Shown: positions 1 to 64,000 of the stretch, piece by piece | Layout: each line of letters begins with the position of its first letter | Position numbering within the stretch: the first letter of the stretch is position 1 | From: Chryseobacterium phocaeense | GTDB taxonomy: Bacteria; Bacteroidota; Bacteroidia; Flavobacteriales; Weeksellaceae | DNA: 64,000 nt | Reading direction: 5' to 3' | Assembly: GCF_900169075.1 (NCBI RefSeq) | Contig: NZ_LT827015.1 | Coordinates: 124,001 to 188,000 of the forward strand | Translations under genes and position numbers: made by a program | Notes under the pieces: model-generated | Seen by the model: the letters and a program-made list of their open reading frames with translations, nothing else | What the model was told of the DNA's origin: nothing | The model's database searches: none

Positions 1-1077
1 ATAATCAATCCGGCATGGATAGAAGAAATTAACATATCCGTAAGTATCGTACATGCTCATATCATGGGATGTTTCCTGCGGTATATGATAATTGAAATCG
101 TATTTACCCAGTATTGTTCCGGCACTGTCTTTCTGTACTATGCGATAGAGCAGATTTTTCGCTGTATATCCGGAAGTATACTCAAAAGCATATTGTTTAA
201 TGAATTGCCCGGCTTTATTTTTCAGAGATATGCTATTAAGCCAGACCCTATCCTCAAGAGAATAAGTTCCGTCAGTAACATTATAACTAAAATTAAGGGT
301 ACCTACTCCATGAATATTGATTTTCTTCACCCTGTTCTGTACAATTACTTTACCTGTTTCAATGGTTTTGCTGCGGGCCATATATTCATAATCGACCAGT
401 AACCTGCCTTTTTCGTCAAGAATTTTTGTCAAAAGGAAAGCGCTTGTAAATTTTTCTTTTTTGGGATCTGGAATCCCTCCGCCGCCACCTCCTGGATGCG
501 GATTAGGGGAAACTGGCGGATACTCATACCGATAAGAAACGTTCTTTTTATCAAAAATATATTTGAATCCGTTTTCATCAATAATTGTGAATGAAGTAAA
601 AATACTGTCAGATTCTTTCTGAATCAATATCTTATTGGTGCTGGGATACGTTTCTATGGCTTTTTGATCTCCAGTGTTGCTGTCCCGCTTAATAAGAAAA
701 CGTCCGGCTCGCCCCAAAAAACTGTATTGATAAACATTCATATTATCATTGAGCCCATAATACAGGTATCTGCTTACCGAACCTGCGCCATCATCAAGGT
801 TCCAGCCATGCCCTGCATCTCCTGTTCCGGACAGGTTGGATACACTTTCCGTATCATAGCTTAATCCTATATCAATTTTTAATGCCGATCTTGATGTGGG
901 CATACCTCCTAATGGAATACTGACATCTGTTTTCCCTTTGGAATAGCCTCCTTCATAATTCCTGAGAATGGATTCCTTCTGAAATTCAAATACATTGGTC
1001 TGGGCGTTTCCTGTCGTATATGCCAGAATTAAAGTAAAAAACAGGCTTTTTATCTTTAAAAAATGTTTTTTTATCAT
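1..1077 (-). CDS. RHS-like / YD-repeat surface protein, N-terminal part (runs off the window)
   Basis: An uninterrupted reading frame runs from an ATG at 1077 to the left edge, about 359 codons, so only the N-terminal part is present. It starts with a signal-peptide-like stretch (KKHFLKIKSLFFTLILA) and then has the pattern of the N-terminal region of Bacteroidota RHS proteins: a SIPLGG segment, alternating beta strands, and GDAGHGWNL followed by GSVSRY, which corresponds to the usual GLGWxLxxGGxIxR core. A glycine run (HPGGGGGGIP) lies near residue 188. It is followed upstream by an 84-aa relic of the T9SS protein that often precedes RHS genes in Chryseobacterium. Function is probably a secreted or surface polymorphic toxin-like scaffold; no toxin tip can be seen here. 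Confidence 0.7.
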   Translation of the reverse strand, partial: MIKKHFLKIKSLFFTLILAYTTGNAQTNVFEFQKESILRNYEGGYSKGKTDVSIPLGGMPTSRSALKIDIGLSYDTESVSNLSGTGDAGHGWNLDDGAGSVSRYLYYGLNDNMNVYQYSFLGRAGRFLIKRDSNTGDQKAIETYPSTNKILIQKESDSIFTSFTIIDENGFKYIFDKKNVSYRYEYPPVSPNPHPGGGGGGIPDPKKEKFTSAFLLTKILDEKGRLLVDYEYMARSKTIETGKVIVQNRVKKINIHGVGTLNFSYNVTDGTYSLEDRVWLNSISLKNKAGQFIKQYAFEYTSGYTAKNLLYRIVQKDSAGTILGKYDFNYHIPQETSHDMSMYDTYGYVNFFYPCRIDY

Positions 1078-1081
1078 GGTT

Positions 1082-1336
1082 TTATTTCTTGATGAGTTTA
1101 GCATTTGCCGTTTTATTATTATACGTTTTTATAGTCACCAGATAAGTCCCTGAGCTTGCCGAAGAGCCGCCCTGAATAGAGCTGGCCTGTATCAGATGCT
1201 GCTGATCAATGGTTGTGGTAACATGGCTTGGAAAATCCTGGGTAGAGAATTTAGTATTTTTCTGCCACAATACTTCCTGGGCAGACAGCCCCAGGAGCGT
1301 GCATAAAGTGTATGCATCGGCGTAGAATTTCTTCAT
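1082..1336 (-). pseudogene. Internally deleted T9SS-sorted repeat protein (84-aa relic)
   Basis: The 84 codons join a start typical of a long Chryseobacterium secreted protein (signal-like N-terminus, then SAQEVLWQKNTKFSTQDF) to a typical type A T9SS sorting tail (SGTYLVTIKTYNNKTANAKL). The several hundred residues of repeat domain that normally lie between them are missing, and the joint falls in a low-complexity GGSSASSG stretch. The frame is intact, so it could still be made as a tiny secreted peptide. It ends 5 bases before the RHS-like gene, the same order as intact versions. The parent family is recalled, not searched. Confidence 0.55.
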
Positions 1337-1519
1337 CTGCTTTTTGTGTTTTATTTTAGATTAGTTTTTATAATTTTGCGGCAAATTTAACATTTTTTAA
1401 CGTACCACAAGCCTCTTTCAATAAGATTTAACGTAGGTCATATCAATTCCTTGTTTTGTACTTCTGCCCAATGTTTGTGATGTAAAGGTATTCCGGCAAA
1501 ACGACAAATGATGACGTAT

Positions 1520-1527
1520 TATATTTG
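1520..1527 (+). promoter_or_regulatory. Possible -7 box upstream of the tRNA-Met relic
   Basis: TATATTTG fits the Bacteroidota TAnnTTTG -7 consensus about 25 bases before the tRNA-like relic. No clear -33 element is seen. Confidence 0.3.
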
Positions 1528-1552
1528 TATTATTTTATTTAATTCCGTTTTT

Positions 1553-1603
1553 GAGGTCTTTTGCTCAGCAGGTTAGAACACCTGACTCATAACCAGGTGG
1601 CCA
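1553..1603 (+). pseudogene. Truncated tRNA with CAT anticodon (5' part only)
   Basis: The D-arm-like GCTCAGCAGGTTAGAAC and an anticodon arm CCTGA-CTCATAA-CCAGG are readable, with anticodon CAT. The variable loop, T arm and 3' acceptor strand are absent: the sequence switches directly into unrelated DNA and then a terminator. It is a relic, possibly left by a recombination at a tRNA gene. Confidence 0.5.
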
Positions 1604-1610
1604 TACAAAA

Positions 1611-1648
1611 TAAGAACCCGTCTCACAACCATTTGCGGGACGGGTTCT
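1611..1648 (-). terminator. Terminator of the 1701-3167 gene
   Basis: Near-perfect stem AAGAACCCGTC / GACGGGTTCTT with a 16-base loop, directly downstream of the minus-strand gene that ends at 1701. Confidence 0.6.
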
Positions 1649-1700
1649 TTGCGTAATGGCTTTACAAAAAAGAGCCATTTATATTTTATGATTTAGCAGT

Positions 1701-3167
1701 TTACTCCTTTATAAACTTCCCGGTAATCACTTCCCCTGGACTTTGAAGTTTAAGGATGTAATTTCCGGACGGGAGGTTGCTCACATCAACAGATTGGGTT
1801 TTTAAAGGAGATAATGAATGCATTATTCTTTTCCCGTTCATATCATATATTTCATAGCCGTTCGCAGGACCAGTGATGGTAAATTTCAGGCTGTTTTTGA
1901 CAGGATTAGGATAAATTTTCACTTTGTCTTTGTCTTTTTCTAGGTCGGTAACAGATAAATTGTTCTGGGAGAAGAAATATTTCCGCAGCGTACCCACATA
2001 TTTTGTCTGGCCTCCGTATGCAATAGAGTAGATGCCTGCCAGTACAATGGAGTTTCCATATAATTCAAACCCTTGGTTGTACACGTAAGAAGTGCCGGTA
2101 CCAATGATTGGGGTAATGATTTTGCCGTCTACACCAAAAGAAGGATCCAGATTTCCATCGGCTTTCATTCTTAAAGCATAAAATGTGTGATGTCCTGTTC
2201 CTCCGATTATAAAAGAATTATCCGGCATACGTTTTACTTCTACAGGATCAGAATTCGACTGTATCGGCAGGACAAATGCACCACCGTTTTTATAGGACGG
2301 ATCTAAAGTTCCGTTGGGAAGAAGACGGTAGGCAATCAGCCCGAAACAATTGTTTCCGAAACAGAAACTTCCGGAAGTAAAACCCTGTATTTTCCCGTCT
2401 TCCAGAAGCTCGAGGCGGGTATAGTCACCTACATATTCCCCTGAAGAACGCATGAAATGTCCGTTGGTTCCGAAGCCGGTATCAAGATTGCCCGCAGCAT
2501 CAAATTTTGAAAGCAGCATATACCGGTTGTTAGGGGCAATCTGATATTTCCCCCCGATGAAGATTTCGTTGTTGGCATTCACTACCACTTTTCTGTACAG
2601 ATAGGTTGAACCCAAAGCGATCTCTCCGTTATTGGCAAATGTAGTATCCACAAGGCCATTGGGAAGCAGGCGTACTAATCTGTGATCACTGCTGATCTTT
2701 CTGATCACATAGATTTTTCCGGCCGGATCAATATGCATATCCATATAATCTCCGGATTGATTATAGATGGTAAAGCTGCTTACCGGATTTCCGTTTTCGT
2801 CTATCTTTAAGATCCTTCCTCCTGTGCTGCCATCCAGCACAATATAGTTGCCATCGCCTGCGGGCTCTACTTTGTTGTAAGTGCGTGGAGGAGACAAAAG
2901 TTTATAACCTAACCCGTTATTGAACGTTGGATCTAAGAGGCCATTCGCTGTAAAGCGGGCATAGCAACTTACTCCCACGGCGAGAAGTTTTCCGTCCGGA
3001 AGTTGGGTGGTATCATGAATCTGGAGGCCACCGCTGGGCTGTCCGTTCGTGTAAAACGCAAAATTAGAGTATCCGTTGTTCTGGCCATACGTGGTATCCA
3101 GTAAGTTTTCCTGTGCAGAAAAGGTAGCTAAACAGGATAATCCTAAAAATAAGAGAATTTTTTTCAT
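1701..3167 (-). CDS. T9SS-secreted delta-60-type repeat (beta-propeller-like) protein
   Basis: 488 residues. A short signal peptide (KKILLFLGLSCLATFSA) is followed by at least six repeats of the form LLPNGxLDxxFxxxG / MKADGNLDPSFGVDG, the signature of delta-60 repeats that build a propeller-like fold. The last ~75 residues are a type A T9SS sorting domain (VKIYPNPVKNSLKF ... GNYILKL ... GKFIKE), so the protein should cross the outer membrane through the type IX system and be anchored or released. Ligand unknown. It stands alone with its own terminator at 1611-1648. Confidence 0.85.
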   Translation of the reverse strand: MKKILLFLGLSCLATFSAQENLLDTTYGQNNGYSNFAFYTNGQPSGGLQIHDTTQLPDGKLLAVGVSCYARFTANGLLDPTFNNGLGYKLLSPPRTYNKVEPAGDGNYIVLDGSTGGRILKIDENGNPVSSFTIYNQSGDYMDMHIDPAGKIYVIRKISSDHRLVRLLPNGLVDTTFANNGEIALGSTYLYRKVVVNANNEIFIGGKYQIAPNNRYMLLSKFDAAGNLDTGFGTNGHFMRSSGEYVGDYTRLELLEDGKIQGFTSGSFCFGNNCFGLIAYRLLPNGTLDPSYKNGGAFVLPIQSNSDPVEVKRMPDNSFIIGGTGHHTFYALRMKADGNLDPSFGVDGKIITPIIGTGTSYVYNQGFELYGNSIVLAGIYSIAYGGQTKYVGTLRKYFFSQNNLSVTDLEKDKDKVKIYPNPVKNSLKFTITGPANGYEIYDMNGKRIMHSLSPLKTQSVDVSNLPSGNYILKLQSPGEVITGKFIKE

Positions 3168-3262
3168 GGTTTTATTAAAGCGTCAAATATATGATTTTAC
3201 TTAACTTCTTTGCGTTAATTTTTTAAATAAAGCACTATTTGGTGTTTTTTTTGACACAAAAA

Positions 3263-3286
3263 AAGCCTCTGATCATTCAGAAGCTT
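3263..3286 (-). terminator. Terminator of the GG-leader peptide gene
   Basis: AAGCTTCTGA / TCAGAGGCTT stem (one wobble) with a 4-base loop, followed on the minus strand by a run of seven Ts; 24 bases after the peptide stop codon. Confidence 0.75.
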
Positions 3287-3309
3287 ATCTTTAATTGGTT
3301 TTTTACCGA

Positions 3310-3456
3310 TTATTGACAGTATGCAGAATCTATATGTCTGCAAATACCGTCTGCACAGCAGAATTTTATATTGCAATACTGCTCATCATTGCAATACCTA
3401 AGTCCTCCTTTAATGGTTTTTAAATTCTCGCGTGAAACTTTCTTTAAATTTTTCAT
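3310..3456 (-). CDS. 48-aa double-glycine leader peptide with six cysteines (bacteriocin-like)
   Basis: Reading the minus strand from ATG at 3456 gives a 48-codon ORF. The N-terminus (KNLKKVSRENLKTIKGG) is a double-glycine leader of the kind cut and exported by PCAT-type ABC transporters in Chryseobacterium; cleavage after Gly18 would release a 30-residue peptide with six cysteines, including a CC pair, enough for three disulfides. It has its own terminator. No transporter, peptidase or modification enzyme lies in the window, so export would depend on genes elsewhere. The leader match is strong; antibacterial activity is inference. Confidence 0.75.
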   Translation of the reverse strand: MKNLKKVSRENLKTIKGGLRYCNDEQYCNIKFCCADGICRHIDSAYCQ

Positions 3457-3622
3457 AATATTTTAGTTTTTAATGCATCACTAAGATATGAATAATTCAA
3501 ACATGAGGGATATTTTTTTATGATAATCTTCTGTTTAAGAATTATACAAGGGAATTTCAGCATATTCTTTGTGAAGCTGTGTTCAGATTTTTTTGCTCTT
3601 ACCAAAAATAGGTATGAAATAA

Positions 3623-3658
3623 TTTGCGAAACCGAAAAGTTGCACATATATTTGCAAC
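3623..3658 (+). promoter_or_regulatory. Promoter and candidate operator of the arsR-like operon
   Basis: TTTG at 3623-3626, 20 bases, then TATATTTG at 3647-3654 match the Bacteroidota promoter. A perfect palindrome GTTGCA-N8-TGCAAC (3639-3644 / 3653-3658) straddles the -7 box, 27 bases before the start codon, so the repressor it encodes could shut off its own promoter. Confidence 0.6.
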
Positions 3659-3685
3659 TGATTGGTTTCATTAAAAAAGTTATAA

Positions 3686-4006
3686 ATGCGCAGAGATATT
3701 TTCCAGGGAATTGCAGACCCAACCAGACGGGCTATTATCGTACTGATTTCATTACAGGCGATGACCCCCAATGCCATTGCCGATAATTTCAGCATCACGC
3801 GGCAGGCTGTGTCAAAGCATTTGAAAATACTGTCCGAATGTGAGCTTGTAAAACAGGAGCAGAAGGGCAGGGAAATTTACTACTCTCTTGAAATTGAAAA
3901 AATGAAAGAAGTAGACCAGTGGTTAGAACAATTCAAAAAGATTTGGGAAAACCGGTTTAATCAATTAGATGATCTATTAACAACAATTCAAAAAACAAAA
4001 ATATGA
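3686..4006 (+). CDS. ArsR-family winged-helix repressor
   Basis: 106 residues, the usual ArsR length. The N-terminal [16 protein letters not shown] and the recognition helix region [17 protein letters not shown] (about residues 30-48) followed by the wing EQKGREIYY are classic for the ArsR/SmtB fold. No cysteine-rich metal site is visible, so this belongs with the metal-independent members that are paired with SRPBCC (AHSA1) proteins. Its stop overlaps the next start (ATGA), and a palindrome sits on its promoter. Confidence 0.9.
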
Positions 4007-4497
4007 ACAATTTACTATTTGACTTTATCGTTGACAAATCAACCAATACCGTGTTGATAAACAGAGAATTTAATGCAGAACAGTCTTTGGTCTGGGATGC
4101 ATTTACAAGACAGGAACTTCTTGATCAGTGGTGGGCGCCAAAACCATTTGCTTCAAAAACAAAATCAATGGACTTCAAAGTAGGTGGGGTAAGATTGTAT
4201 GCTATGGTAAGCCCTGAAGGACAGGAGATGTGGGCTATGCACCAATATACTTCCATTACTCCCAAAACCAATTTCAAAATGCTGAATGCATTTGCAGATC
4301 AGGACGCAAACCCACAATTACCCGGTTCCGATTGGGATCTTAGCTTCAGTGAGCAAAACGGGATCACAACCGTAAGCATCAGTATTTACAATGATTCTCT
4401 TGAACGGATGGAAAAAATGATTGAAATGGGATTCAAAGAAGGATTTACCATGACCCTGAATGAACTGGAAGAATTATTGAACCAAACAAAAAATTGA
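4003..4497 (+). CDS. SRPBCC (AHSA1/START-like) domain protein
   Basis: 164 residues with the AHSA1 pattern: [24 protein letters not shown] near residues 23-47, a central beta sheet, and a C-terminal helix ending [13 protein letters not shown]. These helix-grip proteins bind hydrophobic ligands in a cavity; the substrate is unknown. It overlaps the ArsR-like gene by 4 bases, the standard ArsR-SRPBCC pairing, and is followed after 4 bases by a hydrolase, so the three form one operon. Confidence 0.9.
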
Positions 4498-4501
4498 AAC
4501 C

Positions 4502-5368
4502 ATGAAAAAGGGCAGAACTCAATTGCTTAAGTCAATGCTGCTGGTGGTCATGGTGTTTGTAGCGTGTACCTCAAATGCACAAAAAATGAAACCCTCAAAC
4601 AGTGGATACGCCCCTGTGAATGGGATCAAAGTGTATTACGAAGTCTATGGTAAAGGAGATCCTGTTGTTTTATTGCATGGAGCATTCTATACTATTGATA
4701 TGAACTGGGGAGAATTGATTCCCGAACTGTCAAAAACCAGAAAAGTCATTGCCATTGAAATGCAGGGACATGGGCATTCACCTTTTTCAGAAAGAAAATT
4801 GTCACTCAATACATTAGCAAGTGATGTGGAAAAAGTAATGGACTATCTGAAAATAGAAACTGCGGATGTAGCAGGGTATAGTATGGGAGGTTCCGTTGCC
4901 TATCAGTTTGCTGTTCAGAGTCCCAAAAGATTGAGGAAGCTGGTCATTATTTCATCTACTTATAAAACAGAAGGCTGGCTGCCTGCCGTAAACAATGCAT
5001 TTAAAGATTTCAAACCTGAATTTTTTGATAACACTCCACTGAAAACAGGATATGATGCCGTGGCACCGGATAAAACCAAGTGGAGACCCTTCTTAATGCA
5101 GATGTTTGATTTTTCACATGTCAAATTCAACATTGGAGATTCTAATATTTCTAAAATCTCCGCTCCCGTACTCTTGATAGCAGGAGACAATGACGGACTG
5201 GACAAAGTAGAATTAATGAAAACCTATCAGTTACTGGGCGGCGGCGTTACTGCGGATTTAGGACCCATGCCAAAATCACAGCTGGCAATTGTTCCTGGGC
5301 AAGGGCATGTGAGCCTGATGATGCAGACACAGACTATACTAAACTATCTGAACGGTTTTTTTAAATGA
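4502..5368 (+). CDS. Secreted alpha/beta hydrolase, probable lipoprotein
   Basis: 288 residues. The N-terminal hydrophobic segment ends in VFVACTS, a plausible lipobox with Cys22, so it is probably a membrane-anchored periplasmic enzyme. The alpha/beta hydrolase core is clear: oxyanion LLHGAF, nucleophile elbow GYSMGGS (Ser about 127), acidic LLIAGDNDG and the final His in PGQGHVS. Substrate unknown. Third gene of the ArsR-SRPBCC operon and probably controlled with it. Confidence 0.85.
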   Translation: MKKGRTQLLKSMLLVVMVFVACTSNAQKMKPSNSGYAPVNGIKVYYEVYGKGDPVVLLHGAFYTIDMNWGELIPELSKTRKVIAIEMQGHGHSPFSERKLSLNTLASDVEKVMDYLKIETADVAGYSMGGSVAYQFAVQSPKRLRKLVIISSTYKTEGWLPAVNNAFKDFKPEFFDNTPLKTGYDAVAPDKTKWRPFLMQMFDFSHVKFNIGDSNISKISAPVLLIAGDNDGLDKVELMKTYQLLGGGVTADLGPMPKSQLAIVPGQGHVSLMMQTQTILNYLNGFFK

Positions 5369-5483
5369 AATTTTGCTCTGAGAATCCAAACAGAGGAGAT
5401 CTAAAATTGCACCGGATATAAATCTGGTCAAATCAATAATGATTCCTTCTTTGTATTCGAACGGCTTCTTGTAGTATTAAATA

Positions 5484-5519
5484 AAAACAGCAGAAATCCC
5501 AGGATTTCTGCTGTTTTTA
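5484..5519. terminator. Bidirectional terminator
   Basis: Perfect stem AACAGCAGAAATCC / GGATTTCTGCTGTT with A and T runs on both sides, between convergent genes ending at 5368 and 5569. Confidence 0.85.
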
Positions 5520-5568
5520 TTATTTGTTGCTTACCTTTTATGATTTCAGGATGTGCAATGTCCGTTTC

Positions 5569-7710
5569 CTACTTTCCGCCGCCGCTGTTTTTTTCTACAT
5601 CGGTTTTGGTATTTCCTTTTACTTTCTGGTTTCCGAAACGTTTCACGAACGAAAGTGAGAATCCGTACCAGTCCGACCTCATCGCAGATCTGAAAGTGCC
5701 CGTTTGGCTATAGGTGGTATTGTCGAAAATAGGTCTGCTGAAAATATTCATCAGCTGCAGGCTTACTTCCACCTGGGTTTTCGGGAATATTTTGGTAGCA
5801 GAGATGTTATGGAAAATATTCGTTTTATTGGCGAAAGAGTTTCCGTTGTTCTGGTTAGAAAGTTCCACCCATGCGCTTAGGTTAATATTCTTATTAAAAA
5901 GATTCGTATAGGAAAGATTGGCTGATGCCCCCATATAACTGATGTAATTTTTGCTCTCAAGCTTATTCACCTCGTTAAAATCATGGTTATCGATATAATA
6001 CCATCCGACGCCTACATTCACATTCAGCTTATTTTTAAGAAAGGTTTGGTTGGTATTGGCAAAAAGATAATATTTCTGAACTTTTCCATTCAGGTTGGCA
6101 GGCAGGGTAACCGTTTTGCCGGCTTCTTCCACAAAAGTAGTCCAGTAATCCTGGTCTGTATACATATACCTTGCGGAAAGGAAGTACTTTTTCTTGAATC
6201 CGAATTTCATATACAGCCTGTGGCTTGGGTTCGGCTCCAGATCCATATTTCCGCGGGAGAAGGTTCCGTCATTCGTAGGAACCAGAAATGGATTGAATTC
6301 CGCATACCATGGGCGCCATAAATTACGGTTATAAGTAAGAGTCAGGTCATATTTTTCCGAGAAAGAATATTTAAGTAATACATTGGGAAGGAATGTACCG
6401 TAAGAATCCTTTCTTGAAGTACCGGCAATATCCTCTCTCATTTTAAAATCAATATGCTCATAGCGGATCCCGATTCTGGTTTCCAGCTTTTCGAACAAAG
6501 TTTTGCTGTAGTTCGCATAGAGGGAATTGATATTGTCTTCGTAGTGGAATACATCATTGGTACGAAGGTTATCGGCATTATTTCCGGTGAGGTGGTTAGG
6601 AATTACATTATTATTGAAATCCATTTTTCCACCCACTTCAAAGCTGCCGCCTTTTCCCAGAGGTTGGGTATAGTCAATCTTCAGATAATAATTTCGGGTC
6701 TGTTCGTGAGAATCTATTCCAAGCTGATTGATTTCCGATGAAATATTTGAAGTTCTTAAAAATTCATTCAGGTTTTTCTGGGAATTGTAATTGGAACCTA
6801 TATTCACGTCCAGGATCCGGTTCTTTTCCTTATCATAATATTTATAGAAGGCATTGGTCCCCAATGTGCGGAAACGGCCGTTTACATCCTGATCCTGATG
6901 GTAGGAACGGTATAGTGTACCATTCTGGGTTCTCTCAAAATCGGCATCAGAATTGGAAATATTTTTACTCTGATAATACTCCAGGATAAGGCCTACTGTA
7001 TTTTTATCATTCAGCTCATATTCGGAAGTGGAAGATACAGATGGGTTTTTACTTTTTCCAAGGGTCTCATTGACAATATTGGTGACATCATTGTCTTTGT
7101 ACAGGGAATTGAGACTGGTATTTCTCTGGAAATACGTATTGTCGCCGTAACTTCCGATCAGGGTTTGTGTAAAACTTTTCTTATGGTAATTTAGGTTGAG
7201 GTTGGTATACTGTGAGTTTTTGGTATTCTGCCTGTTGTTGAAGGTTACACTTCCTTTAATTCCTTCATCATCTCTTTTTTTCAGGACGATATTGATAACC
7301 GATCCGGCTGTCTCATAGCGGGAAGAAGGGCTGGTGATCACCTCAATTTTCATCAGGTTGTCCGCAGGAATAGTTTTCAGATATTCCTTTAATTCCTTCC
7401 CTGTAAAAACAGATTTTCTGTCGTTAATATAAACCGTCACCGATTCTCCTTCTGCTTTTATGGCATCATTGTTATCAATACTCACTAAAGGCGTCATCCT
7501 CAAAACATCCCATGTGGTATTTCCTGCCAGGATAGAGCTGTTGGATACATTAAAAACCGTTCGGTCCGCTTTTGATTCCACGGTAGGTTTTCTTGCGGTA
7601 AGTGTAACCCCTTCTATCTGATTTTCCTTCTGCTTGATGGTGTCATTTTTAGCCTGGGCAAAAACTAAAGACCCCATTAATAAAGCAATCGAAGATATAA
7701 TTATTTTCAT
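5569..7710 (-). CDS. Outer-membrane beta-barrel protein with TonB-receptor-like plug
   Basis: 713 residues. A signal peptide (KIIISSIALLMGSLVFAQ) is followed directly by a plug-like domain (QIEGVTLTARKP ... VTVYINDR ... LMKIEVITSPSSRYETAGSVINIVLKK, about residues 30-140) and then a long barrel of alternating aromatic strands. It lacks the carboxypeptidase-like N-terminal repeat common in this family. The barrel ends with DWYGFSLSFVKRFG and a charged tail. It resembles the TonB-dependent outer-membrane barrel family widespread in Flavobacteriia; the transported ligand cannot be told. Monocistronic. Confidence 0.85.
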   Translation of the reverse strand: MKIIISSIALLMGSLVFAQAKNDTIKQKENQIEGVTLTARKPTVESKADRTVFNVSNSSILAGNTTWDVLRMTPLVSIDNNDAIKAEGESVTVYINDRKSVFTGKELKEYLKTIPADNLMKIEVITSPSSRYETAGSVINIVLKKRDDEGIKGSVTFNNRQNTKNSQYTNLNLNYHKKSFTQTLIGSYGDNTYFQRNTSLNSLYKDNDVTNIVNETLGKSKNPSVSSTSEYELNDKNTVGLILEYYQSKNISNSDADFERTQNGTLYRSYHQDQDVNGRFRTLGTNAFYKYYDKEKNRILDVNIGSNYNSQKNLNEFLRTSNISSEINQLGIDSHEQTRNYYLKIDYTQPLGKGGSFEVGGKMDFNNNVIPNHLTGNNADNLRTNDVFHYEDNINSLYANYSKTLFEKLETRIGIRYEHIDFKMREDIAGTSRKDSYGTFLPNVLLKYSFSEKYDLTLTYNRNLWRPWYAEFNPFLVPTNDGTFSRGNMDLEPNPSHRLYMKFGFKKKYFLSARYMYTDQDYWTTFVEEAGKTVTLPANLNGKVQKYYLFANTNQTFLKNKLNVNVGVGWYYIDNHDFNEVNKLESKNYISYMGASANLSYTNLFNKNINLSAWVELSNQNNGNSFANKTNIFHNISATKIFPKTQVEVSLQLMNIFSRPIFDNTTYSQTGTFRSAMRSDWYGFSLSFVKRFGNQKVKGNTKTDVEKNSGGGK

Positions 7711-7928
7711 TCAAAATGATATTTCACCAATAAGACACTTATAAGTGCAACTTCGTTACATCAGATTCAAAAAATAAATAAAAAGTTAACAGTATGATCT
7801 TTTATGATTAAAATGATGAAGACTGATAAAGTAAAATGTTCATTGGTACGTTCATGATATAAATAAGAAATCTATTCTTATATTTAGTATTCTGATAACG
7901 GCTAAAGCTCAGAACAAAAAACAAGAGA

Positions 7929-8975
7929 ATGAATTTAAAGAAACAGATGGGACAGTTCCCCAATGAAAAAAGAAAGACCTATTTCAGTACGCTGGCCAAT
8001 TATACCAACGGAAAATTTCAGAATATACTCCCTACACCCGCCCTTCTGGAAGGGGAAAGTATGACCAAACTGCTTCTGCAGACCTTGTGTAAAATAGAAA
8101 ATGTAAGTCCAAAGCTACCTTTGCCATTCGTTATAACAGACCTTAAAAACCTTCAACACTATGAAAATGTACTCGTATGGTTTGGGCACAGTTCCTACTT
8201 CATTCAGATTGATGGAAAAAGGTTTCTTGTAGACCCTGTATTCAGCGGTAATGCTTCCCCAATGCCGGGTTCTATAAAAGCTTTCGCCGGATCAGATCAT
8301 TACAGGCCGGAAGATATGCCGGAGATTGATTTTCTTCTGATCTCCCATGATCATTGGGACCATCTTGACTATTCAACAGTTCATGCCCTGAAAGATAAAA
8401 CAGGAAAAGTTATCTGCGGACTGGGTACCGGACAGCATTTTGAGTACTGGGGCTGGGACACAGAAAAAATTATAGAAAAGAACTGGTGGGAAAGTGTTGA
8501 TTTAGCGGATGGTTTTACGATCACATTGACGCCGGCAAGACATTTCTCAGGAAGGCTGTTGAACAGGAATATTTCATTGTGGACATCCTTTGTCCTTCAG
8601 ACTCCATCCAAAAAACTGTTTCTCGGTGGGGACAGCGGTTATGGCAACCATTTTACAGAAATCGGAGAAAAATACGGTCCGTTTGATCTTGCCGTAATGG
8701 AATGCGGACAGTACAACGAAAAATGGCCTTATATCCACAGTCTGCCGGAGCAGATCATCCAGGAAGTAAAAGAATTGAAAGCCGGAAATTTCATCCCGGT
8801 TCATCATTCAAAATTTAAACTCGCTCAGCATCCATGGTTTGAGCCATTGGAACTGGTTTCAAAATATGCGGAAGAAAACAGCACTCCCATTACTCTTCCC
8901 ATGATCGGAGAAAAAGCAAATCTTGATAAACTGGGAGAGGTTTCATGGAAAAAATGGTGGCAGGAGCTGATGTAA
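7929..8975 (+). CDS. MBL-fold metallohydrolase, NAPE-PLD/UlaG-like
   Basis: 348 residues. The metallo-beta-lactamase core is complete: WFGHSSYFIQIDG, DPVFSG, the zinc motif ISHDHWDHLDY (His140, His142, Asp144, His145), LGGDSGYG, and a late VHHSKF. The motif spacing and the WFGHSSY / GDSGYG signatures match the N-acylphosphatidylethanolamine phospholipase D-like branch. In bacteria the substrates are mostly undefined; a phospholipid or other phosphodiester is plausible. It stands alone. Confidence 0.85.
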   Translation: MNLKKQMGQFPNEKRKTYFSTLANYTNGKFQNILPTPALLEGESMTKLLLQTLCKIENVSPKLPLPFVITDLKNLQHYENVLVWFGHSSYFIQIDGKRFLVDPVFSGNASPMPGSIKAFAGSDHYRPEDMPEIDFLLISHDHWDHLDYSTVHALKDKTGKVICGLGTGQHFEYWGWDTEKIIEKNWWESVDLADGFTITLTPARHFSGRLLNRNISLWTSFVLQTPSKKLFLGGDSGYGNHFTEIGEKYGPFDLAVMECGQYNEKWPYIHSLPEQIIQEVKELKAGNFIPVHHSKFKLAQHPWFEPLELVSKYAEENSTPITLPMIGEKANLDKLGEVSWKKWWQELM

Positions 8976-8980
8976 ATAAC

Positions 8981-9209
8981 CTGAGTTCGGGATAAGAAAT
9001 TAAAGGTAAAATGGTTGGAAGCTGGAAGAGGGAGGCTGGAAGTTAATATCAGACATTCATATTAAACACCAATCATGGAATTTGATCAAGCTGGCTTTAA
9101 AAATTAAATTGCTTTAAAGTTCTTTTTTCAGACTTCAACAACTTTCCTCTTCCTTCTTCAAACTTCCTTACCGTATGATAAAAACAGAAATGTCTTATCC
9201 CGAACTCAG
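8981..9209. repeat. 229-bp MITE-like element, copy A
   Basis: Bounded by perfect 17-bp terminal inverted repeats (CTGAGTTCGGGATAAGA at 8981-8997 and its complement at 9193-9209). The interior is clearly homologous, in inverted orientation, to 14611-14825. No ORF inside. The rest of the 8976-9466 gap holds one other short repeat and a terminator. Confidence 0.75.
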
Positions 9210-9277
9210 ATTAAATAGGATGATATTGATCAAACACTCATACATATAAAGTTTTTACAAAACATACGCTTAGTCAA

Positions 9278-9330
9278 ATCAATCGAAGATTGATTCCTCT
9301 TTGCTACCTTAAAATATACATTCAGAAAAT
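9278..9330. repeat. Short dispersed repeat, copy 1
   Basis: TCAAATCAAT...ATTGATTCCTCTTTGCTACC followed by AAAATATA recurs nearly identically at 57097-57140, with a weaker relative near 5428-5458. The core is a small palindrome around AATCAAT. Confidence 0.5.
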
Positions 9331-9398
9331 AAACCTTACGATAAACTTTCCTATGTTTCAGAAAATCCTATTCAGATATGAATTAGCATGAAACAATA

Positions 9399-9435
9399 AA
9401 AAAATAGACTCCGGCCCGATTCCGGGCCGGAGTCT
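9399..9435 (-). terminator. Terminator of the DUF4822-like lipoprotein gene
   Basis: Perfect 13-bp GC-rich stem AGACTCCGGCCCG / CGGGCCGGAGTCT, loop of 4, followed on the minus strand by a T run. Confidence 0.9.
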
Positions 9436-9466
9436 TCCATTCATCAACAACTAACTAAACAAATAC

Positions 9467-10318
9467 CTATGGTTCCTGATGAGCCACTTTGGTATGGATG
9501 ATATCATAATATACAGAAGGATTTCCCGCATTGGGAATGATTCTGTAGGTAAATTCCGAATTATTCAGCGTAAGAATATCAACAACCCGTGTGAACAGCA
9601 CATTTCCATTGGCATCCAGCGCAGTGATCGTTCTTTTTTTACCGTCCGGGGAAACAGACCATGTTCCCTGTGATCTCAGAACATCATTCAGTCCGTAAAT
9701 GGTAAACGTTCCGTTGGCTTTGAAATAAGAATACCCTACAAATCCTGCGACACTGGCATCCGTTAACGCTACCGGATTTCCGTTCTGGTCTTTGGCTCCG
9801 GTTGTTTCCCACGGTGTGGAAGCCAGAATAAGCTGCCCGTTGGTCGGTTCAGCATGGGCTGTTTTTGTATGGATAATATCATAATACACAGACGGATCAG
9901 ATGGATTTGTACGAATCCTGTAGGTGAATTCATTGGCATTCAGGACAAGAATATCTACCACACGGCTGAAAATGGAAGTACCGTCTGGATTAAGGGCGGT
10001 AATGGTTCTGGTTTTTCCTTCAGGATCTACGGACCATGTGCCTCTGGATCTCAGGGCGTCGTTAAGATTATAGATCGCAAAATTTCCGTCAGCCTTAAAG
10101 TAGGCAAAACCTACAAATCCGGCTACACTGGTATTTGTCAGGGATACTGGGTTCCCATTGTTATCTCTGGCTCCTGTGGTTTCCCACGGAGTGGACGAAA
10201 GAACTTGTGAGGGCGTGAGGGGTTCCGGCATTATATCATCGTTATCAGAGCATGATACAAAAGCAGTAAGCATAAGTACTGCTGTAAACAGGGAACCTAA
10301 TTTTTTCAGGATATTCAT
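9467..10318 (-). CDS. Lipoprotein with two tandem DUF4822-like domains
   Basis: Start set at the ATG at 10318, which gives a proper lipoprotein signal (NILKKLGSLFTAVLMLTAFVSC) with Cys at residue 21; an upstream in-frame ATG at 10342 would only add eight residues. After a short linker the protein repeats itself: two ~120-residue units each run SSTPWETTGA ... AGFVG ... TWSV ... DGKxRTITAL ... FTYRI ... VYYDIIHT. This is the DUF4822 pattern, an eight-stranded lipocalin-like fold. Function unknown; location is the outer or inner membrane facing the periplasm. Confidence 0.8.
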   Translation of the reverse strand: MNILKKLGSLFTAVLMLTAFVSCSDNDDIMPEPLTPSQVLSSTPWETTGARDNNGNPVSLTNTSVAGFVGFAYFKADGNFAIYNLNDALRSRGTWSVDPEGKTRTITALNPDGTSIFSRVVDILVLNANEFTYRIRTNPSDPSVYYDIIHTKTAHAEPTNGQLILASTPWETTGAKDQNGNPVALTDASVAGFVGYSYFKANGTFTIYGLNDVLRSQGTWSVSPDGKKRTITALDANGNVLFTRVVDILTLNNSEFTYRIIPNAGNPSVYYDIIHTKVAHQEP

Positions 10319-10496
10319 AATCGATATTTTTATTCCCTGCAAACATATTCCTTATGAAAATCAAAATGTTGTATGAAATATTCCTTTTGTTGTAAAATGT
10401 ATAACTCCCTGTTTTCAGAATTTACTTAATGATAAAATACCTTACCCTTAAAACCTGATGCAGTAATTATATCCGTTTAAAAAACTATTTTTGAAT

Positions 10497-11225
10497 ATGA
10501 ATAACAGGAACCGCGGGAAAAATACAGGAGATGATGCATTGTTTGGCTCAGAAAAACAAGTTGCCAGGCTGAGAATGGCAGTTCAGGATATGCGCTATCT
10601 GTTGAGCCGGGATTATCCTGAAAAAGCGTCCTCTGAACTGGTAGGAAACCGTTATAAACTGAAAACACGACAGATCCAGGCGCTGCGGGGTGCTTCTGCA
10701 TCAGAAAAGCAGCGGCAGGAAAGAAAACTGAGGCAGATGGAAATCACAGAACTTGAAGATAAGGTTCTTTATCTGGACGGTTTCAATGTGTTGATTCTGA
10801 TGGAAAGTCTGCTTTCCGGAGCTTATATTTTTGAAGGACTGGACGGATGTTTCCGCGATCTTTCGGGTGTTCACGGAACGTATAAAAGAGTGAATCAGAC
10901 TTTAAGAGCTGTGGAGCTTATCGCGGTATTCTTTCAGAAAACGAAAGTAAAGAAACTGATCTGGATCTTTGACAAACCCGTTTCCAACAGTGGAAGAATC
11001 AAGCAGATCATCCTTGATTTTGCTGCAGAAAATAATCTGGATTGGGAAGCTGCATTGGAATACAATCCGGATAAATTTTTAGTTGAAAATTCACAGATCG
11101 CTGTGTCTTCAGATGCATGGAAACTGGATCACTGTGAAAAATGGTTCAATCTTATCGGATATCTGATTTCAGAGGAAAATCTTGACGCTAATCTTATAAA
11201 AACAGGTGAAAATGGATTTGTTTAA
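10497..11225 (+). CDS. DUF434 / DUF5616 protein with PIN/NYN-like domain
   Basis: About 242 residues from ATG 10497 (an upstream TTG at 10491 is possible). Residues ~15-85 form a basic helical region (QVARLRMAVQDMRYLLSRDYPEKASSELVGNRYKL, then RxxQIQALRG) typical of DUF434. The rest starts with YLDGFNVLILMES, where the Asp and Asn match the metal-binding DxxN of PIN/NYN-type nucleases, and continues with RAVELIAVFF and IWIFDKPVSNSG. A structure-specific nuclease is plausible; no activity is established. It overlaps the next gene by 14 bases. Confidence 0.65.
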   Translation: MNNRNRGKNTGDDALFGSEKQVARLRMAVQDMRYLLSRDYPEKASSELVGNRYKLKTRQIQALRGASASEKQRQERKLRQMEITELEDKVLYLDGFNVLILMESLLSGAYIFEGLDGCFRDLSGVHGTYKRVNQTLRAVELIAVFFQKTKVKKLIWIFDKPVSNSGRIKQIILDFAAENNLDWEAALEYNPDKFLVENSQIAVSSDAWKLDHCEKWFNLIGYLISEENLDANLIKTGENGFV

Positions 11226-11862
11226 ACCCTATCTTCCATTCCTGTCAGACTCATGGAAAGAAAAATATGGAGCTATCTTAGCTGAAGAACATCTGTCCGG
11301 TATGGAAAACAATATGGTAAAATTTCAGAACAACCGGCTGGAATGGGAACTGCCGTATTTTAATGAAGAAATAAAGATAGACCGGGAAAAAAGCTTTAAT
11401 TTATTCATCAATCTGTTTCAGAACAATACTGCTGATGAGGTAAAAGCACTGCAGCTTGAAAAAATTCCTTTTGAGCATTGGCTTGATGTTCTGGGACAGC
11501 GTCTCACTTCCGCAAGCATCCGTGATGAAAATGCGATTCCTCCTTTACAAAATATTTTGCTTGAAGCCTGCCGGAAACCTTTTAACAGTGAAATAACCAT
11601 GGCGCAGAGAGCCTGGGAAAAACATACCGGAAGAACCGATGATCAGTTCTGGGACGAAGTCAAAGGGAATAATCAGCAGAAGCAGGAAAAGGTAATGGAA
11701 AAGATCAGCCATATTTTAGACCACAGGACCTGGTGGAATGTTTTTTACCATTATAAGCATGAGCTGGTTTTTGAAGTTCGGGAAAAAGAAGGTCACGGCA
11801 TTCGCTGGAGTCATGGCGGGAAGCAGCTGATTGGCTTTCTGGAAAAATTTATTAATGAGTAA
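11212..11862 (+). CDS. Uncharacterised protein downstream of DUF434 gene
   Basis: About 216 residues from ATG 11212; a GTG at 11206 adds two residues. The protein is soluble, rich in Trp, Glu and Lys, and mostly helical by composition, with motifs KYGAILAEEHLSG, WDEVKGNNQQKQEK and RWSHGGKQLIGFLEKF. No signal peptide or membrane segment. It overlaps the DUF434 gene and so is translated with it; the pair may act together. I do not recognise the family. Confidence 0.65.
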   Translation: MDLFKPYLPFLSDSWKEKYGAILAEEHLSGMENNMVKFQNNRLEWELPYFNEEIKIDREKSFNLFINLFQNNTADEVKALQLEKIPFEHWLDVLGQRLTSASIRDENAIPPLQNILLEACRKPFNSEITMAQRAWEKHTGRTDDQFWDEVKGNNQQKQEKVMEKISHILDHRTWWNVFYHYKHELVFEVREKEGHGIRWSHGGKQLIGFLEKFINE

Positions 11863-11880
11863 GATTCTCTACTGCGTAAA

Positions 11881-11964
11881 AAGATTGCGTATCGGATAAA
11901 TAATTTTGTGGCTGTAAACCGGAGCTATGGGTTTGTTATACAAATTCGAATCCTGCCTGTTTCC
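11881..11964 (+). pseudogene. Degenerate tRNA-Tyr-like relic
   Basis: CTGTAAA anticodon loop (GTA) at 11912-11918, a long variable-arm-sized stretch, then TTCGAAT T loop at 11945-11951 followed by CCTGCC. The T stem 5' strand is corrupted and no acceptor pairing is found. Likely a decayed class II tRNA-Tyr. Confidence 0.35.
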
Positions 11965-11984
11965 TTTTTAAACATAAATAGCAG

Positions 11985-12305
11985 ATGAGAAATATTTACA
12001 ATAAAGGTAATTTCAGAGCCGGTGAGTATGGGAAAATTTCCCAGGATCTAAGGAAGTATGGGAATAAAAAATGGAGAAGGACTGAAAAAGGTGATATTGA
12101 AGATCGCTTAAGAGAAACTTTCAGGTTCAAAAAAGCAAGGAAGAACAAACGTAAAATAATCTGGGTAAAAGTTACTAAAGAAACCAATGGAAGAAAGCAG
12201 TCCGATTATCGCGGATTCTATTCCGAAAAAGAATGCAGAAATGTCTTGAAAGGATCTCACATCATAAGACATTTTTTTATGAAAAAGAAACAAAAAAACA
12301 AATGA
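11985..12305 (+). CDS. Small, very basic hypothetical protein
   Basis: 106 residues, with about a third Lys/Arg (EKGDIEDRLRETFRFKKARKNKRK). The stop overlaps the TatD start (ATGA), so translational coupling is likely. A WVKVTKET strand and YRGFYSEKECRNVL helix suggest a small folded nucleic-acid-binding protein, but no family is recognised. Confidence 0.55.
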   Translation: MRNIYNKGNFRAGEYGKISQDLRKYGNKKWRRTEKGDIEDRLRETFRFKKARKNKRKIIWVKVTKETNGRKQSDYRGFYSEKECRNVLKGSHIIRHFFMKKKQKNK

Positions 12306-13087
12306 ACACCTATATTGATATTGGCATTAATCTGACCAATAAACAGTTCTATAATGAACACGAAGAAATTATCAATCGCGCACTGGACAACGGCGTAGAT
12401 CAAATGATCCTTACCGGGACAAGTATAAGGGGAAGTAAAGAATCTGCTCAGATTGCAGAAGAGTATCCCGGAATTTTATTTTCCACGGCAGGAATTCATC
12501 CTCATGATGCAAAATCTTTTAGCCCGCAGAGCATTCCTGAACTCAGGAACCTGTTGAAACTGGATCATGTGATCTCAGTAGGCGAATGCGGCCTGGATTT
12601 TGACAGGGATTTTTCACCAAGACCCATTCAGGAAAAATGTTACAAAGCTCAGCTTGAACTGGCAATAGAAGTTGGTAAACCTCTTTTCCTTCATGAAAGA
12701 TCGGCTTTCAAAAGATTCAATGAAATCACAGATGAATATCTTTCCAAACTACCGAAAGCCGTTGTACACTGCTTTACCGGAACATTGAATGAAGCGAAAA
12801 TCTATCTTGATAAGGGATTTTACTTAGGATTCACAGGAGCCATAAGTGATGAGAAGAGATTTAAACACCTTGAAGACGTGATCCGATACACCCCGCTAGA
12901 CCGGATGATGATAGAAACGGATGCTCCTTTCATGCTCCCCAAAAATATGCCGCGGATGCAGAACCGCCGAAACGAACCGTCTTTTCTGCCGTATGTAGCA
13001 CAGACGATTGCCCACCTGAAGAAAATAAATATTTCTGAAGTAGCGGATGAAACGACTGAAACGGCGAGGGAGTTTTTTAAACTTTAA
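12302..13087 (+). CDS. tatD: TatD-family metal-dependent DNase/hydrolase
   Basis: The frame extends further upstream, but the start at 12302 gives the typical N-terminus NTYIDIGINLTNKQF. 261 residues, normal for TatD. Metal ligands are visible: AGIHPHDA, GECGLDFDRDFSPRPIQ, FLHERSAF, VVHCFTGT, and METDAPFM (the MIETDAPF signature). TatD proteins are 3'-5' exonucleases or D-aminoacyl hydrolase relatives acting in DNA repair and RNA quality control. Start overlaps the stop of the preceding small basic protein. Confidence 0.9.
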   Translation: MNTYIDIGINLTNKQFYNEHEEIINRALDNGVDQMILTGTSIRGSKESAQIAEEYPGILFSTAGIHPHDAKSFSPQSIPELRNLLKLDHVISVGECGLDFDRDFSPRPIQEKCYKAQLELAIEVGKPLFLHERSAFKRFNEITDEYLSKLPKAVVHCFTGTLNEAKIYLDKGFYLGFTGAISDEKRFKHLEDVIRYTPLDRMMIETDAPFMLPKNMPRMQNRRNEPSFLPYVAQTIAHLKKINISEVADETTETAREFFKL

Positions 13088-13228
13088 AGGCGAAAGAGCG
13101 AAAAGGCTAAAAAGCAAAGAGGGCAAAGAAAGCAAATGGGCTGATAAGCAAATTTGCCCAGTCTGTCCATTTACCTTTTTCACTTTAGCGATTTTGCCCT
13201 TTTGCCTTTTAGCTTTTTTGCCTTCTAA
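13083..13228. repeat. Palindromic AGGC/GCCT-type intergenic repeat, copy 1
   Basis: Reads GCGAAAGAGCGAAAAGGC on the left and its approximate complement GCCTTTTAGC...TTTGCC on the right; related to 48418-48510. Lies between convergent genes and may act as a folded 3' end. Confidence 0.5.
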
Positions 13229-13935
13229 AGACTTTTCAACGCAGATTCCAAAGCCAGCTCCATCATAGGTTTAAGGGCTTTTTCTCTTTCGTCGGCAGAA
13301 ATTTTTTCGTGGGTAGGAATAATATCGGTTACCGTAAGGATGGTAGCGGCATTTTTCCCTAAATACTGGGCATTCGCAAATAATCCGAAAGCTTCCATTT
13401 CTACAGCCGGACAGTTATATTTTGTAGCAATAGCAGGAATATTCTGATCTTTTCTGTAGAAAATATCGCTGCTGTGAACGTTGATCGCTTTAGCAGCCAA
13501 AGATAATTCCTGAGCCGTTTCATTAATCGTTCCGAAGATATTCCCCTGATGTGAAAGGATCTCATCCTCAATTTCCCAGGCATATTTTGCATATGTACTT
13601 TCACTCGCTGCCTTTTCAATATTTAAAATATCAAAAAGCTTAAGATCTGTAGTATATGCTCCGCACGTTCCGATTCTGATGATGGTATCTACTTCATATT
13701 CTGTAAATAATTCAAAAGAATAGATCCCGATGCTCGGGAAGCCCATTCCGCTGGCTCCTACAGTAATTTCCTTACCTTTGTAAAGACCTGTATAATAAAA
13801 GATTCCTCTTGTTTTGCTTACCAGTTTAGCATTTTCCAAATAATTTTCAGCAATATATTGTGCACGAAGCGGATCCCCCGGCTGCAATACTACTTTGGCA
13901 ATTTCTCCTTTTTTTGCACTGATGTGAATACTCAT
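13225..13935 (-). CDS. deoD: DeoD-type purine-nucleoside phosphorylase
   Basis: Start taken at 13935, giving SIHISAKKGEIAKVVLQPGDPLRAQYIA, the standard DeoD N-terminus with the phosphate-binding GDPLRA. Other hallmarks: SGMGFPSIGIYSFEL, RIGTCGAY, PAVEMEAFGLF (nucleoside-binding Glu) and TVTDI. 236 residues, the usual trimer/hexamer subunit length. It catalyses phosphorolysis of purine (deoxy)nucleosides in purine salvage. Single gene in front of the palindromic repeat. Confidence 0.95.
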   Translation of the reverse strand: MSIHISAKKGEIAKVVLQPGDPLRAQYIAENYLENAKLVSKTRGIFYYTGLYKGKEITVGASGMGFPSIGIYSFELFTEYEVDTIIRIGTCGAYTTDLKLFDILNIEKAASESTYAKYAWEIEDEILSHQGNIFGTINETAQELSLAAKAINVHSSDIFYRKDQNIPAIATKYNCPAVEMEAFGLFANAQYLGKNAATILTVTDIIPTHEKISADEREKALKPMMELALESALKSL

Positions 13936-14161
13936 AATGTTATTTTGAAGGGACAAAGATAACAACTTTTAGATGGAAATATCTAAAGGACTTTGGTTCA
14001 ATACAGTAAGTTTTTAATATATAAATTTCGGCCAGATATGATTAACCTTCCTGAATGACAATAGATGATCACCGGCTAACACAGCATCAGAAAAGAACAA
14101 TACAGCAGTAGCAGCAGCAACAGCTTCTGATTATTTTAGTAAAAATTAAAGACAAACCACA

Positions 14162-14551
14162 ATGACAATTGAACACATTGCGATCTGGGTGAAAGACCTG
14201 GAAAAGATCAGGGAATTCTATCAGAAATATTTCGGAGCTGTTTCCAATGAAAAATACCACAATCCGGTAAAAAATTTCCAGTCTTATTTCTTAAGTTTTG
14301 ATAATGGCAGCCGTCTGGAAATTATGAACAGACCGGACATTAAGGAAAGCAGTAATTCCTATGATGCTCAGCAGTTCGGAATAATTCATCTGGCTTTTTC
14401 CACCGGAAGTAAAGAAAAAGTAGATGAACTGACGGAAGCTTTAAGAAAAGACGGGTACACCATCGCTGCAGAGCCCCGTACAACAGGCGACGGCTACTAT
14501 GAAAGTGTTATTCTGGATCCTGAAAACAATATCATTGAAATAACGGAGTGA
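14162..14551 (+). CDS. VOC-family (glyoxalase-like) protein
   Basis: 129 residues with two beta-alpha-beta-beta-beta halves. EHIAIWVKDLEKIREFYQKYFGA opens the fold, IIHLAFSTGSKEKVDEL starts the second half, and DPENNIIEITE carries the C-terminal metal Glu. Candidate metal ligands are His5, the Glu of RLEIMN, His of IHLAF and the late Glu. Substrate unknown; glyoxalase- or bleomycin-resistance-like. Confidence 0.85.
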   Translation: MTIEHIAIWVKDLEKIREFYQKYFGAVSNEKYHNPVKNFQSYFLSFDNGSRLEIMNRPDIKESSNSYDAQQFGIIHLAFSTGSKEKVDELTEALRKDGYTIAAEPRTTGDGYYESVILDPENNIIEITE

Positions 14552-14558
14552 TTGATGA

Positions 14559-14588
14559 GTTTTCGGCGGCGAAGCCGCCGCCGAAAAC
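14559..14588. repeat. GC-rich perfect hairpin
   Basis: GTTTTCGGCGGC / GCCGCCGAAAAC, 12-bp arms and 6-base loop, just after the VOC gene. It lacks a T run, so it is a weak terminator or a REP-like palindrome. Confidence 0.5.
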
Positions 14589-14610
14589 TAAAACTTGAAA
14601 ATTAAAAGTT

Positions 14611-14825
14611 AGACATTTCTGTTTTTATAATATGGTCAGGAAGTTTGAAGGCTGAAGAGGGAAGTTGTTGAGATCTGAAAAAAGAACTTTAAAGCAACTT
14701 ATAATTTTTAAAACAAGATTGATCAGATTCCATAGCTGGTTTTTGATAGGAGTACCTGTATTAACTTCCGGCCTCCCTCTTCCAACTTCCAGCCACTTCA
14801 TCTTAAATTCTTATCCCGAACTCAG
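14611..14825. repeat. MITE-like element, copy B (inverted, one end truncated)
   Basis: Reverse complement is homologous along its length to 8981-9209. The right end keeps the TTATCCCGAACTCAG terminal repeat (to 14825); the left end has lost its terminal repeat. Confidence 0.7.
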
Positions 14826-14903
14826 TTTATTTAAATATTGTAGATATTATCAATCATTCCCATAAAAATTTTATTCTCTGTGAAATAGTTTTATTTTTGT
14901 TAG

Positions 14904-15548
14904 ATGATGCAAAAGGGATCGCCTTTTTTAGATACTATTTTTCTGCTTCGAAAAAGTGGAAGCATGACTGTTTTTTCAAATTTGCAGGAGATCTCAAAAA
15001 AAGAGGAAATGGAAGCCGGGGATTATTTCGAGACAGAATTTGAAAAAGAGAGACTGGAATTTTTATCTCAGGAAATAGAATGCCATAAAGAAGCGGCGGT
15101 TTGGGCGGCAAAAGTTTTATATCACAGTGCACAGCTGTATCTCATCCGGGAAAATACGGCAAAAGATCTTGATAAACTGATACCGAAGCTGAAAATCGCA
15201 TCAGATGTTCCCTCTGTTTTATCGGCTGATTTATCATTAAGATTTTTGCCTCAGATTGTATCTCTACTGCATGCTGCTGATCCTCATGATCCTTTGGTCG
15301 GGATTCTGGAAGATATTCTTACGCATTTTCATTATTCGGGGATTGGATATCATCTTAATCTGGAAAAGATCAACTGGGAGAAGGAGCTGATGAATAAAAC
15401 GTACCGGAAATTATATCTCGAAAGAATTGTAAAGAAGAAAGCTTATGAACTTGCCGAAATTCCGTACATTAATCAACTGCTTATCGCAGAATTCGGGATG
15501 TACAAAGACTCATTTTGGAAAGAATTAAAAATAATAACTGAAGAATAG
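14904..15548 (+). CDS. Accessory protein of a MoxR-vWA-beta-propeller ternary system
   Basis: 214 residues, no signal peptide or membrane segment. A short strand region (TIFLLRKSGSMTVFSNL) leads into an all-helical body rich in Glu/Lys with AAVWAAKVLYHSAQLYLIREN. Not recognised by motif alone. It lies 3 bases before a MoxR AAA+ gene and opens a run of overlapping genes, so it is probably one of the small bpX-type partners described for MoxR-vWA-propeller conflict systems. Which bpX domain it holds cannot be settled by eye. Confidence 0.6.
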   Translation: MMQKGSPFLDTIFLLRKSGSMTVFSNLQEISKKEEMEAGDYFETEFEKERLEFLSQEIECHKEAAVWAAKVLYHSAQLYLIRENTAKDLDKLIPKLKIASDVPSVLSADLSLRFLPQIVSLLHAADPHDPLVGILEDILTHFHYSGIGYHLNLEKINWEKELMNKTYRKLYLERIVKKKAYELAEIPYINQLLIAEFGMYKDSFWKELKIITEE

Positions 15549-15551
15549 TCA

Positions 15552-16685
15552 ATGACTCAAAATATCACAAAACTTAATACCGTTCTCAGCTACGTAAAAG
15601 ATACCTTTGTTGGGAAAAATGATGTAGTGGATCTGTTGGGAATATGTCTGCTGGCCAGGGAAAATGCGTTTTTGTACGGGCCACCGGGTACTGCAAAATC
15701 GGCTATTGTAAGAACGCTGGCCAAAACCGTAAAAGACGGCAGGAACTTTGAGTATTTATTAACCCGTTTTACAGAACCGAATGAAATTTTCGGTCCATTT
15801 GATATCCGGAAATTAAAAGAAGGAGAACTGCTCACTAATACTGAAGGCATGATGCCTGAAGCTTCACTGGTTTTTCTGGATGAAATTTTCAATGCCAATT
15901 CAGCGATCCTGAATTCATTGTTGACAGCTTTGAACGAAAAGATTTTCAAAAGAGGAAAAGAAACCAAAAAATTACCGGCTCTCATATTCGTGGGAGCGAG
16001 CAACGTCCTTCCCGAAGATGAATCGTTGAATGCGTTATTTGACCGTTTTCTGGTCAGAATCAATGTAGATTATGTAAATCCAGAGCTTCTTCAGCAGGTA
16101 CTTCTTGCAGGAAGAAAGCTTGAAAACGAAACAGAAACCGAAATCCCCGAAATTCATGCAGATGAGATCAGGGAACTTCAGAATCTTTGTAAAACAGTGG
16201 ATCTCAGACCCATTTATGAAGTATATCTGAATACCATCATCAGCTTGCGAAACACAGGAATTGCAATTTCTGACCGTAGAGCTGTAAAATTACAAAACCT
16301 GATTGCAGCCAGCGCACTCATCTGCGGAAGAAACGAAGCCGTACTCTCCGATCTGTGGGTGCTCAAGCATATCTGGGATACGGAAGAACAGATTGAGATC
16401 CTGGAAGGGATCATCAACAGGACCATTGAAAAAGATGACCATCCGAAATCCCATCCGCAGGCCATGCAGAACAAAACACCCAATCCGGAAGAAGTGATGA
16501 AGGATGTAAAGATTCTTGTGGAAAAATGGAACGGCGGCATGCTCAGCTTTGAAGAGCAGAATGTAATCAAGGATAAACTGAGATACCTGCAGACCCGCTG
16601 CGACTGGATCAGAAACCCCGAGCAGAAAGAATATATCCGGCAAGAAATTGAAAGCTTATGGCAGAAGATCCTTCAAAGTGTGTAA
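15552..16685 (+). CDS. MoxR-type AAA+ ATPase
   Basis: 377 residues. Walker A YGPPGTAKSAIVRTL (about residues 41-55), Walker B ASLVFLDEIFNAN (about 105-116), sensor 1 FVGASNVLPED and an arginine finger region LFDRFLVR are all in place. The C-terminal third (LRPIYEVYLNTIISLRNTGIAISDRRAVKL) is the MoxR lid. MoxR ATPases remodel partner proteins with vWA domains; the gene two positions downstream encodes such a domain. Overlaps the next gene by 28 bases. Confidence 0.92.
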   Translation: MTQNITKLNTVLSYVKDTFVGKNDVVDLLGICLLARENAFLYGPPGTAKSAIVRTLAKTVKDGRNFEYLLTRFTEPNEIFGPFDIRKLKEGELLTNTEGMMPEASLVFLDEIFNANSAILNSLLTALNEKIFKRGKETKKLPALIFVGASNVLPEDESLNALFDRFLVRINVDYVNPELLQQVLLAGRKLENETETEIPEIHADEIRELQNLCKTVDLRPIYEVYLNTIISLRNTGIAISDRRAVKLQNLIAASALICGRNEAVLSDLWVLKHIWDTEEQIEILEGIINRTIEKDDHPKSHPQAMQNKTPNPEEVMKDVKILVEKWNGGMLSFEEQNVIKDKLRYLQTRCDWIRNPEQKEYIRQEIESLWQKILQSV

Positions 16686-17401
16686 AAGAATTCCGGGCAG
16701 AACTTCCCCGGGTTGATGAAGATCTTCTGGGCGCTGTCAGGGACTGGAAAAATGTGCAGATCGCAGTGGATGAAGATACGCTGTGGCTGAAAGGTTTTAC
16801 CGCAGAACAGGCTGAATCTCCGGAAATCCGGCAAATGCCTGATTTTGTACTGTATGAGTTGCGTGACGGACTTTTGTTTAAAAAAGAAGCACTGGTTCCA
16901 ACCAAAAAAATGCGAACGGCTTTGCTTTGGTCACCCATACATAAAGCATTACCCCTTACTTTCCCGGTTTCTAACCAGAACTATTTTGGAATCGAGGAAA
17001 AAGTTCAGGTCAGATTAAAACCCGGAACCGAAGAACATCCTGCTGCTGCATTATTAAGCATCCTGTCAGAAATTAAGGAAAGCATTCCTGCACAGCCGGA
17101 TTTTAAGCTTGAAAAAATAGAATGGACGGTGATTAATGATAAGGCATTATTTCTCGGAATTCCTTTATTAAGCCTTCCCGGGAAAACCTATTGGGAAAAA
17201 GACGGACATCTCCTGCCTGCAGGTTATGATTTTGAATTTAAAAACCTGAGTCTCCTTCTGAAGCAGCAATATAATAAAGAGTCGGATAAATGGCTTTTAT
17301 GGAATGAAGACGGAACTTATCTTCCCGTTAAAAAAGAAGATCTGAGGCCACTGTCCGTAAGTTCATTCCGCCTTACTGAAAAAACAAAAGAATGGATTTA
17401 A
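16658..17401 (+). CDS. Ternary-system partner protein (bpX-type, unassigned)
   Basis: 247 residues, soluble. The N-terminal half (VDEDLLGAVRDWKNVQIAVDEDTLWLKGFT) looks like a small beta-rich recognition module; the rest carries VLYELRDGLLFKKEALVPTKKM and FPLVSNQ-like strands ending LPGKTYWEKDGHLLPAGYDFEF. No enzymatic motif is seen. It starts inside the MoxR gene and ends inside the vWA/propeller gene, so it must be co-expressed and stoichiometric with them. Assignment rests on operon position and general resemblance. Confidence 0.6.
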   Translation: MAEDPSKCVKEFRAELPRVDEDLLGAVRDWKNVQIAVDEDTLWLKGFTAEQAESPEIRQMPDFVLYELRDGLLFKKEALVPTKKMRTALLWSPIHKALPLTFPVSNQNYFGIEEKVQVRLKPGTEEHPAAALLSILSEIKESIPAQPDFKLEKIEWTVINDKALFLGIPLLSLPGKTYWEKDGHLLPAGYDFEFKNLSLLLKQQYNKESDKWLLWNEDGTYLPVKKEDLRPLSVSSFRLTEKTKEWI

Positions 17402-19773
17402 ACGAATATTTCCAGTCATATGAAAACTACTTTTGGGAGTGGGAGACCGACGAGGATATCGCCGGAGATGCCGGTTACTATAATCATAACCTCATATCGA
17501 TTCCGGGTGTAGGGGCCATAGCCTACAGGCCTTATGTGATGGAGATCCTGAAAGAGCTTCAGCCGCTGGGATGGCCTCCGTTTGGTGCATTGCTGATGGT
17601 TCTCTATGCCATGCAGGAAGGCTACACGGATTTTGCAGGCCCTTTGAAGCATACGGCTAATTTTCACAGCATCGGAAATTTTGATTTCACAGCTGAAAAA
17701 AGTATTGAGTTCCTGGAAAAAATAAAATCCTTAAATAAAGTATATAAACAGGGCCAGAACAGGATCATATTGCTTCACACCCTGTTTCAGGATTCTCATA
17801 ACAGACTCTCTCCCCGAAAAGCAGAAATGATTCTCACGAATTATTACAAAAGGCCGCACATGCTCGGAGTAAGTGCCCAAAAAAAATACGCGGGGCCGTC
17901 CGCCATCAACAGAGATTTAAGTACCCTTGATCTTTTGAATGAAAGATTCCCCACTACCCAGTCTATCATGGATGCCATGCGGGATCATATGGATGAGCCG
18001 GAACTGGATGACGAAGTAGTGGAGGAGGAAACAACCGTGGAAACAAACAAAGATTTTATTCAGCAGCTGATCGAAGAGCCTAAAACGTTTCAGGTAGGCA
18101 GCCTCATCAAAAGGATCTGGAGCGGACTGAGGATTCCTATGCGGCATTTATCACCGGGAGAACAGCCCATTGGAGGAATTTCTGATATGGCCAATAAAGG
18201 CGACCTCCAAAGAATGCTTCTTTCCGAATTTGCAAATGATGATGAAGTCTTTATGAACCGGGTTGCGAATAACGAAGCGCTGTACATCCAAAGAGAAATC
18301 CCGCCCGAAGAAAATATTTTCGAACGGATTATTTTAATTGATACTTCCCTGAAAAACTGGGGAACCCCTAAAGTATTGGCTTTTGCATCGGCGATTGCAG
18401 TGATAAGACATCCGAAAGCCCATTCGGAATGTAAAGTTTTTGCATTGGGACAGGCATCTGTTCCGGTTGCTTTGGATAAGCCTGAATATGTTATTGAAAA
18501 TCTCAATCAGGTAAGTCCTGTTTTGGAAGTTTCAGAAGCATTGGAAAAGTTTTTTAACGAAGAGCGCACTGAAAAGGACCTTGAAGTATTTTTCATTACC
18601 CACCGGGAAAACCTTACAAATGAGAAAATCCGTAAAGTAATCCACGAAAACAGAGACCGGTTAAAATTCCTGATCACGACGGATTCAGACGGCGAGCTGA
18701 ATTTTTATAAACACCATAAGGGAGCCAGAAAACATATTCAGAAAATCAGGCTTCCCCTTCAGGAATTATGGGCCAATCCGCCACAACGGCCACAAAAAAC
18801 AACTCAGATTAATGGAAAGAAAACAGATCTTCCGCAAAATTACCCGATCCTGTTTCCAACTCCGTCCAATACCATTGCCCGGTTTTTATACGAAGGCGAA
18901 TTTTATATTTTAAGCTCAAAAAAGCAGCTGTTGAAAACCTATCTTTCGGATAATTATTATGACAGGAATTCATATGACTATTATAAAACCTATCACGGCA
19001 GCGAAGTGCTGATCGAAGATATTTCCGTGAAACCACGAGGACAGTTTGCTTTGGCTAAGAACAGGCAGCAGCAATTTATTTTATGTCAGTATCAGGCTGA
19101 TAAAAAGCTGGTGTCAAAGCTTAATCTGGATACCAAAGAATATTCAGAACAGAACGTGACCGGACTGAATATCCCCAATTCTTACCATCTGATCTATTTT
19201 GGGAAAAATTTTTACCTGCATCAGCCTACGAATTCTTCTCTCTATAAGATCAGTTTAGAAGGAAATGTTTTTGTAGAACAGGTTTTCAATGATGATGGCG
19301 AAATAGACAAGAATGTGGCAAAAGCCGAGACTGAAGTTGCTAAGCTGAACCGCAGCGGAATGAAAATCATCAGCAATTTTAACAGAATGGGAATTAATGA
19401 AAATAATAATCTGGTGATTTCAGGAAATGAATTGTGCAGATTATATGATAATTCCCTGAATCTTTATAAAAACAGACACACCGTTAAGATTCTGGCGGAA
19501 CAGAATAAAAATAGATTTACATTTCAGGACGGCAGTGAGGTGATTACGGATTCCCGTGGAATGCTTACTTTTAAAAGCAGTAATACCGGGATTCCTACAT
19601 TTTATATTCCCTCTACGGAATATGGATTTCTGGCCCTGGCCACCCATACCGAGTATGGCGGATCGGAATATTACCTTCCGAAACAGACTTTGCTGAAAGT
19701 AAAGACCATGGAAGAAATGTATTCCACGTATTTAACAGCATTTATTGATCAGATCCTGGATTATGGAGCTTAG
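17392..19773 (+). CDS. Degenerate vWA plus beta-propeller protein of the ternary system
   Basis: 793 residues. Residues ~1-200 are helical; ~300-460 look like a von Willebrand A domain (ERIILIDTSLKNWG, FASAIAVIRH, LEVFFITHRENL, RLKFLITTDSDGELN) whose metal site keeps only DTS of DxSxS. From ~480 on, alternating strands of the form EFYILSSKKQLLKTYL, NFYLHQPTNSSLYKISLEGN and NNLVISGNELCRLYDNSLNLY build a WD/propeller-like region. This combination next to a MoxR ATPase defines the MoxR-vWA-beta-propeller systems predicted to act in biological conflict. Overlaps its neighbours on both sides. Confidence 0.7.
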   Translation: MDLNEYFQSYENYFWEWETDEDIAGDAGYYNHNLISIPGVGAIAYRPYVMEILKELQPLGWPPFGALLMVLYAMQEGYTDFAGPLKHTANFHSIGNFDFTAEKSIEFLEKIKSLNKVYKQGQNRIILLHTLFQDSHNRLSPRKAEMILTNYYKRPHMLGVSAQKKYAGPSAINRDLSTLDLLNERFPTTQSIMDAMRDHMDEPELDDEVVEEETTVETNKDFIQQLIEEPKTFQVGSLIKRIWSGLRIPMRHLSPGEQPIGGISDMANKGDLQRMLLSEFANDDEVFMNRVANNEALYIQREIPPEENIFERIILIDTSLKNWGTPKVLAFASAIAVIRHPKAHSECKVFALGQASVPVALDKPEYVIENLNQVSPVLEVSEALEKFFNEERTEKDLEVFFITHRENLTNEKIRKVIHENRDRLKFLITTDSDGELNFYKHHKGARKHIQKIRLPLQELWANPPQRPQKTTQINGKKTDLPQNYPILFPTPSNTIARFLYEGEFYILSSKKQLLKTYLSDNYYDRNSYDYYKTYHGSEVLIEDISVKPRGQFALAKNRQQQFILCQYQADKKLVSKLNLDTKEYSEQNVTGLNIPNSYHLIYFGKNFYLHQPTNSSLYKISLEGNVFVEQVFNDDGEIDKNVAKAETEVAKLNRSGMKIISNFNRMGINENNNLVISGNELCRLYDNSLNLYKNRHTVKILAEQNKNRFTFQDGSEVITDSRGMLTFKSSNTGIPTFYIPSTEYGFLALATHTEYGGSEYYLPKQTLLKVKTMEEMYSTYLTAFIDQILDYGA

Positions 19774-21469
19774 AATAAAACCTTTTCCGAAAAATACATA
19801 TCCTAAGAAAGGGCTCTTGATTAAAGATCCCTCACCTTTGGCATGGCTTTACGAAATGGAATTGCTGGGAATAGATCTCAATACAGTTAAATCCTATGCT
19901 ATACCGGCGGATCAGCCTAATGTGCTGTACGGATGTCTGTTGGTTTTTTATGGTGAAGCTCCTCAGGAAATTGGAAAAAACGCTTATTTCCAGTCTGTGG
20001 ACGACCGGCTTTTTATCCCTGAAAACACTATATTTTATCCGAAGATCAATCCCGAAGACTGGCAATCGATGAATTCACGCCTGATGGTGATGCACCCGGA
20101 GTTCGGTTTGGTAAAACTGACTGAAGAAATCGACTGGCTTTCCGTGATCAGGGAACCTGAAATTTCCCTGGGAAATGTGAGAAAACCATCAAATGGCGTT
20201 ACCATTCCTAAGCATATTGAAAGCTTCATGGTGGAAATGAATGATGAAAAGGTGTTGAACAGTCTTCAACAGCCAAAGAATGAAGAAGAATGGATGAAAG
20301 ATCTGCCTTTTGACCTTAAAAAGGTAATGGCAGGGAATAAAAAAGAAATTGAAAAGTATTTAAAATATATAGAAAAATATCCTGACAGGGCCGTAGAATT
20401 AGGGGTGCCGCTGGATATTATGGGAACTTCACGCGGTGATGGTTTTGGAAAATTGACTTTCGGAGAAAGTTGGTTCAGTGCTTTGTTTGGAGGACCCGGC
20501 GCTCAGAAAGAGTCTGCGGGAAGCCGGAACTTCCGGTGGATATTCTGGAGTGTGGTGGTGATTGCCATACTTTTCAGAATTTTTATGCCTTCAGAAAAAG
20601 AAAAGACCCAGGAAGAAGATTTCCTGGTTTCTTCCGGGAAAATTATGAACGGGAAGGGAACATCGCAGGCAGATATGATCGCTTACCAGTCCGGAGTGAC
20701 GGACATCGACATGAAAATCGATTCTATTTACGGAAAAGAACGTAAAAAACTTTCCAGCGAATATACAGCGGCAGGAGCAGCCATGTCGAAAGATAAAAAT
20801 GAAAGGGATCAATATAAAAAATCAGGAGGCCGTAACCTGGGAGAAGTGGGAAATGATATTGAAAAACTCAATTCCAGAGAGCAGAACAGTCGCGATTCCC
20901 TGAAAATTGTTTACTCAAAAAAAATAACAAAGCATCTGGTTCAGCAGGAAGCTAAAATGGAGCGCCGGATTTCAGATTCATTAAAGCAATATACAAAGGG
21001 AAAACCGGTTAATGGGGAAATTGTAAAATTTATACTAAAGAAAAAGCAGGTACTCATGGCGGATTCTCTCGGACGCCTCTACGGAACGCTTGATATGACA
21101 GCGCTTCCGCCAACCCGAGTTAAAGATTCAAAAACAGCAACTATTGAGTCAGGTGAAAATAACGCTCACGAAAAAACAAAGGTTTCAGACATCCTGTATC
21201 TTGTGATATTCATGTTCGGGGCGGTGGGAATTTATTCTTTTATTTTCAAAAGGAAATCCCTCAATCTTGGTGGCGATAATGTACCGCTTTGGATCAAGAT
21301 TGTTTTGTCTGTTGTCCTTGTCTCCATGCTGGTGTATCTGTTTTATCCGCTGATAAAAATGTTCGGATACAACTGGTTCGTATGGATTCTGGTCTTTTTT
21401 GTTCTTATGCTTCTTTACCGCCTGTTCAGTGAAGATAAAACCATTTTAAAACCGGATGATGATGAATAG
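19763..21469 (+). CDS. Membrane protein of the ternary system with N-terminal bpX-like domain
   Basis: About 568 residues from the ATG at 19763, inside the upstream gene; a TTG at 19745 is less likely. Residues ~1-130 are a compact soluble domain (PLAWLYEMELLGIDL ... FGLVKLTEEIDWL). A hydrophobic helix follows near residue 260 (WIFWSVVVIAILFRIFM), then a charged helical stretch, then three more membrane segments at the C-terminus. It probably anchors the system in the inner membrane. Overlaps the next gene by about 14 bases. Confidence 0.6.
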   Translation: MELRIKPFPKNTYPKKGLLIKDPSPLAWLYEMELLGIDLNTVKSYAIPADQPNVLYGCLLVFYGEAPQEIGKNAYFQSVDDRLFIPENTIFYPKINPEDWQSMNSRLMVMHPEFGLVKLTEEIDWLSVIREPEISLGNVRKPSNGVTIPKHIESFMVEMNDEKVLNSLQQPKNEEEWMKDLPFDLKKVMAGNKKEIEKYLKYIEKYPDRAVELGVPLDIMGTSRGDGFGKLTFGESWFSALFGGPGAQKESAGSRNFRWIFWSVVVIAILFRIFMPSEKEKTQEEDFLVSSGKIMNGKGTSQADMIAYQSGVTDIDMKIDSIYGKERKKLSSEYTAAGAAMSKDKNERDQYKKSGGRNLGEVGNDIEKLNSREQNSRDSLKIVYSKKITKHLVQQEAKMERRISDSLKQYTKGKPVNGEIVKFILKKKQVLMADSLGRLYGTLDMTALPPTRVKDSKTATIESGENNAHEKTKVSDILYLVIFMFGAVGIYSFIFKRKSLNLGGDNVPLWIKIVLSVVLVSMLVYLFYPLIKMFGYNWFVWILVFFVLMLLYRLFSEDKTILKPDDDE

Positions 21470-22481
21470 ACAGAAATTTATAGACAAATTCCTGATTGCA
21501 TTTATGATTCTTACGGTGTTTAAGATCATAGGAATCGGGGCGCAGCTTTTTCACGAAAGTATATGGAGTGTTATCGGGACATTGATCATTTTCCTTATTG
21601 TCGCTTTTATCGTCATGATGGTGATCACAGCCCTGAAAGATAAAGAAAGGAATACTAAGAATTCAGGAAGGAGAGAATCGGGCGGCGGAAATTTCTATCT
21701 GGAAACCTCGTTGTTTGACAAGATCAGAAATAAATACGAAGAGCTCGCCGAAAAATACATTGCTGAGAAAGATTATAAAAAAGCCGCTAAAGTATATATG
21801 AACCTTCTTCAGGACAATTTCCGTGGGGCAAAAACACTCGAAAACGGAGGTTTCTATAATGAAGCTGCTGCAGTTTATCTCAAAAAACTAAATAACAAGT
21901 CCGAAGCCGCATCCTGCTATGAAAAAGCCAAACAATACAAAAAGGCTATTGATTTGTACAAAGAAATGCAGCAAAAAGAAAAGGTAGGAGACTTGTATAA
22001 GGAACTTAATGATCTAAAAAATGCCCATACCTATTATCAGATGGTGGCGGACGATTATTCAGCCAACAGCCAGATGGTAAAAGCTTCCCTGATTTACAGC
22101 AAAAAAATGGAGCAGCCGGAGGAAGCGCAAAAAATATTACTGCAGGGCTGGGAAGAAGATAAAGACTCATTCAACTGCCTGAATAATTATTTTGCCAATG
22201 TTTTTGATATCAAAAAACTGGAAACGGAAATTCAGGACCTTTATCTGAAAACACCATCGTACAAAAAGGTCATCTATCTTGAAGCCATGAAGCATGAGTT
22301 TAAAAAAGATCCCAAACTGCAGGCCGTAACCCGCAATATCGCGTATGAAATTATTGCTGAAAAAGTAGGAACCCGCTCAGAGATCATTAATGAGCTGAAG
22401 CATTTCAATCCTGATGACAGCGTGATTTTGAAAGATATTTCGAGGTTTAAGACGGGACGGAACAGGATGTTGAGGAAATAA
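21456..22481 (+). CDS. Membrane-anchored TPR-like protein, last gene of the ternary operon
   Basis: 341 residues; three adjacent ATGs (21456, 21459, 21462) could start it. Two N-terminal membrane helices (FLIAFMILTVFKIIGIGA and VIGTLIIFLIVAFIVMMVI) are followed by a run of TPR/Sel1-like helical repeats (AEKYIAEKDYKKAAKVYMNLLQ, YNEAAAVYLKKLNNKSEAASCYEKAKQYKKAIDLYKEM). Such repeats bind other proteins. The 14-base overlap with the upstream membrane gene ties it to the MoxR system as a scaffold. Confidence 0.7.
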   Translation: MMMNRQKFIDKFLIAFMILTVFKIIGIGAQLFHESIWSVIGTLIIFLIVAFIVMMVITALKDKERNTKNSGRRESGGGNFYLETSLFDKIRNKYEELAEKYIAEKDYKKAAKVYMNLLQDNFRGAKTLENGGFYNEAAAVYLKKLNNKSEAASCYEKAKQYKKAIDLYKEMQQKEKVGDLYKELNDLKNAHTYYQMVADDYSANSQMVKASLIYSKKMEQPEEAQKILLQGWEEDKDSFNCLNNYFANVFDIKKLETEIQDLYLKTPSYKKVIYLEAMKHEFKKDPKLQAVTRNIAYEIIAEKVGTRSEIINELKHFNPDDSVILKDISRFKTGRNRMLRK

Positions 22482-22530
22482 AATTCAAAGATTTAAAGAT
22501 TTAATCATTTAAAGATTAAAATATATAGAG

Positions 22531-22674
22531 AAAGGTGGCTTCGAGTTCCTCAGCCACCTGCGATTATAGTTCTTTCCGGAATGTATTCTTTACATCAGAA
22601 AATTACATCTGTTTTAGACTGAAATCTCAAAGGCCGGAAAGGTGGCTGAGGAACTCGAAGCCACCTTTCCGGCC
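22531..22674. repeat. REP-like double hairpin
   Basis: A 28-bp arm AGGTGGCTTCGAGTTCCTCAGCCACCT-type at 22532-22558 recurs inverted at 22640-22667. Each arm is itself a hairpin; the right one is perfect over 16 bp (GGCCGGAAAGGTGGCT / complement, 22632-22674). It separates the ternary operon from the tRNA island. Confidence 0.7.
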
Positions 22675-22716
22675 ATGTAAAAAATGAAAATAACATTTCC
22701 AAAAAACAATTTTTCA

Positions 22717-22724
22717 TATCTTTG
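22717..22724 (+). promoter_or_regulatory. -7 box of leader transcript 1
   Basis: TATCTTTG matches TAnnTTTG exactly; the inferred transcript start is about 22730, 8 bases before the leader ORF. Confidence 0.65.
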
Positions 22725-22737
22725 CGCCAGAAAAATT

Positions 22738-22866
22738 ATGACACTACAAAGAGCACATATCAATGTAAATCTATGCGATAGCCCTTCAATAAAAGGATTA
22801 TTCGGATATGAATGGATGATATGGAATGAGGCGAAATGTGCTTGCTTTGAAAATTATTTACAATAA
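22738..22866 (+). CDS. Leader peptide 1, uses all 20 amino acids in 26 codons
   Basis: 42 codons from ATG 22738. Its first 26 codons include every one of the 20 amino acids at least once (last to appear is Trp26), an extreme composition with no hydrophobic core, so it looks designed to be read rather than to fold. It lies right after a clear promoter and before a terminator at 22895-22932. Codons 31-33 (GAG GCG region, 22827-22833) are complementary to the 5' arm of that terminator. I infer a ribosome-mediated attenuator that senses shortage of any tRNA. No family is recognised. Confidence 0.7.
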   Translation: MTLQRAHINVNLCDSPSIKGLFGYEWMIWNEAKCACFENYLQ

Positions 22867-22932
22867 ACCCGTAAAAATTTAAACAAAATACTGCAGAAAC
22901 GTCTCGATAACCCGGGGCGTTTCTTGTGTTTT
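22827..22932 (+). promoter_or_regulatory. Attenuator 1: competing antiterminator and terminator
   Basis: Terminator stem AGAAACGTCTCG (22895-22906) / CGGGGCGTTTCT (22913-22924), then TGTGTTTT. The alternative helix pairs TGAGGCG (22827-22833, in the leader ORF) with CGTCTCG (22900-22906), with inner TGC/GCA and TTTG/CAAA helices. Both cannot form together. Confidence 0.55.
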
Positions 22933-23151
22933 AGGCCATAAATTATTTAGAATGAAAAAAAATAACCATAAAATTGAAAATTTTTTAATTAACAATGAAC
23001 ATTTAATACGATAAATAAGAGTGATAAGTAACCCGATGAGAGACAGTCATTTAGGTATTTAAGAGATCTGCAGGATATTGCGGACAGATACTTCTTGTGT
23101 TAAAAATTGAGTTTAATTATTTGGTTTTCAATGACTTAAATGAAAAATAAA
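22933..23151. other. AT-rich gap between the two leaders, no convincing gene
   Basis: Holds only tiny frames (20 and 8 codons) and a weak stem around GATCTGCAGG...GACAGATAC (23071-23092). It may simply connect leader 1 to leader 2. Confidence 0.4.
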
Positions 23152-23183
23152 TTTGCAGGTTAAAAATTTTCATCCTTACTTTG
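23152..23183 (+). promoter_or_regulatory. Promoter of leader transcript 2 / tRNA array
   Basis: TTTG at 23152-23155, 20 bases, then TTACTTTG at 23176-23183, a slightly off-consensus -7 box identical to that of the TROVE promoter at 36783-36790. Confidence 0.55.
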
Positions 23184-23243
23184 CAACCGAAAATTGAAAG
23201 CAACAGGTTTTCAGGATTCAAAAACTTTTTAAACAAAAATATA

Positions 23244-23363
23244 ATGAAACAATTACATAACATATCTAATATGGATTCAAGACTACTCGGACAGGGGCCG
23301 AAAGGATATGCATGCAGTATTCTGGATCAGGAATTTATACATAAAAGGTGCTTATATACGTAG
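23244..23363 (+). CDS. Leader peptide 2, 18 amino-acid types in 39 codons
   Basis: 39 codons from ATG 23244 in an A-rich start context (an in-frame ATG at 23181 lies within the promoter). It uses 18 different amino acids and lacks only Val and Trp. Its first 31 codons already include His, Lys, Arg, Asp, Pro, Ile, Asn, Cys, Tyr, Glu, Leu, Phe and Gln, that is every amino acid served by the tRNA array downstream except Trp. The last codons (Arg-Cys-Leu-Tyr-Thr-stop) form the 5' arm of an antiterminator. I infer an attenuation leader peptide, not a functional protein. Confidence 0.7.
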   Translation: MKQLHNISNMDSRLLGQGPKGYACSILDQEFIHKRCLYT

Positions 23364-23425
23364 GTCTCAATGATCTGACACGTCAAAATATATACAGCAC
23401 CTCCCGAAAAGAGGTGCTTTTTTTT
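23346..23425 (+). promoter_or_regulatory. Attenuator 2 in front of the tRNA array
   Basis: Terminator: GCACCTC (23397-23403) / GAGGTGC (23411-23417) plus eight Ts, ending 3 bases before the first tRNA. Antiterminator: AGGTGCT-TATATA (23346-23358) pairs with TATATA-c-AGCACCT (23389-23402). The AGGTGC sequence occurs twice, so the GCACCT strand must choose. The 5' antiterminator arm lies in the last leader codons and would be covered by a ribosome at the stop codon. Confidence 0.75.
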
Positions 23426-23427
23426 AT

Positions 23428-23500
23428 GGTTTCTTTAGCTTATTTGGTAAAGCGCCGGTCTGTGGAACCGGAGAACAGGGTTCGATCCCCGAAGATACCC
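23428..23500 (+). tRNA. tRNA-His (GTG)
   Basis: Anticodon GTG at 23462-23464 in CCGGT-CTGTGGA-ACCGG; T arm GGG-TTCGATC-CCC; acceptor GGTTTCT/AGATACC with one T-T mismatch. Starts 3 bases after the attenuator T run. Confidence 0.8.
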
Positions 23501-23522
23501 AAAATACAAGTGGATGATGAAT

Positions 23523-23597
23523 TTTGTGAAATGTGAATGGTCAATGGTGAATGTAAAATTGACAGGCGAAGCAAATTGACAATTGACCATTCACATT
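23523..23597. repeat. GTGAATGGTCAAT-type palindromic spacer repeat
   Basis: First of several spacers that begin GTGAATGGTCAAT, contain GCTTCGCA or GCGAAGCAA, and end AATTGACCATTCAC; others lie at about 23683-23757, 24074-24153, 24254-24336, 26085-26235 and 61707-61910. Confidence 0.65.
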
Positions 23598-23604
23598 AAA
23601 AAAC

Positions 23605-23678
23605 AATCTCATAGCTCAACTGGTTAGAGCACCGGTCTTTTAAACCGGGGGTTGAAAGTTCAAATCTTTCTGGGATTA
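23605..23678 (+). tRNA. tRNA-Lys (TTT)
   Basis: Anticodon TTT at 23639-23641 in CCGGT-CTTTTAA-ACCGG; acceptor AATCTCA/TGGGATT pairs fully with one wobble. Confidence 0.88.
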
Positions 23679-23762
23679 CAATTAAGAGTGAATAGTCAAT
23701 GTTGAATTTAAAAATTAACAAAGAAGGCGGATTGACAATTGACCATTCACAAAACTAAAAAC

Positions 23763-23835
23763 GGTTCCGTAGCTCAATGGATAGAGCATGGGTTTTCTAA
23801 ACCCAGGGTTACAGGTTCGAATCCAGTCGGGATCA
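23763..23835 (+). tRNA. tRNA-Arg (TCT)
   Basis: Anticodon TCT at 23796-23798 in TGGGT-TTTCTAA-ACCCA; acceptor GGTTCCG/CGGGATC pairs with two wobbles; one T-stem mismatch. Confidence 0.85.
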
Positions 23836-23841
23836 CAAAAA

Positions 23842-23912
23842 GGTCTATTGAGGTAATGGTAACCTGCCCGACTGTCTCTTGGGCACCGCGAGTTCGATTC
23901 TCGCATAGACCG
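23842..23912 (+). tRNA. tRNA-Asp (GTC), unusual T at position 37
   Basis: Perfect acceptor GGTCTAT/ATAGACC with discriminator G, as expected for Asp. Anticodon loop CTGTCTC (23872-23878) reads GTC, but position 37 is T rather than a purine. Variable loop is short. Confidence 0.7.
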
Positions 23913-23916
23913 CAAG

Positions 23917-23974
23917 GATTCACGGAAAAATTCAGCTCCGGCTGTCTCCCGGAAACGGAATTGGAAGTGAATCT
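23917..23974 (+). tRNA. Minimal tRNA-Asp-like element without D and T arms
   Basis: Perfect 7-bp acceptor GATTCAC/GTGAATC and a 5-bp anticodon stem TCCGG/CCGGA enclosing CTGTCTC, the same loop as the preceding tRNA-Asp. Only ~58 bases; no recognisable D or T arm. A decoy or relic rather than a normal tRNA. Confidence 0.5.
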
Positions 23975-23980
23975 TAAAAA

Positions 23981-24052
23981 CTGGAAAGATAACGGTGGTT
24001 GTTTACCCGCCTTGGACGCGGGAGGCCATAGGTTCGAATCCTATTTTCCAGA
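23981..24052 (+). tRNA. tRNA-Pro (TGG)
   Basis: Perfect acceptor CTGGAAA/TTTCCAG, anticodon TGG at 24013-24015 in CCCGC-CTTGGAC-GCGGG, T arm ATAGG-TTCGAAT-CCTAT. D arm is weak. Confidence 0.8.
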
Positions 24053-24158
24053 CAAGTTTTGTTGAGGACAAAAGTGAATGATGAAAAGTGAATTTTGCTT
24101 CACAGGTGAATTTAAGATTGACAGTAAAACAGATTGACAATTGACCATTCACATAAAA

Positions 24159-24232
24159 GATTTCGTAGCTCAAGTGGTTAGAGCGTCGGTCTGATACACC
24201 GGAGGCTGAAGGTTCGAGTCCTTCCGAAATTA
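24159..24232 (+). tRNA. tRNA-Ile (GAT)
   Basis: Anticodon GAT at 24193-24195 in TCGGT-CTGATAC-ACCGG; acceptor GATTTCG/CGAAATT; normal D and T arms. Confidence 0.9.
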
Positions 24233-24341
24233 CAAAAAGATGAAAAATGAAAGAGTGAATAGTGAATTTTGCTTCGCAAGTGAATTTAAAAATTGACGGT
24301 AAAACGGATTGACAATTGACCATTTACTATTCACATCAAAA

Positions 24342-24413
24342 GATTTTGTAGCTCAATGGCAGAGCACCGGTCTGTTAAACCGGAAGTTGAAAGTTCGAGT
24401 CTTTCCAAAATCG
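24342..24413 (+). tRNA. tRNA-Asn (GTT)
   Basis: Perfect acceptor GATTTTG/CAAAATC, discriminator G, anticodon GTT at 24374-24376 in CCGGT-CTGTTAA-ACCGG. Confidence 0.9.
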
Positions 24414-24447
24414 CAAAAACTAAATGTTAATTGTTTCAAAAGAAGAG

Positions 24448-24513
24448 AAAAAAGGTATGTCAAGAGCAGAAGATCTTTACGCCAAATACGGAAAATACCG
24501 ACAGCCTTTTTCT
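24448..24513 (+). ncRNA. Array hairpin RNA, copy H1
   Basis: Closed by AAAAAGG/CCTTTTT and TGTC/GACA with the conserved inner sequence AGAGCAGAAGATCTTTA; followed by a T-rich tail. Shares its core with 24755-24828 and 25298-25371. Confidence 0.5.
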
Positions 24514-24593
24514 TTTTTATGAGAAGTTAGAAGTTAGAAGTGATTAAATGAGAGCAGTATCATTGATCAATTATCAATCATCATTTATAATTC

Positions 24594-24725
24594 GATGGTT
24601 CGCCGAAGTGGAAGAGTCGGGGCGGTCTGCAAAACCGTTGTGAAAACTGAGTGGGTTTTGAAATGCGCAGCATTCGTGAATTCAGATAAAAAATAAAAAT
24701 GTTTATGAACAATCCATAACCATCT
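24594..24725 (+). tRNA. tRNA-Cys-like element (GCA), interrupted or class II-like
   Basis: 5' acceptor strand GATGGTT and then CGCCGAAG...GAGTCGGGG as in the tRNA-Tyr of this array; anticodon GCA at 24629-24631 in CGGT-CTGCAAA-ACCG. A matching acceptor strand AACCATC appears only at 24718-24724, leaving about 80 bases where a variable and T arm should be. No normal T arm. Confidence 0.5.
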
Positions 24726-24754
24726 CAAATAACTAAAATGAGAGTTAGTTCCGG

Positions 24755-24828
24755 AGAAAAGTAAAAGTTTGTCGAGCGTAGAAGTTCTTATATCAAACTA
24801 AAAATAAAGACAGGCTTTGTTTTTCTTC
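24755..24828 (+). ncRNA. Array hairpin RNA, copy H2
   Basis: AAAGTTTGTC pairs with GACAGGCTTT over 10 bp (two G-U), extended by GAGAAAA/TTTTTCTTC; inner GAGCGTAGAAGTTCTTA matches the H1 and H3 cores. Confidence 0.5.
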
Positions 24829-24839
24829 ACAACAGAGAA

Positions 24840-24955
24840 ATTAGAGATTAGAAGTTAGAAGTGATTAAATAAGATCAGTATTATTAATCAATCATCATTT
24901 ATCACTTATCGCTTATAAAATTACTTATTGCTAATTACTCATTACTCATTATACT
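24840..24955. repeat. TAGAAGTTAGAAG / ATTACTCATTACTCAT spacer repeat
   Basis: Second spacer family of the array, built on AAGTAATGAGTAATGAG-like units; further copies at about 25379-25476, 25565-25692, 25783-25871 and 61907-61938. Confidence 0.55.
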
Positions 24956-25039
24956 GGAAGTACGCCGAAGTTGGAGAGTCGGGGCAGACTGTAAATCTGT
25001 TGCTTCACTGCTGAGCAGGTTCGAATCCTGCTACTTCCA
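24956..25039 (+). tRNA. tRNA-Tyr (GTA)
   Basis: 84 bases, class II with long variable arm; perfect acceptor GGAAGTA/TACTTCC, anticodon GTA at 24991-24993 in GCAGA-CTGTAAA-TCTGT, T arm GCAGG-TTCGAAT-CCTGC. Confidence 0.92.
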
Positions 25040-25042
25040 CAA

Positions 25043-25119
25043 AAACCGCCGATAATGTAATGGCAGCATGCAGGAAAAGTACTCTTGTTGTTCAGGTTCG
25101 ATTCCTGGTTGGTCGGTTT
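25043..25119 (+). tRNA. tRNA-Gln-like element with altered anticodon loop
   Basis: Closely resembles the tRNA-Gln at 25877 (same D arm pattern, TCTTGTTGTTCAGG and T arm), but the loop is AAAGTAC instead of CTTTGAC, so the universal T33 is lost. Acceptor pairs imperfectly (AAACCG-CC / GG-t-CGGTTT). Probably non-decoding. Confidence 0.5.
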
Positions 25120-25123
25120 ACAT

Positions 25124-25195
25124 GTTCCATTAGCATAGCGGTAAGTGCATCCGGCTTTCTACCGGACGACAAGGGTTCGATTCCCTTATGGAATA
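25124..25195 (+). tRNA. tRNA-Glu (TTC), T at position 37
   Basis: Acceptor GTTCCAT/ATGGAAT, anticodon TTC at 25157-25159 in TCCGG-CTTTCTA-CCGGA, T arm AAGGG-TTCGATT-CCCTT. Position 37 is T, as in the array tRNA-Asp. Confidence 0.85.
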
Positions 25196-25297
25196 CAAAC
25201 GTGAATGGTCAAAAATCAATGATGAATAATGAATACCATGAAAGTTCAGATTGAGGAAACACAATTGATCCGCTGATCATTCACAGAAAAACAGGAA

Positions 25298-25371
25298 AGA
25301 GAAAAGTTTGTCAGGCGCAGAAGATCTTACAGACACTAACAGGCATAGTTGTATACAGACAGGCTTTCTCT
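25298..25371 (+). ncRNA. Array hairpin RNA, copy H3
   Basis: AGAGAAA...GTTTGTC pairs with GACAGGC-TTTCTCT; inner AGGCGCAGAAGATCTTA matches H1 and H2. Confidence 0.5.
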
Positions 25372-25483
25372 GACCTTGATTGATAAGTAATGGGTAATGA
25401 GCAATAAGTAATTTGACTGATGATAAATAGTCAATGAGTGAATTAATTACTGATTACTAATCACTCATTACTCATAAAAAAAC

Positions 25484-25557
25484 GCGGGAATGGTGGAAAT
25501 GGTAGACACACCTGATTTAGGCTCAGGGTTTTGGGGGTTCGAATCCCTCTTTCCGTA
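25484..25557 (+). tRNA. tRNA-Leu (TAG) with shortened variable arm
   Basis: Anticodon TAG at 25518-25520 in CCTGA-TTTAGGC-TCAGG; T arm GGGGG-TTCGAAT-CCCTC. Only about 5 bases of variable loop, where Leu tRNAs normally have a long arm. Acceptor GCGGGAA/TTTCCGT uses two wobbles. Confidence 0.75.
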
Positions 25558-25567
25558 CACATTAATA

Positions 25568-25615
25568 TAAATGATAAGTAATAAGTAATAAGTAATAAGT
25601 AATAAGTAATAAGTA
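25568..25615. repeat. 7-bp tandem repeat AATAAGT
   Basis: About six perfect units in the spacer after tRNA-Leu. Confidence 0.8.
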
Positions 25616-25697
25616 GTCGGGATAACGGATCTCCATTGTGAAATAGTCATTAAGTGAATTAATTACTTATTACCCATTACTTATTACTCATAAACCG

Positions 25698-25773
25698 GGA
25701 AGAGTGGTGTAGCTGGTCTGCACGTTAGTCTGAAAAACTAAAGGTACAGGTTCGATTCCTGTCTGTTCCACCA
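25698..25773 (+). tRNA. tRNA-Phe (GAA) with encoded CCA
   Basis: Anticodon GAA at 25732-25734 in TTAGT-CTGAAAA-ACTAA; T arm ACAGG-TTCGATT-CCTGT; acceptor GGAAGAG/CTGTTCC with one mismatch. Discriminator A is followed by CCA, which no other array tRNA encodes. Confidence 0.82.
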
Positions 25774-25876
25774 AACATGAATAATAAGTAATGAGCAATG
25801 AATGATATGGCTCGATTGTGAAATAATAAATTGACCTCTGGATTACTCATTACCCATTACTTATTACTCATCATAT

Positions 25877-25948
25877 TGATTCATAGTGTAATTGGCAGCA
25901 CACAAGACTTTGACTCTTGTTGTTCAGGTTCGAGTCCTGATGAATCAA
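25877..25948 (+). tRNA. tRNA-Gln (TTG)
   Basis: Perfect acceptor TGATTCA/TGAATCA, anticodon TTG at 25910-25912 in CAAGA-CTTTGAC-TCTTG, normal T arm. Confidence 0.92.
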
Positions 25949-25956
25949 CAAAAATT

Positions 25957-26027
25957 ACTCTGATGGTGTAATGGCAGCATCTCAGTCTCCAAAACTGATG
26001 GTATAGGTTCGAGTCCTGTTCGGAGTG
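25957..26027 (+). tRNA. tRNA-Trp (CCA)
   Basis: Acceptor ACTCTGA/TCGGAGT (one wobble), discriminator G, anticodon CCA at 25989-25991 in TCAGT-CTCCAAA-ACTGA. Last tRNA of the array. Confidence 0.9.
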
Positions 26028-26034
26028 CAAAAAC

Positions 26035-26090
26035 GTGAATAGTGAATAGTGAATAGTGAATAGTGAATAGTGAATAGTGAATAGTGAATT
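26035..26090. repeat. 7-bp tandem repeat GTGAATA
   Basis: Seven perfect units and a partial eighth, then two copies of the palindromic spacer repeat up to the next gene. Confidence 0.85.
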
Positions 26091-26264
26091 TTGCTTCGCA
26101 AATGAATTTAAAATTGACAAGTTAAACGAATTGACCATTGACCATTCACAAAATACAATGGCAACAGTAAATTTTGCTTCGCAGATGAATTTAATATTGA
26201 CAGGTAAAACGAATTGACCATTCACCATTGACAAATAAAAATCAACCTAAAATATGTAGAAAAA

Positions 26265-26750
26265 ATGGAAACGCAACAAGAAGTATGGCAGAATATGAAA
26301 GGAAATTTTTTCCTGAAACCTATCACGCAGCTGGTAGAAGAAGCCATTATCCGCGAACAGGCTAACGGCCACCGACTGAAAGTATGTGTGGGTTCAGATT
26401 CCCACGTGTATGGCGACGCCATCAGCTATGCCACGGCCATTGTATTTGTTCGGGAAGGAAAAGGAGCGTTTACCTTTATCAGAAAAGAAAGAGAAATACA
26501 GAAAATCAGTATCAAAGAAAGAATGCTGAATGAGGTAAACAGATCCGTAGAAATTGCCTACGCTATCTGTGCCATTCTGGATGCTTATGGAGTAGAAATG
26601 GAGGTACACGCAGACATTAATACCGACCCGGATTTCAAGTCAAATGCCGCATTGAAGGATGCGATGGGCTATATCCTGGGAATGGGGTATGTGTTTAAGG
26701 CAAAACCGTATGCCTTTGCAAGCTCTAATTGTGCTGATATGATGGTGTAA
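26265..26750 (+). CDS. YkuK-type (DUF458) RNase H-fold protein
   Basis: 161 residues. CVGSDSHVYGDAISYATAIVFV holds the first acidic residue of the RNase H-like fold and EVHADINTDPDFKSN the second; KDAMGYILGMGYVFKAKPYAFASS completes the family pattern. These proteins are predicted to bind or cut structured RNA or act on its ends. It is the first protein gene after the tRNA array, on the same strand, with only spacer repeats between, so it probably belongs to the same RNA-damage island. Confidence 0.8.
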   Translation: METQQEVWQNMKGNFFLKPITQLVEEAIIREQANGHRLKVCVGSDSHVYGDAISYATAIVFVREGKGAFTFIRKEREIQKISIKERMLNEVNRSVEIAYAICAILDAYGVEMEVHADINTDPDFKSNAALKDAMGYILGMGYVFKAKPYAFASSNCADMMV

Positions 26751-26845
26751 TCTTTTAATTTAAAAAAATGAAAACAGTTTACTTATTAATGGAGAAAAGT
26801 ACTGGAAATTTCAAACTGTGAAAAAACAAATAAAAACTGATAACC

Positions 26846-27622
26846 ATGTATTTTTTAATTCAGGCCAATGTCTATTTAGATCCGGATAATTACAGAATTT
26901 TTAATGTATTGGAGGAATTAAATATTGATTATGAAGTAATTAATATTCCACCAACAGCAGAGAAAATAGACTTTAAAACAGACCGGAAGGATGTTTTTGT
27001 ATACGGTTCTGTAACGATAGCAAGACTGGCAAAACAGAATTCAGAGTGGTTTCCTGGTTCTTTTTATGGGGGTAATCATTTGTATGAAGTGTATTCCAGA
27101 TTTTATGGAGAAAATCTCCTTAATTATAAAGTTTCTGTTCATAAAATTTCAGAAGACCTTGTTTGGAAGAATAATGAAATAAAATTTATTAAGCCTTACA
27201 ACGAAGCTAAAATTTTTACAGGAAGAGTTTTCACGGAAATAGAATGGAAAGATTTCGTTTTTGAATCAATCGAAAATCAATCTAATAGAATTACGGGTGA
27301 TTCAATGGTTCAGGTTTCAGAAGCAAAATGTACCATAAAAGAAGCAAGACTTTGGATTATAGGCGGACAGATAATCGATGGAGGATACTATAAATTTAAT
27401 GATAATGCTCCTTTTGAAGAGAAGGTTTCAGAAGACGGACTTGTTTTTGCCAATGAAATGATCAAACTTTTTAATCTTGAAAAGGCTTTCGTAATGGATA
27501 TCTGCTTAACGGATGAAGGCTGGAAAATTGTAGAAATAAACTGTATTAACAGTTCCGGGTTTTATCCCAATACAAATGTGAAAAGTGTTATCAAAGCATT
27601 GAATATTTACTTTTCTAATTAA
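26846..27622 (+). CDS. R2K-clade ATP-grasp protein (formerly DUF4343)
   Basis: 258 residues. The N-terminal strand-helix part is followed by an ATP-grasp core: KIFTGRVFTEIEWKDF, VQVSEAKCTIKEARLWIIGGQIIDGGYYK, and the metal site FVMDICLTDEGWKIVEINCINSSGFY, where the D...E-N triad binds Mg-ATP. This is the pattern of the R2K clade, members of which are linked in comparative genomics to RNA repair and RNA or peptide modification. It starts an operon with the cREC and RNA ligase genes (gaps of 9 and 13 bases). The substrate joined by ATP-grasp chemistry is not known. Confidence 0.75.
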   Translation: MYFLIQANVYLDPDNYRIFNVLEELNIDYEVINIPPTAEKIDFKTDRKDVFVYGSVTIARLAKQNSEWFPGSFYGGNHLYEVYSRFYGENLLNYKVSVHKISEDLVWKNNEIKFIKPYNEAKIFTGRVFTEIEWKDFVFESIENQSNRITGDSMVQVSEAKCTIKEARLWIIGGQIIDGGYYKFNDNAPFEEKVSEDGLVFANEMIKLFNLEKAFVMDICLTDEGWKIVEINCINSSGFYPNTNVKSVIKALNIYFSN

Positions 27623-27631
27623 AAAAATAAG

Positions 27632-28003
27632 ATGGAAATAACAAAAAGATTATTGTTTCTGGATGATATAAGATACCCGGTTGAAGCGTATCATTATTCC
27701 AGACAGGATGTTTTCCTCAGAAAGGACTGGCATATTGTTCGGAATTACGATCAGTTTGTCAACAGGATTCTGGAAAAAGGACTTCCGGAAATGATTTCTT
27801 TTGACCATGATCTGGCAGATGAACATTATCTGGAACAGGATTCTCAAGAATTTGTTGAAAAAAAAGGATATGACTGTGCCAAATGGCTCGTAGAATATTG
27901 CATGGATCATTATTTAGATCTGCCAAAATTCTACTGTCACTTTATGAATCCGGTTGGAAAACAAAACATTGAAAGCCTTTTGAACAACTTTAAAAACTAT
28001 TAA
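27632..28003 (+). CDS. Cyclic-phosphate-processing receiver-like protein (cREC)
   Basis: 123 residues. KRLLFLDDIRYPVEAY at the N-terminus and EMISFDHDLADEH in the middle give the acidic DD and DHD motifs of the cREC family, a receiver-fold domain predicted to process 2',3'-cyclic phosphate ends of cut RNA. HFMNPVGKQNIESLL closes the fold. It sits between the R2K ATP-grasp and the RNA ligase, exactly the place for an end-healing step before sealing. Confidence 0.75.
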   Translation: MEITKRLLFLDDIRYPVEAYHYSRQDVFLRKDWHIVRNYDQFVNRILEKGLPEMISFDHDLADEHYLEQDSQEFVEKKGYDCAKWLVEYCMDHYLDLPKFYCHFMNPVGKQNIESLLNNFKNY

Positions 28004-28016
28004 AAATTAAAAAGAA

Positions 28017-29030
28017 ATGATTTTCAAAACATACAACACTATAGAAAACGCTTACCAGACCCGCATGATAGATCAGATCAGGCTTCAGGGTTTTGGGGAT
28101 GAGGTTTTCGTAGTGCAGGAAAAGGTTCACGGGGCAAATTTCTCTTTCTTTACCGACGGAAAGGAAATTAAGATCGGAAAAAGAACCGCTTTTATTGAAA
28201 AAGATGAAAAGTTTTTCAATGCCCATCAGGTATTGGAACGCTACAGGAAAAATGTGATGGATCTGTTCCAAACAGTTAAAAACATGCATCCTCAAACGGA
28301 AACTGTTGTGATTTACGGCGAATTATTCGGCGGAGGATACAAGCATAAGGAAGTAGAGCCCGTAAAAAATGCGGTCAAAGTGCAAAAAGGGATTGAATAT
28401 GCCCCTCATAATGAATTTTACGCTTTCGATATTAAGCTGAACGGAACCACTTATCTGGATACGGATTTGGTGAATCAGATTTTTGAGGAAACCGGTTTTT
28501 TCTATGCTAAAATAGTGTTCCAGGGCTCACTGGAAGAAGCTTTGAAGTTCCCGAATGTTTTTGATACCAAAATTCCGGGTTGGCTTGGTCTGCCTGAAAT
28601 TGAGGATAATATCTGCGAAGGAACCATTGTCAAAACTTTGAAAACCAGATATTTTGGAAACGGTTCAAGGGTCATTCTGAAAAATAAGAATGAAAAATGG
28701 ACCGAAAAATCCAAAATGGTTAAAAAATACAGACCCGTGAAGGAACAGGTCCGTTTCAGTGACACTGCCGGAAATATTTGGGAAGAAATCCAAAAATACG
28801 TTACCGCAAACAGGCTGAATAATGTAGTAAGCAAGATTGGCGAATTTCATCCCGGTATGATGGGTAAGGTGATTGGCCTTTTTGCACATGATATTCTGGA
28901 AGATTTTGGAAAGGATTTCCCTGCAGCTTTCACTTCAATAGAAAAAGAAGAACAGAAAAGGATCAATAAAAAATTGAATACTTTGGTTATTCATTGTATA
29001 AAAGAAGAGTTCATGACTCTTAAAGTCTAA
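28017..29030 (+). CDS. Rnl2/DRB0094-like ATP-dependent RNA ligase
   Basis: 337 residues. Nucleotidyltransferase motifs are complete: motif I EKVHGAN with the adenylated Lys36, motif Ia/III around VIYGELFGG (101-106), FYAFDI, motif IV EGTIVK (201-206) and motif V RVILKNKN (about 218-225). A ~110-residue helical C-terminal domain follows. It seals 3'-OH/5'-phosphate ends, probably at nicks in tRNA or rRNA. Last gene of the operon, followed by a terminator at 29029-29059. Confidence 0.9.
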   Translation: MIFKTYNTIENAYQTRMIDQIRLQGFGDEVFVVQEKVHGANFSFFTDGKEIKIGKRTAFIEKDEKFFNAHQVLERYRKNVMDLFQTVKNMHPQTETVVIYGELFGGGYKHKEVEPVKNAVKVQKGIEYAPHNEFYAFDIKLNGTTYLDTDLVNQIFEETGFFYAKIVFQGSLEEALKFPNVFDTKIPGWLGLPEIEDNICEGTIVKTLKTRYFGNGSRVILKNKNEKWTEKSKMVKKYRPVKEQVRFSDTAGNIWEEIQKYVTANRLNNVVSKIGEFHPGMMGKVIGLFAHDILEDFGKDFPAAFTSIEKEEQKRINKKLNTLVIHCIKEEFMTLKV

Positions 29031-29059
29031 GTTTCGGTATATTTTACCGGAACTTTTTT
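29029..29059 (+). terminator. Terminator of the RNA-repair operon
   Basis: AAGTTTCGGTA / TACCGGAACTT stem (one wobble) and TTTTT, overlapping the ligase stop codon. Confidence 0.8.
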
Positions 29060-29236
29060 ATGTTTAAAAACTAAGGATATAATTGTGCAGAAAACAAAAA
29101 ATCTTTTAAGACAAAATTACCTTAAACATGAACAGCACAAATATTTTCCACAAATAGGCACACTCATCTGTGAAAATCTGTGGAATCAGTGGTCAAAAAA
29201 TTGAACGAAAAAAATTAACAAACAAATTATTAAAAA

Positions 29237-29800
29237 ATGAAACCAAATATATTTTTTACGGCAGACCATCATTTCGGTCATGCCAATATTATAAAATTTT
29301 CAGAACGTCCGTTCGAATCTCTGGATCATATGAATGAAGAGCTGATCAGGAGATGGAATGAAAAGGTCGGGATCAATGATACGGTCTATCATCTTGGCGA
29401 TATCAGTTTAGGAAAACCGGATTTCACCAAAGAAATTCTGGACAGGCTGAACGGTAAAATCCATCTGATCAAAGGGAACCATGAAGGCGCTGCCCTCACA
29501 TATCCCAAAAGATTTGACTCCATACGAGATTATCATGAACTGAAAATCGATGAACCGGAAAACACCAATGGTAAACAGAAAATCATTCTTCTGCACTACG
29601 CCATGCGAAGCTGGAACGGCTCATACCGAGGGGTCTGGCAGCTCTACGGGCACTCACACGGAACATTACCGGATGATGAAATGGCTTTAAGCTTCGATGT
29701 AGGAGTAGACTGCCATAATTTTTACCCGATCTCCTACGAAGAAGTTAAAGAAATAATGAAACGCAAGAAGTGGACGCCGCCGTTTGCAGTAAGAAACTAA
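29237..29800 (+). CDS. Calcineurin-like metallophosphoesterase
   Basis: 187 residues with all five metal motifs: FTADHHFGHANI, YHLGDISLG, LIKGNHEG, LLHYAMRSW, LYGHSHG. FSERPFESLDHMNEELIRRWNEKV is typical of the small phage- and bacterial-type phosphoesterases. Such enzymes can remove 2',3'-cyclic or 3'-terminal phosphates. The position between RNA ligase and exonucleases supports an RNA end-processing role; this is inference. Confidence 0.85.
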   Translation: MKPNIFFTADHHFGHANIIKFSERPFESLDHMNEELIRRWNEKVGINDTVYHLGDISLGKPDFTKEILDRLNGKIHLIKGNHEGAALTYPKRFDSIRDYHELKIDEPENTNGKQKIILLHYAMRSWNGSYRGVWQLYGHSHGTLPDDEMALSFDVGVDCHNFYPISYEEVKEIMKRKKWTPPFAVRN

Positions 29801-29837
29801 AAATGTTTTTTCGGGAATTTTATATAATTATTTTTTC

Positions 29838-29874
29838 TGCGTAAATAGAATGCGTACTGATGATTTTACCTTTG
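29838..29874 (+). promoter_or_regulatory. Island promoter P1 with TGCGTA pair
   Basis: TGCGTA at 29838 and 29851 (13-base phase), then TACCTTTG at 29867-29874. The same arrangement occurs at 36755 and 38465. Confidence 0.65.
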
Positions 29875-29989
29875 CATAACTTTAGCAGTTACAGCAATTC
29901 TTCTTTAAGGGTAATCCTTCCCACGTCTCCTCCAAACCCATAAAACGATATGCAGATGAATGAAAAAAATGTAGAATAAAAATAATTAA

Positions 29990-30535
29990 ATGAAAACAAC
30001 CAATGAAATATTAATCATCGATTTGGAGGCCACATGCTGGGAAAATGACAGAATTCCGGCCGGACAAAAAGTCGATATTATAGAAATAGGAATTTGTAAG
30101 CTGGATTTAAAATCTAAAGCTATTTCCCAAAAACAAAGCATCTATGTAATACCGGAAAGATCAGAAATTAATGACTTCTGCACAAAACTGACCGGAATTA
30201 CTCCTGAACTGATTGAAGAAAAAGGAATCTATTTTGAGGAAGCCTGTGAAAAAATCAGGGAAGAATATCATGCAGAACGGCTTACCTGGGCCGGTTATGG
30301 GAACTTCGACAGGGAACAGGTTTTCGAGCAGTGCGACTGGCTTGGAATAGAGATCCCCTTCGGAGGAAATTATCTCAATGTGATGGAAGAGTTCAGAGAC
30401 CATTTCAGACTGCATAAATTAATAGGGCTGAAAAGAGCCCTGAACCATCTCAAGATGGATTTTGAAGGAAACCATCACAGCGGAGCAGACGATGCTTACA
30501 ATGCCGCCAGAATTTTACGGAAAATTTTGGAGTAA
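29990..30535 (+). CDS. DEDDh 3'-5' exonuclease, paralogue 1
   Basis: 181 residues. ExoI LIIDLEATCWEND (Asp, Glu), ExoII around LTWAGYGNFDREQ (Asp) and ExoIII NHHSGADDAYNAARI (His, Asp) give the complete DEDDh set of the KapD/ERI-1-like branch, which trims RNA 3' ends. It has the island-type promoter P1 and a 100-base leader with a hairpin shared with the TROVE leader. The next gene is a close paralogue. Confidence 0.88.
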   Translation: MKTTNEILIIDLEATCWENDRIPAGQKVDIIEIGICKLDLKSKAISQKQSIYVIPERSEINDFCTKLTGITPELIEEKGIYFEEACEKIREEYHAERLTWAGYGNFDREQVFEQCDWLGIEIPFGGNYLNVMEEFRDHFRLHKLIGLKRALNHLKMDFEGNHHSGADDAYNAARILRKILE

Positions 30536-30617
30536 TCAGTAACAGGGAAGTTTAAACGGAAAATAAATAAAATCTACTACTATCTTCCATCTTCCCGAAC
30601 ATTAAATTGATAAACAA

Positions 30618-31169
30618 ATGAAAACAACAGAAAATATATTAATCATAGATCTTGAAGCTACCTGTTGGAATGACAGGCCGCCAAGAGGCCAGGAAAGCGA
30701 GATCATCGAAATAGGAGTATGCATCATGAATGCCGCAACAGGTATGGTCTCAAAGAATGAAGGGATTTTAATAAAATCCTTGTACTCAAAGGTAAGCCCG
30801 TTCTGTACGGAGCTCACCTCCATCACCCAGGAAATGCTGGATAGCGAAGGCATTATGCTGGAAGATGCACTGGATATCCTTAGGGCAGAATACGACTCTG
30901 AAGATCTTACGTGGGCAAGCTACGGAAACTATGACCTGAATATGCTGCAGAATCAGGCCAGAAGATTCAATCTGGATTATCCGTTAAGCGATGACCATAT
31001 CAATGTAAAGACCTTATTTGGCCAGCTGCATCCCACAGTGAGAAAAAGTGTGGGCATGAGCAGGGCTTTAGGTGAGCTTAACCTTAAACTGGAAGGTACC
31101 CACCACAGAGGCGTGGATGATGCAAAGAATATTGCAAAAATCCTGCACTGGTGCTTAAGACAGTACTAG
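30618..31169 (+). CDS. DEDDh 3'-5' exonuclease, paralogue 2
   Basis: 183 residues, the same layout as the preceding gene: LIIDLEATCWNDRPPRGQ, LTWASYGNYDLNML, and THHRGVDDAKNIAKI. The pair arose by tandem duplication and has diverged in the middle. Two trimming enzymes of different specificity (for example 3' extensions of tRNA versus Y RNA) would fit the island. No promoter is evident in the 82-base gap, so it is probably co-transcribed with paralogue 1; a terminator lies at 31196. Confidence 0.88.
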   Translation: MKTTENILIIDLEATCWNDRPPRGQESEIIEIGVCIMNAATGMVSKNEGILIKSLYSKVSPFCTELTSITQEMLDSEGIMLEDALDILRAEYDSEDLTWASYGNYDLNMLQNQARRFNLDYPLSDDHINVKTLFGQLHPTVRKSVGMSRALGELNLKLEGTHHRGVDDAKNIAKILHWCLRQY

Positions 31170-31195
31170 TATAAAAATATAACAGTCTACCAATG

Positions 31196-31222
31196 ACTCC
31201 CTTCTCAGAAAGGGAGTTTTTT
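31196..31222 (+). terminator. Terminator after the exonuclease pair
   Basis: ACTCCCTT / AAGGGAGT stem followed by six Ts. Confidence 0.85.
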
Positions 31223-31269
31223 ATTGATATAGCAGAAAAAATAATCTTAACTTTCATTAAAAATAGCAG

Positions 31270-31345
31270 CAGATCTTTGAATTTTTTTGCGCCTTAAAGC
31301 AGTATGAAAATAAATCTTTTGCGTCTTTGCAATACACCAAAAAAT
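31270..31345. repeat. GCGCCTTAAA...GCGTCTTTGC repeat, copy 1
   Basis: Closely related to 53527-53602: both read TTGCGCCTTAAA, then a spacer, then TTGCGTCTTTGC and an A-rich end. It sits upstream of genes, so it may double as a promoter. The rest of 31223-31523 shows nothing else. Confidence 0.45.
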
Positions 31346-31523
31346 AAAAAATAGATACCAACGCTTTTTTCTGTGACAGCAAAAATTTCTTTTAACTTTT
31401 ATTCAGAAATCCGGGCTGAACTGCTTCAGAAAGCATAATTTTTTGTTAAAAAACTCACTTTAAAGGGATAATTCAATTTCGACATTTATTTTTTTGCTAT
31501 TTTAGTCGTTCAACAGTGGAATT

Positions 31524-31865
31524 ATGCTTAGTGAAGATGAATTGAAGAGGATTTATTTAAATGATAAAATCAAAGAAATAATTCTTTTTTTTAGAAAGCT
31601 GACCCCAAAAGAAATACAAAAAACTTCCGTCATTGTCAAGAAATTTTTAAATAATGACTGGAGGCATAATCACGGCTCTGAGCTTACCCTTTCGGTTTCC
31701 GGTCAGACCCATGAGCAATACGGAAAACTGGCTCCGGGCTTTTACATATTGCCTCTCAGTTTTCTTAGCAAACTGTTAAAATCCTTAAACAACTTTTTGA
31801 GATATATAATGAACTGTCACATCTTAATCAGTCACAAACTGATCAGGCTGTTGCAGGGAGACTAA
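31524..31865 (+). pseudogene. Truncated DUF6493-like gene remnant
   Basis: 113 codons. The first ~42 residues (ELKRIYLNDKIKEIILFFRKL, TPKEIQKTSVIVKKFL) align with the start of the next gene (ERLYEILNEEKAHEIIPFLKQL, SHEERKALIPTIKKL). After about residue 60 the sequence no longer resembles that family and looks like out-of-frame translation. A decayed duplicate, or a short stand-alone version, directly before the full-length copy. Confidence 0.5.
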
Positions 31866-31920
31866 AAGCATGACAAAAAACGAAAATAACCTGAAAAAAA
31901 TTATTATCAAATTAAAACAA

Positions 31921-34617
31921 ATGAAAGAAAGACTTTATGAGATCCTTAATGAGGAAAAAGCACATGAAATCATCCCCTTTCTGAAACAGCTCAGCCATGA
32001 AGAAAGGAAAGCCCTGATACCTACAATAAAAAAACTGGACAGGGAGATCAGTAAGATCATAATGACGAAAAACTCCTATCATACTGCCGGCTCTGCTGAT
32101 CAGCATTCTATTATTGATATCGCATCATTTGTCTGTATGGATCAGAAGCATTACGGGAAAGATTACTGGAGCTTTTTCAGAGACAAAGAGCAGACCTCTA
32201 AAATACTGGAATGGGGATGTCCACCCTGGTTTTCAGATTTTATTAATGATTCTGTTGAAGCCGAATTTACTGCATTTAACTATCAGGATATTCTTGGATG
32301 GGCCGAAAAAGGCTACGTACAGCCCAGACCTGAGTTGCTTGGCTATCACTTAAGCCTTCAGCCCCATGAACTGGAAAAAAATCCGGAGACCCTTGAAACC
32401 CATTTTTGGTACATGTGTGAATTTCCGTCGAAATCCCTTCCGTTTCAAAGAGAATGGTTTCCGGTGGTTCAGAAACTGATTGCTGAAAATAAAATTGAAA
32501 GAAAAAGATTTCTAAAGGAATGTCTGCTCGCAGCTAACAGAAATTTTAATAAAAATGTAACCGGATGGTTTATGGATGCATTCAATGCATTGAAGCCTTC
32601 TGATGACGAGCTGATTTTGCTTCAGGATGAGCTGATGGCAGGACTGGCCTCTGTTCAGTCAAAAGCAGTAAATACCATGCTGGCCCATCTGAAAAAAATA
32701 GTTGCAGATCCGGAATTCAGAACGGGTGAGTTCTCTCACTTTCTTCCGAATTTATTAAGCTCCGAAGTGAAAACCGTAGTGGCAGCCAGTCTTACCGTTA
32801 CAGAAAGAATTTTCCAGAAAAGAAAAAAAGACACTGATAATCTCGGATTGGCATTAAGCGCTGCATTTGTAAGCAAAGATGAAAGTATTCAGACCAAAGC
32901 GGCAAAAGTTATTTTGAAATATGTTCCCGTTTCTGAAGAAATCAAGGAAGCTTTGTCCCATTATGCCGACAATATATTGGCAAATGTAAGACCCGGACTG
33001 GTTCAGTATATTGAGAACAGACCGTTGGAATTGGACGCTGTAGAGCCGGAAAAGCTGGAACTGATCAGTGAGGAAAGCCGTATTCAGAAGCCTGAAAGCT
33101 TTGAAGACCTGATGTTTTTCCTTCCGCAGGCCATAGAAAATCCCGGGACCTGGTACTATGATCTGGCACTGGATGGATTGATCCGTTTTGCAAATGAGGC
33201 AGATGAAGGATCTGTAAAACTTTTCGAACCCGTATTTCAAAAAGCATGTAAAACCGTTGCGAAATGGGAAGTTCATCATTTTAATGTGCTTCTGTGTAAT
33301 CTGATCATCAATTACGGACTTTTGTTGTTGGATAAATTTCCGGTTCAGCTTAAGAATCTGGAGAAAATCTACAAAAGAACCTGCGAAGATGAAGCCACCA
33401 GAGAAGTGTATTCCAGTTACCATAAGAAGCTGGGGCCTCTTAAAGATATTTATGCAGGAGGTTTGGCTATGGAACCCTTTAAACGTATTGCGGTACTTGT
33501 TTTTGAAAAAATCACTTTGGGAGATCAGACGCCGCTTCTCTCTACCGTAACCCATGAACCGTGCTGGGTAAGCCCGGAAGCATTGGTAGAAAGGCTGGAA
33601 ATTTACCAGAATACTGATACGGAACCCAAAGATCTTGATATGCAGCTTGCCCTTCAGCGTTGTTCACTGGAAAAAACATCAGACGCTTTGCAGCAGGTTG
33701 AGGAAAAATTAAAAGGTGAATACAAAGACCTGCTTCTTTTCTTTTTTAATAAAAATCCCGCCCCGAAAGGGAAATTTGAACATCCTTCGTGGTGGATGAC
33801 GGCCGGAATTACATGCTCGCCGGGGAAAGTTTTTGAAGAATTTAAGGACTTTGGCTATGATGATATTCCTGAAGAATTTCTTTCCGGAATTTATGACTGG
33901 AAAACCATCGACAGCAAAAAAAATTCCTACTATCCCGTTGAACTCAATATCAGTGTTCCGAAATATCATCTGAAAAAAAGGCAGCATCCCCTTTTCCTTG
34001 AATACTTTATTGCAGAACAAAAACACTTTGCTGAGATTCCTTCCTTTATGTGGAGCTTTCCCAATACCCTTGGGAATGTTTTTGCAAAGATCGTCAAATA
34101 CTGTCTGTTCTATTCAGGGCTTGCTGAGGTTTATGAAAGAAACCTGGTTCTGAGTACCGCGCAGGCATTGCACCAGATGAAAAAACCTCTGGATGCAATG
34201 GGATTACTGTTTTTGGGAACGGTCTTTCTAGATGGAGACAAAGTGATCCGGGGAACTGCCGCTGAAATCTGGCTGGAACATGTATCTCATAAAGTAATGG
34301 ATAATGCTGAGCTCGGCAGAGTAATAGGTCTTCATGAAAAACTTGAATGGGCGCCTATAAAACGCTTTACGGATATTGTACAGCACCAGATGCTTAATGT
34401 CAGCAAAGACCATAACCTGGCCCTCGAACAGCTGCTGGCCCATATTCTTCTACAGATGGAAACCCCGGTGACCAATCTGAAAAAAATATTGGATATTTAC
34501 CACGAGGTTTTAGCCTTAAATCAATCTGAGGCCGATAAAAACTTAAAAGAAAAACTGAATACCTGGAAAGAAAACTCCAGTCTGAAAAAAATCTGCAATC
34601 TTCTTCTAAAAAAATAG
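31921..34617 (+). CDS. DUF6493 family HEAT-like repeat protein
   Basis: About 898 residues from ATG 31921, chosen because its N-terminus matches the remnant upstream and the context is A-rich; an ATG at 31870 adds 17 residues. All-helical, with ARM/HEAT-like repeats such as DEPIQTKAAKVILKYV-like units and AVNTMLAHLKKIVAD. DUF6493 proteins recur beside SWIM-finger proteins and often MoxR/vWA genes. The repeats suggest a large scaffold. Three bases separate it from the SWIM gene, so they are co-translated. Confidence 0.75.
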   Translation: MKERLYEILNEEKAHEIIPFLKQLSHEERKALIPTIKKLDREISKIIMTKNSYHTAGSADQHSIIDIASFVCMDQKHYGKDYWSFFRDKEQTSKILEWGCPPWFSDFINDSVEAEFTAFNYQDILGWAEKGYVQPRPELLGYHLSLQPHELEKNPETLETHFWYMCEFPSKSLPFQREWFPVVQKLIAENKIERKRFLKECLLAANRNFNKNVTGWFMDAFNALKPSDDELILLQDELMAGLASVQSKAVNTMLAHLKKIVADPEFRTGEFSHFLPNLLSSEVKTVVAASLTVTERIFQKRKKDTDNLGLALSAAFVSKDESIQTKAAKVILKYVPVSEEIKEALSHYADNILANVRPGLVQYIENRPLELDAVEPEKLELISEESRIQKPESFEDLMFFLPQAIENPGTWYYDLALDGLIRFANEADEGSVKLFEPVFQKACKTVAKWEVHHFNVLLCNLIINYGLLLLDKFPVQLKNLEKIYKRTCEDEATREVYSSYHKKLGPLKDIYAGGLAMEPFKRIAVLVFEKITLGDQTPLLSTVTHEPCWVSPEALVERLEIYQNTDTEPKDLDMQLALQRCSLEKTSDALQQVEEKLKGEYKDLLLFFFNKNPAPKGKFEHPSWWMTAGITCSPGKVFEEFKDFGYDDIPEEFLSGIYDWKTIDSKKNSYYPVELNISVPKYHLKKRQHPLFLEYFIAEQKHFAEIPSFMWSFPNTLGNVFAKIVKYCLFYSGLAEVYERNLVLSTAQALHQMKKPLDAMGLLFLGTVFLDGDKVIRGTAAEIWLEHVSHKVMDNAELGRVIGLHEKLEWAPIKRFTDIVQHQMLNVSKDHNLALEQLLAHILLQMETPVTNLKKILDIYHEVLALNQSEADKNLKEKLNTWKENSSLKKICNLLLKK

Positions 34618-34620
34618 AAT

Positions 34621-35964
34621 ATGGAAGATACGCTTATTTACAATTATCAGAGACCATCGGCTTTGATAAAAAATGAGGCATCTGAAGAACTGTTTCTGTC
34701 CAGGTACAGCGAAATTCAGAAGAATACAGATGCTCCCTGCTTTTTCTGGGGAGACGTTTGTCAGCCTTTTATACTGGCCAGATGCCTGATTACGCTTTCC
34801 AATATTGTGAAATCAAGCTTTAACCTGTCACCGTTTCAGATGGCATTGCTGAAAGATCCCATCGTAACGGCTGGAAACAGCAGGCTGAGGTTTGAAGGAT
34901 TCTCACATTGTGCAGGTGTGTATGCAAGGGTAGATGTAATACCCGAAGGCCTGCATGGCGAGTTTATGGAAAACGGAACCACCAATGTGGATTTTAACCA
35001 ACCTATGATCACGGCACTGGGAAGTATCCGTCCCAATGAAAGGATCATGCTTTCTGTGGGCGAAAAAGAAGTCGGGCTTTATAAAGATGAAAAAAAAGTG
35101 GTGGAACGTAAGGTTCCATTGCCTGTAAAATGGATTAAAGGGTTGAGTACCGTTCAGATTTATCTCTCACAATCAGAAAAGCTTCATTCTTTCAATAAAA
35201 TCCAGACCCAGCAGCTTTTCAGGGGAATTCCGAAAGGAGCTGTAAAATCTGATTATTATTTGATAATCAGGGGGAATAAGCCTATGTTTTCACCCGTAAA
35301 ATCAGCGGATGCAGTTTGCATCGGAGGCCTTCACCGGCTTCGGCTGCTTGAGCCCCTTCTTCCGTATATTGACCAGATGAATGTTTTTCCGCATTCAGAT
35401 ATGCAGTCTACCACGTGGCAGCTGTATATGGGAAACATAAGGTTCATTTTTTCATTGTCAAGAGATTCCTGGAGAGGGTTTTCCGGAGAAGGAGCGGTCC
35501 TGGACAGCCTGATTGATGATATTTCTGATGAATGGATTGACGCGCTGGATAAATATGCGTATGCCAATCAGTTCTTTAATCCGTCAGCGTTTGCTTTGGA
35601 TGAAAATATCAGTCTTCAGAAAACGGATAACCTTACCGGGAGGCTCGCTGCTATGGGGCTTTTGGGGTATGATCTTGATGAAAACGGATTTTTCTACCGG
35701 AGACTGCCTTTTAAACTTGAACGGATTATCGGTTTAAATCCACGGATGAAGAATGCCGAAAAGCTTATTGAAGAAGGAAAAGTTGAAATTTTAAATAAAA
35801 CAGAAGCCAGAACAGAAGCCAGAGTAGAGGGTACCGGTGTACATCATACGGTGATCATAAGTCCTGATAAGGAACGTTGCACCTGCGAATGGTTCAGTAA
35901 ATACCAGGGTGAAAGGGGACCATGCAAACATGTTCTCGCCGTAAAGAAATTAATTCTTACCTGA
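34621..35964 (+). CDS. SWIM zinc-finger protein
   Basis: 447 residues. The C-terminus has a clean SWIM finger, CTCEW-N13-CKH (about residues 420-437: CxC, then C-x-H), a zinc module that binds nucleic acid or protein. The rest is a mixed alpha/beta body with no catalytic motif seen. Its partner upstream is DUF6493; in other bacteria this pair goes with MoxR and vWA proteins, which in this island exist in the nearby ternary operon and in the Ro60-like vWA protein. Confidence 0.8.
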   Translation: MEDTLIYNYQRPSALIKNEASEELFLSRYSEIQKNTDAPCFFWGDVCQPFILARCLITLSNIVKSSFNLSPFQMALLKDPIVTAGNSRLRFEGFSHCAGVYARVDVIPEGLHGEFMENGTTNVDFNQPMITALGSIRPNERIMLSVGEKEVGLYKDEKKVVERKVPLPVKWIKGLSTVQIYLSQSEKLHSFNKIQTQQLFRGIPKGAVKSDYYLIIRGNKPMFSPVKSADAVCIGGLHRLRLLEPLLPYIDQMNVFPHSDMQSTTWQLYMGNIRFIFSLSRDSWRGFSGEGAVLDSLIDDISDEWIDALDKYAYANQFFNPSAFALDENISLQKTDNLTGRLAAMGLLGYDLDENGFFYRRLPFKLERIIGLNPRMKNAEKLIEEGKVEILNKTEARTEARVEGTGVHHTVIISPDKERCTCEWFSKYQGERGPCKHVLAVKKLILT

Positions 35965-35967
35965 GTC

Positions 35968-36003
35968 AAAAGGACAGCTTGTAATACCAGGCTGTCCTTT
36001 TTA
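35968..36003. terminator. Terminator between convergent genes
   Basis: AAAGGACAGC / GCTGTCCTTT with T run, serving the SWIM gene and possibly the VOC gene on the other strand. Confidence 0.8.
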
Positions 36004-36450
36004 TTATTGCTGCTCTATCCATTCTTCATACGTAATCACGCCCAGTTCCGGCCTGCCTTCACCTTCGAGAATAGAAATAAATTCAAGCTGGTTACCGTCC
36101 GGATCGTTGAAATAAATGGCCAGTGCAGGCATCCAGGCAAAAACCATAGGCTGGTCCATACCGTCTTTCAGGAAATTGTAAGGCTTCAGGTCTTTATTTT
36201 TGAGAAAATCAACGGAATAATTTAAAATATCTTCTGTACTGCTTGAAAACGCAAAATGCCTTGGCTGCAGGTTTTCTTTCTGTTCCCACAATCCAAGCAT
36301 AAATTCTTTTTCATCCCCGATCCATAAAAATACGATAGGGCGGGTCTCATCCCTGTGAGCCAGTTTCAAACCTAATATTTCAGTATAAAACTTTACAGAA
36401 TTTTCCAGATCGCTCACCTGAATATGGGTTTCATATAATCCCTTGATCAT
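36004..36450 (-). CDS. VOC-family protein
   Basis: Start set at ATG 36450 (IKGLYETHIQVSDLENSVKFYTEILGLKLAHRDE); an upstream ATG at 36471 adds seven residues. 148 residues. Metal-ligand pattern is complete: His near residue 8, Glu of EFMLGLW, His of PRHFAF and Glu of NQLEFISIL. The DPDGNQLEF signature places it with lactoylglutathione lyase / fosfomycin-resistance-like enzymes; substrate unknown. It is the only minus-strand gene inside the island and may be an unrelated insertion. Confidence 0.85.
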   Translation of the reverse strand: MIKGLYETHIQVSDLENSVKFYTEILGLKLAHRDETRPIVFLWIGDEKEFMLGLWEQKENLQPRHFAFSSSTEDILNYSVDFLKNKDLKPYNFLKDGMDQPMVFAWMPALAIYFNDPDGNQLEFISILEGEGRPELGVITYEEWIEQQ

Positions 36451-36553
36451 AACCTCAGTTTTAATGTACACAAAGCTATACCATGCCTGTTTAAAAAGAG
36501 AAGATCTTTGATTTCTTTAGTGAAAATGAATGATAGGGAGAGTTTATTGGATT

Positions 36554-36617
36554 ATTAAAAGATTAAAAGATTAAAAGATTAAATGATTAAATGATTAAAT
36601 GATTAAATGATTAAATC
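36554..36617. repeat. 8-bp tandem repeat ATTAAAAG/ATTAAATG
   Basis: Three ATTAAAAG units then four to five ATTAAATG units; nothing else is seen between 36480 and 36630. Confidence 0.8.
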
Positions 36618-36638
36618 AAGCATCTAAAATTCAATAGG

Positions 36639-36656
36639 GGTGGGCTTTAGCCCACC
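36639..36656. repeat. REP-like hairpin
   Basis: GGTGGGC-TTTA-GCCCACC, a perfect 7-bp stem upstream of the TROVE promoter. Confidence 0.6.
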
Positions 36657-36754
36657 TTACAAAAGATAATCCATTCATCGGCTTTAACCAAAACCTATTG
36701 GAAATAGTAGCCTTCTTTTTCAATAAAAAATTATTTTTTTAAACAAATATTTTC

Positions 36755-36790
36755 TACGCAGAAACATTGCGCAATACTGTTTTTACTTTG
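36755..36790 (+). promoter_or_regulatory. Island promoter P2 of the TROVE gene
   Basis: TACGCA at 36755 and TGCGCA at 36768 (13-base phase), then TTACTTTG at 36783-36790, then GCATC. Matches P1 and P3. Confidence 0.65.
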
Positions 36791-36848
36791 CATCAGAAAT
36801 CAGGAGGTATGATAATCCTCTACCACGTTTAACAAAAAACAGTAACTC

Positions 36849-38366
36849 ATGAAATTTAATTTTTTAAAGAAAGAGAAAAATACCGTAATGAACTACGAAG
36901 GGGCAAAAGCATTTACCATGTCGCCTGCTGAAGAATTATACAGTGCTGTTGTTACAACAGGATTGTCTGATACTTCCTATGAAAAAGGAAATGACAGATT
37001 ACAGAGAATTCAGTCTCTGATCAAAAAGAATGACCCTGAATTTGTAGCTAAACTGGCGGTTTATGCCAGAAAAGATATGTACCTCCGTTCAATTCCTTTG
37101 GTGTTGACTGCCGAGCTGGCCAAGCAGGCTTCGGGTACTGATCTGGTGAGCAGAACGGTTGATGGTGTTGTTCAGAGAGCGGATGAAATTACCGAGCTTT
37201 TGGCCTACTACCAAAGTGCTAACCAAAGAACTGAAACCAAAAAGCTGAACAAACTTTCCAAGCAGATCCAGAAAGGTCTTGCAAAGTCTTTCAATAAATT
37301 TGATGAATACCAGTTTGCGAAATACAACAGGAAAGCTGAAGTTACGCTAAAGGATGCTTTATTCCTGGTTCACCCGAAAGCAAAGGATGAAAACCAGCAG
37401 GCAGTTTTCAACAAAATTGTGGGAGATGCACTGGAAACTCCTTACACCTGGGAAGTAGAGCTTTCAGTTTTAGGGCAGACAAAATTTGCAACTGATGCGG
37501 AAAAAAAACTGGCTTTTAAAAACAAATGGGAAGAATTGATCCTGAGTAATAAGCTGGGATATATGGCGACTTTGAGAAACCTCAGAAATATTCTGGAAGC
37601 AGGTGTCTCTTCAGATGCTATCTATAAAGTATGCAGCTATTTGTCCAGTGAAAAAGCAGTACTGAACTCAAAGCAGCTTCCGTTCAGGTTTTTAGCAGCA
37701 TACAGGGAATTGGCTGCAATGAACTCTCCTTATTTGTCCTCAGTTTTGGAAGCGCTGGAAGACGCAGTAACTGTGAGTGCAAAAAACATCAAAGGTTTTG
37801 GCTTTGAGACCTCAGTAGTTATTGCGGCAGACGTTTCAGGTTCGATGCAGAAGGCGGTTTCTCCAAAAAGCAAGATTTTGCTGTATGATATCGGTTTGTT
37901 GATGTCGATGATCCTTCAGTCACAATGTAAAAATGTGATTACGGGTATGTTCGGTGATAGCTGGAAGAGGGTTCCTATGCCTAAAAACGGAATTTTGAGA
38001 AACGTTAACGAGTTTTACAAGCGTGAAGGTGAAGTAGGATATTCCACCAACGGCTATCTGGTCATTGAAGATCTGATCAGTAAAAGAGAGAAAACGGATA
38101 AAATCATGATCTTTACCGATACTCAGCTGTGGAACAGCAACGGAACCAGAAATACGATTGAAGATTCCTGGAAGCGCTATAAAAGTATCGCTCGGGAGGC
38201 TAAATTATATATTTTCGATCTGGCGGGTTATGGAAGGCAGCCTTTAGATATCAGACAAAATGATGTATATCTTATTGCAGGCTGGTCAGACAAAGTTTTT
38301 GATGTATTGAATGCTTTGGAAAACAAAAAATCTGCCGTTCAGATGATTAAAAAAGTAGTGCTGTAA
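36849..38366 (+). CDS. rsr: Ro60 homologue (TROVE-vWA protein)
   Basis: 505 residues. Residues ~1-320 are a TROVE domain of HEAT-like repeats (AEELYSAVVTTGLSDTSYEKG, IQSLIKKNDPEFVAKLAVYARKDMYLRSIPLVL), which forms a ring that holds misfolded RNA 3' ends and binds Y RNA on its outside. From ~320 a vWA domain has an intact metal site, AADVSGSMQ (about 328) plus IFTDTQLW. Own promoter P2; followed at once by nine Y-RNA-like genes, and in an island with RNA ligase and exonucleases, as in Deinococcus-type Ro systems where Rsr works with a 3' exonuclease. Confidence 0.92.
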   Translation: MKFNFLKKEKNTVMNYEGAKAFTMSPAEELYSAVVTTGLSDTSYEKGNDRLQRIQSLIKKNDPEFVAKLAVYARKDMYLRSIPLVLTAELAKQASGTDLVSRTVDGVVQRADEITELLAYYQSANQRTETKKLNKLSKQIQKGLAKSFNKFDEYQFAKYNRKAEVTLKDALFLVHPKAKDENQQAVFNKIVGDALETPYTWEVELSVLGQTKFATDAEKKLAFKNKWEELILSNKLGYMATLRNLRNILEAGVSSDAIYKVCSYLSSEKAVLNSKQLPFRFLAAYRELAAMNSPYLSSVLEALEDAVTVSAKNIKGFGFETSVVIAADVSGSMQKAVSPKSKILLYDIGLLMSMILQSQCKNVITGMFGDSWKRVPMPKNGILRNVNEFYKREGEVGYSTNGYLVIEDLISKREKTDKIMIFTDTQLWNSNGTRNTIEDSWKRYKSIAREAKLYIFDLAGYGRQPLDIRQNDVYLIAGWSDKVFDVLNALENKKSAVQMIKKVVL

Positions 38367-38384
38367 AAGGCACTGCTTTTTAAT
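38355..38384 (+). terminator. Terminator of the Ro60-like gene
   Basis: AGTAGTGC / GGCACTGCT stem and TTTTT overlapping the stop codon. Confidence 0.6.
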
Positions 38385-38460
38385 CATAATTGATAATTGA
38401 TAATTGATGAGTGATGAATGATGATTGCTTTTAAATAAAAATAAAAATAAAAATAAAAAT
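38380..38460. repeat. AT-rich tandem repeats
   Basis: About three TAATTGA units and then four to five AATAAA units directly upstream of promoter P3. Confidence 0.7.
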
Positions 38461-38464
38461 CAGC

Positions 38465-38500
38465 TGCGTAAAAAGAATGCGCACTGTACAAATAACTTTG
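38465..38500 (+). promoter_or_regulatory. Island promoter P3 of the Y-RNA genes
   Basis: TGCGTA at 38465 and TGCGCA at 38478 (13-base phase), then TAACTTTG at 38493-38500. Confidence 0.65.
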
Positions 38501-38513
38501 CATTGTTATTCAT

Positions 38514-38581
38514 CCGGTGCCGTAAGGAAAGAACTTCTTCGACTTCCAATTGAAACTAAGTCTTTCTGCCATATCGCCCGG
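38514..38581 (+). ncRNA. Y-RNA-like gene Y1 (simple hairpin)
   Basis: Outer stem CCGG/CCGG, bulged T, G-C and C-G pairs, internal loop with GTGCCGTAA, inner stem GGAAAGA/TCTTTCT and a 28-base terminal loop. No tRNA-like module. Follows P3 by ~7 bases. Confidence 0.6.
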
Positions 38582-38587
38582 TAATAC

Positions 38588-38671
38588 AAACCAATGCCGT
38601 ACATGAAGAGTTTCATCGTCAAACTTTTAATTTGAATACACTCAAAACTCTTATGGCCAGTTGCTTGGTTT
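38588..38671 (+). ncRNA. Y-RNA-like gene Y2 (simple hairpin)
   Basis: Outer stem AACCAA/TTGGTT, bulged T, G-C, C-G, then AATGCCGTA, inner stem AAGAGTTT/AAACTCTT. TTTTT after the outer stem can terminate transcription. Confidence 0.6.
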
Positions 38672-38683
38672 TTAATTGTAATT

Positions 38684-39208
38684 ATGGAGAATATCTTTTA
38701 CAAAATCGATAAAGATCTGGAAGAAGGTCGAAAGAAAAAAGCATGCGACAGGCTTAGAAACGCAATTAATCAGATGCCGGATGATCTTTCACTAAGAGAA
38801 AAGCTAGGACAGATCTATTACGATGCAGGATTTCTTGATGAAGCTGGTAAGTTCTGGATTCTATCAGAGCCTAAAGATAAAGAAATGGAAAGGGCCGTGG
38901 AAATTTATAAAAGCTGTTTAAGTTATTCCGGAAATGCTATTTTAAAAGATATTGTTTTCAGAGGTAATAAGAATATTCTTAGCGATTATGCATGCAAGGT
39001 TTTAAAAGAACTCGAAGCTGATAGTCTGAAAAAAACAAATCATATCCCTCAGTATAAAGAAAAGTATAAAAAGGGCTTAGCAGAAGCAAAAAATAAAGAA
39101 AGTTACCTTAGCAAGTTAATTATTCTTTTGGTGATGGGAACCATTATTTTAATACCTGTTTTAGGATTGATTAAGCTTTATGAACTTTTGACTTTATTAT
39201 TTAGATAA
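38684..39208 (+). CDS. DUF6584-like membrane-anchored protein
   Basis: 174 residues. The N-terminal ~80 residues form two TPR-like hairpins (EEGRKKKACDRLRNAINQMPDDLSLREKLGQIYYDAGFLDEAGKFWILSEP, here broken for length: KDKEMERAVEIYKSCL), and the last 30 residues are one membrane helix (LIILLVMGTIILIPVLGLI). It matches the pattern I associate with DUF6584. It starts 12 bases after the Y2 RNA, so it may be read from P3 by run-through. No enzymatic motif; probably a membrane adaptor. Confidence 0.65.
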   Translation: MENIFYKIDKDLEEGRKKKACDRLRNAINQMPDDLSLREKLGQIYYDAGFLDEAGKFWILSEPKDKEMERAVEIYKSCLSYSGNAILKDIVFRGNKNILSDYACKVLKELEADSLKKTNHIPQYKEKYKKGLAEAKNKESYLSKLIILLVMGTIILIPVLGLIKLYELLTLLFR

Positions 39209-39260
39209 AATTTAAAAAAAATAACCATGAAAATTTATAAACCATGTCTTAAAGGAACAC

Positions 39261-39285
39261 TGTATTGAGGTTAATTCTCAATACA
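39261..39285 (+). promoter_or_regulatory. Perfect hairpin abutting a start codon
   Basis: TGTATTGAG-GTTAATT-CTCAATACA; the last A is the A of the ATG at 39285. A 13-codon ORF (39227-39268) ends inside the hairpin, so translation of it could open the structure. Confidence 0.45.
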
Positions 39286-39506
39286 TGAAAAAATTTAAAA
39301 AATTTAAAAAATCTTTTGGAATCAACGCCTACGGGTGTATTGATTTTCCAGAGAAAATTTCCGGAACACAGATCTCAAGACTGTTATACGGAAATGAAAT
39401 GGGGTGTTCATATTGCTTTCCGCATGGTTTTGAAACGGTGAATTCTCATCACAAAAATTACCAGCGAAACTGGAAGAAATATAGAAAAACCCAATATAAA
39501 ATATAA
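39285..39506 (+). CDS. Small basic protein with CxxC, cotranscribed with Y RNAs
   Basis: 73 residues. A Lys-rich start (KKFKKFKKSFGINAYG) is followed by CSYCFPHGFETVNSHHKNYQRNWKKYRKTQYK; the CxxC plus several His could bind zinc, and the basic tail suits RNA. The stop codon overlaps the first base pairs of the Y-RNA-like gene YA, so it shares that transcript. Its start is held in a hairpin. I do not recognise a named family. Confidence 0.6.
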   Translation: MKKFKKFKKSFGINAYGCIDFPEKISGTQISRLLYGNEMGCSYCFPHGFETVNSHHKNYQRNWKKYRKTQYKI

Positions 39507-39632
39507 GGCAGGTGCCGTAAAGCAGAAGTGCTTCGTTGGGGGCAACAATGCAGGTTCGAATCCTGCTCTGGAAACAGATGGCGTAACGGTATCGCTCTGT
39601 CATAAGTTTCTGTTTGGCTGAATGCCCTGCTT
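39505..39632 (+). ncRNA. Y-RNA-like gene YA with tRNA-mimic module
   Basis: Outer stem GCAGG/CCTGC, bulged T, G-C, C-G; GTGCCGTAA loop strand; inner stem AGCAGAA/TTCTGTT. Inside, a T arm GCAGG-TTCGAAT-CCTGC is followed by TCTG-GAAA-CAGA (a short acceptor-like stem capped by a GNRA loop) and a D-arm-like GCG...CGC. Confidence 0.7.
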
Positions 39633-39639
39633 AAAAAAT

Positions 39640-39781
39640 AATCAAGTGTCGTTTCAGGATCATACTTCGGGATTTAGAAACATTAGGTCGCAGGTTCGAT
39701 TCCTGCCTTTCCCTCGTAAAGGAGAGGTAGCTCAGAAGGTAGAGCAAATGCACGGAAGATCCTTTCATTATTACCTTGATT
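39640..39781 (+). ncRNA. Y-RNA-like gene YB with tRNA-mimic module
   Basis: Outer stem AATCAAG/CTTGATT, bulged T, G-C, T-A; inner GGATC/GATCC. Inside, T arm GCAGG-TTCGATT-CCTGC, acceptor-like CTTTCCC/GGAGAGG joined by 7 bases, then D arm GCTC-AGAAGGTA-GAGC. Confidence 0.72.
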
Positions 39782-39799
39782 TAAAAATAGAAAAAATAA

Positions 39800-39950
39800 A
39801 AAGTGAAGTGTCGTTTTAAGATCATACTTCGATGGTTAAACGTTCAGGTCGCAGGTTCGATCCCTGCCTTCCCTGTTGTAAACGGGATTGTAGCTCAGCA
39901 GGCAGAGCAAAACGCAGAAAAAAAGATCTTTACCTCGCTACCTTCACTTT
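39800..39950 (+). ncRNA. Y-RNA-like gene YC with tRNA-mimic module
   Basis: Outer stem AAAGTGAAG/CTTCACTTT (9 bp), bulged T, G-C, T-A; inner AAGATC/GATCTT. T arm GCAGG-TTCGATC-CCTGC precedes a loose acceptor-like stem and D arm GCTC-AGCAGGCA-GAGC. Confidence 0.72.
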
Positions 39951-39954
39951 CAAT

Positions 39955-40054
39955 AAAGAGTGCCGTAAGGGAAAGCTTACTTCGGTTACAATTGGTTCGA
40001 CTCCAGAATAAGCCCTATGGTTTATACAGCAGTTTTCCCGCCTTTCGCCTCTTT
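39955..40054 (+). ncRNA. Y-RNA-like gene YD (compact)
   Basis: Outer AAAGAG/CTCTTT, bulged T, G-C, C-G; inner GGGAAA/TTTCCC. Terminal part has a short T-arm-like TGG-TTCGACT-CCA but no clear D arm. Confidence 0.68.
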
Positions 40055-40071
40055 TAATTTAAAAACATAAT

Positions 40072-40294
40072 CAGATAAGTGTCGTAGAGAAGGGTTCCTT
40101 CGTATTAACGGTCCTAAGGTAGCGTAATTCGGGCGACTGAACCAGCGAAGCCGGATTGAAACCCGGCCGGGCAAAAGTTTTCCAGTGGAAACGTAAGTCT
40201 CAAGCAGATGTAGAATTGCCGGTTCACTGCCCTTAAGGGGTAAGAACGACGCTCTCAGAAAGAGCAGACTCTTTTTCGCCTGTTTCCTTATCTG
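40072..40294 (+). ncRNA. Y-RNA-like gene YE carrying a 23S rRNA segment
   Basis: Outer stem CAGATAAG/CTTATCTG (8 bp), then T-G-T-C as in the other members (the second inner pair is T-T here). The 223-base body includes 40106-40124, identical to the universally conserved 23S rRNA segment around helix 71 (TAACGGTCCTAAGGTAGCG), then TAATTC versus AAATTC. Other hairpins: GTTTTCC/GGAAAC and GCTCT/AGAGC. Confidence 0.65.
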
Positions 40295-40302
40295 TAAAAA
40301 AT

Positions 40303-40452
40303 AAACAAGTGCCGTAGAATAGTGTTACTTCGCTCATTACGACGGGGTCACGGGTTCGAGTCCCGTCTCTTCCACAAAAACACAGTCTGACATAGGAAGA
40401 GTAGCTCAGTTGGTTAGAGCACGCTTACACACTTTCGATTATTGCCTTGTTT
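40303..40452 (+). ncRNA. Y-RNA-like gene YF containing a circularly permuted tRNA
   Basis: Outer AAACAAG/CTTGTTT, bulged T, G-C, C-G. Inside, in order: T arm ACGGG-TTCGAGT-CCCGT, acceptor 3' strand CTCTTCC plus A, a 21-base linker, acceptor 5' strand GGAAGAG (perfect 7-bp complement), D arm GCTC-AGTTGGTTA-GAGC. The anticodon arm is replaced by the Y stem. Confidence 0.75.
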
Positions 40453-40466
40453 TACTATATGAAAAT

Positions 40467-40597
40467 AAAAGTGTCGTAAAGGAAAAATACATCGTACCAA
40501 ATCTGGGGAGGAATAGCGAAGCCGGTCACTCCGGCAAGGTTATCCGGTTCGACTCCGGCTGAACGACAGCCCCTTTTTCCTTGTCCCATTACCTTTT
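40467..40597 (+). ncRNA. Y-RNA-like gene YG
   Basis: Outer AAAAG/CTTTT, bulged T, G-C, T-A; inner stem AAGGAAAAA/TTTTTCCTT (9 bp). Body has AGCGAAGCCGG (also in YE) and a T-arm-like CCGG-TTCGACT-CCGG. Confidence 0.68.
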
Positions 40598-40601
40598 AAA
40601 A

Positions 40602-40628
40602 AATGCCGGTGAATTATTCATCGGCATT
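40602..40628. terminator. Hairpin closing the Y-RNA array
   Basis: AATGCCG / CGGCATT stem followed on the plus strand by a T-rich stretch; it overlaps the 3' end of the convergent HTH gene. Confidence 0.5.
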
Positions 40629-40961
40629 GATTATTTCTTTTATTTCTTCTTCGAAAGTTTTTTTCCAGTTCATGATCGTTGTTCTGCTGATCTTGTATTT
40701 CCTGGACATATAGCTTGTCGAAAAGCCATGCTTACTCTGATACTGCAAAAGCTTGAACATTGTTTTCTTGTCATAGGTTTTCAGCTTCTGATTGTTAAGC
40801 TGGCTTTCCTTCGATTGTTCAAATATTTTTTCGTTAAAATTCAGAATATCCTCAGTGGTGTTCAGCTTTCCAAGAAGTTCTTTTATTTTGGGGTCCTTCA
40901 GCTTTTCCGGATGCTCCAGCCTCAGCATGTCATAGTAGATCTTTTTGTAATTCGGGCGCAT
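40614..40961 (-). CDS. Small HTH protein (transposase-like helix-turn-helix)
   Basis: 115 residues. The C-terminal half, KHGFSTSYMSRKYKISRTTIMNWKKTF, is a clear helix-turn-helix of the transposase/homeodomain-like type. The N-terminal part (PNYKKIYYDMLRLEHPEKL) matches a multicopy Chryseobacterium family that lacks a nuclease domain. It lies 11 bases after a second HTH gene on the same strand. Could regulate the island or be a domesticated IS fragment. Confidence 0.75.
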   Translation of the reverse strand: MRPNYKKIYYDMLRLEHPEKLKDPKIKELLGKLNTTEDILNFNEKIFEQSKESQLNNQKLKTYDKKTMFKLLQYQSKHGFSTSYMSRKYKISRTTIMNWKKTFEEEIKEIINADE

Positions 40962-40972
40962 AATGGTTGGGG

Positions 40973-41404
40973 TTATCCGTTAGTATTGTCATTGTTTTTC
41001 TGAAGCCAGCGGTGAAGTGTACTTTTGGGAATAGAGTATTCCCTGATCACTTCGGCGTAGGTCATCTCTCCGGATAAGATCCTTTTCATAATAAAATCTT
41101 TGATTTCCTGGGTGTAAATATTTTTTCTGAAATACGGAATCTTATCAGATTTCTTCTGGTTTTTGGTGGCAGCAGATGGCGGTGCATACAGGATAAGATG
41201 AGAGCTGTAAAGCCTGAAAAAATCATATTCCAGTAATTTGCTCCATCTCAGCAGAAGCTCAGCATCTATGGATTTACTTTGATATACATTTTCAATAAAT
41301 GCTTCATCTTTATTGAGAAAATTGCAGATCCTCTCCATGGATATCTCATTTTCATCTACCATCTGCTTGATAAAACTTCCTATATGAATTTCCTTATATA
41401 ACAT
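40973..41404 (-). CDS. HTH protein, partner of the preceding gene
   Basis: 143 residues. The N-terminal EIHIGSFIKQMVDENEISMERICNFLN resembles an XRE-like four-helix DNA-binding region, RWSKLLEYDFFRLYSSHLILYAPP is a conserved middle, and the C-terminal ILSGEMTYAEVIREYSIPKSTLHRWLQK is a second HTH. This two-HTH plan recurs as a pair with the 115-aa protein in Chryseobacterium. Role unproven; a regulator of mobile or accessory DNA is plausible. Confidence 0.75.
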   Translation of the reverse strand: MLYKEIHIGSFIKQMVDENEISMERICNFLNKDEAFIENVYQSKSIDAELLLRWSKLLEYDFFRLYSSHLILYAPPSAATKNQKKSDKIPYFRKNIYTQEIKDFIMKRILSGEMTYAEVIREYSIPKSTLHRWLQKNNDNTNG

Positions 41405-41997
41405 GTATAGAGTACTATTTTTATTAATTTATAGACTAAAGAAAATAGATCATATATCACATTCATGCTGTGAATGAATAAATTGTCCAAAAATAAAAAT
41501 CATGCTGAGAAAAAAATCTCAGCAGCAGCAAAAAGGGAAGATGAGGCTCAGTGCTGTAACGGGTATTCGCATGGCCGGCAGGCTGTCTCAGGATCTGCCG
41601 ATAATTTGGTTTTCAGGTTATTTTGTCTTAAGAATTTTTTATACTTCCCATTTCCATCCGCGGAATTCTTATGTAATAGATACCATTTTCATGCAGCTTT
41701 ATTCGTAATATTTTAAACTATTGTCCTTAGTGTAAACAAATCATTTTTATGTGAATCTTTAAAAATGTTCAAATAATCCGTTTGTTCGCTTCAAATTTAA
41801 ATAAAAAATAGAAGCTAATTCTTAAAAATGAATAAAAAAACGCTATAAAAATAAAATTTAATTAAAATTAACATATTAAACCCTCTTATATGTGAATTAT
41901 TTTAAGTTAATATAATTTTAATTAAAAATATAATGGTGAGGTTCCGGAAAACGGATTTAAAAAAAAGAGACTGCCCGATAAAGCGATCCTTCTTAAA
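41405..41997. other. AT-rich intergenic region without a convincing gene
   Basis: A small TGCTGAGA/TCTCAGCA hairpin lies at about 41503-41526; the remaining sequence is low-complexity AT with only overlapping short frames. Confidence 0.5.
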
Positions 41998-43527
41998 TTA
42001 TTTGGGCATCACCCGGTACGTGGGATCTTCCTCGATATTTACTTCTATAAAACCACTGGCATTGTCCAGAAGTTTGATGCAGTCCGGGCTCAGATGTTTG
42101 AGCACCACCTGCTTTTCCTGCGTCTTATATTTTTCAATGATTTTTTTTAACGCTTCAATGGCTGACATATCTACGATGCGGGATTCCTTAAAATCTATAA
42201 TTATATGCTGCGGATCATTGGCAATATCAAATTTATCTGCAAATGCTGTGGTACTGCCGAAGAAAAGAGGCCCGTAAATTTCATATACTTTATTGCCCAT
42301 CTCATCAGTAGATTTTCTGGCCCTGATCCTCTTCGCACTATCCCAGGAAAATACCAGCGCTGAAATAACAACCCCGATTAAAACCGCCAAAGCAAGATTG
42401 TGAAGTACTACTGTAATAATGGCAACAAGCACGCCTACAAATATATCGGATTTGGGCATTTTGGTAATAATACGAAATGATGCCCACTCAAAAGTAGTAA
42501 TGGCAACCATCATCATGACCCCCACCAGAGCAGCCATAGGAATCTGTTCAATAACAGAACCTCCGGCAAGGATGATGAGAAGGATGGTCAGGGCACCTAT
42601 AACAGCGGAAATTCTGGTTTTTGCGCCAGCACCGATGTTGACAAGAGTCTGCGCTACCATAGCACAACCGCCCATTCCGCCAAAAAATCCGTTGGTGATA
42701 TTCGCAACACCCTGCGCTACTGCTTCCTGATTGGATTTTCCTTTTGTTCCGGTAATTTCATCTACCATATTCAGGGTCAATAATGATTCTATCAGCCCCA
42801 CGCCGGCCATCACCAGGGAATACGGGAAAATAATTTTTAAGGTTTCTATGCTGAAAGGAATTTCAGGGAGATGGAAAGAAGGCAGAGAACCGCTTACTGA
42901 AGCAATATCTAAGACTTTTTTTGTGTCAATATTAAAAAAATAAACCAGGGCAGAAACAATAATGATGGCCACCAAGGAAGAAGGAACTGCTTTGGTTATT
43001 TTACGGAAACTTAAGACAATTATGATCGTAAGAGCCGTTAAACCCGCCATGATCATCAGAGCCGAACCGTTCATCCATGTGCTGATCCCGTCTTTTACAG
43101 TTTTAAACTGGGCAACCTGGGCCATGAAAATAATAACGGCAAGACCATTCAGGAAACCATACATAACGGGCTGGGGAATAAGCCGGACAAATTTTCCAAG
43201 CTTAAAAGTTCCTACCAATATCTGAATAATTCCCGCCAGTATCACCGCTCCGAAAAGATACTGAACCCCATGGGATGAAGCCAGTGCAATCAGAACAACA
43301 ACCGTTGCTCCCGCACCACCGGAAACCATTCCCGGCCTTCCGCCGAAAACAGCAGTGACAATTCCCATTAAAAATGCGGCATATAAACCGGTAAGTGGAG
43401 ACAGCCCGGCAAGAATAGCAAATGATAACGATTCCGGGATCATGGTCATGGCAACCGTCAGGCCGGCCAGGATTTCATTTTTGAGATTTACATTACGCAA
43501 TTGAAAACCGGATAATATGTTTTCCAT
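41998..43527 (-). CDS. SulP-family inorganic anion transporter
   Basis: 509 residues. Ten or more membrane segments follow the SulP pattern: AGLTVAMTMIPESLSFAILAGLSPLTGLYAAF, ILVGTFKLGKFVRLIPQPVMYGFLNGLAV, and NGFFGGMGGCAMVAQTLVNIGAGAKTR. The C-terminal ~100 residues are a STAS domain (HIIIDFKESRIVDMSAIEALKKII). It imports an anion such as sulfate or bicarbonate with Na+ or H+. A leader of about 180 bases precedes the start codon. Confidence 0.92.
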   Translation of the reverse strand: MENILSGFQLRNVNLKNEILAGLTVAMTMIPESLSFAILAGLSPLTGLYAAFLMGIVTAVFGGRPGMVSGGAGATVVVLIALASSHGVQYLFGAVILAGIIQILVGTFKLGKFVRLIPQPVMYGFLNGLAVIIFMAQVAQFKTVKDGISTWMNGSALMIMAGLTALTIIIVLSFRKITKAVPSSLVAIIIVSALVYFFNIDTKKVLDIASVSGSLPSFHLPEIPFSIETLKIIFPYSLVMAGVGLIESLLTLNMVDEITGTKGKSNQEAVAQGVANITNGFFGGMGGCAMVAQTLVNIGAGAKTRISAVIGALTILLIILAGGSVIEQIPMAALVGVMMMVAITTFEWASFRIITKMPKSDIFVGVLVAIITVVLHNLALAVLIGVVISALVFSWDSAKRIRARKSTDEMGNKVYEIYGPLFFGSTTAFADKFDIANDPQHIIIDFKESRIVDMSAIEALKKIIEKYKTQEKQVVLKHLSPDCIKLLDNASGFIEVNIEEDPTYRVMPK

Positions 43528-43722
43528 AAACTTTTGAGAGTATTATAAAACACCTTTTCATATCAATGAATTATATAAGGTGTGATGATTAAAATTAAAT
43601 GATATATAAAGAAGGAGGTCCGGAAAGAAATTCCGGATACTGAAAAATAAGTATTCCTGCCACTTAAGGCGGTGTGATTTGCGAAGATGTAACTGCGAAT
43701 CGTTTCATAGACCGCAAAGGTA
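43528..43722 (-). promoter_or_regulatory. Promoter and long structured leader of the SulP gene
   Basis: TACCTTTG on the minus strand (43722-43715) precedes ~180 transcribed bases with GCGGT...ACCGC closing a stem near the 5' end and a TCCGGAA-TTTC-TTCCGGA hairpin (about 43618-43636). Confidence 0.4.
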
Positions 43723-43739
43723 AAAAAATAAAATGAAAA

Positions 43740-44140
43740 TCTTTTTTGCAGTTTGGAAAGTAGGTGGGAGGAAATAGGGAATAGGGAATAGGGAATAGGC
43801 CACTAAAAGAAATCTGCATGATCTATAAAATCTGCATGAACAAAAAACTCACAATTACTCTTTCACAATTGAAAATATTTTCACCGTTAAGATCTCATTA
43901 AGCAATTAAGAATATTAAGCAGACCGTGCTGGATAAAAAATATTTAATTAAGGATAGCTTCTTTCATATTCTTAATGTTTCGAAAAATAAATCAGTAAAA
44001 AAGTATAACCATAAAAGATATTTAGTTAACTGAATTTAAACAAATCATTAAGCCAGGCTTTAAACAATAGAAAATTCAGTAAAAATTCATAAAAATTTCT
44101 TAAAACAGGGAAGTACGTAATGCATTTATAAGAAAAATTT
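43740..44140. other. Intergenic region, short tandem repeat only
   Basis: GGGAATA repeats three to four times at 43773-43798. The rest is AT-rich with CTGCATGA and ATTAAG motifs but no gene. Confidence 0.5.
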
Positions 44141-44148
44141 TATCTTTG
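44141..44148 (+). promoter_or_regulatory. -7 box of the Ter operon
   Basis: TATCTTTG, about 88 bases before the first start codon. Confidence 0.55.
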
Positions 44149-44236
44149 GGAAGAATACCTAATTTAAACACTTGTTGATGATTAAATAATTTTAAATCTT
44201 TTTCAAGAGCTAAATAAAACTTTTAACTTAAAACTA

Positions 44237-44905
44237 TTGAAAACGGAGATCGACATTCACAACCACTGTCATTTTTCTTTTGACTTGTGGCTCACCCTAA
44301 TCAAATCTCATCCTGAATTTAAAATAAAAAGAGTTGAGCTGTTCTCCTCATTTTTTAATGTGGATAAGCCTATTGATGAGGTTGCGAAAACCGTAAAGTA
44401 TTACGATGATCTTTGCAATACAATCAATGAAGTGACAGGAGGGAATATTGATACCTTTGAGATCTATTTAATGATTCTGGGGTCATTGGATGCAGATATA
44501 AAACAGATTGGTAAGGAAACGCTGGAAGAATTTTATTTAAAAAGTGAAGAACTGTTTCTGGAATACAAACCTGTTATTATTTTCGAAAACATAAAGGAAT
44601 TTTTCGATCAGATTAAAAATCAGGGAAAGACAGTCAATATCCTCAGCAATACAGGATTTATCAAAGGAAAAACCATGCGTAAATTTCTGATTCAGGAAGA
44701 ACTGGATCAGTATATAGATTTCCATATTTATTCCGATGAAATTAATATTTCCAAACCGAATCCCCTTATTTTCCAGGAAGTAAAAAATAACCTCAAAGAT
44801 CAGGAGCTTCCCATGCACCGCGTCCTGCATATAGGAGACAACGCGCTGGCAGATTATAAGGGAGCCATGGATTTCGGTTTCAGTGCCCACCTTCTAAAAC
44901 ACTAA
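44237..44905 (+). CDS. Ter-associated HAD-family hydrolase
   Basis: 222 residues, beginning with TTG; no ATG fits because the conserved N-terminus comes at once. The first catalytic motif is changed: HCHFSFDLWLTL in place of DxDxT, with FDLW matching the D-x-W variant. NILSNTGF is motif II, and SKPNPLIF and HIGDNALADYKGAMDFGF are motifs III and IV. Ter gene clusters carry such HAD enzymes with a PRTase, thought to make a nucleoside-like metabolite. Six bases from the PRTase gene. Confidence 0.8.
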   Translation: MKTEIDIHNHCHFSFDLWLTLIKSHPEFKIKRVELFSSFFNVDKPIDEVAKTVKYYDDLCNTINEVTGGNIDTFEIYLMILGSLDADIKQIGKETLEEFYLKSEELFLEYKPVIIFENIKEFFDQIKNQGKTVNILSNTGFIKGKTMRKFLIQEELDQYIDFHIYSDEINISKPNPLIFQEVKNNLKDQELPMHRVLHIGDNALADYKGAMDFGFSAHLLKH

Positions 44906-44911
44906 ATACAT

Positions 44912-45736
44912 ATGAACAAAAGATACAGCTTACACCACATTCATTCGGCGGATGAATTCACTTTCTCGCCTGCGGAATACAGCTATTTCAAGTATGGCGC
45001 CAAGTCGTATGCTGAAAAATTTGCTAAAGAACTATTCGACGGATTTATAGCAGGACATGCAGAGCTTTTCAACACAGAAAAAGAAATTGTGGTCCTTCCA
45101 AGTCCTTATATGGCTATACCTACAGCCTCTAATTTTTTATGTTTCTTCTTTAAAAAACATCTGGATATGTATCTTTTCCAGAAAGGAAAGAAATCCAGTA
45201 TTTTATCGAAGATCAACCGGAACCATACGTATATCACAGATTACGGCAACCTTAATTTCGAGGACCGTAAAAATCTGATCGCTAATGATACTTATTACAT
45301 CGATAAGGACTTTTTACGCGGAAAACTTTGTATTTTTATAGACGATATCAAAATTACAGGAAGCCACGAGTTTACGGTGAACAGGATTTTGAATGAGTAT
45401 AATGTGGAAGCCGATTTCATGTTCCTCTATTATGCGGAACTGATGAATTTGGATCTTGATCCCAAGATTGAAAACTTTTTCAATTACTATGCGGTGAAAA
45501 ATATAAAACACATCGCAGAAGTAATGGTGAAGCCGGATTTTGAATTTAATACACGAATTGTAAAATATATTTTAGGCCTCGATTCAGGTAATTTTGATTA
45601 TCTTACGTCTAAAGTAAAAAAGGAGCAGATGGATCTGCTTCTAGAGCTGGCGATCAGCAATAATTATCATTTAATAAAAGAATACGAAAATAACATCAAT
45701 ACTTTAACACAAACGGAACTATATTATGGCTATTAA
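44912..45736 (+). CDS. Ter-associated phosphoribosyltransferase-like protein
   Basis: 274 residues. The PRPP-binding loop region LCIFIDDIKITGSHEFTV (DDIxxTGs) is clear near the middle, after EIVVLPSPYMAIPTASNFLCF. The C-terminal third is helical. This matches PRTases found in Ter systems together with the HAD hydrolase. It overlaps the terD gene start by 11 bases, so the two are translationally coupled. Confidence 0.78.
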   Translation: MNKRYSLHHIHSADEFTFSPAEYSYFKYGAKSYAEKFAKELFDGFIAGHAELFNTEKEIVVLPSPYMAIPTASNFLCFFFKKHLDMYLFQKGKKSSILSKINRNHTYITDYGNLNFEDRKNLIANDTYYIDKDFLRGKLCIFIDDIKITGSHEFTVNRILNEYNVEADFMFLYYAELMNLDLDPKIENFFNYYAVKNIKHIAEVMVKPDFEFNTRIVKYILGLDSGNFDYLTSKVKKEQMDLLLELAISNNYHLIKEYENNINTLTQTELYYGY

Positions 45737-46283
45737 CTTACAAAAAGGACAAAGAGAAAACATTAACGCACCTAAATTCACAGTAGGTTTAGGATGGGAT
45801 ATCAATAATACTTCAACAGGAACTGCATTTGACCTGGATGCTTCTTTATTTTTACTGGGTGAGGACAAAAAACTGGTTTCGGACAATCACTTTATTTTCT
45901 ATAATAATTTAGAGTCTCCGGATAAATCTGTAATCCACACAGGGGATAACCTTACAGGAGAAGGTTCGGGAGATGATGAGCAGATTAAAATTGATCTTAC
46001 CAAAATTGATTCTGCCATTCAGGAAATTACAGTAGTAGTAACCATCCACGATGCAGATGCAAGAAAGCAGAACTTCGGGCAGGTAAGAAATTCTTTTATC
46101 AGAATTTTCAATTCGGATACGAATGAAGAGATCCTGAAATATGAATTGGATGAAGATTTCTCTATTGAAACGGCTGTGGAATTCGGAAGAATCTACAACA
46201 GAAACGGAGAATGGAAATTTGAAGCAGTTGGGGCAGGACAAAGGGACGGCCTTGACAAATTTGTATCAATTTATCAAAAGTAA
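45726..46283 (+). CDS. terD: TerD-family calcium-binding stress protein (first copy)
   Basis: 185 residues. INLQKGQRENINAPKFTVGLGWDINNTSTGTAFDLDASLFLL has the TerD core with the acidic DLDAS; HTGDNLTGEGSGDDEQIKIDL forms the Ca2+-binding acidic loop; FGRIYNRNGEWKFEAVGAG closes it. TerD proteins act at the inner face of the membrane in response to tellurite, phage and other stress. Confidence 0.95.
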   Translation: MAINLQKGQRENINAPKFTVGLGWDINNTSTGTAFDLDASLFLLGEDKKLVSDNHFIFYNNLESPDKSVIHTGDNLTGEGSGDDEQIKIDLTKIDSAIQEITVVVTIHDADARKQNFGQVRNSFIRIFNSDTNEEILKYELDEDFSIETAVEFGRIYNRNGEWKFEAVGAGQRDGLDKFVSIYQK

Positions 46284-46285
46284 TT

Positions 46286-47455
46286 ATGGACAATCAGGAA
46301 AATCAGCCTATAGATCCAATGGGATCAATTGAGCCTCTTAAAACATTTGAACCAACGCCGATGGCTCCACCGAGCCAGCCTGTACAGAATGCAGCACCGC
46401 CGGTTCTTGTAGATAAAGAGGGGAATGTAAATCTGGCTCACTTACAGACAGAAGAGAGACAGAAATATGAGCTTCTGGCCAATTCTATTGATGAGACCAA
46501 TCCCGGTTCCATCGTGAATTATGGGGCGGAGCTTCAGAAAACTTTATCCAACCAGAGTGACAGCTTTTTGGGAAATGTAAGAAGATCAAACTCAGGAGAA
46601 GTAGGTGTATTGATTAACGACCTGTTGGTAGAATTGAACTATGTGGATGTTGATGAGCTTCAGCAGAATAAAGTGAAAAGCTTCCTGAGCAAAATCCCGT
46701 TCATGAAAAAGGTGATGACCCAGGTGGAAAACCTTTTCGCCAAATATGATAAGATCATCAACAATATTGAACAGATTGCCCATAAAGTGAACGCAGGAAT
46801 CATTACCTCTACCAAAGATAATGCAGTTCTTCAGACCATCTTTGAAAGCAATGTAAATTCCATCAAGGCTATTGAAGAACTGGTGATTGCAGGAAATGTA
46901 AGAATGGAAAAAGCTGCCGGAGAACTGGCCGTAATGGAAGCCGCTCCGCAGAACTACCAGGATTATCAGATTGCAGATAAAAGAGATTTCATTGCGAGAC
47001 TGGACAGAAGAATGGCCGATCTTAAAGTGGTGCGTATCATCATGATGCAGTCGCTTCCGCAGATCAGACTCGTACAGAATAATAACGTTTCTATTGCTGA
47101 AAAGGCGCAGACCATCCTTACCACTACACTTCCGGTTTGGAAAAACCAGCTTTCGCTGGCGGTGGCGATGTTCAGACAGCAGCAGAATATTGAGATCCAG
47201 CAGAAAGTGTCTTCCACTACAGAAGCCATTCTGAAGAAAAATGCTGAACGCCTTGGTCAGAATTCTGTGAATGTGGCAAGAGCAAACGAGCAGACGATTG
47301 TATCCGTAGAAACATTGAGAGAAACCACTTCAATGCTGATCAATACCCTAAACGAAGTGAAGCAGATCCAGAAGCAGGGAGCAGAAGGCAGAAGAAAACT
47401 GGATCAGGATCTTCAGACATTGGAACACGAATTAAAAGCAAACGTAAGAGGTTAA
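46286..47455 (+). CDS. telA: TelA-family toxic anion resistance protein
   Basis: 389 residues. After a Pro-rich N-terminus (TFEPTPMAPPSQPVQNAAPP) the protein is helical and coiled-coil, with PGSIVNYGAELQKTLSNQSDSFL, ADLKVVRIIMMQSLPQIRLVQNNNVSIAEKAQTILTTTLPVWKNQL (typical TelA core, given here in parts) and a C-terminal coiled coil. Two bases after terD. TelA is a universal partner of TerD in Ter systems. Confidence 0.93.
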   Translation: MDNQENQPIDPMGSIEPLKTFEPTPMAPPSQPVQNAAPPVLVDKEGNVNLAHLQTEERQKYELLANSIDETNPGSIVNYGAELQKTLSNQSDSFLGNVRRSNSGEVGVLINDLLVELNYVDVDELQQNKVKSFLSKIPFMKKVMTQVENLFAKYDKIINNIEQIAHKVNAGIITSTKDNAVLQTIFESNVNSIKAIEELVIAGNVRMEKAAGELAVMEAAPQNYQDYQIADKRDFIARLDRRMADLKVVRIIMMQSLPQIRLVQNNNVSIAEKAQTILTTTLPVWKNQLSLAVAMFRQQQNIEIQQKVSSTTEAILKKNAERLGQNSVNVARANEQTIVSVETLRETTSMLINTLNEVKQIQKQGAEGRRKLDQDLQTLEHELKANVRG

Positions 47456-47495
47456 ATAACAGGTTACCAAGGTGGGTGATGATGCAGCAACCATA

Positions 47496-48419
47496 ATGTC
47501 CCAGAGTAAAAGAAGATTAACAAAGCTTAAACTTCTGGCTAATTTTTTTGAACATATTGATATCATATCTATTTACATCAAAACAGATATTATTCATAAT
47601 CTATTTCAGGAAAATACCGCTCTGGACTACAGCAAGCTGGAACTTTTTCATCTTCAGTATACCGACAGTCTCATAGAACTCCTGACGAAAATAAAACGCC
47701 AGAAAGAAAATGATATGCTGACTGTTATTAACGAAATTGACGTCAATACCAAGTATATTGAAAGCTTTGAGGAAAGACGCGTAGACAGTTTTCAGACCGA
47801 TCGGAAGATGTACAGCGGTATATTCTCCCAGCATCTGAAAATGCTCTACAAAGATCTTACTGAAGATATCTTTACAGCAGACTGGAATAATGTCCTGTAT
47901 TTTCATAAAAAATACGGTCAGGAATTCTACAGAACCGGAACCGATGAGGAACAGCTGAAAGCCAAGCCTTTTCCGGCCTATCAGTATAAAGATTATACCA
48001 TAGAAAGGAAATTGCTGGGAAGGCTGAATATTCAGGCGTTCAAAGTGCGTTTTGTCTGCGGTTATCTGCTTGGGACGATAGAGTATGAGCTCTTTAAGAT
48101 CTTCCAGACCGATGATTATTTTATTTTCGGGGTGGATGATAAAAAACTTTATTTATTTGACGGCGATCTGGAAAAGCTTGATATTTCAGAGAACCAGTCG
48201 AATCAGAGTTCAATCATCAATCAGCTTAAAACCAAAAATGAGCTGCTTGAAAACTCCATCAACGAAAGAAAACGAACCATTCCGGCTGAAGTGGAAAACG
48301 TACTGAAAGATTATCTTAAAAACCTCGAAAGCATTGATATTATGAGCAAAATATTCGCATTTGATGAGGAAACGAACATCCTGCGGGCAATGCTGAATTT
48401 GAATTTGAATAATAATTAA
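47496..48419 (+). CDS. Uncharacterised Ter-operon protein
   Basis: About 307 residues from ATG 47496 (GTG 47472 is an alternative). Mostly helical N-terminal half (LTKLKLLANFFEHIDIISIYI), a beta-rich middle (YTIERKLLGRLNIQAFKVRFVCGYLLGTIEYELFKIF), and a C-terminal coiled coil. No signal peptide. It sits between telA and the second terD, so a structural role in the membrane-associated Ter complex is likely; no family is named. Confidence 0.65.
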   Translation: MSQSKRRLTKLKLLANFFEHIDIISIYIKTDIIHNLFQENTALDYSKLELFHLQYTDSLIELLTKIKRQKENDMLTVINEIDVNTKYIESFEERRVDSFQTDRKMYSGIFSQHLKMLYKDLTEDIFTADWNNVLYFHKKYGQEFYRTGTDEEQLKAKPFPAYQYKDYTIERKLLGRLNIQAFKVRFVCGYLLGTIEYELFKIFQTDDYFIFGVDDKKLYLFDGDLEKLDISENQSNQSSIINQLKTKNELLENSINERKRTIPAEVENVLKDYLKNLESIDIMSKIFAFDEETNILRAMLNLNLNNN

Positions 48420-48515
48420 AGCGAAAAGGCTGAAAGGCAAAATCGCAAAAAGGCAAAGGTTAAAAAGCGAATTTGCCCTTTAGCAATTTAGCCTTTTCGC
48501 AAAAAAAACAACAAT
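48418..48515. repeat. Palindromic AGGC/GCCT-type intergenic repeat, copy 2
   Basis: GCGAAAAGGCTGAAAGGC on the left, TTTAGCCTTTTCGC on the right; related to 13083-13228. Confidence 0.55.
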
Positions 48516-48530
48516 ACTAAACATAAAAAG

Positions 48531-49139
48531 ATGGCTATTAACTTACAAAAAGGTCAGAGAATTAACCTGAAAAAGGAAAACGGTGCCGAACTTACCCAAG
48601 CCTGTGTAGGAATCAACTGGGGAGCAATAGAAAAAAAAGGAATTTTCGGAACTAAAAAAGAAGCAGTGGACTTAGACGGAAGCTGTATTTTATATGATTC
48701 AAATAAGAACGTTACAGAAGTAGTGTATTTCGGAAACCTGAAATCAAGAAACGGTTCTGTAAAACATAGCGGGGACGATCTTACCGGAGACGTCAACGGT
48801 GATGATGGTCTGGATAATGAGGTGATCACAGTAGATTTCAGTCAGCTGGAACCTAATGTAGAGCACGTTGCTTTGGTACTGAACAGCTACCAGGGACAGG
48901 ATTTCGGAACCATTCCTTTCGCTTCCATCCGTATCTATGAAGGAACGCCTACCAATGTAAGAGAGGTGTTTGCTAAATACGATATTGCGAATGATGCTTC
49001 ATTCAAAGGGCATGTAGCGATGGTAATGGGAGTCTTCTACAAGAGAAACGGAGAATGGAAATTCAACGCAATCGGAGATCCTACATCAGACCGCAAGCTG
49101 GAACAGACCATCCAGACGGTGCAGGCCAATTATTTATAA
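48531..49139 (+). CDS. TerD-family stress protein (second copy)
   Basis: 202 residues, same start INLQKGQRINLKK as the first copy. Core: GINWGAIEKKG, DLDGSCILYDSN, the acidic Ca2+ loop HSGDDLTGDVNGDDGLDNEVITVDF, and the ending FYKRNGEWKFNAIG. Longer middle loop than the first copy. Two divergent TerD proteins in one operon are usual and may form mixed assemblies. Confidence 0.93.
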   Translation: MAINLQKGQRINLKKENGAELTQACVGINWGAIEKKGIFGTKKEAVDLDGSCILYDSNKNVTEVVYFGNLKSRNGSVKHSGDDLTGDVNGDDGLDNEVITVDFSQLEPNVEHVALVLNSYQGQDFGTIPFASIRIYEGTPTNVREVFAKYDIANDASFKGHVAMVMGVFYKRNGEWKFNAIGDPTSDRKLEQTIQTVQANYL

Positions 49140-49265
49140 GCAAAAGATCATCAACAGAAATGAACTTTGGCCCGTTCAGAAAAAAAGAATATTTTTATGA
49201 ATTGAGCTGAACATTTATTTAACGTTGATATCAAAAAAATAAAAACATTAAAAATTAGCAATATT

Positions 49266-49280
49266 TGTACACGCTGTACA
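49266..49280 (+). promoter_or_regulatory. TGTACA pair upstream of terC
   Basis: TGTACA-CGC-TGTACA overlaps an ATATTTG box 34 bases before the start. The TetR operator at 50505 has TGTACA-TT-TGTACA. Confidence 0.3.
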
Positions 49281-49313
49281 TCTATTGCTTTTATCATATA
49301 ATAATAAACTGAA

Positions 49314-50345
49314 GTGGAACATCAAAGTATTTTAGAATTGCACCCGGGCTTGGTGTGGGGATTTGCGGTAACGGTGGTTATCATGCTGCTCCTGGATTTA
49401 GGAGTATTCAACAAAAAAAGCCATGAAGTAACCTCCAAAGAAGCTACCATCTGGTCTATCGTATGGATTTCATTGTCCATGATATTCTCAGGAGTGGTGT
49501 ATTGGGTTTTCAATCAAGCGGACGGCCATGAATTGGCGGTAGAGAAATTTACCCAGTATCAGGCGGCCTACTGGATTGAAAAGGCCCTTTCTGTGGATAA
49601 CTTATTCGTATTCATCCTGGTTTTCGGGTTCTTCAAGGTTCCGAAATACCTTCATCACAAAGTCCTTTTCTGGGGAATCATCGGAGCACTGATCTTCAGG
49701 GCGATATTTATCTTTGCGGGAGTTGGTCTAATTAACCTGACCTATCTTCCTGAAATGAATATTTTCGGACATCCGGTACAGATTAACGTGGTAATGACCT
49801 TATTCGGATTGTTCCTTGTGTATGCCGGGATCAAATCATGGGGCGACGGAGGTGACGATGATGATGAGGATTACAGCAATACAGCAGGAGCAAGACTCAT
49901 CAAAAGCTTCTGGAAAGTTTCCGATAATTACGATGGAGATAAATTCTTCACCATTCAGAACGGAATCAAGATGGCAACACCGCTTTTAGTGGTGGTTGGG
50001 GTAATTGAATTTACCGACGTTCTTTTTGCGGTAGACTCTATTCCGGCGATCTTTGCAATCTCCAATGACCCGTTCATCCTTTATACGTCTAATATTTTTG
50101 CAATCCTGGGGTTAAGATCCCTGTATTTCCTGTTGGCGAATTTCATCCATATGTTCAGCAAGCTTCCTTACGGACTGGCGATTATCCTTTCCTTTATTGG
50201 GGTAAAAATGCTGATTGCACCATGGATTCACATTCCGTCTCCAATTTCATTGGGAATCGTGGGAGGAGTACTGGTGATCTCCGTATTGGTTTCCATTATC
50301 TTCCCTGAAAAAGAAGAAAAGGAAAAAGAGAAATTAGAAGAATAA
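49314..50345 (+). CDS. terC: TerC-family membrane protein
   Basis: 343 residues, GTG start. About eight membrane helices with the family hallmarks FAVTVVIMLLLDLGVF, AAYWIEKALSVDNLFVFILVFGFFKVP and FTDVLFAVDSIPAIFAIS, whose acidic residues within the membrane are thought to bind metal (Mn2+ or Ca2+). A cytoplasmic acidic loop GDGGDDDDEDYSN lies in the middle. TerC proteins link Ter systems to metal homeostasis at the membrane. Terminator at 50367-50398. Confidence 0.95.
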   Translation: MEHQSILELHPGLVWGFAVTVVIMLLLDLGVFNKKSHEVTSKEATIWSIVWISLSMIFSGVVYWVFNQADGHELAVEKFTQYQAAYWIEKALSVDNLFVFILVFGFFKVPKYLHHKVLFWGIIGALIFRAIFIFAGVGLINLTYLPEMNIFGHPVQINVVMTLFGLFLVYAGIKSWGDGGDDDDEDYSNTAGARLIKSFWKVSDNYDGDKFFTIQNGIKMATPLLVVVGVIEFTDVLFAVDSIPAIFAISNDPFILYTSNIFAILGLRSLYFLLANFIHMFSKLPYGLAIILSFIGVKMLIAPWIHIPSPISLGIVGGVLVISVLVSIIFPEKEEKEKEKLEE

Positions 50346-50366
50346 TAAAATTCTCTGTTAAAATAT

Positions 50367-50398
50367 AACTCCTGGAACTCAGTTTCAGGAGTTTTTTT
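50367..50398 (+). terminator. Terminator of terC
   Basis: AACTCCTG / CAGGAGTT and seven Ts. Confidence 0.88.
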
Positions 50399-50504
50399 AT
50401 GAGATTATGTGAAGAGGTTTGGTATTTCGCCGATCAGTGTTCTTTTGTCCTAGATCTATTTTTTTGATAAAAATATACAGACCAGTCTGTCTGTTTTGAT
50501 GAAT

Positions 50505-50526
50505 TTGTTGTACATTTGTACAACAA
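50505..50526 (+). promoter_or_regulatory. Palindromic operator on the tetR promoter
   Basis: TTGTTGTACA-TT-TGTACAACAA, a perfect 10-bp palindrome that contains the TACATTTG -7 box, 12 bases before the TetR start. Confidence 0.75.
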
Positions 50527-50537
50527 AATTGAATTGT

Positions 50538-51065
50538 ATGTCATCTCCGAGAGAAAGAATTCTGGAAATAACCTTTGACCTGTTTGGCAGGCAAGGCTAC
50601 AATTCCACTGGAATTAATCAGATTATTTCCGAAGCAAAAGTAGCCAAAGCAAGCTTTTACCAGCATTTTAAGTCCAAAGAAGACCTTTGCGTAGAATTTC
50701 TCAGGGTAAGACATGAATACTGGTTCGGTGAACTGAATCATTTTTGTACCGAAGAAGATAATCCGAAGCAACGCATAATCAGATCCTTTGATTTTCTTAT
50801 GTACATGAATGAGAAAGAGGATTTCAGAGGCTGCAGTTTTCTTAATATCTTATCAGAAATTCCGATGGATAATATGAAGATTTTGCAGGTAATTCAGCAG
50901 CATAAATCAGACCTGAGAAGTTATTTTTCAAACCTGGTGAAAGATGAAGCACTTTCCGATCATATCTATCTGCTTTTTGAAAGCAGTATTATTGAAAGCC
51001 AGCTTTTTAGATCCAATGAATTAATAGAGCGTTCAAAAAAAATCGTTAACCAATTAATCCCTTAA
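50538..51065 (+). CDS. TetR/AcrR-family repressor
   Basis: Start at 50538 (SSPRERILEITFDLFGRQGYNSTGINQIISEAKVAKASFYQHFKSKEDL, quoted in parts), 175 residues; the frame opens earlier at 50496 but that would lie upstream of the promoter. The N-terminal ~50 residues are a textbook TetR HTH. The C-terminal ligand domain keeps the FRGCSFLNILSEIP pattern of the group with a conserved GC pair. Its promoter bears a perfect palindrome, so it is autoregulated. Four bases before the NTF2-like gene. Confidence 0.9.
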   Translation: MSSPRERILEITFDLFGRQGYNSTGINQIISEAKVAKASFYQHFKSKEDLCVEFLRVRHEYWFGELNHFCTEEDNPKQRIIRSFDFLMYMNEKEDFRGCSFLNILSEIPMDNMKILQVIQQHKSDLRSYFSNLVKDEALSDHIYLLFESSIIESQLFRSNELIERSKKIVNQLIP

Positions 51066-51068
51066 AAA

Positions 51069-51482
51069 ATGGAACAGAAACACCCGCTGCCGCCTTTCAC
51101 CCTTGAAACAGCAAAAGAGAAAATACAGATGGCAGAAGATGCCTGGAACAGCCAGGATCCGGAAAAAGTATCAAAAGCATATACCACCGACAGCGAATGG
51201 AGAAACAGGGATACTTTTATTAGCGGAAGAGAGGAAATTGTAAGCTTCCTGCAGAAAAAGTGGGAAAAAGAGCTGAACTACCGCCTTAAAAAAGAATATT
51301 GGGCTCATACCGGTAACCGGATTGCTGTCCGTTTCGAATATGAATACCAGACCAGGGAAGGAAACTGGTTCCGAGCCTACGGAAACGAAAACTGGGAGTT
51401 TGATGACAACGGCCTGATGATGAAAAGATACGCCAGCATCAACGATGTGGCCATACAGGAAGAAGAAAGGAAATTCAGATAA
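51069..51482 (+). CDS. DUF1348 / NTF2-like protein
   Basis: 137 residues. [41 protein letters not shown] and REEIVSFL are the hallmarks of the NTF2-like DUF1348 family, a cone-shaped fold with a central pocket. Ends [21 protein letters not shown]. Probably a small-molecule isomerase-like or detoxifying protein, controlled by the TetR gene just upstream. Confidence 0.88.
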
Positions 51483-51495
51483 AAATTCCCAATCA

Positions 51496-51540
51496 TATCA
51501 TACAAGGCGAGCCGGACTACGGCCCGTCTTGTATGATATC
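51496..51540 (+). terminator. Terminator of the tetR operon
   Basis: Perfect 12-bp stem ATATCATACAAG / CTTGTATGATAT with a GC-rich inner extension (GGCGAGCCGG...CCCGTC). Confidence 0.65.
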
Positions 51541-51591
51541 TGTGCTGATCAAAGCTATCCATGCAACAACTCATATCTCATAATTAATAAC

Positions 51592-52605
51592 TCATAATTC
51601 AAAACTTTTCCCATGCAACAGCTTATTAATCTTTCTCCTCGTCTGCACAGAAACCTTATAGGCTTCATCACGCAGTTTCTGTATTTTCCCCACCGGCTGG
51701 AAAAAAATCTTGCTTTCAAATGGGTTGAATGACAGCAGCTCATTCGTACAACTGTCAGGGTCAAGCAACGCACCCTTATTGATTTTAAGTTTTCCGATGT
51801 GGATGCAAGGTGAATTTTTCCATTCCACATTCAGCTTATTAATGGGTTGGTCTTTCAGGTCATAGCAAAGCTGGATCATCACATCTGCACTGTAGTCGTG
51901 TTCCTGGAAATAGTTTTTCAAAGCGGTTCTTATCTTTAGTTTCCGGCCGAATTTTTTATGGACAGAATCAGGGACCAGCTTTATTTTGATCATATAATCT
52001 CCCAAACGGTAAGCGCCTACAGAATGATAATCGAAAGAAAGGATAAAATCATTTCTTTTGCCGATGAGCCTGAAGATGTTTCTGATAAAAGACAGGGTAC
52101 ACATGTTGGGAATCACCTTAACAGCCTGTGCAGCCAGTGAAAAAAAGCTGCTCCATTTTTTAATATAAAACCGATTCACCGCAGTAAACAGTTTCAGAAA
52201 ATGAGAAACGGAATTCATTGGAAACAATGGAAAATTGACCAGAGGAAAATTGGCGATGAGTCCGCCGTTTTCATCCTTTATTTTTACAGCAAAACCATAT
52301 GCAGGAACGTCCTTTCCGTTGTTCTTGATTTTAAGATTCGCATTTGAAAGTCTTATTGTAAGGTCAAATTGCTCCCCGTCAAAATAGGGTAGAAGTTCCT
52401 CCGGAATATTCTTGTCAATGAAGAATGTGCCTGCAGCAGCAGCGTACGTTTTGGCATGGGCATTTCTCGTGGCATAATTGACGTCACTTATACATGATGA
52501 CTGCTCAACGAAATCGGCAATGGTCTTTTTATTGATTTCAAGAAGTTTTTTTTCCTCTTCATTAAGCTCATCAAGTTTCTTATTATATTTTAGTGGTTCT
52601 GGCAT
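51592..52605 (-). CDS. Catalase-like heme protein
   Basis: 337 residues. NAHAKTYAAAAGTFFID carries the distal His and the catalase-fold strand, followed by FDLTIRLSNANLKIKNNGKDVPAYGFAVKIKD, the catalase barrel pattern. The proximal heme Tyr motif RxxxYxD of true catalases is not obvious, so this fits the smaller catalase-related heme proteins (allene oxide synthase- or lipid-peroxide-like). C-terminal basic helix KVSVQTRRKINKLLHG. Stand-alone gene. Confidence 0.7.
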   Translation of the reverse strand: MPEPLKYNKKLDELNEEEKKLLEINKKTIADFVEQSSCISDVNYATRNAHAKTYAAAAGTFFIDKNIPEELLPYFDGEQFDLTIRLSNANLKIKNNGKDVPAYGFAVKIKDENGGLIANFPLVNFPLFPMNSVSHFLKLFTAVNRFYIKKWSSFFSLAAQAVKVIPNMCTLSFIRNIFRLIGKRNDFILSFDYHSVGAYRLGDYMIKIKLVPDSVHKKFGRKLKIRTALKNYFQEHDYSADVMIQLCYDLKDQPINKLNVEWKNSPCIHIGKLKINKGALLDPDSCTNELLSFNPFESKIFFQPVGKIQKLRDEAYKVSVQTRRKINKLLHGKSFEL

Positions 52606-52927
52606 TTAGTTTTTAAAATCCAATTATAACGCCAAGTTTCTGAATCCGTGTTAACATAATATTAAAATTGTTTGAATTTTGAGCGATATTTTTTTTAGTA
52701 ACAGTTGCTGGCTGCTTGGTTACCTGTTTTTTAGGTCCGAAAACAGAAAGAAAATAGATTGTTTTTAAATCGGTTTTTTTCTTCATTGAAACCAATAACC
52801 AGCAACTTGCAACCCGAACTCTCCAACTACTATTTCCTCATTCCCAAACTTTAAACTCTGAACCTTAAACCTTGAACGCTAAACTTTCAACCAATAAAAA
52901 CCCCTATCTTTGTAAAAAATATCAACA

Positions 52928-53362
52928 ATGGGAGTAGCAGATATGTTATTTAAAAAGAAAAAAGAACAGGCAGAAAAAAACCTGAACGACGGTAAAGAGT
53001 ACATGGAAGAATATGGCAAGAGAGAAAGCGTTGTACAGTTGCCAAGCGGACTGCAGTATGAAATCATTACAGAAGGCGACGGAGCAAAACCGGGACCTAA
53101 ATCTACTGTAAAATGTCACTACCACGGAACCACCATTTCGGGTAAAGTTTTCGACAGCTCTGTAAAAAGAGGAACACCGGCGTCTTTTCCTTTGAACAAA
53201 GTCATTAAGGGATGGACAGAAGCCCTTCAGCTGATGCCTGTGGGCAGCAAATGGAGACTGATCATTCCACCACATCTTGCGTATGGAGATCAGCAGATCA
53301 GCAAGGAAATAGGACCGAACTCTACCCTTGTTTTCGAGGTGGAACTTCTGGATATAAAATAA
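52928..53362 (+). CDS. FKBP-type peptidyl-prolyl isomerase
   Basis: 144 residues. A charged N-terminal helix (LFKKKKEQAEKNLNDGKEYMEEYGKRE) is followed by an FKBP domain: VKCHYHGTTISGKVFDSSVKRGTPASFPLNKVIKGWTEALQLMPVGSKWRLIIPPHLAYGD (in parts), ending NSTLVFEVELLDI. All FKBP signature residues including Tyr, Asp, Phe and the IPPHLAYG loop are present. No signal peptide, so cytoplasmic. Promoter TATCTTTG about 20 bases before the start; terminator follows. Confidence 0.93.
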   Translation: MGVADMLFKKKKEQAEKNLNDGKEYMEEYGKRESVVQLPSGLQYEIITEGDGAKPGPKSTVKCHYHGTTISGKVFDSSVKRGTPASFPLNKVIKGWTEALQLMPVGSKWRLIIPPHLAYGDQQISKEIGPNSTLVFEVELLDIK

Positions 53363-53384
53363 TCCAGGCTTAAAAATAGCTTAA

Positions 53385-53414
53385 AAATTTACCCGCATCC
53401 GGGTAAATTTTTTT
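53385..53414 (+). terminator. Terminator of the FKBP gene
   Basis: AAATTTACCCG / CGGGTAAATTT plus T run. Confidence 0.88.
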
Positions 53415-53526
53415 ATTTGTACTATATTCGTATGGATTAATTACAAAAAACAAAGAGTGTTGGAATTTTTGTAAATATTTGGGATGCCTGAAAAACAGTA
53501 TAAAAATATGCAGTTTTAAATTTTAT

Positions 53527-53602
53527 CGGAGATAAAATCCTTGCGCCTTAAAAAAGTACACAATTAATTTTCTTGCGTCTTTGCGATTAACCAACAAATA
53601 AA
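53527..53602. repeat. GCGCCTTAAA...GCGTCTTTGC repeat, copy 2
   Basis: Relative of 31270-31345; ends 7 bases before the next start codon, so it may supply that gene's promoter. Confidence 0.45.
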
Positions 53603-53608
53603 AACTGA

Positions 53609-54559
53609 ATGAAGAAAATCTTTTATTTTTTGGCGGTATTAGTTCTGTTCACTTCGTGTGTTTCCAAGAAGAACCAGGCCATTAAGCAGAATATCCTGAC
53701 TTTAAAGGACAGTTACTGTAAAGCACCTTTTAAATATAATTACAGCAGCAGAATTCCTTCCTATAATTCGGATTCTATTCTAGCTGCAAATAAAGTGCTG
53801 CAAGGCATGTTTTCCGATCAGAGTATTTTGATTTTAAATGCTTTGGACAATCTGGATGAGGTTCATCAGATTATGGACCTGAAAAAGGATTCTTCCCTTG
53901 CTTCTCAGGTGAAAGTTTTACAGCTTAAAATTAAAATCAACAGCAAAATTACCATTGCCCTTACAGAGCTGGATGCTGTAGCTGCAGAATTCGACTGTGA
54001 AGGCGAAAGGGTAGCCCAGATCGGGAATTATGTGGATAACCTGAATGATTCCAGGAATAATAAACTGATTTTGCTCTCCATTGTAACGGGAGCCGCGGCT
54101 TCGGTTGCCGGAGGAATTGTAAAAGATAACAGCTGGAGCAACGCGATTGATATCGGTGGTGGGGTTCTGGGGGCCGGGTTTGGCCTTGCCACACTCAATC
54201 CGAAAGGGAAGAAAGTAGAATTTATCCATCAGAGAAACCTTTTAAGGGATATATGGAGGGAAAAACTGGAATCCCCGAATTTTCCGCCATTCATCTGGTA
54301 TATGTATACGGAGAAAAAATTTTCCAATAAGGAACAGCATTCAATTATCGGAAGCATGAAAGAACGCTGGCTGCATTATCAATTTGACGATAACAAGACG
54401 GAAGCCGATCAGTCTGTGATCTTCAGCGACGGAGGTTTTTACCGGGCAGATGATCTTCACAACCGGGCAGCCATGCTCAACCAGATGCAGTCGGCGACAA
54501 GAACCATTAACCAGAATATCAATTATTTATTGCTGGATCTGGATAAATTAATCCTTTAA
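53609..54559 (+). CDS. Lipoprotein of unknown function
   Basis: 316 residues. Signal FYFLAVLVLFTSC is a lipoprotein signal with Cys17. The body is helical with a glycine-rich hydrophobic hairpin in the middle (LILLSIVTGAAASVAGGIVKD and AIDIGGGVLGAGFGLATL) that could insert in a membrane. The C-terminus is a helix bundle (NRAAMLNQMQSATRTINQNINYLL). No catalytic motif. Not recognised. Confidence 0.7.
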   Translation: MKKIFYFLAVLVLFTSCVSKKNQAIKQNILTLKDSYCKAPFKYNYSSRIPSYNSDSILAANKVLQGMFSDQSILILNALDNLDEVHQIMDLKKDSSLASQVKVLQLKIKINSKITIALTELDAVAAEFDCEGERVAQIGNYVDNLNDSRNNKLILLSIVTGAAASVAGGIVKDNSWSNAIDIGGGVLGAGFGLATLNPKGKKVEFIHQRNLLRDIWREKLESPNFPPFIWYMYTEKKFSNKEQHSIIGSMKERWLHYQFDDNKTEADQSVIFSDGGFYRADDLHNRAAMLNQMQSATRTINQNINYLLLDLDKLIL

Positions 54560-54571
54560 GAAAAAATTAAC

Positions 54572-54590
54572 TGTAATAAAATTTGTTACA
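54572..54590 (+). promoter_or_regulatory. Candidate Rrf2 operator 1
   Basis: TGTAATAAAATTTGTTACA, matching the inverse of the site at 55054; just upstream of a TATCTTTG -7 box (about 54604-54611). Confidence 0.65.
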
Positions 54591-54625
54591 ATTAAAATTT
54601 TGTATATCTTTGCAATGTAATCAGA

Positions 54626-55036
54626 ATGAATAATACAAGATTTGCTACGGCAATACATATCATGACCTTACTGGCTAAAAGCCCTCAGGAGTGGCTCACT
54701 TCCGAGTGGATGGCCGGTAGTATCAACATCAATCCGGTGATGGTGAGAAAGGAATTGAGTGTATTGAGAGAAGCAGGACTTATTATCAGCAGACAGGGGA
54801 AAGAAGGGGGAAGCCAGCTTGCCAGAAGTGCGGATGAGATCACTATCTCAGAAATTTATAAGGCGGTAAAAAATACAGAAGTTTTAGGAAAAAAGAATAA
54901 TAACCCGAATCCTGCCTGCAGTGTGGGAAAAGAAATCAATGACCATTTAAATCATTTATTTGAAGAAACAGATCAACTGGTTAGCCGTTTTTTAGGTGAC
55001 AAGTCATTACAGGAGTTCTGCGATCAGTTTGAATAA
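54626..55036 (+). CDS. Rrf2-family transcriptional repressor (YwnA-like)
   Basis: 136 residues. TRFATAIHIMTLLAKSPQEWLTSEWMAGSININPVMVRKELSVLREAGLI (in parts) is the Rrf2 winged helix. Only one cysteine (PACSVG), so no Fe-S cluster; this fits the YwnA/redox- or ligand-sensing branch with a single sensor Cys. It is next to an NmrA-type reductase, the usual YwnA-YwnB pair, and both promoters share a palindrome. Confidence 0.88.
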   Translation: MNNTRFATAIHIMTLLAKSPQEWLTSEWMAGSININPVMVRKELSVLREAGLIISRQGKEGGSQLARSADEITISEIYKAVKNTEVLGKKNNNPNPACSVGKEINDHLNHLFEETDQLVSRFLGDKSLQEFCDQFE

Positions 55037-55053
55037 AATTTTTTATCCATAAA

Positions 55054-55072
55054 TGTAACAAAAATTATTACA
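55054..55072 (+). promoter_or_regulatory. Candidate Rrf2 operator 2
   Basis: TGTAACAAAAATTATTACA upstream of the reductase gene; the same TGTAAY-N7-RTTACA pattern as operator 1. Confidence 0.65.
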
Positions 55073-55095
55073 ATTTAATTTTAAAATAAAATCAT

Positions 55096-55749
55096 ATGAA
55101 AAAAGTAGCAGTAATCGGGGCAACCGGTTTTGTAGGAACAAAAATCGTTAATGAACTGGCAGAAAGAGGATATGCAGTGGAAGCTTTGGTAAGAGATGCT
55201 TCCAAAGTGGAATCTAAGGAAAATGTGACGGCAAAAAGTGTAGATGTAAACAATACGGATGACCTGGCAGAAGCCTTAAAAGGAAGTGATGCCGTGATCA
55301 GTGCTTTCAATGCTGGATGGACTAATCCTAATCTTTATCATGACTTTTTAAACGGTTCCGTTAATATTGAAAAAGCAGTGGAACAGGCCGGTGTAAAAAG
55401 ATTGATCGTAGTTGGGGGAGCAGGAAGCCTGTACACTCCGGACAATGTACAGATCGTAGATACCCCGGATTTTCCTGAAGCTTACAAACCGGGAGCCACT
55501 GCAGCAAGGGATTATTTAAACAAAATCAGAGAAAACAAAACGTTGGACTGGACATTCTTCAGCCCTGCCATTGAGATGAACCAGGCCAATCAAGGAGAAA
55601 GAACAGGAGTATACAGAACTTCCCTGGAAACTCCGGTTTTTGATGAAAACGGAAGAAGCCGTCTTTCCGTAGAAGATGTAGCCGTAGTTTTGGTCGATGA
55701 GCTGGAACAGAACAACCACATCCGTGAACGTTTCACAGCAGCTTATTAA
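55096..55749 (+). CDS. NmrA-like NAD(P)-dependent reductase
   Basis: 217 residues. Rossmann GATGFVGTKIV at residues ~8-18, SDAVISAFNAGW, and the SDR-like LIVVGGAGSLYT. The C-terminal LSVEDVAVVLVDELEQ is the usual family ending. An atypical SDR that binds NADPH; likely reduces a quinone or reactive electrophile and is induced when the Rrf2 protein releases its operator. Followed after 17 bases by a secreted MBL-fold protein. Confidence 0.9.
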   Translation: MKKVAVIGATGFVGTKIVNELAERGYAVEALVRDASKVESKENVTAKSVDVNNTDDLAEALKGSDAVISAFNAGWTNPNLYHDFLNGSVNIEKAVEQAGVKRLIVVGGAGSLYTPDNVQIVDTPDFPEAYKPGATAARDYLNKIRENKTLDWTFFSPAIEMNQANQGERTGVYRTSLETPVFDENGRSRLSVEDVAVVLVDELEQNNHIRERFTAAY

Positions 55750-55766
55750 TCCAAAAAAAAGCAACA

Positions 55767-56945
55767 ATGCTAAAAAAGAAATTATTATCATTAATGGCTG
55801 TGTTTGGTCTGGCTGGTATTGTGCTGGCAGGCGGCTTAAAAATTAAAGTTTATAATCCCGGTGCAAAGGCTATTTTTCCCATTACATCCACAATTATCTA
55901 TGGAGATAAAGATGCCATGCTCATTGATGCTCAGTTTCAGAAACAGTACGCGGAACAGCTGGTGAAGGAAATAAAAGCAACCGGAAAAAATCTGCAAACA
56001 GTTTTTATATCCCACAGTGATCCGGATTTCTATTTTGGACTGGATGTGATCAGAAAAGCATTTCCAGATGTGAAAATCATTTCAACAGCACAAACGGTCT
56101 ATCTGATTGCTGCATCGAAAGACGATAAATTAGACGTGTGGAAACCACAATTAAAAGAAGATGCACCTTCCGAAGTCATTGTTCCGGAAGCAGTAAATGA
56201 AATTCCTGATCTCGAAGGAAACAAAATTGAAATTAAGCAGAATGCTGAAGATCCGGCTCATAGCTTTGTCTGGATTCCGTCTTTAAAAACTATAGCCGGA
56301 GGAATTTCAGTTTCTGCAGATTCCCATGTCTGGATGGCGGATACACAGAATATGAGGGCAATAGATCAGTGGATCGCACAGATTGATGCCATGAAAGCGT
56401 TGAAACCTGAACAGGTGGTTCCATCTCATTTTGCAAAATTATCCCTGTCTCCAAAATCTCTGGATTTTATGAAGACTTATCTAGAAAACTATCAGGAAGC
56501 AATCTCAAAGAATAAAACATCCTCTTCCGGTGTTGTTGATTTCATGCTTAAAAAATATCCGGATCTTCCCGGAAAAGAGGAACTGGAAATGGGAACGAAA
56601 GTTTTCTTCAGGGAGATGAACTGGGATCTGAAATCTCCTTACCCAGCTATAGGGCATCAGGTGGAGACGGATTTCGGAACATTGAAATTCACCCTTGATT
56701 TTAAGGATAATAAAGAAATGTCTTTCAAAGGAACTTCTGGAAATGTAAAAGGAAATACAGATACCGTAAAATATACAGCCGTAGAGGTGGCTAAAAATGT
56801 CTTTATGGTCTACTGGCACGAACCTAAATCAGGCTCTAACGTTACTCATATTCAGGATTATAACAAAAATACAGTCTACACCAATATTGCAGAACCGGGC
56901 GGAACCTTCAGGCATCTGAAAGGAACTTTGAAAATTCTGAAATAA
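55767..56945 (+). CDS. Exported MBL-fold protein with MoaF-like C-terminal domain
   Basis: 392 residues. Signal peptide-like start (LLSLMAVFGLAGIVLAGG). MBL domain follows, but its zinc motif is altered: FISHSDPDFYFG keeps H-x-D-x-D and lacks the canonical HxHxDH pair, while VPSHFAKL and SADSHVWMAD supply other ligands. The last ~90 residues (FGTLKFTLDFKDNKEMSF ... VFMVYWHEPKSGSNVTHIQDY) resemble a MoaF-type calycin barrel. Likely a periplasmic hydrolase with unknown substrate, in the Rrf2-controlled unit. Confidence 0.75.
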   Translation: MLKKKLLSLMAVFGLAGIVLAGGLKIKVYNPGAKAIFPITSTIIYGDKDAMLIDAQFQKQYAEQLVKEIKATGKNLQTVFISHSDPDFYFGLDVIRKAFPDVKIISTAQTVYLIAASKDDKLDVWKPQLKEDAPSEVIVPEAVNEIPDLEGNKIEIKQNAEDPAHSFVWIPSLKTIAGGISVSADSHVWMADTQNMRAIDQWIAQIDAMKALKPEQVVPSHFAKLSLSPKSLDFMKTYLENYQEAISKNKTSSSGVVDFMLKKYPDLPGKEELEMGTKVFFREMNWDLKSPYPAIGHQVETDFGTLKFTLDFKDNKEMSFKGTSGNVKGNTDTVKYTAVEVAKNVFMVYWHEPKSGSNVTHIQDYNKNTVYTNIAEPGGTFRHLKGTLKILK

Positions 56946-56949
56946 ATAA

Positions 56950-56979
56950 AAAACTGCTGTCATTGATAGCAGTTTTTTT
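56950..56979 (+). terminator. Terminator of the Rrf2-controlled unit
   Basis: AACTGCT / AGCAGTT stem and seven Ts. Confidence 0.8.
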
Positions 56980-56999
56980 ATGTTGTGGATTAAAAAGAG

Positions 57000-57560
57000 T
57001 AGCGAGAGTGTAAAATAAATTTCTAGCAGATCTGGCTGATTTCGAAGATTTTTAATGAACCTAACCAGATTTATAAACGGAATGAAATCATATGCTTCAT
57101 CAAATCAATTTATTGATTCCTCTTTGCTACCTAAAATATTCAGCATTAAATATTAAATTTTGCGTTAAAATTAAAAGAATTTCACGCAGATATAGCTGAT
57201 GATGCAGATTTTAAATTTGAACCATTAAGGATAATGAAGGAATTAAGTTTCATTAAGAAAAACAGATAGATTTTTAAAAGTACAATAATCCTCAAAGCAA
57301 AACTCACCTTAATTTTTTCATATGAAACTGATGGGACAGATTCAAGATGATGGGTAAAAATCTTTGATTTTTTAAAAACTTATGTGAACTTCTTATACAC
57401 TTTATTATTCAATTTCAAATAACTAAAGTGTCAAAAAAAACTTTTGTCCCTTGTGGTTAATGATTTTTATTTGGAAATCAATACAGAATCTTAATAGTTT
57501 AAAAACATTAAACATTAAACATTAAACATAAATCCATTAAATTCTATCTAGTATATTAAA
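57000..57560. other. Long intergenic region, degenerate repeats only
   Basis: Contains a second copy of the TCAAATCAAT...CTCTTTGCTACCT repeat (57097-57140) and loosely repeated GCAGAT-TAGCTGAT phrases (57028-57043, 57185-57208). No ORF or structured RNA is convincing. Confidence 0.55.
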
Positions 57561-57568
57561 ATAAAAAC

Positions 57569-57588
57569 GGCTGTCAAAAAAGACAGCC
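57569..57588 (-). terminator. Terminator of the M23 peptidase gene
   Basis: GGCTGTC / GACAGCC with T run on the minus strand. Confidence 0.85.
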
Positions 57589-57595
57589 ATTGTTA

Positions 57596-58633
57596 TTATA
57601 AATTCATAAACAGTTTCGGATTAACCGGGGTATTGTTTTTATGTACTTCGTAATGAAGGTGTGGCCCCGTAGAACGTCCCGAGTTACCGGATTTGGCAAT
57701 TACCTGTCCCACTTTCACTTTATCATTTACTTTTGAAACCAATTGCGATAAATGTCCGTAAAGAGTAGCCAGTCCGTTTCCGTGCGAAACAATGACGCAA
57801 TTTCCATAACCTCCTTTCTGGCCTGAAAAAATAACAGTTCCTGCAGCAGCAGCTCTTACATCTGAGCCGTAAGCGACTGCAATATCTAGCCCTTTATGAA
57901 ACTGCATCTGGTCAGCTTCAGCAGGAGGATTGTTCTTTTCCATAGAAACTTTTGATGAAGAGCTGCCGGTTGTGGCTTTTGTGGACGCTGCGGTTGTAGA
58001 TGCTGCCGGTGCCGGAGTGGCAGGAGCCGCTTTGGGCGTTACCATTACTTTTACTTCTCTTTTATTCCCGTAACTGTCTGTTAATTCAATAATTTTTTCA
58101 ACAGGTTCAGCTTTCACTTCCGGTTTTGGAGCGGCAGCGGCAACAGTTTTGGATTCTGCAACAACACCTGGTTTTACAGAAGCATAAACGGTTTTAAAAG
58201 GAATGGGATTTTTTCTGATGCCGAAATTAGAGGAAATATAGCCGTCCGTTGGCATTCCCAGCGGAACCTGCATCAGTTTTTGCTGGAGGTTCATTAAATA
58301 CTGGCTGTAGCGGTTGGCCTGCTTGGCAAGATATACTGAACTTGAAATACTGTCCTGGCTTAAGGCCATCAGTTTTTCACTGGCGATGTCCTTGGATTTC
58401 AGAAATGAATTCAACTGGGCTACAGTCTGGTCAACTACCGTAAGGTCTGTTTTCATTTTTAAATAATCCACACTGTCTTTTTCAGTGTTTATTTTCACAA
58501 GATTCACTTCATACATCTTGTCGCCCTTTTCAGAAAACAGCCTTCCGATTAAGAGGGCTTGTGCAAAAACGATCAGCAAAAGTCCTCCAAGGAGAATATT
58601 TACGTTCTTCCTGCTGTTTAGAAATTTCTTCAT
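57596..58633 (-). CDS. M23-family (LytM) metallopeptidase
   Basis: 345 residues. One N-terminal membrane helix (NILLGGLLLIVFAQALLIGRLF), a coiled-coil region to ~130, an Ala/Pro/Lys-rich linker (~155-230), then the LytM domain: QFHKGLDIAVAYG (His-x3-Asp metal ligands), YGNCVIVSHGNGLATLYGHL and HLHYEVH. All zinc ligands (HxxxD, HxH) are present, so an active cell-wall endopeptidase facing the periplasm is likely. Confidence 0.9.
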   Translation of the reverse strand: MKKFLNSRKNVNILLGGLLLIVFAQALLIGRLFSEKGDKMYEVNLVKINTEKDSVDYLKMKTDLTVVDQTVAQLNSFLKSKDIASEKLMALSQDSISSSVYLAKQANRYSQYLMNLQQKLMQVPLGMPTDGYISSNFGIRKNPIPFKTVYASVKPGVVAESKTVAAAAPKPEVKAEPVEKIIELTDSYGNKREVKVMVTPKAAPATPAPAASTTAASTKATTGSSSSKVSMEKNNPPAEADQMQFHKGLDIAVAYGSDVRAAAAGTVIFSGQKGGYGNCVIVSHGNGLATLYGHLSQLVSKVNDKVKVGQVIAKSGNSGRSTGPHLHYEVHKNNTPVNPKLFMNL

Positions 58634-58861
58634 ATTTCTTTGCTTAGATAAATTACAAAACGGTTTTAAGCCTGCAAATTTAATTAAAAATAAACTTTCA
58701 GGAATATTTTTAAAGAAAACTTATTTATTTCTGTATTTAACGTCTGATTAGATATTTAATTGTGTTCAAGTGTTAATTTTTTCAGAAAACAGCTTTTATC
58801 ATAGTCCCGGATTCAGTGTTCCGACTTTGTTTTTAATATATTTGCAGTTCACATTCCAATT

Positions 58862-59902
58862 ATGGCTAAAAAGAAAATAATTTCAGAATCTTCTCATCCA
58901 AAAAAGAATAAAAACGATATTTCTGTAGGAGTAGTAGGAAGCGGAAGTTTTGCAACCGCTATCGTAAAAATGCTTGTTGAAAACTGTAAAGTAGTGCACT
59001 GGTGCGTAAGAAGCGAATTTGTGAAAGGAGCTATTGAATTACGTGGACATAATCCGTCTTATCTTACGGCGGTTAATTTCAATCTTAAAAGTTTAAAGCT
59101 TACCACAGATATCAATGAACTGGTGAGCGCCTGCGATGTGATTGTACTGGCAACACCGTCCATTTACCTATCTGATACCCTGGAAAAAATGACGTGTGAG
59201 TACGGAGACAAAATTTTTGTTTCTGCCATCAAGGGGATTATTCCTAAAGTGAATGATGTGGTAGCTCACTACCTGAGAGATGAATTTAAAATAGGTTTCA
59301 GAAACCAGGCAGTGATTGCAGGGCCATGTCATGCAGAAGAAGTAGCAATGGAAAGACTTTCCTATCTTACGGTGGCTGCAGTAGAAGATGAAACGGCAGA
59401 AAAGCTCGAAGGAATCTTCAGCTCGGATTTTATCAAGGTACATTCCAGTAAAGATATTTTAGGAAATGAATACAGTGCCATCCTTAAAAATATTTTTGCT
59501 ATCGGGGCCGGAATTGCGAGCGGGTTGGGCTATGGAGATAACTTTACCGCGGTTTTTGTTTCCAATGCCATCCGTGAAATGGAAATCTTCCTCGAAGCCG
59601 TTTATGAAGCGCCGAGAGACGTAAATGAAAGTGCCTATCTGGGGGACCTTCTGGTAACCGCCTATTCTCTTTTCTCCAGAAACAGGAGCTTAGGAAACCT
59701 GATCGGAAAAGGATATACCGTAAAATCTGCGATCCAGTCCATGAATATGGTGGCTGAAGGATATTATGCCGCAGATTCCATCTACAAAACGGCAAAACAG
59801 AAAAAACTTAAGCTGCCGATCATCGATACCGTATATGCCATCCTTTATGAAGGAAAGAATGCAGAAAAACAGTTTAAAAAACTGACTCCAAAACTAAATT
59901 AA
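58862..59902 (+). CDS. gpsA: Glycerol-3-phosphate dehydrogenase [NAD(P)+]
   Basis: 346 residues with a short Lys-rich extension before the Rossmann fold GVVGSGSFATAIVKML (residues ~22-38). SAIKGI, IAGPCHAEEVA and the catalytic Lys in the AILKNIFAIGAGIASGLGYGDN region match GpsA. It makes sn-glycerol 3-phosphate for phospholipids. Single gene with its own weak terminator. Confidence 0.95.
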   Translation: MAKKKIISESSHPKKNKNDISVGVVGSGSFATAIVKMLVENCKVVHWCVRSEFVKGAIELRGHNPSYLTAVNFNLKSLKLTTDINELVSACDVIVLATPSIYLSDTLEKMTCEYGDKIFVSAIKGIIPKVNDVVAHYLRDEFKIGFRNQAVIAGPCHAEEVAMERLSYLTVAAVEDETAEKLEGIFSSDFIKVHSSKDILGNEYSAILKNIFAIGAGIASGLGYGDNFTAVFVSNAIREMEIFLEAVYEAPRDVNESAYLGDLLVTAYSLFSRNRSLGNLIGKGYTVKSAIQSMNMVAEGYYAADSIYKTAKQKKLKLPIIDTVYAILYEGKNAEKQFKKLTPKLN

Positions 59903-59933
59903 GTCAAAAAGATTTACATTTGATATATATACA

Positions 59934-59960
59934 GGCTGTCCCCAAAAGGCAGTCTTTTTT
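59934..59960 (+). terminator. Weak terminator of gpsA
   Basis: GGCTG-T-CC / GGCAGTC stem with bulge, then six Ts. Confidence 0.55.
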
Positions 59961-60200
59961 CAGCATGATATCTTGAAGCGAAGCTCATCTTAATATTCTT
60001 AAAAACTTAAATCTTCTTAATGTTTTAATGTTTGTTTATGTGAAAATTGTACTTCTGATTAGTTCTCTCAATAGAAATGTATCAACAGTATCCATAGAGT
60101 TTTTTTGCTTGGAAAAAAATTGTTTTAACCATAAAAATTAACGTGCTAAAACTCCTGACTTATAAAACTTTTCCCGAAATTTGATAGAAAATTTAGAATT

Positions 60201-61706
60201 ATGTCACACTCGCTTACAAGCAGAACACCGAAACCGAAATATGACGTTGTACTGATAGGCGGCGGAATTATGAGCGCCACTTTAGCAACGCTGCTTCACG
60301 AATTTGATCCCAATCTTGAGATCGCCATATTTGAAAGGCTTGGCAGGTTTGCAAAAGAAAGCACTGCAGCCTGGAATAATGCGGGAACAGGGCATTCTGC
60401 TTTTTGTGAACTTAATTATACCCCGGAAAAACCGGATGGTAGCATAGATATAACCAAGGCAGAAAGTATCGCCGAACAGTTTGAAATGTCCAAACAGTTC
60501 TGGGCGTATCTGGTGACCAAAGGATATATTCATGAGCCAAAGGACTTCATCAGTTCATGTCCGCATATGAGTTTGGTATTTGGTGAAAAGGATTCCGAAT
60601 ACCTGAGAAAACGCCACGAAAAAATGTCGGAATCTGTTATGTTTAAAGGAATGGAATATTCTATGGACCACGAACAGCTGAGAGAATGGATTCCTTTGGT
60701 GATGAGCAAAAGAAACCGGTCTGAAGTGATGGCTGCCACCAAGATGGATATGGGGACAGACGTTAATTTCGGAACGTTAACCAGAAAAATGGGGAGACAT
60801 TTGCTGGAAGATTCCAATGTTGAGGTTTTTCTGTATCATGAAGTGAAAGATGTGGATCCAAGAGAAGACGGCAAATGGGAAATGAAGGTGAAAGACAGAA
60901 TCCACAGTCACAAACAGGAAGTAGTTGCGGATTTTGTATTCATCGGTGCCGGTGGTTATGCACTTCCGCTGCTGGACAGTTCAGATATTAAAGAAAGTGA
61001 AGGGTATGGAGGCTTTCCGGTCTCCGGACAGTGGCTGGTGAGCCATAATCAGGAGCTGGTAGAAAAACATCACGCTAAAGTATATACCCAGGCTACAGTG
61101 GATGCTCCCCCAATGTCTGTTCCTCATCTGGATCTTAGAATTATCGACGGGAAAAAAGCACTTCTTTTCGGACCTTTTGCAGGGTTTTCCACAAAATTCC
61201 TGAAAGAAGGAAGCTATCTGGACCTTCCTGAAAGTGTAAATACAAAAAATTTAAGATCACTATTCGGAGCATGGTGGCATAACATTCCTCTGACCAAATA
61301 TCTGATTCAGCAGGTAGCGATGACAAAATCCCAGAGAATGCAGCATCTGAGAGAATTTATTAAAGATGCCAAAGAAGAAGACTGGGAACTGAAAGTAGCC
61401 GGACAGAGGGTACAGATTATAAAAAAAGATGAAAAAGAAGGCGGAAAACTGGAATTCGGGACTGAAGTTGTGGTGAATAAAAGCGGAACAATCGCTTCAT
61501 TGCTGGGAGCTTCTCCGGGCGCTTCTACAGCAGTCTATGCCATGCTGAATGTTCTTGAAAAATGCTTCCCGGAAAAAATACAGGGTGAGTGGAAAGACAA
61601 ATTACTGGAAATGGTTCCGTCATACGGTCAGAAGCTTGCACAAAATCCTGAACTTACCGAAAAAGTAAGGAACTATACAAAAGAAAAACTGGAACTGGAA
61701 TATTAA
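60201..61706 (+). CDS. mqo: Malate:quinone oxidoreductase
   Basis: 501 residues, normal Mqo length. FAD-binding VVLIGGGIMSATLATLL at the N-terminus, ESTAAWNNAGTGHSAFCELNYTPE, and the C-terminal LLGASPGASTAVYAMLNVLEKCFP are signature Mqo stretches. A membrane-peripheral flavoprotein that oxidises malate to oxaloacetate and feeds electrons to menaquinone in the TCA cycle. Confidence 0.95.
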   Translation: MSHSLTSRTPKPKYDVVLIGGGIMSATLATLLHEFDPNLEIAIFERLGRFAKESTAAWNNAGTGHSAFCELNYTPEKPDGSIDITKAESIAEQFEMSKQFWAYLVTKGYIHEPKDFISSCPHMSLVFGEKDSEYLRKRHEKMSESVMFKGMEYSMDHEQLREWIPLVMSKRNRSEVMAATKMDMGTDVNFGTLTRKMGRHLLEDSNVEVFLYHEVKDVDPREDGKWEMKVKDRIHSHKQEVVADFVFIGAGGYALPLLDSSDIKESEGYGGFPVSGQWLVSHNQELVEKHHAKVYTQATVDAPPMSVPHLDLRIIDGKKALLFGPFAGFSTKFLKEGSYLDLPESVNTKNLRSLFGAWWHNIPLTKYLIQQVAMTKSQRMQHLREFIKDAKEEDWELKVAGQRVQIIKKDEKEGGKLEFGTEVVVNKSGTIASLLGASPGASTAVYAMLNVLEKCFPEKIQGEWKDKLLEMVPSYGQKLAQNPELTEKVRNYTKEKLELEY

Positions 61707-61938
61707 AAGTGAAAAGTGAATGGTCAATAGTCAATTTTGCTTCGCAGGTGAATAGTGAATCTTGGAAGAGTTTAAAAATTCACCATTGACCATTGGCTTT
61801 TTGTTTTTTGTGAACGGTCAATTTTGTTTCGCAGGTGAATAGTGAATTTTTAGAAGATTTAAAAAATTCACCATTGACAATTGACAATTGACCATTCACC
61901 ATTCACATTACTTATTACTCATTACCGATTACTCATAA
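61707..61938. repeat. GTGAATGGTCAAT-type palindromic repeats, three joined copies
   Basis: Same family as the tRNA-array spacers (TTTTGCTTCGCAGGTGAATAGTGAAT), ending with an ATTACTCATTAC unit of the second spacer family. Confidence 0.75.
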
Positions 61939-61943
61939 AAAAG

Positions 61944-62348
61944 GTGGAAGAAGTTATCATAAAACCCATTATCGTCAAAGAGCTCCTCGAATCCCTTCAG
62001 ACCAAAGTGGAAGAGGAGAAGCAGGTTATTGTACACTGCTGTTTTCCGGCATCACCCTTTTTAGGAAACCTGATCAGGATCTGGAATTCCACGTATCTGA
62101 TGGACAACCAGTCCGATCACAAAAGTAAGCTGATTCATGCTGAAAATATTACTATTTATCCAAATTGGACACCCGTTCCGTTCATGCAGGATTTCTGGTT
62201 TACATTAATATTTTCCGGACTGCCGAAAGATTGCAAAAGTTTTGATCTTAAAGAAGTCATTCCCGAAGAAGGAGGCTTTTTCGTGGAATCGATCAAAAGA
62301 AATACGCTGGATGTGTACCGGGTAAAAATCTCAGAATCTTACTTATAA
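61944..62348 (+). CDS. Hypothetical protein upstream of the adenylyltransferase
   Basis: About 134 residues from GTG 61944; the ATG at 61881 lies inside the dispersed repeat, so the extra 21 residues are probably not real. A compact alpha/beta sequence with VIVHCCFPASPFLGNLIRIWNSTYL and PFMQDFWFTLIFSGLPKDC, cysteine-containing, no membrane segment. The stop overlaps the next start. Not recognised. Confidence 0.6.
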   Translation: MEEVIIKPIIVKELLESLQTKVEEEKQVIVHCCFPASPFLGNLIRIWNSTYLMDNQSDHKSKLIHAENITIYPNWTPVPFMQDFWFTLIFSGLPKDCKSFDLKEVIPEEGGFFVESIKRNTLDVYRVKISESYL

Positions 62349-63214
62349 TGAAAGCGAGAGAAGAAAAACTGAAGCAGGTCATCAGCTGGGCAGAAAATAA
62401 TACTGATATCCGCTGTGTACTTCTGACAAGTTCACTGGTGAATCCCTATGCGCCCGTGGATGATTTCAGTGATCTGGATATTGAGCTTGTCTTTGAAGAC
62501 AGGGAACGGTATGAACAGGATAAAAGCTGGATCTTTCTTTTCGGTGAAACAGTTTCCATGGTGGAGGAAGATACTACCTGTTTTGATGGAAAACATGCCA
62601 TGAAAATGGTGCTGTACACCGATCATGTAAAAATTGACTTCAAGCTTTATCAGAAATCTGAGTTTGTAAAAGAGGTTCAGGGAGAAGATCTTCCGGAAGA
62701 CTGGGATGTAGGCTATAAAGTTTTAGTGGATAAGGATAATTTAACCCGGGATCTTAAAGCGCCGACTTATCAGTCCATCATGATCACGAAACCCACGGAA
62801 AAGGAATTCGGGCAGCTGATGAATGATTTCTGGTGGGATACAACCTATGTGGCAAAATGCCTGAAAAGAGGTGATCTGTTTTATGCGAAATTTATGTCAG
62901 AAAATGTGATCAGGACAGATTATCTGGTTCCTCTGATCGAATGGTATATTGCAAGCTTCCACGACTGGAATAATATCACCACCAATAAACACGGCCGCCT
63001 TTTTAAAAAATATCTGTCCGAAGAACTCTGGAACAAAGTAGAAGCCACGTTCTCAGGAAGCAGTATAGAGGATAACTGGCAGGCTTTATACGTCTCTGCA
63101 GATTTGGTGCATGAGCTGGGAACATTTTTAGCAGATAGACTTGGGTTCGAATATTCTCATCAGCATGAAAGTGATGTAAGGAAATACCTGGATGAGGTCA
63201 AAAATATGCCCTGA
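62348..63214 (+). CDS. ANT(6)/AadE-like aminoglycoside 6-adenylyltransferase family protein
   Basis: 288 residues, the family length. LTSSLVNPYAPVDDFSDLDIELVF aligns with the GSRAN...SDxDI nucleotidyltransferase motif of AadE, although the first part reads TSSLVNP instead of GSRAN. HVKIDFKLY supplies the third acidic residue; the C-terminal helical domain (DFWWDTTYVAKCLKRGDLFYAKF, LIEWYIASFHDWN) matches too. It may adenylylate streptomycin-like drugs or be a chromosomal relative with another substrate; resistance cannot be assumed. Confidence 0.85.
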   Translation: MKAREEKLKQVISWAENNTDIRCVLLTSSLVNPYAPVDDFSDLDIELVFEDRERYEQDKSWIFLFGETVSMVEEDTTCFDGKHAMKMVLYTDHVKIDFKLYQKSEFVKEVQGEDLPEDWDVGYKVLVDKDNLTRDLKAPTYQSIMITKPTEKEFGQLMNDFWWDTTYVAKCLKRGDLFYAKFMSENVIRTDYLVPLIEWYIASFHDWNNITTNKHGRLFKKYLSEELWNKVEATFSGSSIEDNWQALYVSADLVHELGTFLADRLGFEYSHQHESDVRKYLDEVKNMP

Positions 63215-63216
63215 TC

Positions 63217-64000
63217 CTATGCAAATTCATTCTCTCTGATCAGATTTTCAATACAGTATTCTGCAATTGCTGTGATGGTCACAAACGGATTAACGCCAAT
63301 TGTTCCCGGAATTAAAGAGCCATCCAGAACATACAGGTTTTCATGCCCCTTCAATTTTCCATATTCATTGGTTGCTTTTCCCAGTACGCAGCCCCCCAGC
63401 GGGTGATAACATACATCAGCCCCAAAGCCGTTATTGAATAGGAAATGGCTTCTTGTCCCGCCATTGGCCCTGTTCATTTTCCTGATGAAATAATCTGCAT
63501 TTTTTCTCATGCCGGCTGTATGGTTTTCATTCCAGTCCAACACCAGTTTCCGGGTACCCGCATCATAAGAAACCTCACCTTTTTTATCTACCCTGTTAAT
63601 CAGAAGATATAGTGCGGTGGCTACATCCATTCCCATCGGTAGGGGAGCAATCTCCGTGAAAAAAGGATGTTCAGGATCATCCCAATTGTCTATACCTCCT
63701 ACAGGAATAGTTGACTGCTTTGCGCCGGTTCCTCCGGACAGAGGTTTTACCCAGTTTCTGCCGGTCATGAAATTGCCGTTATTCCCCCAGCTTTTCCCGA
63801 TTTCTTTATGAACAGGAAATTGGTTTACAGCATTGGAGTGTAGCAGCAGCTTCAGGGTTCCCATGGTTCCTGCAGCAAGGATCAGCTTTTGACAATTGAA
63901 TATCTTATCAGCAACAGCGGAACCGGAAGTATCGGTTTGCTGTACATTTAAAGTATAGGTTTTATCATCATTAAGCTTGATATGATCAACCCGGTGGAGA
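63217..64000 (-). CDS. GMC oxidoreductase (cholesterol-oxidase-like), C-terminal part (runs off the window)
   Basis: The minus-strand frame is open from 63217 to the right edge, 261 codons, with LILAAGTMGTLKLLLHS continuing upstream of the first visible Met. The C-terminus has the GMC signature HPLGGCVLGKATNEYGKLKG-HENLYVLDGSLIPG-TIGVNPFVTITAIAEYCIENL, with the catalytic His in HPLGG and the Asn in NPFVT. FAD-dependent alcohol/sterol oxidase; the FAD-binding N-terminus lies outside. The gene ends 3 bases after the convergent adenylyltransferase-like gene. Confidence 0.85.
   Translation of the reverse strand, partial: LHRVDHIKLNDDKTYTLNVQQTDTSGSAVADKIFNCQKLILAAGTMGTLKLLLHSNAVNQFPVHKEIGKSWGNNGNFMTGRNWVKPLSGGTGAKQSTIPVGGIDNWDDPEHPFFTEIAPLPMGMDVATALYLLINRVDKKGEVSYDAGTRKLVLDWNENHTAGMRKNADYFIRKMNRANGGTRSHFLFNNGFGADVCYHPLGGCVLGKATNEYGKLKGHENLYVLDGSLIPGTIGVNPFVTITAIAEYCIENLIRENEFA

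Follow-up and report, generated by a model that had tools for sequence, protein, structure and literature searches.

The window, by which we mean the whole stretch of DNA analysed here, comprises 64,000 nucleotides and is part of the 4.86-Mb genome of Chryseobacterium phocaeense. It contains two short open reading frames, called here leader 1 and leader 2, each with a terminator behind it, followed by an array of tRNA genes and by genes for an RNase H-like protein, R2K ATP-grasp and cREC proteins, and an RNA ligase (Table 1). The tRNAs called in the array, with tRNA-His from 23428, serve 13 amino acids (His, Lys, Arg, Asp, Pro, Ile, Asn, Tyr, Glu, Leu, Phe, Gln and Trp). The genes upstream of this region in the window are bpX4, bpMoxR, bpX2, bpX0/bpX1, bpX3 and that of a TPR-like (SNAP) protein. 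The elements P1 and P2, one ahead of each leader, are presumably promoters, judged by the Bacteroidota promoter consensus.

Table 1. Features of the locus; positions are counted from the first letter of the window.
Feature	Position	Strand	Basis or remark
P1, -7-like element TATCTTTG (TAnnTTTG) for leader 1	22717..22724	+	conservation
Leader 1 ORF, 42 codons, all 20 amino acids, MTLQRAHINVNLCDSPSIKGLFGYEWMIWNEAKCACFENYLQ	22738..22866	+	profile match
Strand A1, GAGGCG (Glu-Ala codons) in leader 1	22828..22833	+	complementary to 5' arm of terminator 1
Terminator 1	22895..22924	+	conserved across loci
P2: TTTG 23152-23155, TTACTTTG 23176-23183	23152..23183	+	conserved, 139 distinct upstream regions
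Leader 2 ORF	23244..23363	+	39 codons, 18 amino-acid types (no V, no W)
Strand A, antiterminator 5' arm, AGGTGCT TATATA	23346..23358	+	codon contrast at Arg/Cys
Strand B, TATATACAGCACCT, common to antiterminator and terminator	23389..23402	+	predicted pairing with A
Terminator 2 and T run	23396..23425	+	stem 23396-23418; eight T 23418-23425
tRNA array, 13 called tRNAs	23428..26028	+	ARAGORN, Rfam
RNase H-like protein (PF04308)	26265..26750	+	same strand, downstream of leader in 149/155 loci
R2K ATP-grasp and cREC proteins	26846..28003	+	in 54 and 126 of 155 loci, respectively
T4 Rnl2-type RNA ligase	28017..29030	+	Pfam; TIGR02307 above cut-off; 96/155 loci
Terminator-like hairpin after ligase	29029..29055	+	probable unit end

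Homologues of leader 2 were found in 140 of the 148 genomes of the genus at E<=0.01, with the 39-residue leader of the window as query; among the 148 searched, three genomes (G021, G039 and G134) gave chance-level matches only and five more gave none. We retrieved 138 of 139 leader-bearing relatives (G057, whose match score equals that of G046, was omitted), which together with the window make 139 loci; a family search added 16, eight of them from genus g9, bringing the collection to 155. A pattern for both arms and the terminator is present in 153 of these 155 loci, a recurrence beyond what chance would give. Two loci, L104 and L163, in which the T run is interrupted and the arms are visible by eye, were excluded from the energy counts. 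Among named records, the best 80 of 111 matches to the attenuator pattern come from Chryseobacterium or Epilithonimonas, apart from one labelled 'Flavobacteriaceae bacterium'. Judged by this comparison, the attenuator in the window is one copy of a genus-wide conserved element.

From the start of arm A to arm B there are 51-55 bases in 136 of the 137 loci of the first set and 58 in the remaining one. An intrinsic terminator separates leader 2 from the first tRNA in 137 of 139 loci by pattern and in the other two by eye, and the first called tRNA follows the end of the T run after two bases in 111 of 137 loci. At least one array tRNA was called by ARAGORN in all 137 loci of the first set. The first is tRNA-His in 119 of the 137 and a tRNA for Ile, Arg, Asp or Lys in the others; the attenuator therefore serves the array and not tRNA-His. 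A preliminary description of this locus had given strands A and B the positions listed in Table 1, which are correct on direct reading, as are its end of leader 2 at 23363 and its count of 39 codons and 18 amino-acid types. It had also set a terminator at 23397-23417, followed by eight Ts and, three bases further on, by tRNA-His; the terminator stands and the spacing is corrected to two bases.

Leader 2 is an ATG open reading frame in all 139 copies read, and its frame up to arm A is kept in 150 of 153 loci, with length changes that are mostly codon-sized. Its middle is variable and its last codons are nearly fixed, synonymous positions included. Many relatives end in KRCLYTWVS, the leader of the window being a shortened form with an earlier stop. 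No Pfam or NCBIfam family matched the peptide. All 20 amino acids are present in 50 of 139 copies, at least 19 in 96 and at least 18 in 129. In 41-residue segments of 28 proteins from the window the full set is reached in 0.02% of cases and in random draws in 0.24%, the corresponding values for at least 19 amino acids being 2.6% and 3.1%. Against shuffled columns of the 125 distinct leaders, too, the full set is over-represented (33.6% against 22.7%; highest of 2000 shuffles, 32.8%) and the mean number of amino acids is raised (18.93 against 18.74; sd 0.05; highest of 2000, 18.91); the share of these leaders with at least 19 (67.2% against 63.1%; highest 73.6%) is unexceptional. Phe is missing from 0.8% of leaders where 13.3% would be expected, a value as low as this occurring in none of 1000 shuffles. 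Leaders without Ala, His or Glu are likewise rarer than column shuffling predicts, and those without Val or Thr are commoner than expected under column independence.

The codons at which a stalled ribosome would leave arm A free, 30 in most leaders, hold 17.3 amino acids on average, compared with 14.7-15.0 in segments of 32-34 residues. Trp is absent from these codons in 129 of 137 loci and Thr in 93 of 137, and the arrays often have both tRNAs. The preliminary description had counted 13 of 14 array amino acids in the leader. In the window the leader holds 12 of the 13 called, without Trp, and the higher count would require a Cys-like stretch near 24600 that neither ARAGORN nor Rfam calls there. 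Over the 137 arrays, the amino-acid types of the array are found in leader 2 in 1453 of 1481 cases, and the array anticodons have a readable leader codon in 1432 of 1499 cases, as against 1342 expected from synonymous redraws; the Leu(tag) anticodon does worse than the redraws (77 against 89.7 expected).

Co-variation between leader and array was assessed in 110 arrays with at least eight amino-acid types, on the codons where a stall frees A. Raw Fisher tests gave p values of 6e-9 for Asp, 7e-5 for Arg, 0.001 for His and 0.025 for Thr; the associations of Asp and Arg disappear (p 1 for both) when the count is extended as far as arm A. A tree of the neighbouring RNase H-like gene alone (105 rows) yields just two independent supported pairs for Asp, five for Arg and one for Pro, none of these associations being significant. 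Phe at its main position as opposed to Phe elsewhere shows seven changes and three supported pairs in the same test, again without significance. Leader-array co-variation was rejected: for Asp, Arg and Pro it is not significant once relatedness is controlled, with too few independent pairs.

The codon usage at the end of leader 2 indicates that arm A is constrained as RNA. Arg37 is AGG in 137 of 137 aligned leaders, and Cys38 is TGC in 132 of 137, the other Cys of the same leader being TGT in 130 of 133. When the leader ends of 150 loci are redrawn synonymously, the A:B hairpin becomes weaker, its mean energy going from -18.8 to -11.2 kcal/mol, and only 4.4% of the redraws are as good. Both alternative helices, whose absence from homologues the preliminary description had named as a refutation, are kept among the homologues. 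In an alignment of 104 of 131 distinct sequences, 97.2% of the 1240 A:B cells hold standard pairs, a share that drops to 21-66% if the helix is shifted by 1-3 columns, and the terminator has them in 99.6% of 832 cells; the inner stem of the antiterminator, with 80.7% of cells paired, is no better than shuffles (104 of 500). The covariation that the preliminary description had proposed to look for in homologues was present in the terminator and slight in A:B. In the terminator, 23 cells are doubly changed, a number matched by 0 of 500 shuffles; they all belong to one pair and may correspond to few evolutionary events, the sequences being related. For A:B there is one doubly changed pair, which 128 of 500 shuffles equal (the score is equalled by 19 of 500), little covariation being expected there because A hardly varies. 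Through the exchange of GCACC and GCGCC the AGGTG of arm A is retained by means of a G-U pair, as the Cys codon would require.

The predicted energies describe two structures whose order depends on the position of the ribosome. As long as the 3' arm of the terminator does not exist, the predicted probability that A pairs with B is above 0.8 in 153 of 153 loci. With A free, the A:B hairpin is predicted to be stronger than the terminator in all 153 (means of -18.8 and -14.1 kcal/mol). A ribosome on the stop codon was modelled on the assumption that it covers 15 nt on each side. Where the stop lies 15 nt from A (22 loci, including the window), the ribosome reaches over the whole of arm A and A:B drops to about -0.2; where it lies 24 nt away (121 of 153 loci), the reach is partial and A:B drops to about -8.2 kcal/mol. 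With the ribosome so placed, A:B is predicted to be weaker than the terminator in 153 of 153 loci, and the order of energies thus flips in the way put forward in the preliminary description. In the 24-nt form, AGGTG[C/T] would still pair with B (P 0.98) under the stop-codon ribosome until strand C is made. In the window, A:B is present in the predicted fold of the segment 23340-23425, whose stability is matched by 1 of 200 shuffles (z = -3.2). Over the whole leader, 23244-23425, the stability is ordinary (z = -1.1; matched by 28 of 200), and the minimum-energy fold contains the terminator and not A:B. At equilibrium, moreover, A:B is favoured over the whole RNA from A to the T run in just 32 of 153 loci, even with A free. 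The switch must therefore be kinetic. Co-transcriptional attenuators generally are.

Leader 1, about 500 bases upstream of leader 2 and unrelated to it, was found in 155 of 155 loci with a profile built from 48 of them, and starts with ATG in 154. It contains all 20 amino acids in 87 of the 155 loci and at least 19 in 150; jointly, the two leaders lack none of the 20 in 150 of 153 loci and one in the remaining three. A search of 395 genomes of the order outside the genera g1 and g9 yielded just three weak matches to leader 1, with E near 0.005. One genome of the genus, G066, is without leader 2 and carries leader 1 (E 5e-17). Codon choice in strand A1 departs from that in the rest of the leader. 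Its Glu is GAG in 140 of 145 loci, the other Glu codons of leader 1 being GAA (97/97; 71/74), and its Ala is GCG in 127 of 140, the other Ala codons being GCA (142/142) and GCT (142/146). The RNAalifold consensus of the region includes the pairing GAGGC:GCCUC. Over 142 loci, A1:B1 averages -17.1 when free and terminator 1 averages -15.4, and a ribosome at the stop codon brings A1:B1 to -10.4; the mean energies are thus ordered as for leader 2. That leader 1 duplicates the leader 2 switch exactly was nevertheless rejected: the stop lies 36 nt beyond A1, and a ribosome placed there leaves A1:B1 formed (P 0.98).

In the 200 nt upstream of leader 1, P1 is almost the sole well conserved stretch (147 distinct sequences). 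Terminator 1 and P2 are separated by a conserved block (22949-23120) that contains short ORFs (MKKNNHKIENFLINNEHLIR; MRDSHLGI), and around ATCTGC a small hairpin is predicted. Leader 1-like proteins are present in many public records (P0005, P0009, P0016 and others) under the label 'penicillin-binding protein', which looks like a wrong, apparently propagated name for a 42-residue peptide.

The Rfam tRNA model has 74 matches in the genome of the window. We compared the array tRNAs with 20 stretches that hold many, not all, of the other tRNAs of this genome, in which 11 of the 13 have a counterpart for the same amino acid. The seven-base anticodon loop differs from that of the counterpart in nine of these 11 and is identical for Lys and Asn. 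In pairs of equal length, 49 of 75 positions are identical for Ile and 46 of 73 for Glu; the remaining array tRNAs differ in length from their counterparts and are divergent by eye. The array tRNA-Leu(tag) at 25484-25558 has 75 bases, about ten fewer than the housekeeping tRNA-Leu; the longer form is expected for a tRNA-Leu, given its long variable arm. This divergence fits replacement tRNAs that escape anticodon nucleases, of the kind put forward for phages (PMC10264068). tRNAs for Ala, Val and Gly were called in none of the 137 arrays.

Two further tRNA-like stretches in the array, both uncalled by ARAGORN, were seen by eye: the 5' part at 24598-24660 is Cys-like, many relatives having a called tRNA-Cys at this place, and 25045-25118 looks degenerate. 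The spacers between the tRNAs (23500-26260) contain similar AT-rich repeats by eye (GTGAATAGTGAA..., TAATAAGTAA...), which may help the array to gain and lose tRNAs.

Downstream of the array, the unit probably reaches through the RNA-repair genes up to the hairpin at 29029-29055, with two weaker same-strand terminator matches, at 27107 and 27768, lying between the attenuator and this hairpin. The counts of downstream genes in Table 1 refer to the span retrieved around each locus. Three loci of genus g9 bear on what the attenuator serves. L204 and L206 are without a tRNA called by ARAGORN, and L207, a short contig, has a single one; their leaders retain 20, 19 and 19 amino acids, respectively. 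Near-complete leaders thus persist where the array is lost or almost lost, so that what the leader contains is not simply matched to the array beside it. About 400 bases past the leader start, these three loci have a metallophosphoesterase-like ORF that is 78-80% identical to the window's protein at 29237. The attenuator may serve repair genes too.

The MoxR-vWA-bpX operon was rejected as the core of the system, bpX2 being absent from leader-bearing genomes such as G031 and G029 and likewise from G155, G183, G221 and G236 of genus g9. At bpX2 loci from another family of the order (L332-L335) ARAGORN called no tRNA, except three in L334, and at L336, which has bpX2 and is without the leader, it called none. 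Given this mismatch between bpX2 and leader across genomes, bpX is a neighbour and not a required part. In PMC7159879, on MoxR-vWA systems, the term 'tRNA' occurs in the reference list only. Between the bpX operon and leader 1 there is an inverted repeat (AGGTGGCTTCGAGTTCCTCAGCCACCT and its complement) at 22533-22559 and 22638-22668.

All features of an attenuator that can be tested on sequence are present at this locus, namely the leader ORF, the terminator, the alternative helix and leader codons that match the array. We give a probability of roughly 0.8 to reading the locus as a ribosome-mediated transcription attenuator with a leader peptide that samples almost all amino acids. The preliminary description had already read it as ribosome-mediated attenuation, which the architecture in 153 of 155 loci, the retention of the helices and the energy order now support; it had missed the near-20-amino-acid leaders, the shortened form in the window, the second leader with its promoter-like element and terminator, and the probable continuation into RNA-repair genes. 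The reading is grounded in the elements and their conservation, the constraint on arm A as RNA, the completeness of the leaders, the predicted energy order and the altered anticodon loops of most of the array tRNAs that could be compared.

We infer that the leader is translated, that the regulation has the direction described here and that the repair genes are co-transcribed. With all charged tRNAs present, the ribosome would reach the stop codon beside strand A, which would then hold B badly or not at all, so that B would pair with C and transcription would terminate before the array. If a tRNA for one of the first ~30 codons were missing (cut, uncharged or starved), or if the leader were left untranslated, A would be free, A:B would form first and RNA polymerase would continue into the array and probably into the RNA-repair genes. 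The divergent tRNAs of the array would then replace the lost ones. On our best reading, the switch senses that charged tRNA is scarce or that translation is blocked in any way; the natural signal is probably anticodon nucleases or other tRNA damage. We lean towards seeing in the two unrelated tandem leaders, which jointly contain the 20 amino acids, a roll-call sensor, such that a decoding failure in any codon family would open the whole tRNA and RNA-repair set.

No Rfam T-box match was obtained in 22800-41500 at E<=0.5, and a T-box or other known riboswitch was rejected on the lack of an Rfam match. RtcB is absent among 20 proteins scanned and the ligase of the unit is of the Rnl2 type, which places the unit outside the RtcR-type operons. 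A tentative alternative, which we hold to be rather unlikely, is a general translation-stress attenuator of the armZ/PA5471.1 kind, answering to any slowing of the ribosome, as by antibiotics or damaged ribosomes, with leader completeness as a by-product or as a means to broaden the response. Two unrelated leaders near 20 of 20 and the rarity of Phe-less leaders would be unexpected if the content were irrelevant. Nevertheless, read-through is the predicted default without translation, if folding is kinetic; the leader is near-complete where the array is lost; the number of distinct residues is only weakly correlated with array size (Spearman 0.18, p 0.04); and, according to the excerpts of PMC13041342, armZ has this same polarity and responds to defective tRNA maturation.

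We think it unlikely that the main regulation comes from a protein that recognises the conserved DNA ahead of P2, the attenuator setting only the basal level. The long conserved block between terminator 1 and P2 would suit such a protein, and in Anabaena a silent trn operon of 26 tRNA genes is under the repressor TrcR, according to the excerpts of PMC10272220, yet this explanation leaves leader completeness and the constraint on the arm unaccounted for. Finally, that leader 2 is translated into a functional microprotein, with an ordinary terminator and an incidental duplication of AGGTGC, seems very improbable: the conserved ATG and frame would agree with it, as would third codon positions that differ somewhat more than first and second ones (0.39 against 0.31 and 0.30) in the larger group of near-identical pairs and not in the smaller, but the middle of the peptide varies where its last codons are nearly fixed even synonymously, A:B is predicted in 153 of 153 loci, and the peptide is without a match in the two family databases.

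Ribosome-mediated attenuation, as we propose it for this locus, has well-known relatives. The attenuators of trp, his and similar operons have a leader ORF, alternative antiterminator and terminator structures and the position of the ribosome as signal, as here. Leaders of the trp and his type contain repeats of one codon, or of a few, that correspond to the operon product, and known attenuators mostly sense one or a few amino acids or one drug class. In contrast, the leader described here has nearly all 20 amino acids, each once or a few times.

A closer likeness is the leader PA5471.1 of armZ (PA5471) in Pseudomonas aeruginosa, for which the excerpts of PMC13041342 describe termination upon full translation and read-through with a stalled ribosome; PA5471.1 senses translation faults, including a defect in CCA addition to tRNAs. 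It differs in that its output is an efflux anti-repressor and that Gln3 and Phe4 are implicated in the response to the tRNA defect, and those excerpts mention neither a near-complete amino-acid set nor a tRNA array. The trn operon of Anabaena sp. PCC 7120 is likewise a large tRNA array that is normally silent and is induced by translation inhibitors, as described in the excerpted parts of PMC10272220, but it is controlled by the transcriptional repressor TrcR, and 'leader' and 'attenuat' are absent from the main text. The Salmonella operon rsr-yrlBA-rtcBA is a further relative, in which RNA-repair genes go together with a Ro60-like protein and Y RNA and are induced by tRNA damage; there, tRNA fragments are sensed through the CARF domain of RtcR and the ligase is RtcB (PMC7790460, in excerpt), whereas in Chryseobacterium the ligase is of the Rnl2 type and the proposed sensor is an RNA attenuator. 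Some phage tRNAs that anticodon nucleases do not cut are similar as extra tRNAs with altered loops, proposed to replace cleaved ones; they are phage-borne and come with no mention of leader control in the excerpts of PMC10264068, unlike the bacterial arrays considered here, which are found in most of a genus. The nearest known parallels are thus armZ/PA5471.1 for polarity and response to translation faults and, for a tRNA array that is silent until stress induces it, the repressor-controlled trn operon of Anabaena.

Among the open-licence literature matches listed, we found no description of a tRNA array or operon under a leader-peptide attenuator. The novelty of this locus lies in its sensing logic, which covers almost the entire amino-acid set and does so twice, together with the output of replacement tRNAs and probably RNA repair. 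The switch appears to query the whole set of charged tRNAs and to answer with tRNAs and probably RNA repair. If this is true, it would give bacterial tRNA arrays a direct and testable regulatory logic and tie attack by anticodon nucleases to a transcriptional answer without a protein sensor. The attenuator would also be a ready reporter for tRNA depletion.

Further downstream in the window, at 36849-38366, there is a gene for a Ro60-like protein (TROVE and vWA domains), followed at 39655-40423 by two Y RNA-like matches below the Rfam cut-off. The region 36849-40423 looks like a Ro60/Y RNA pair.
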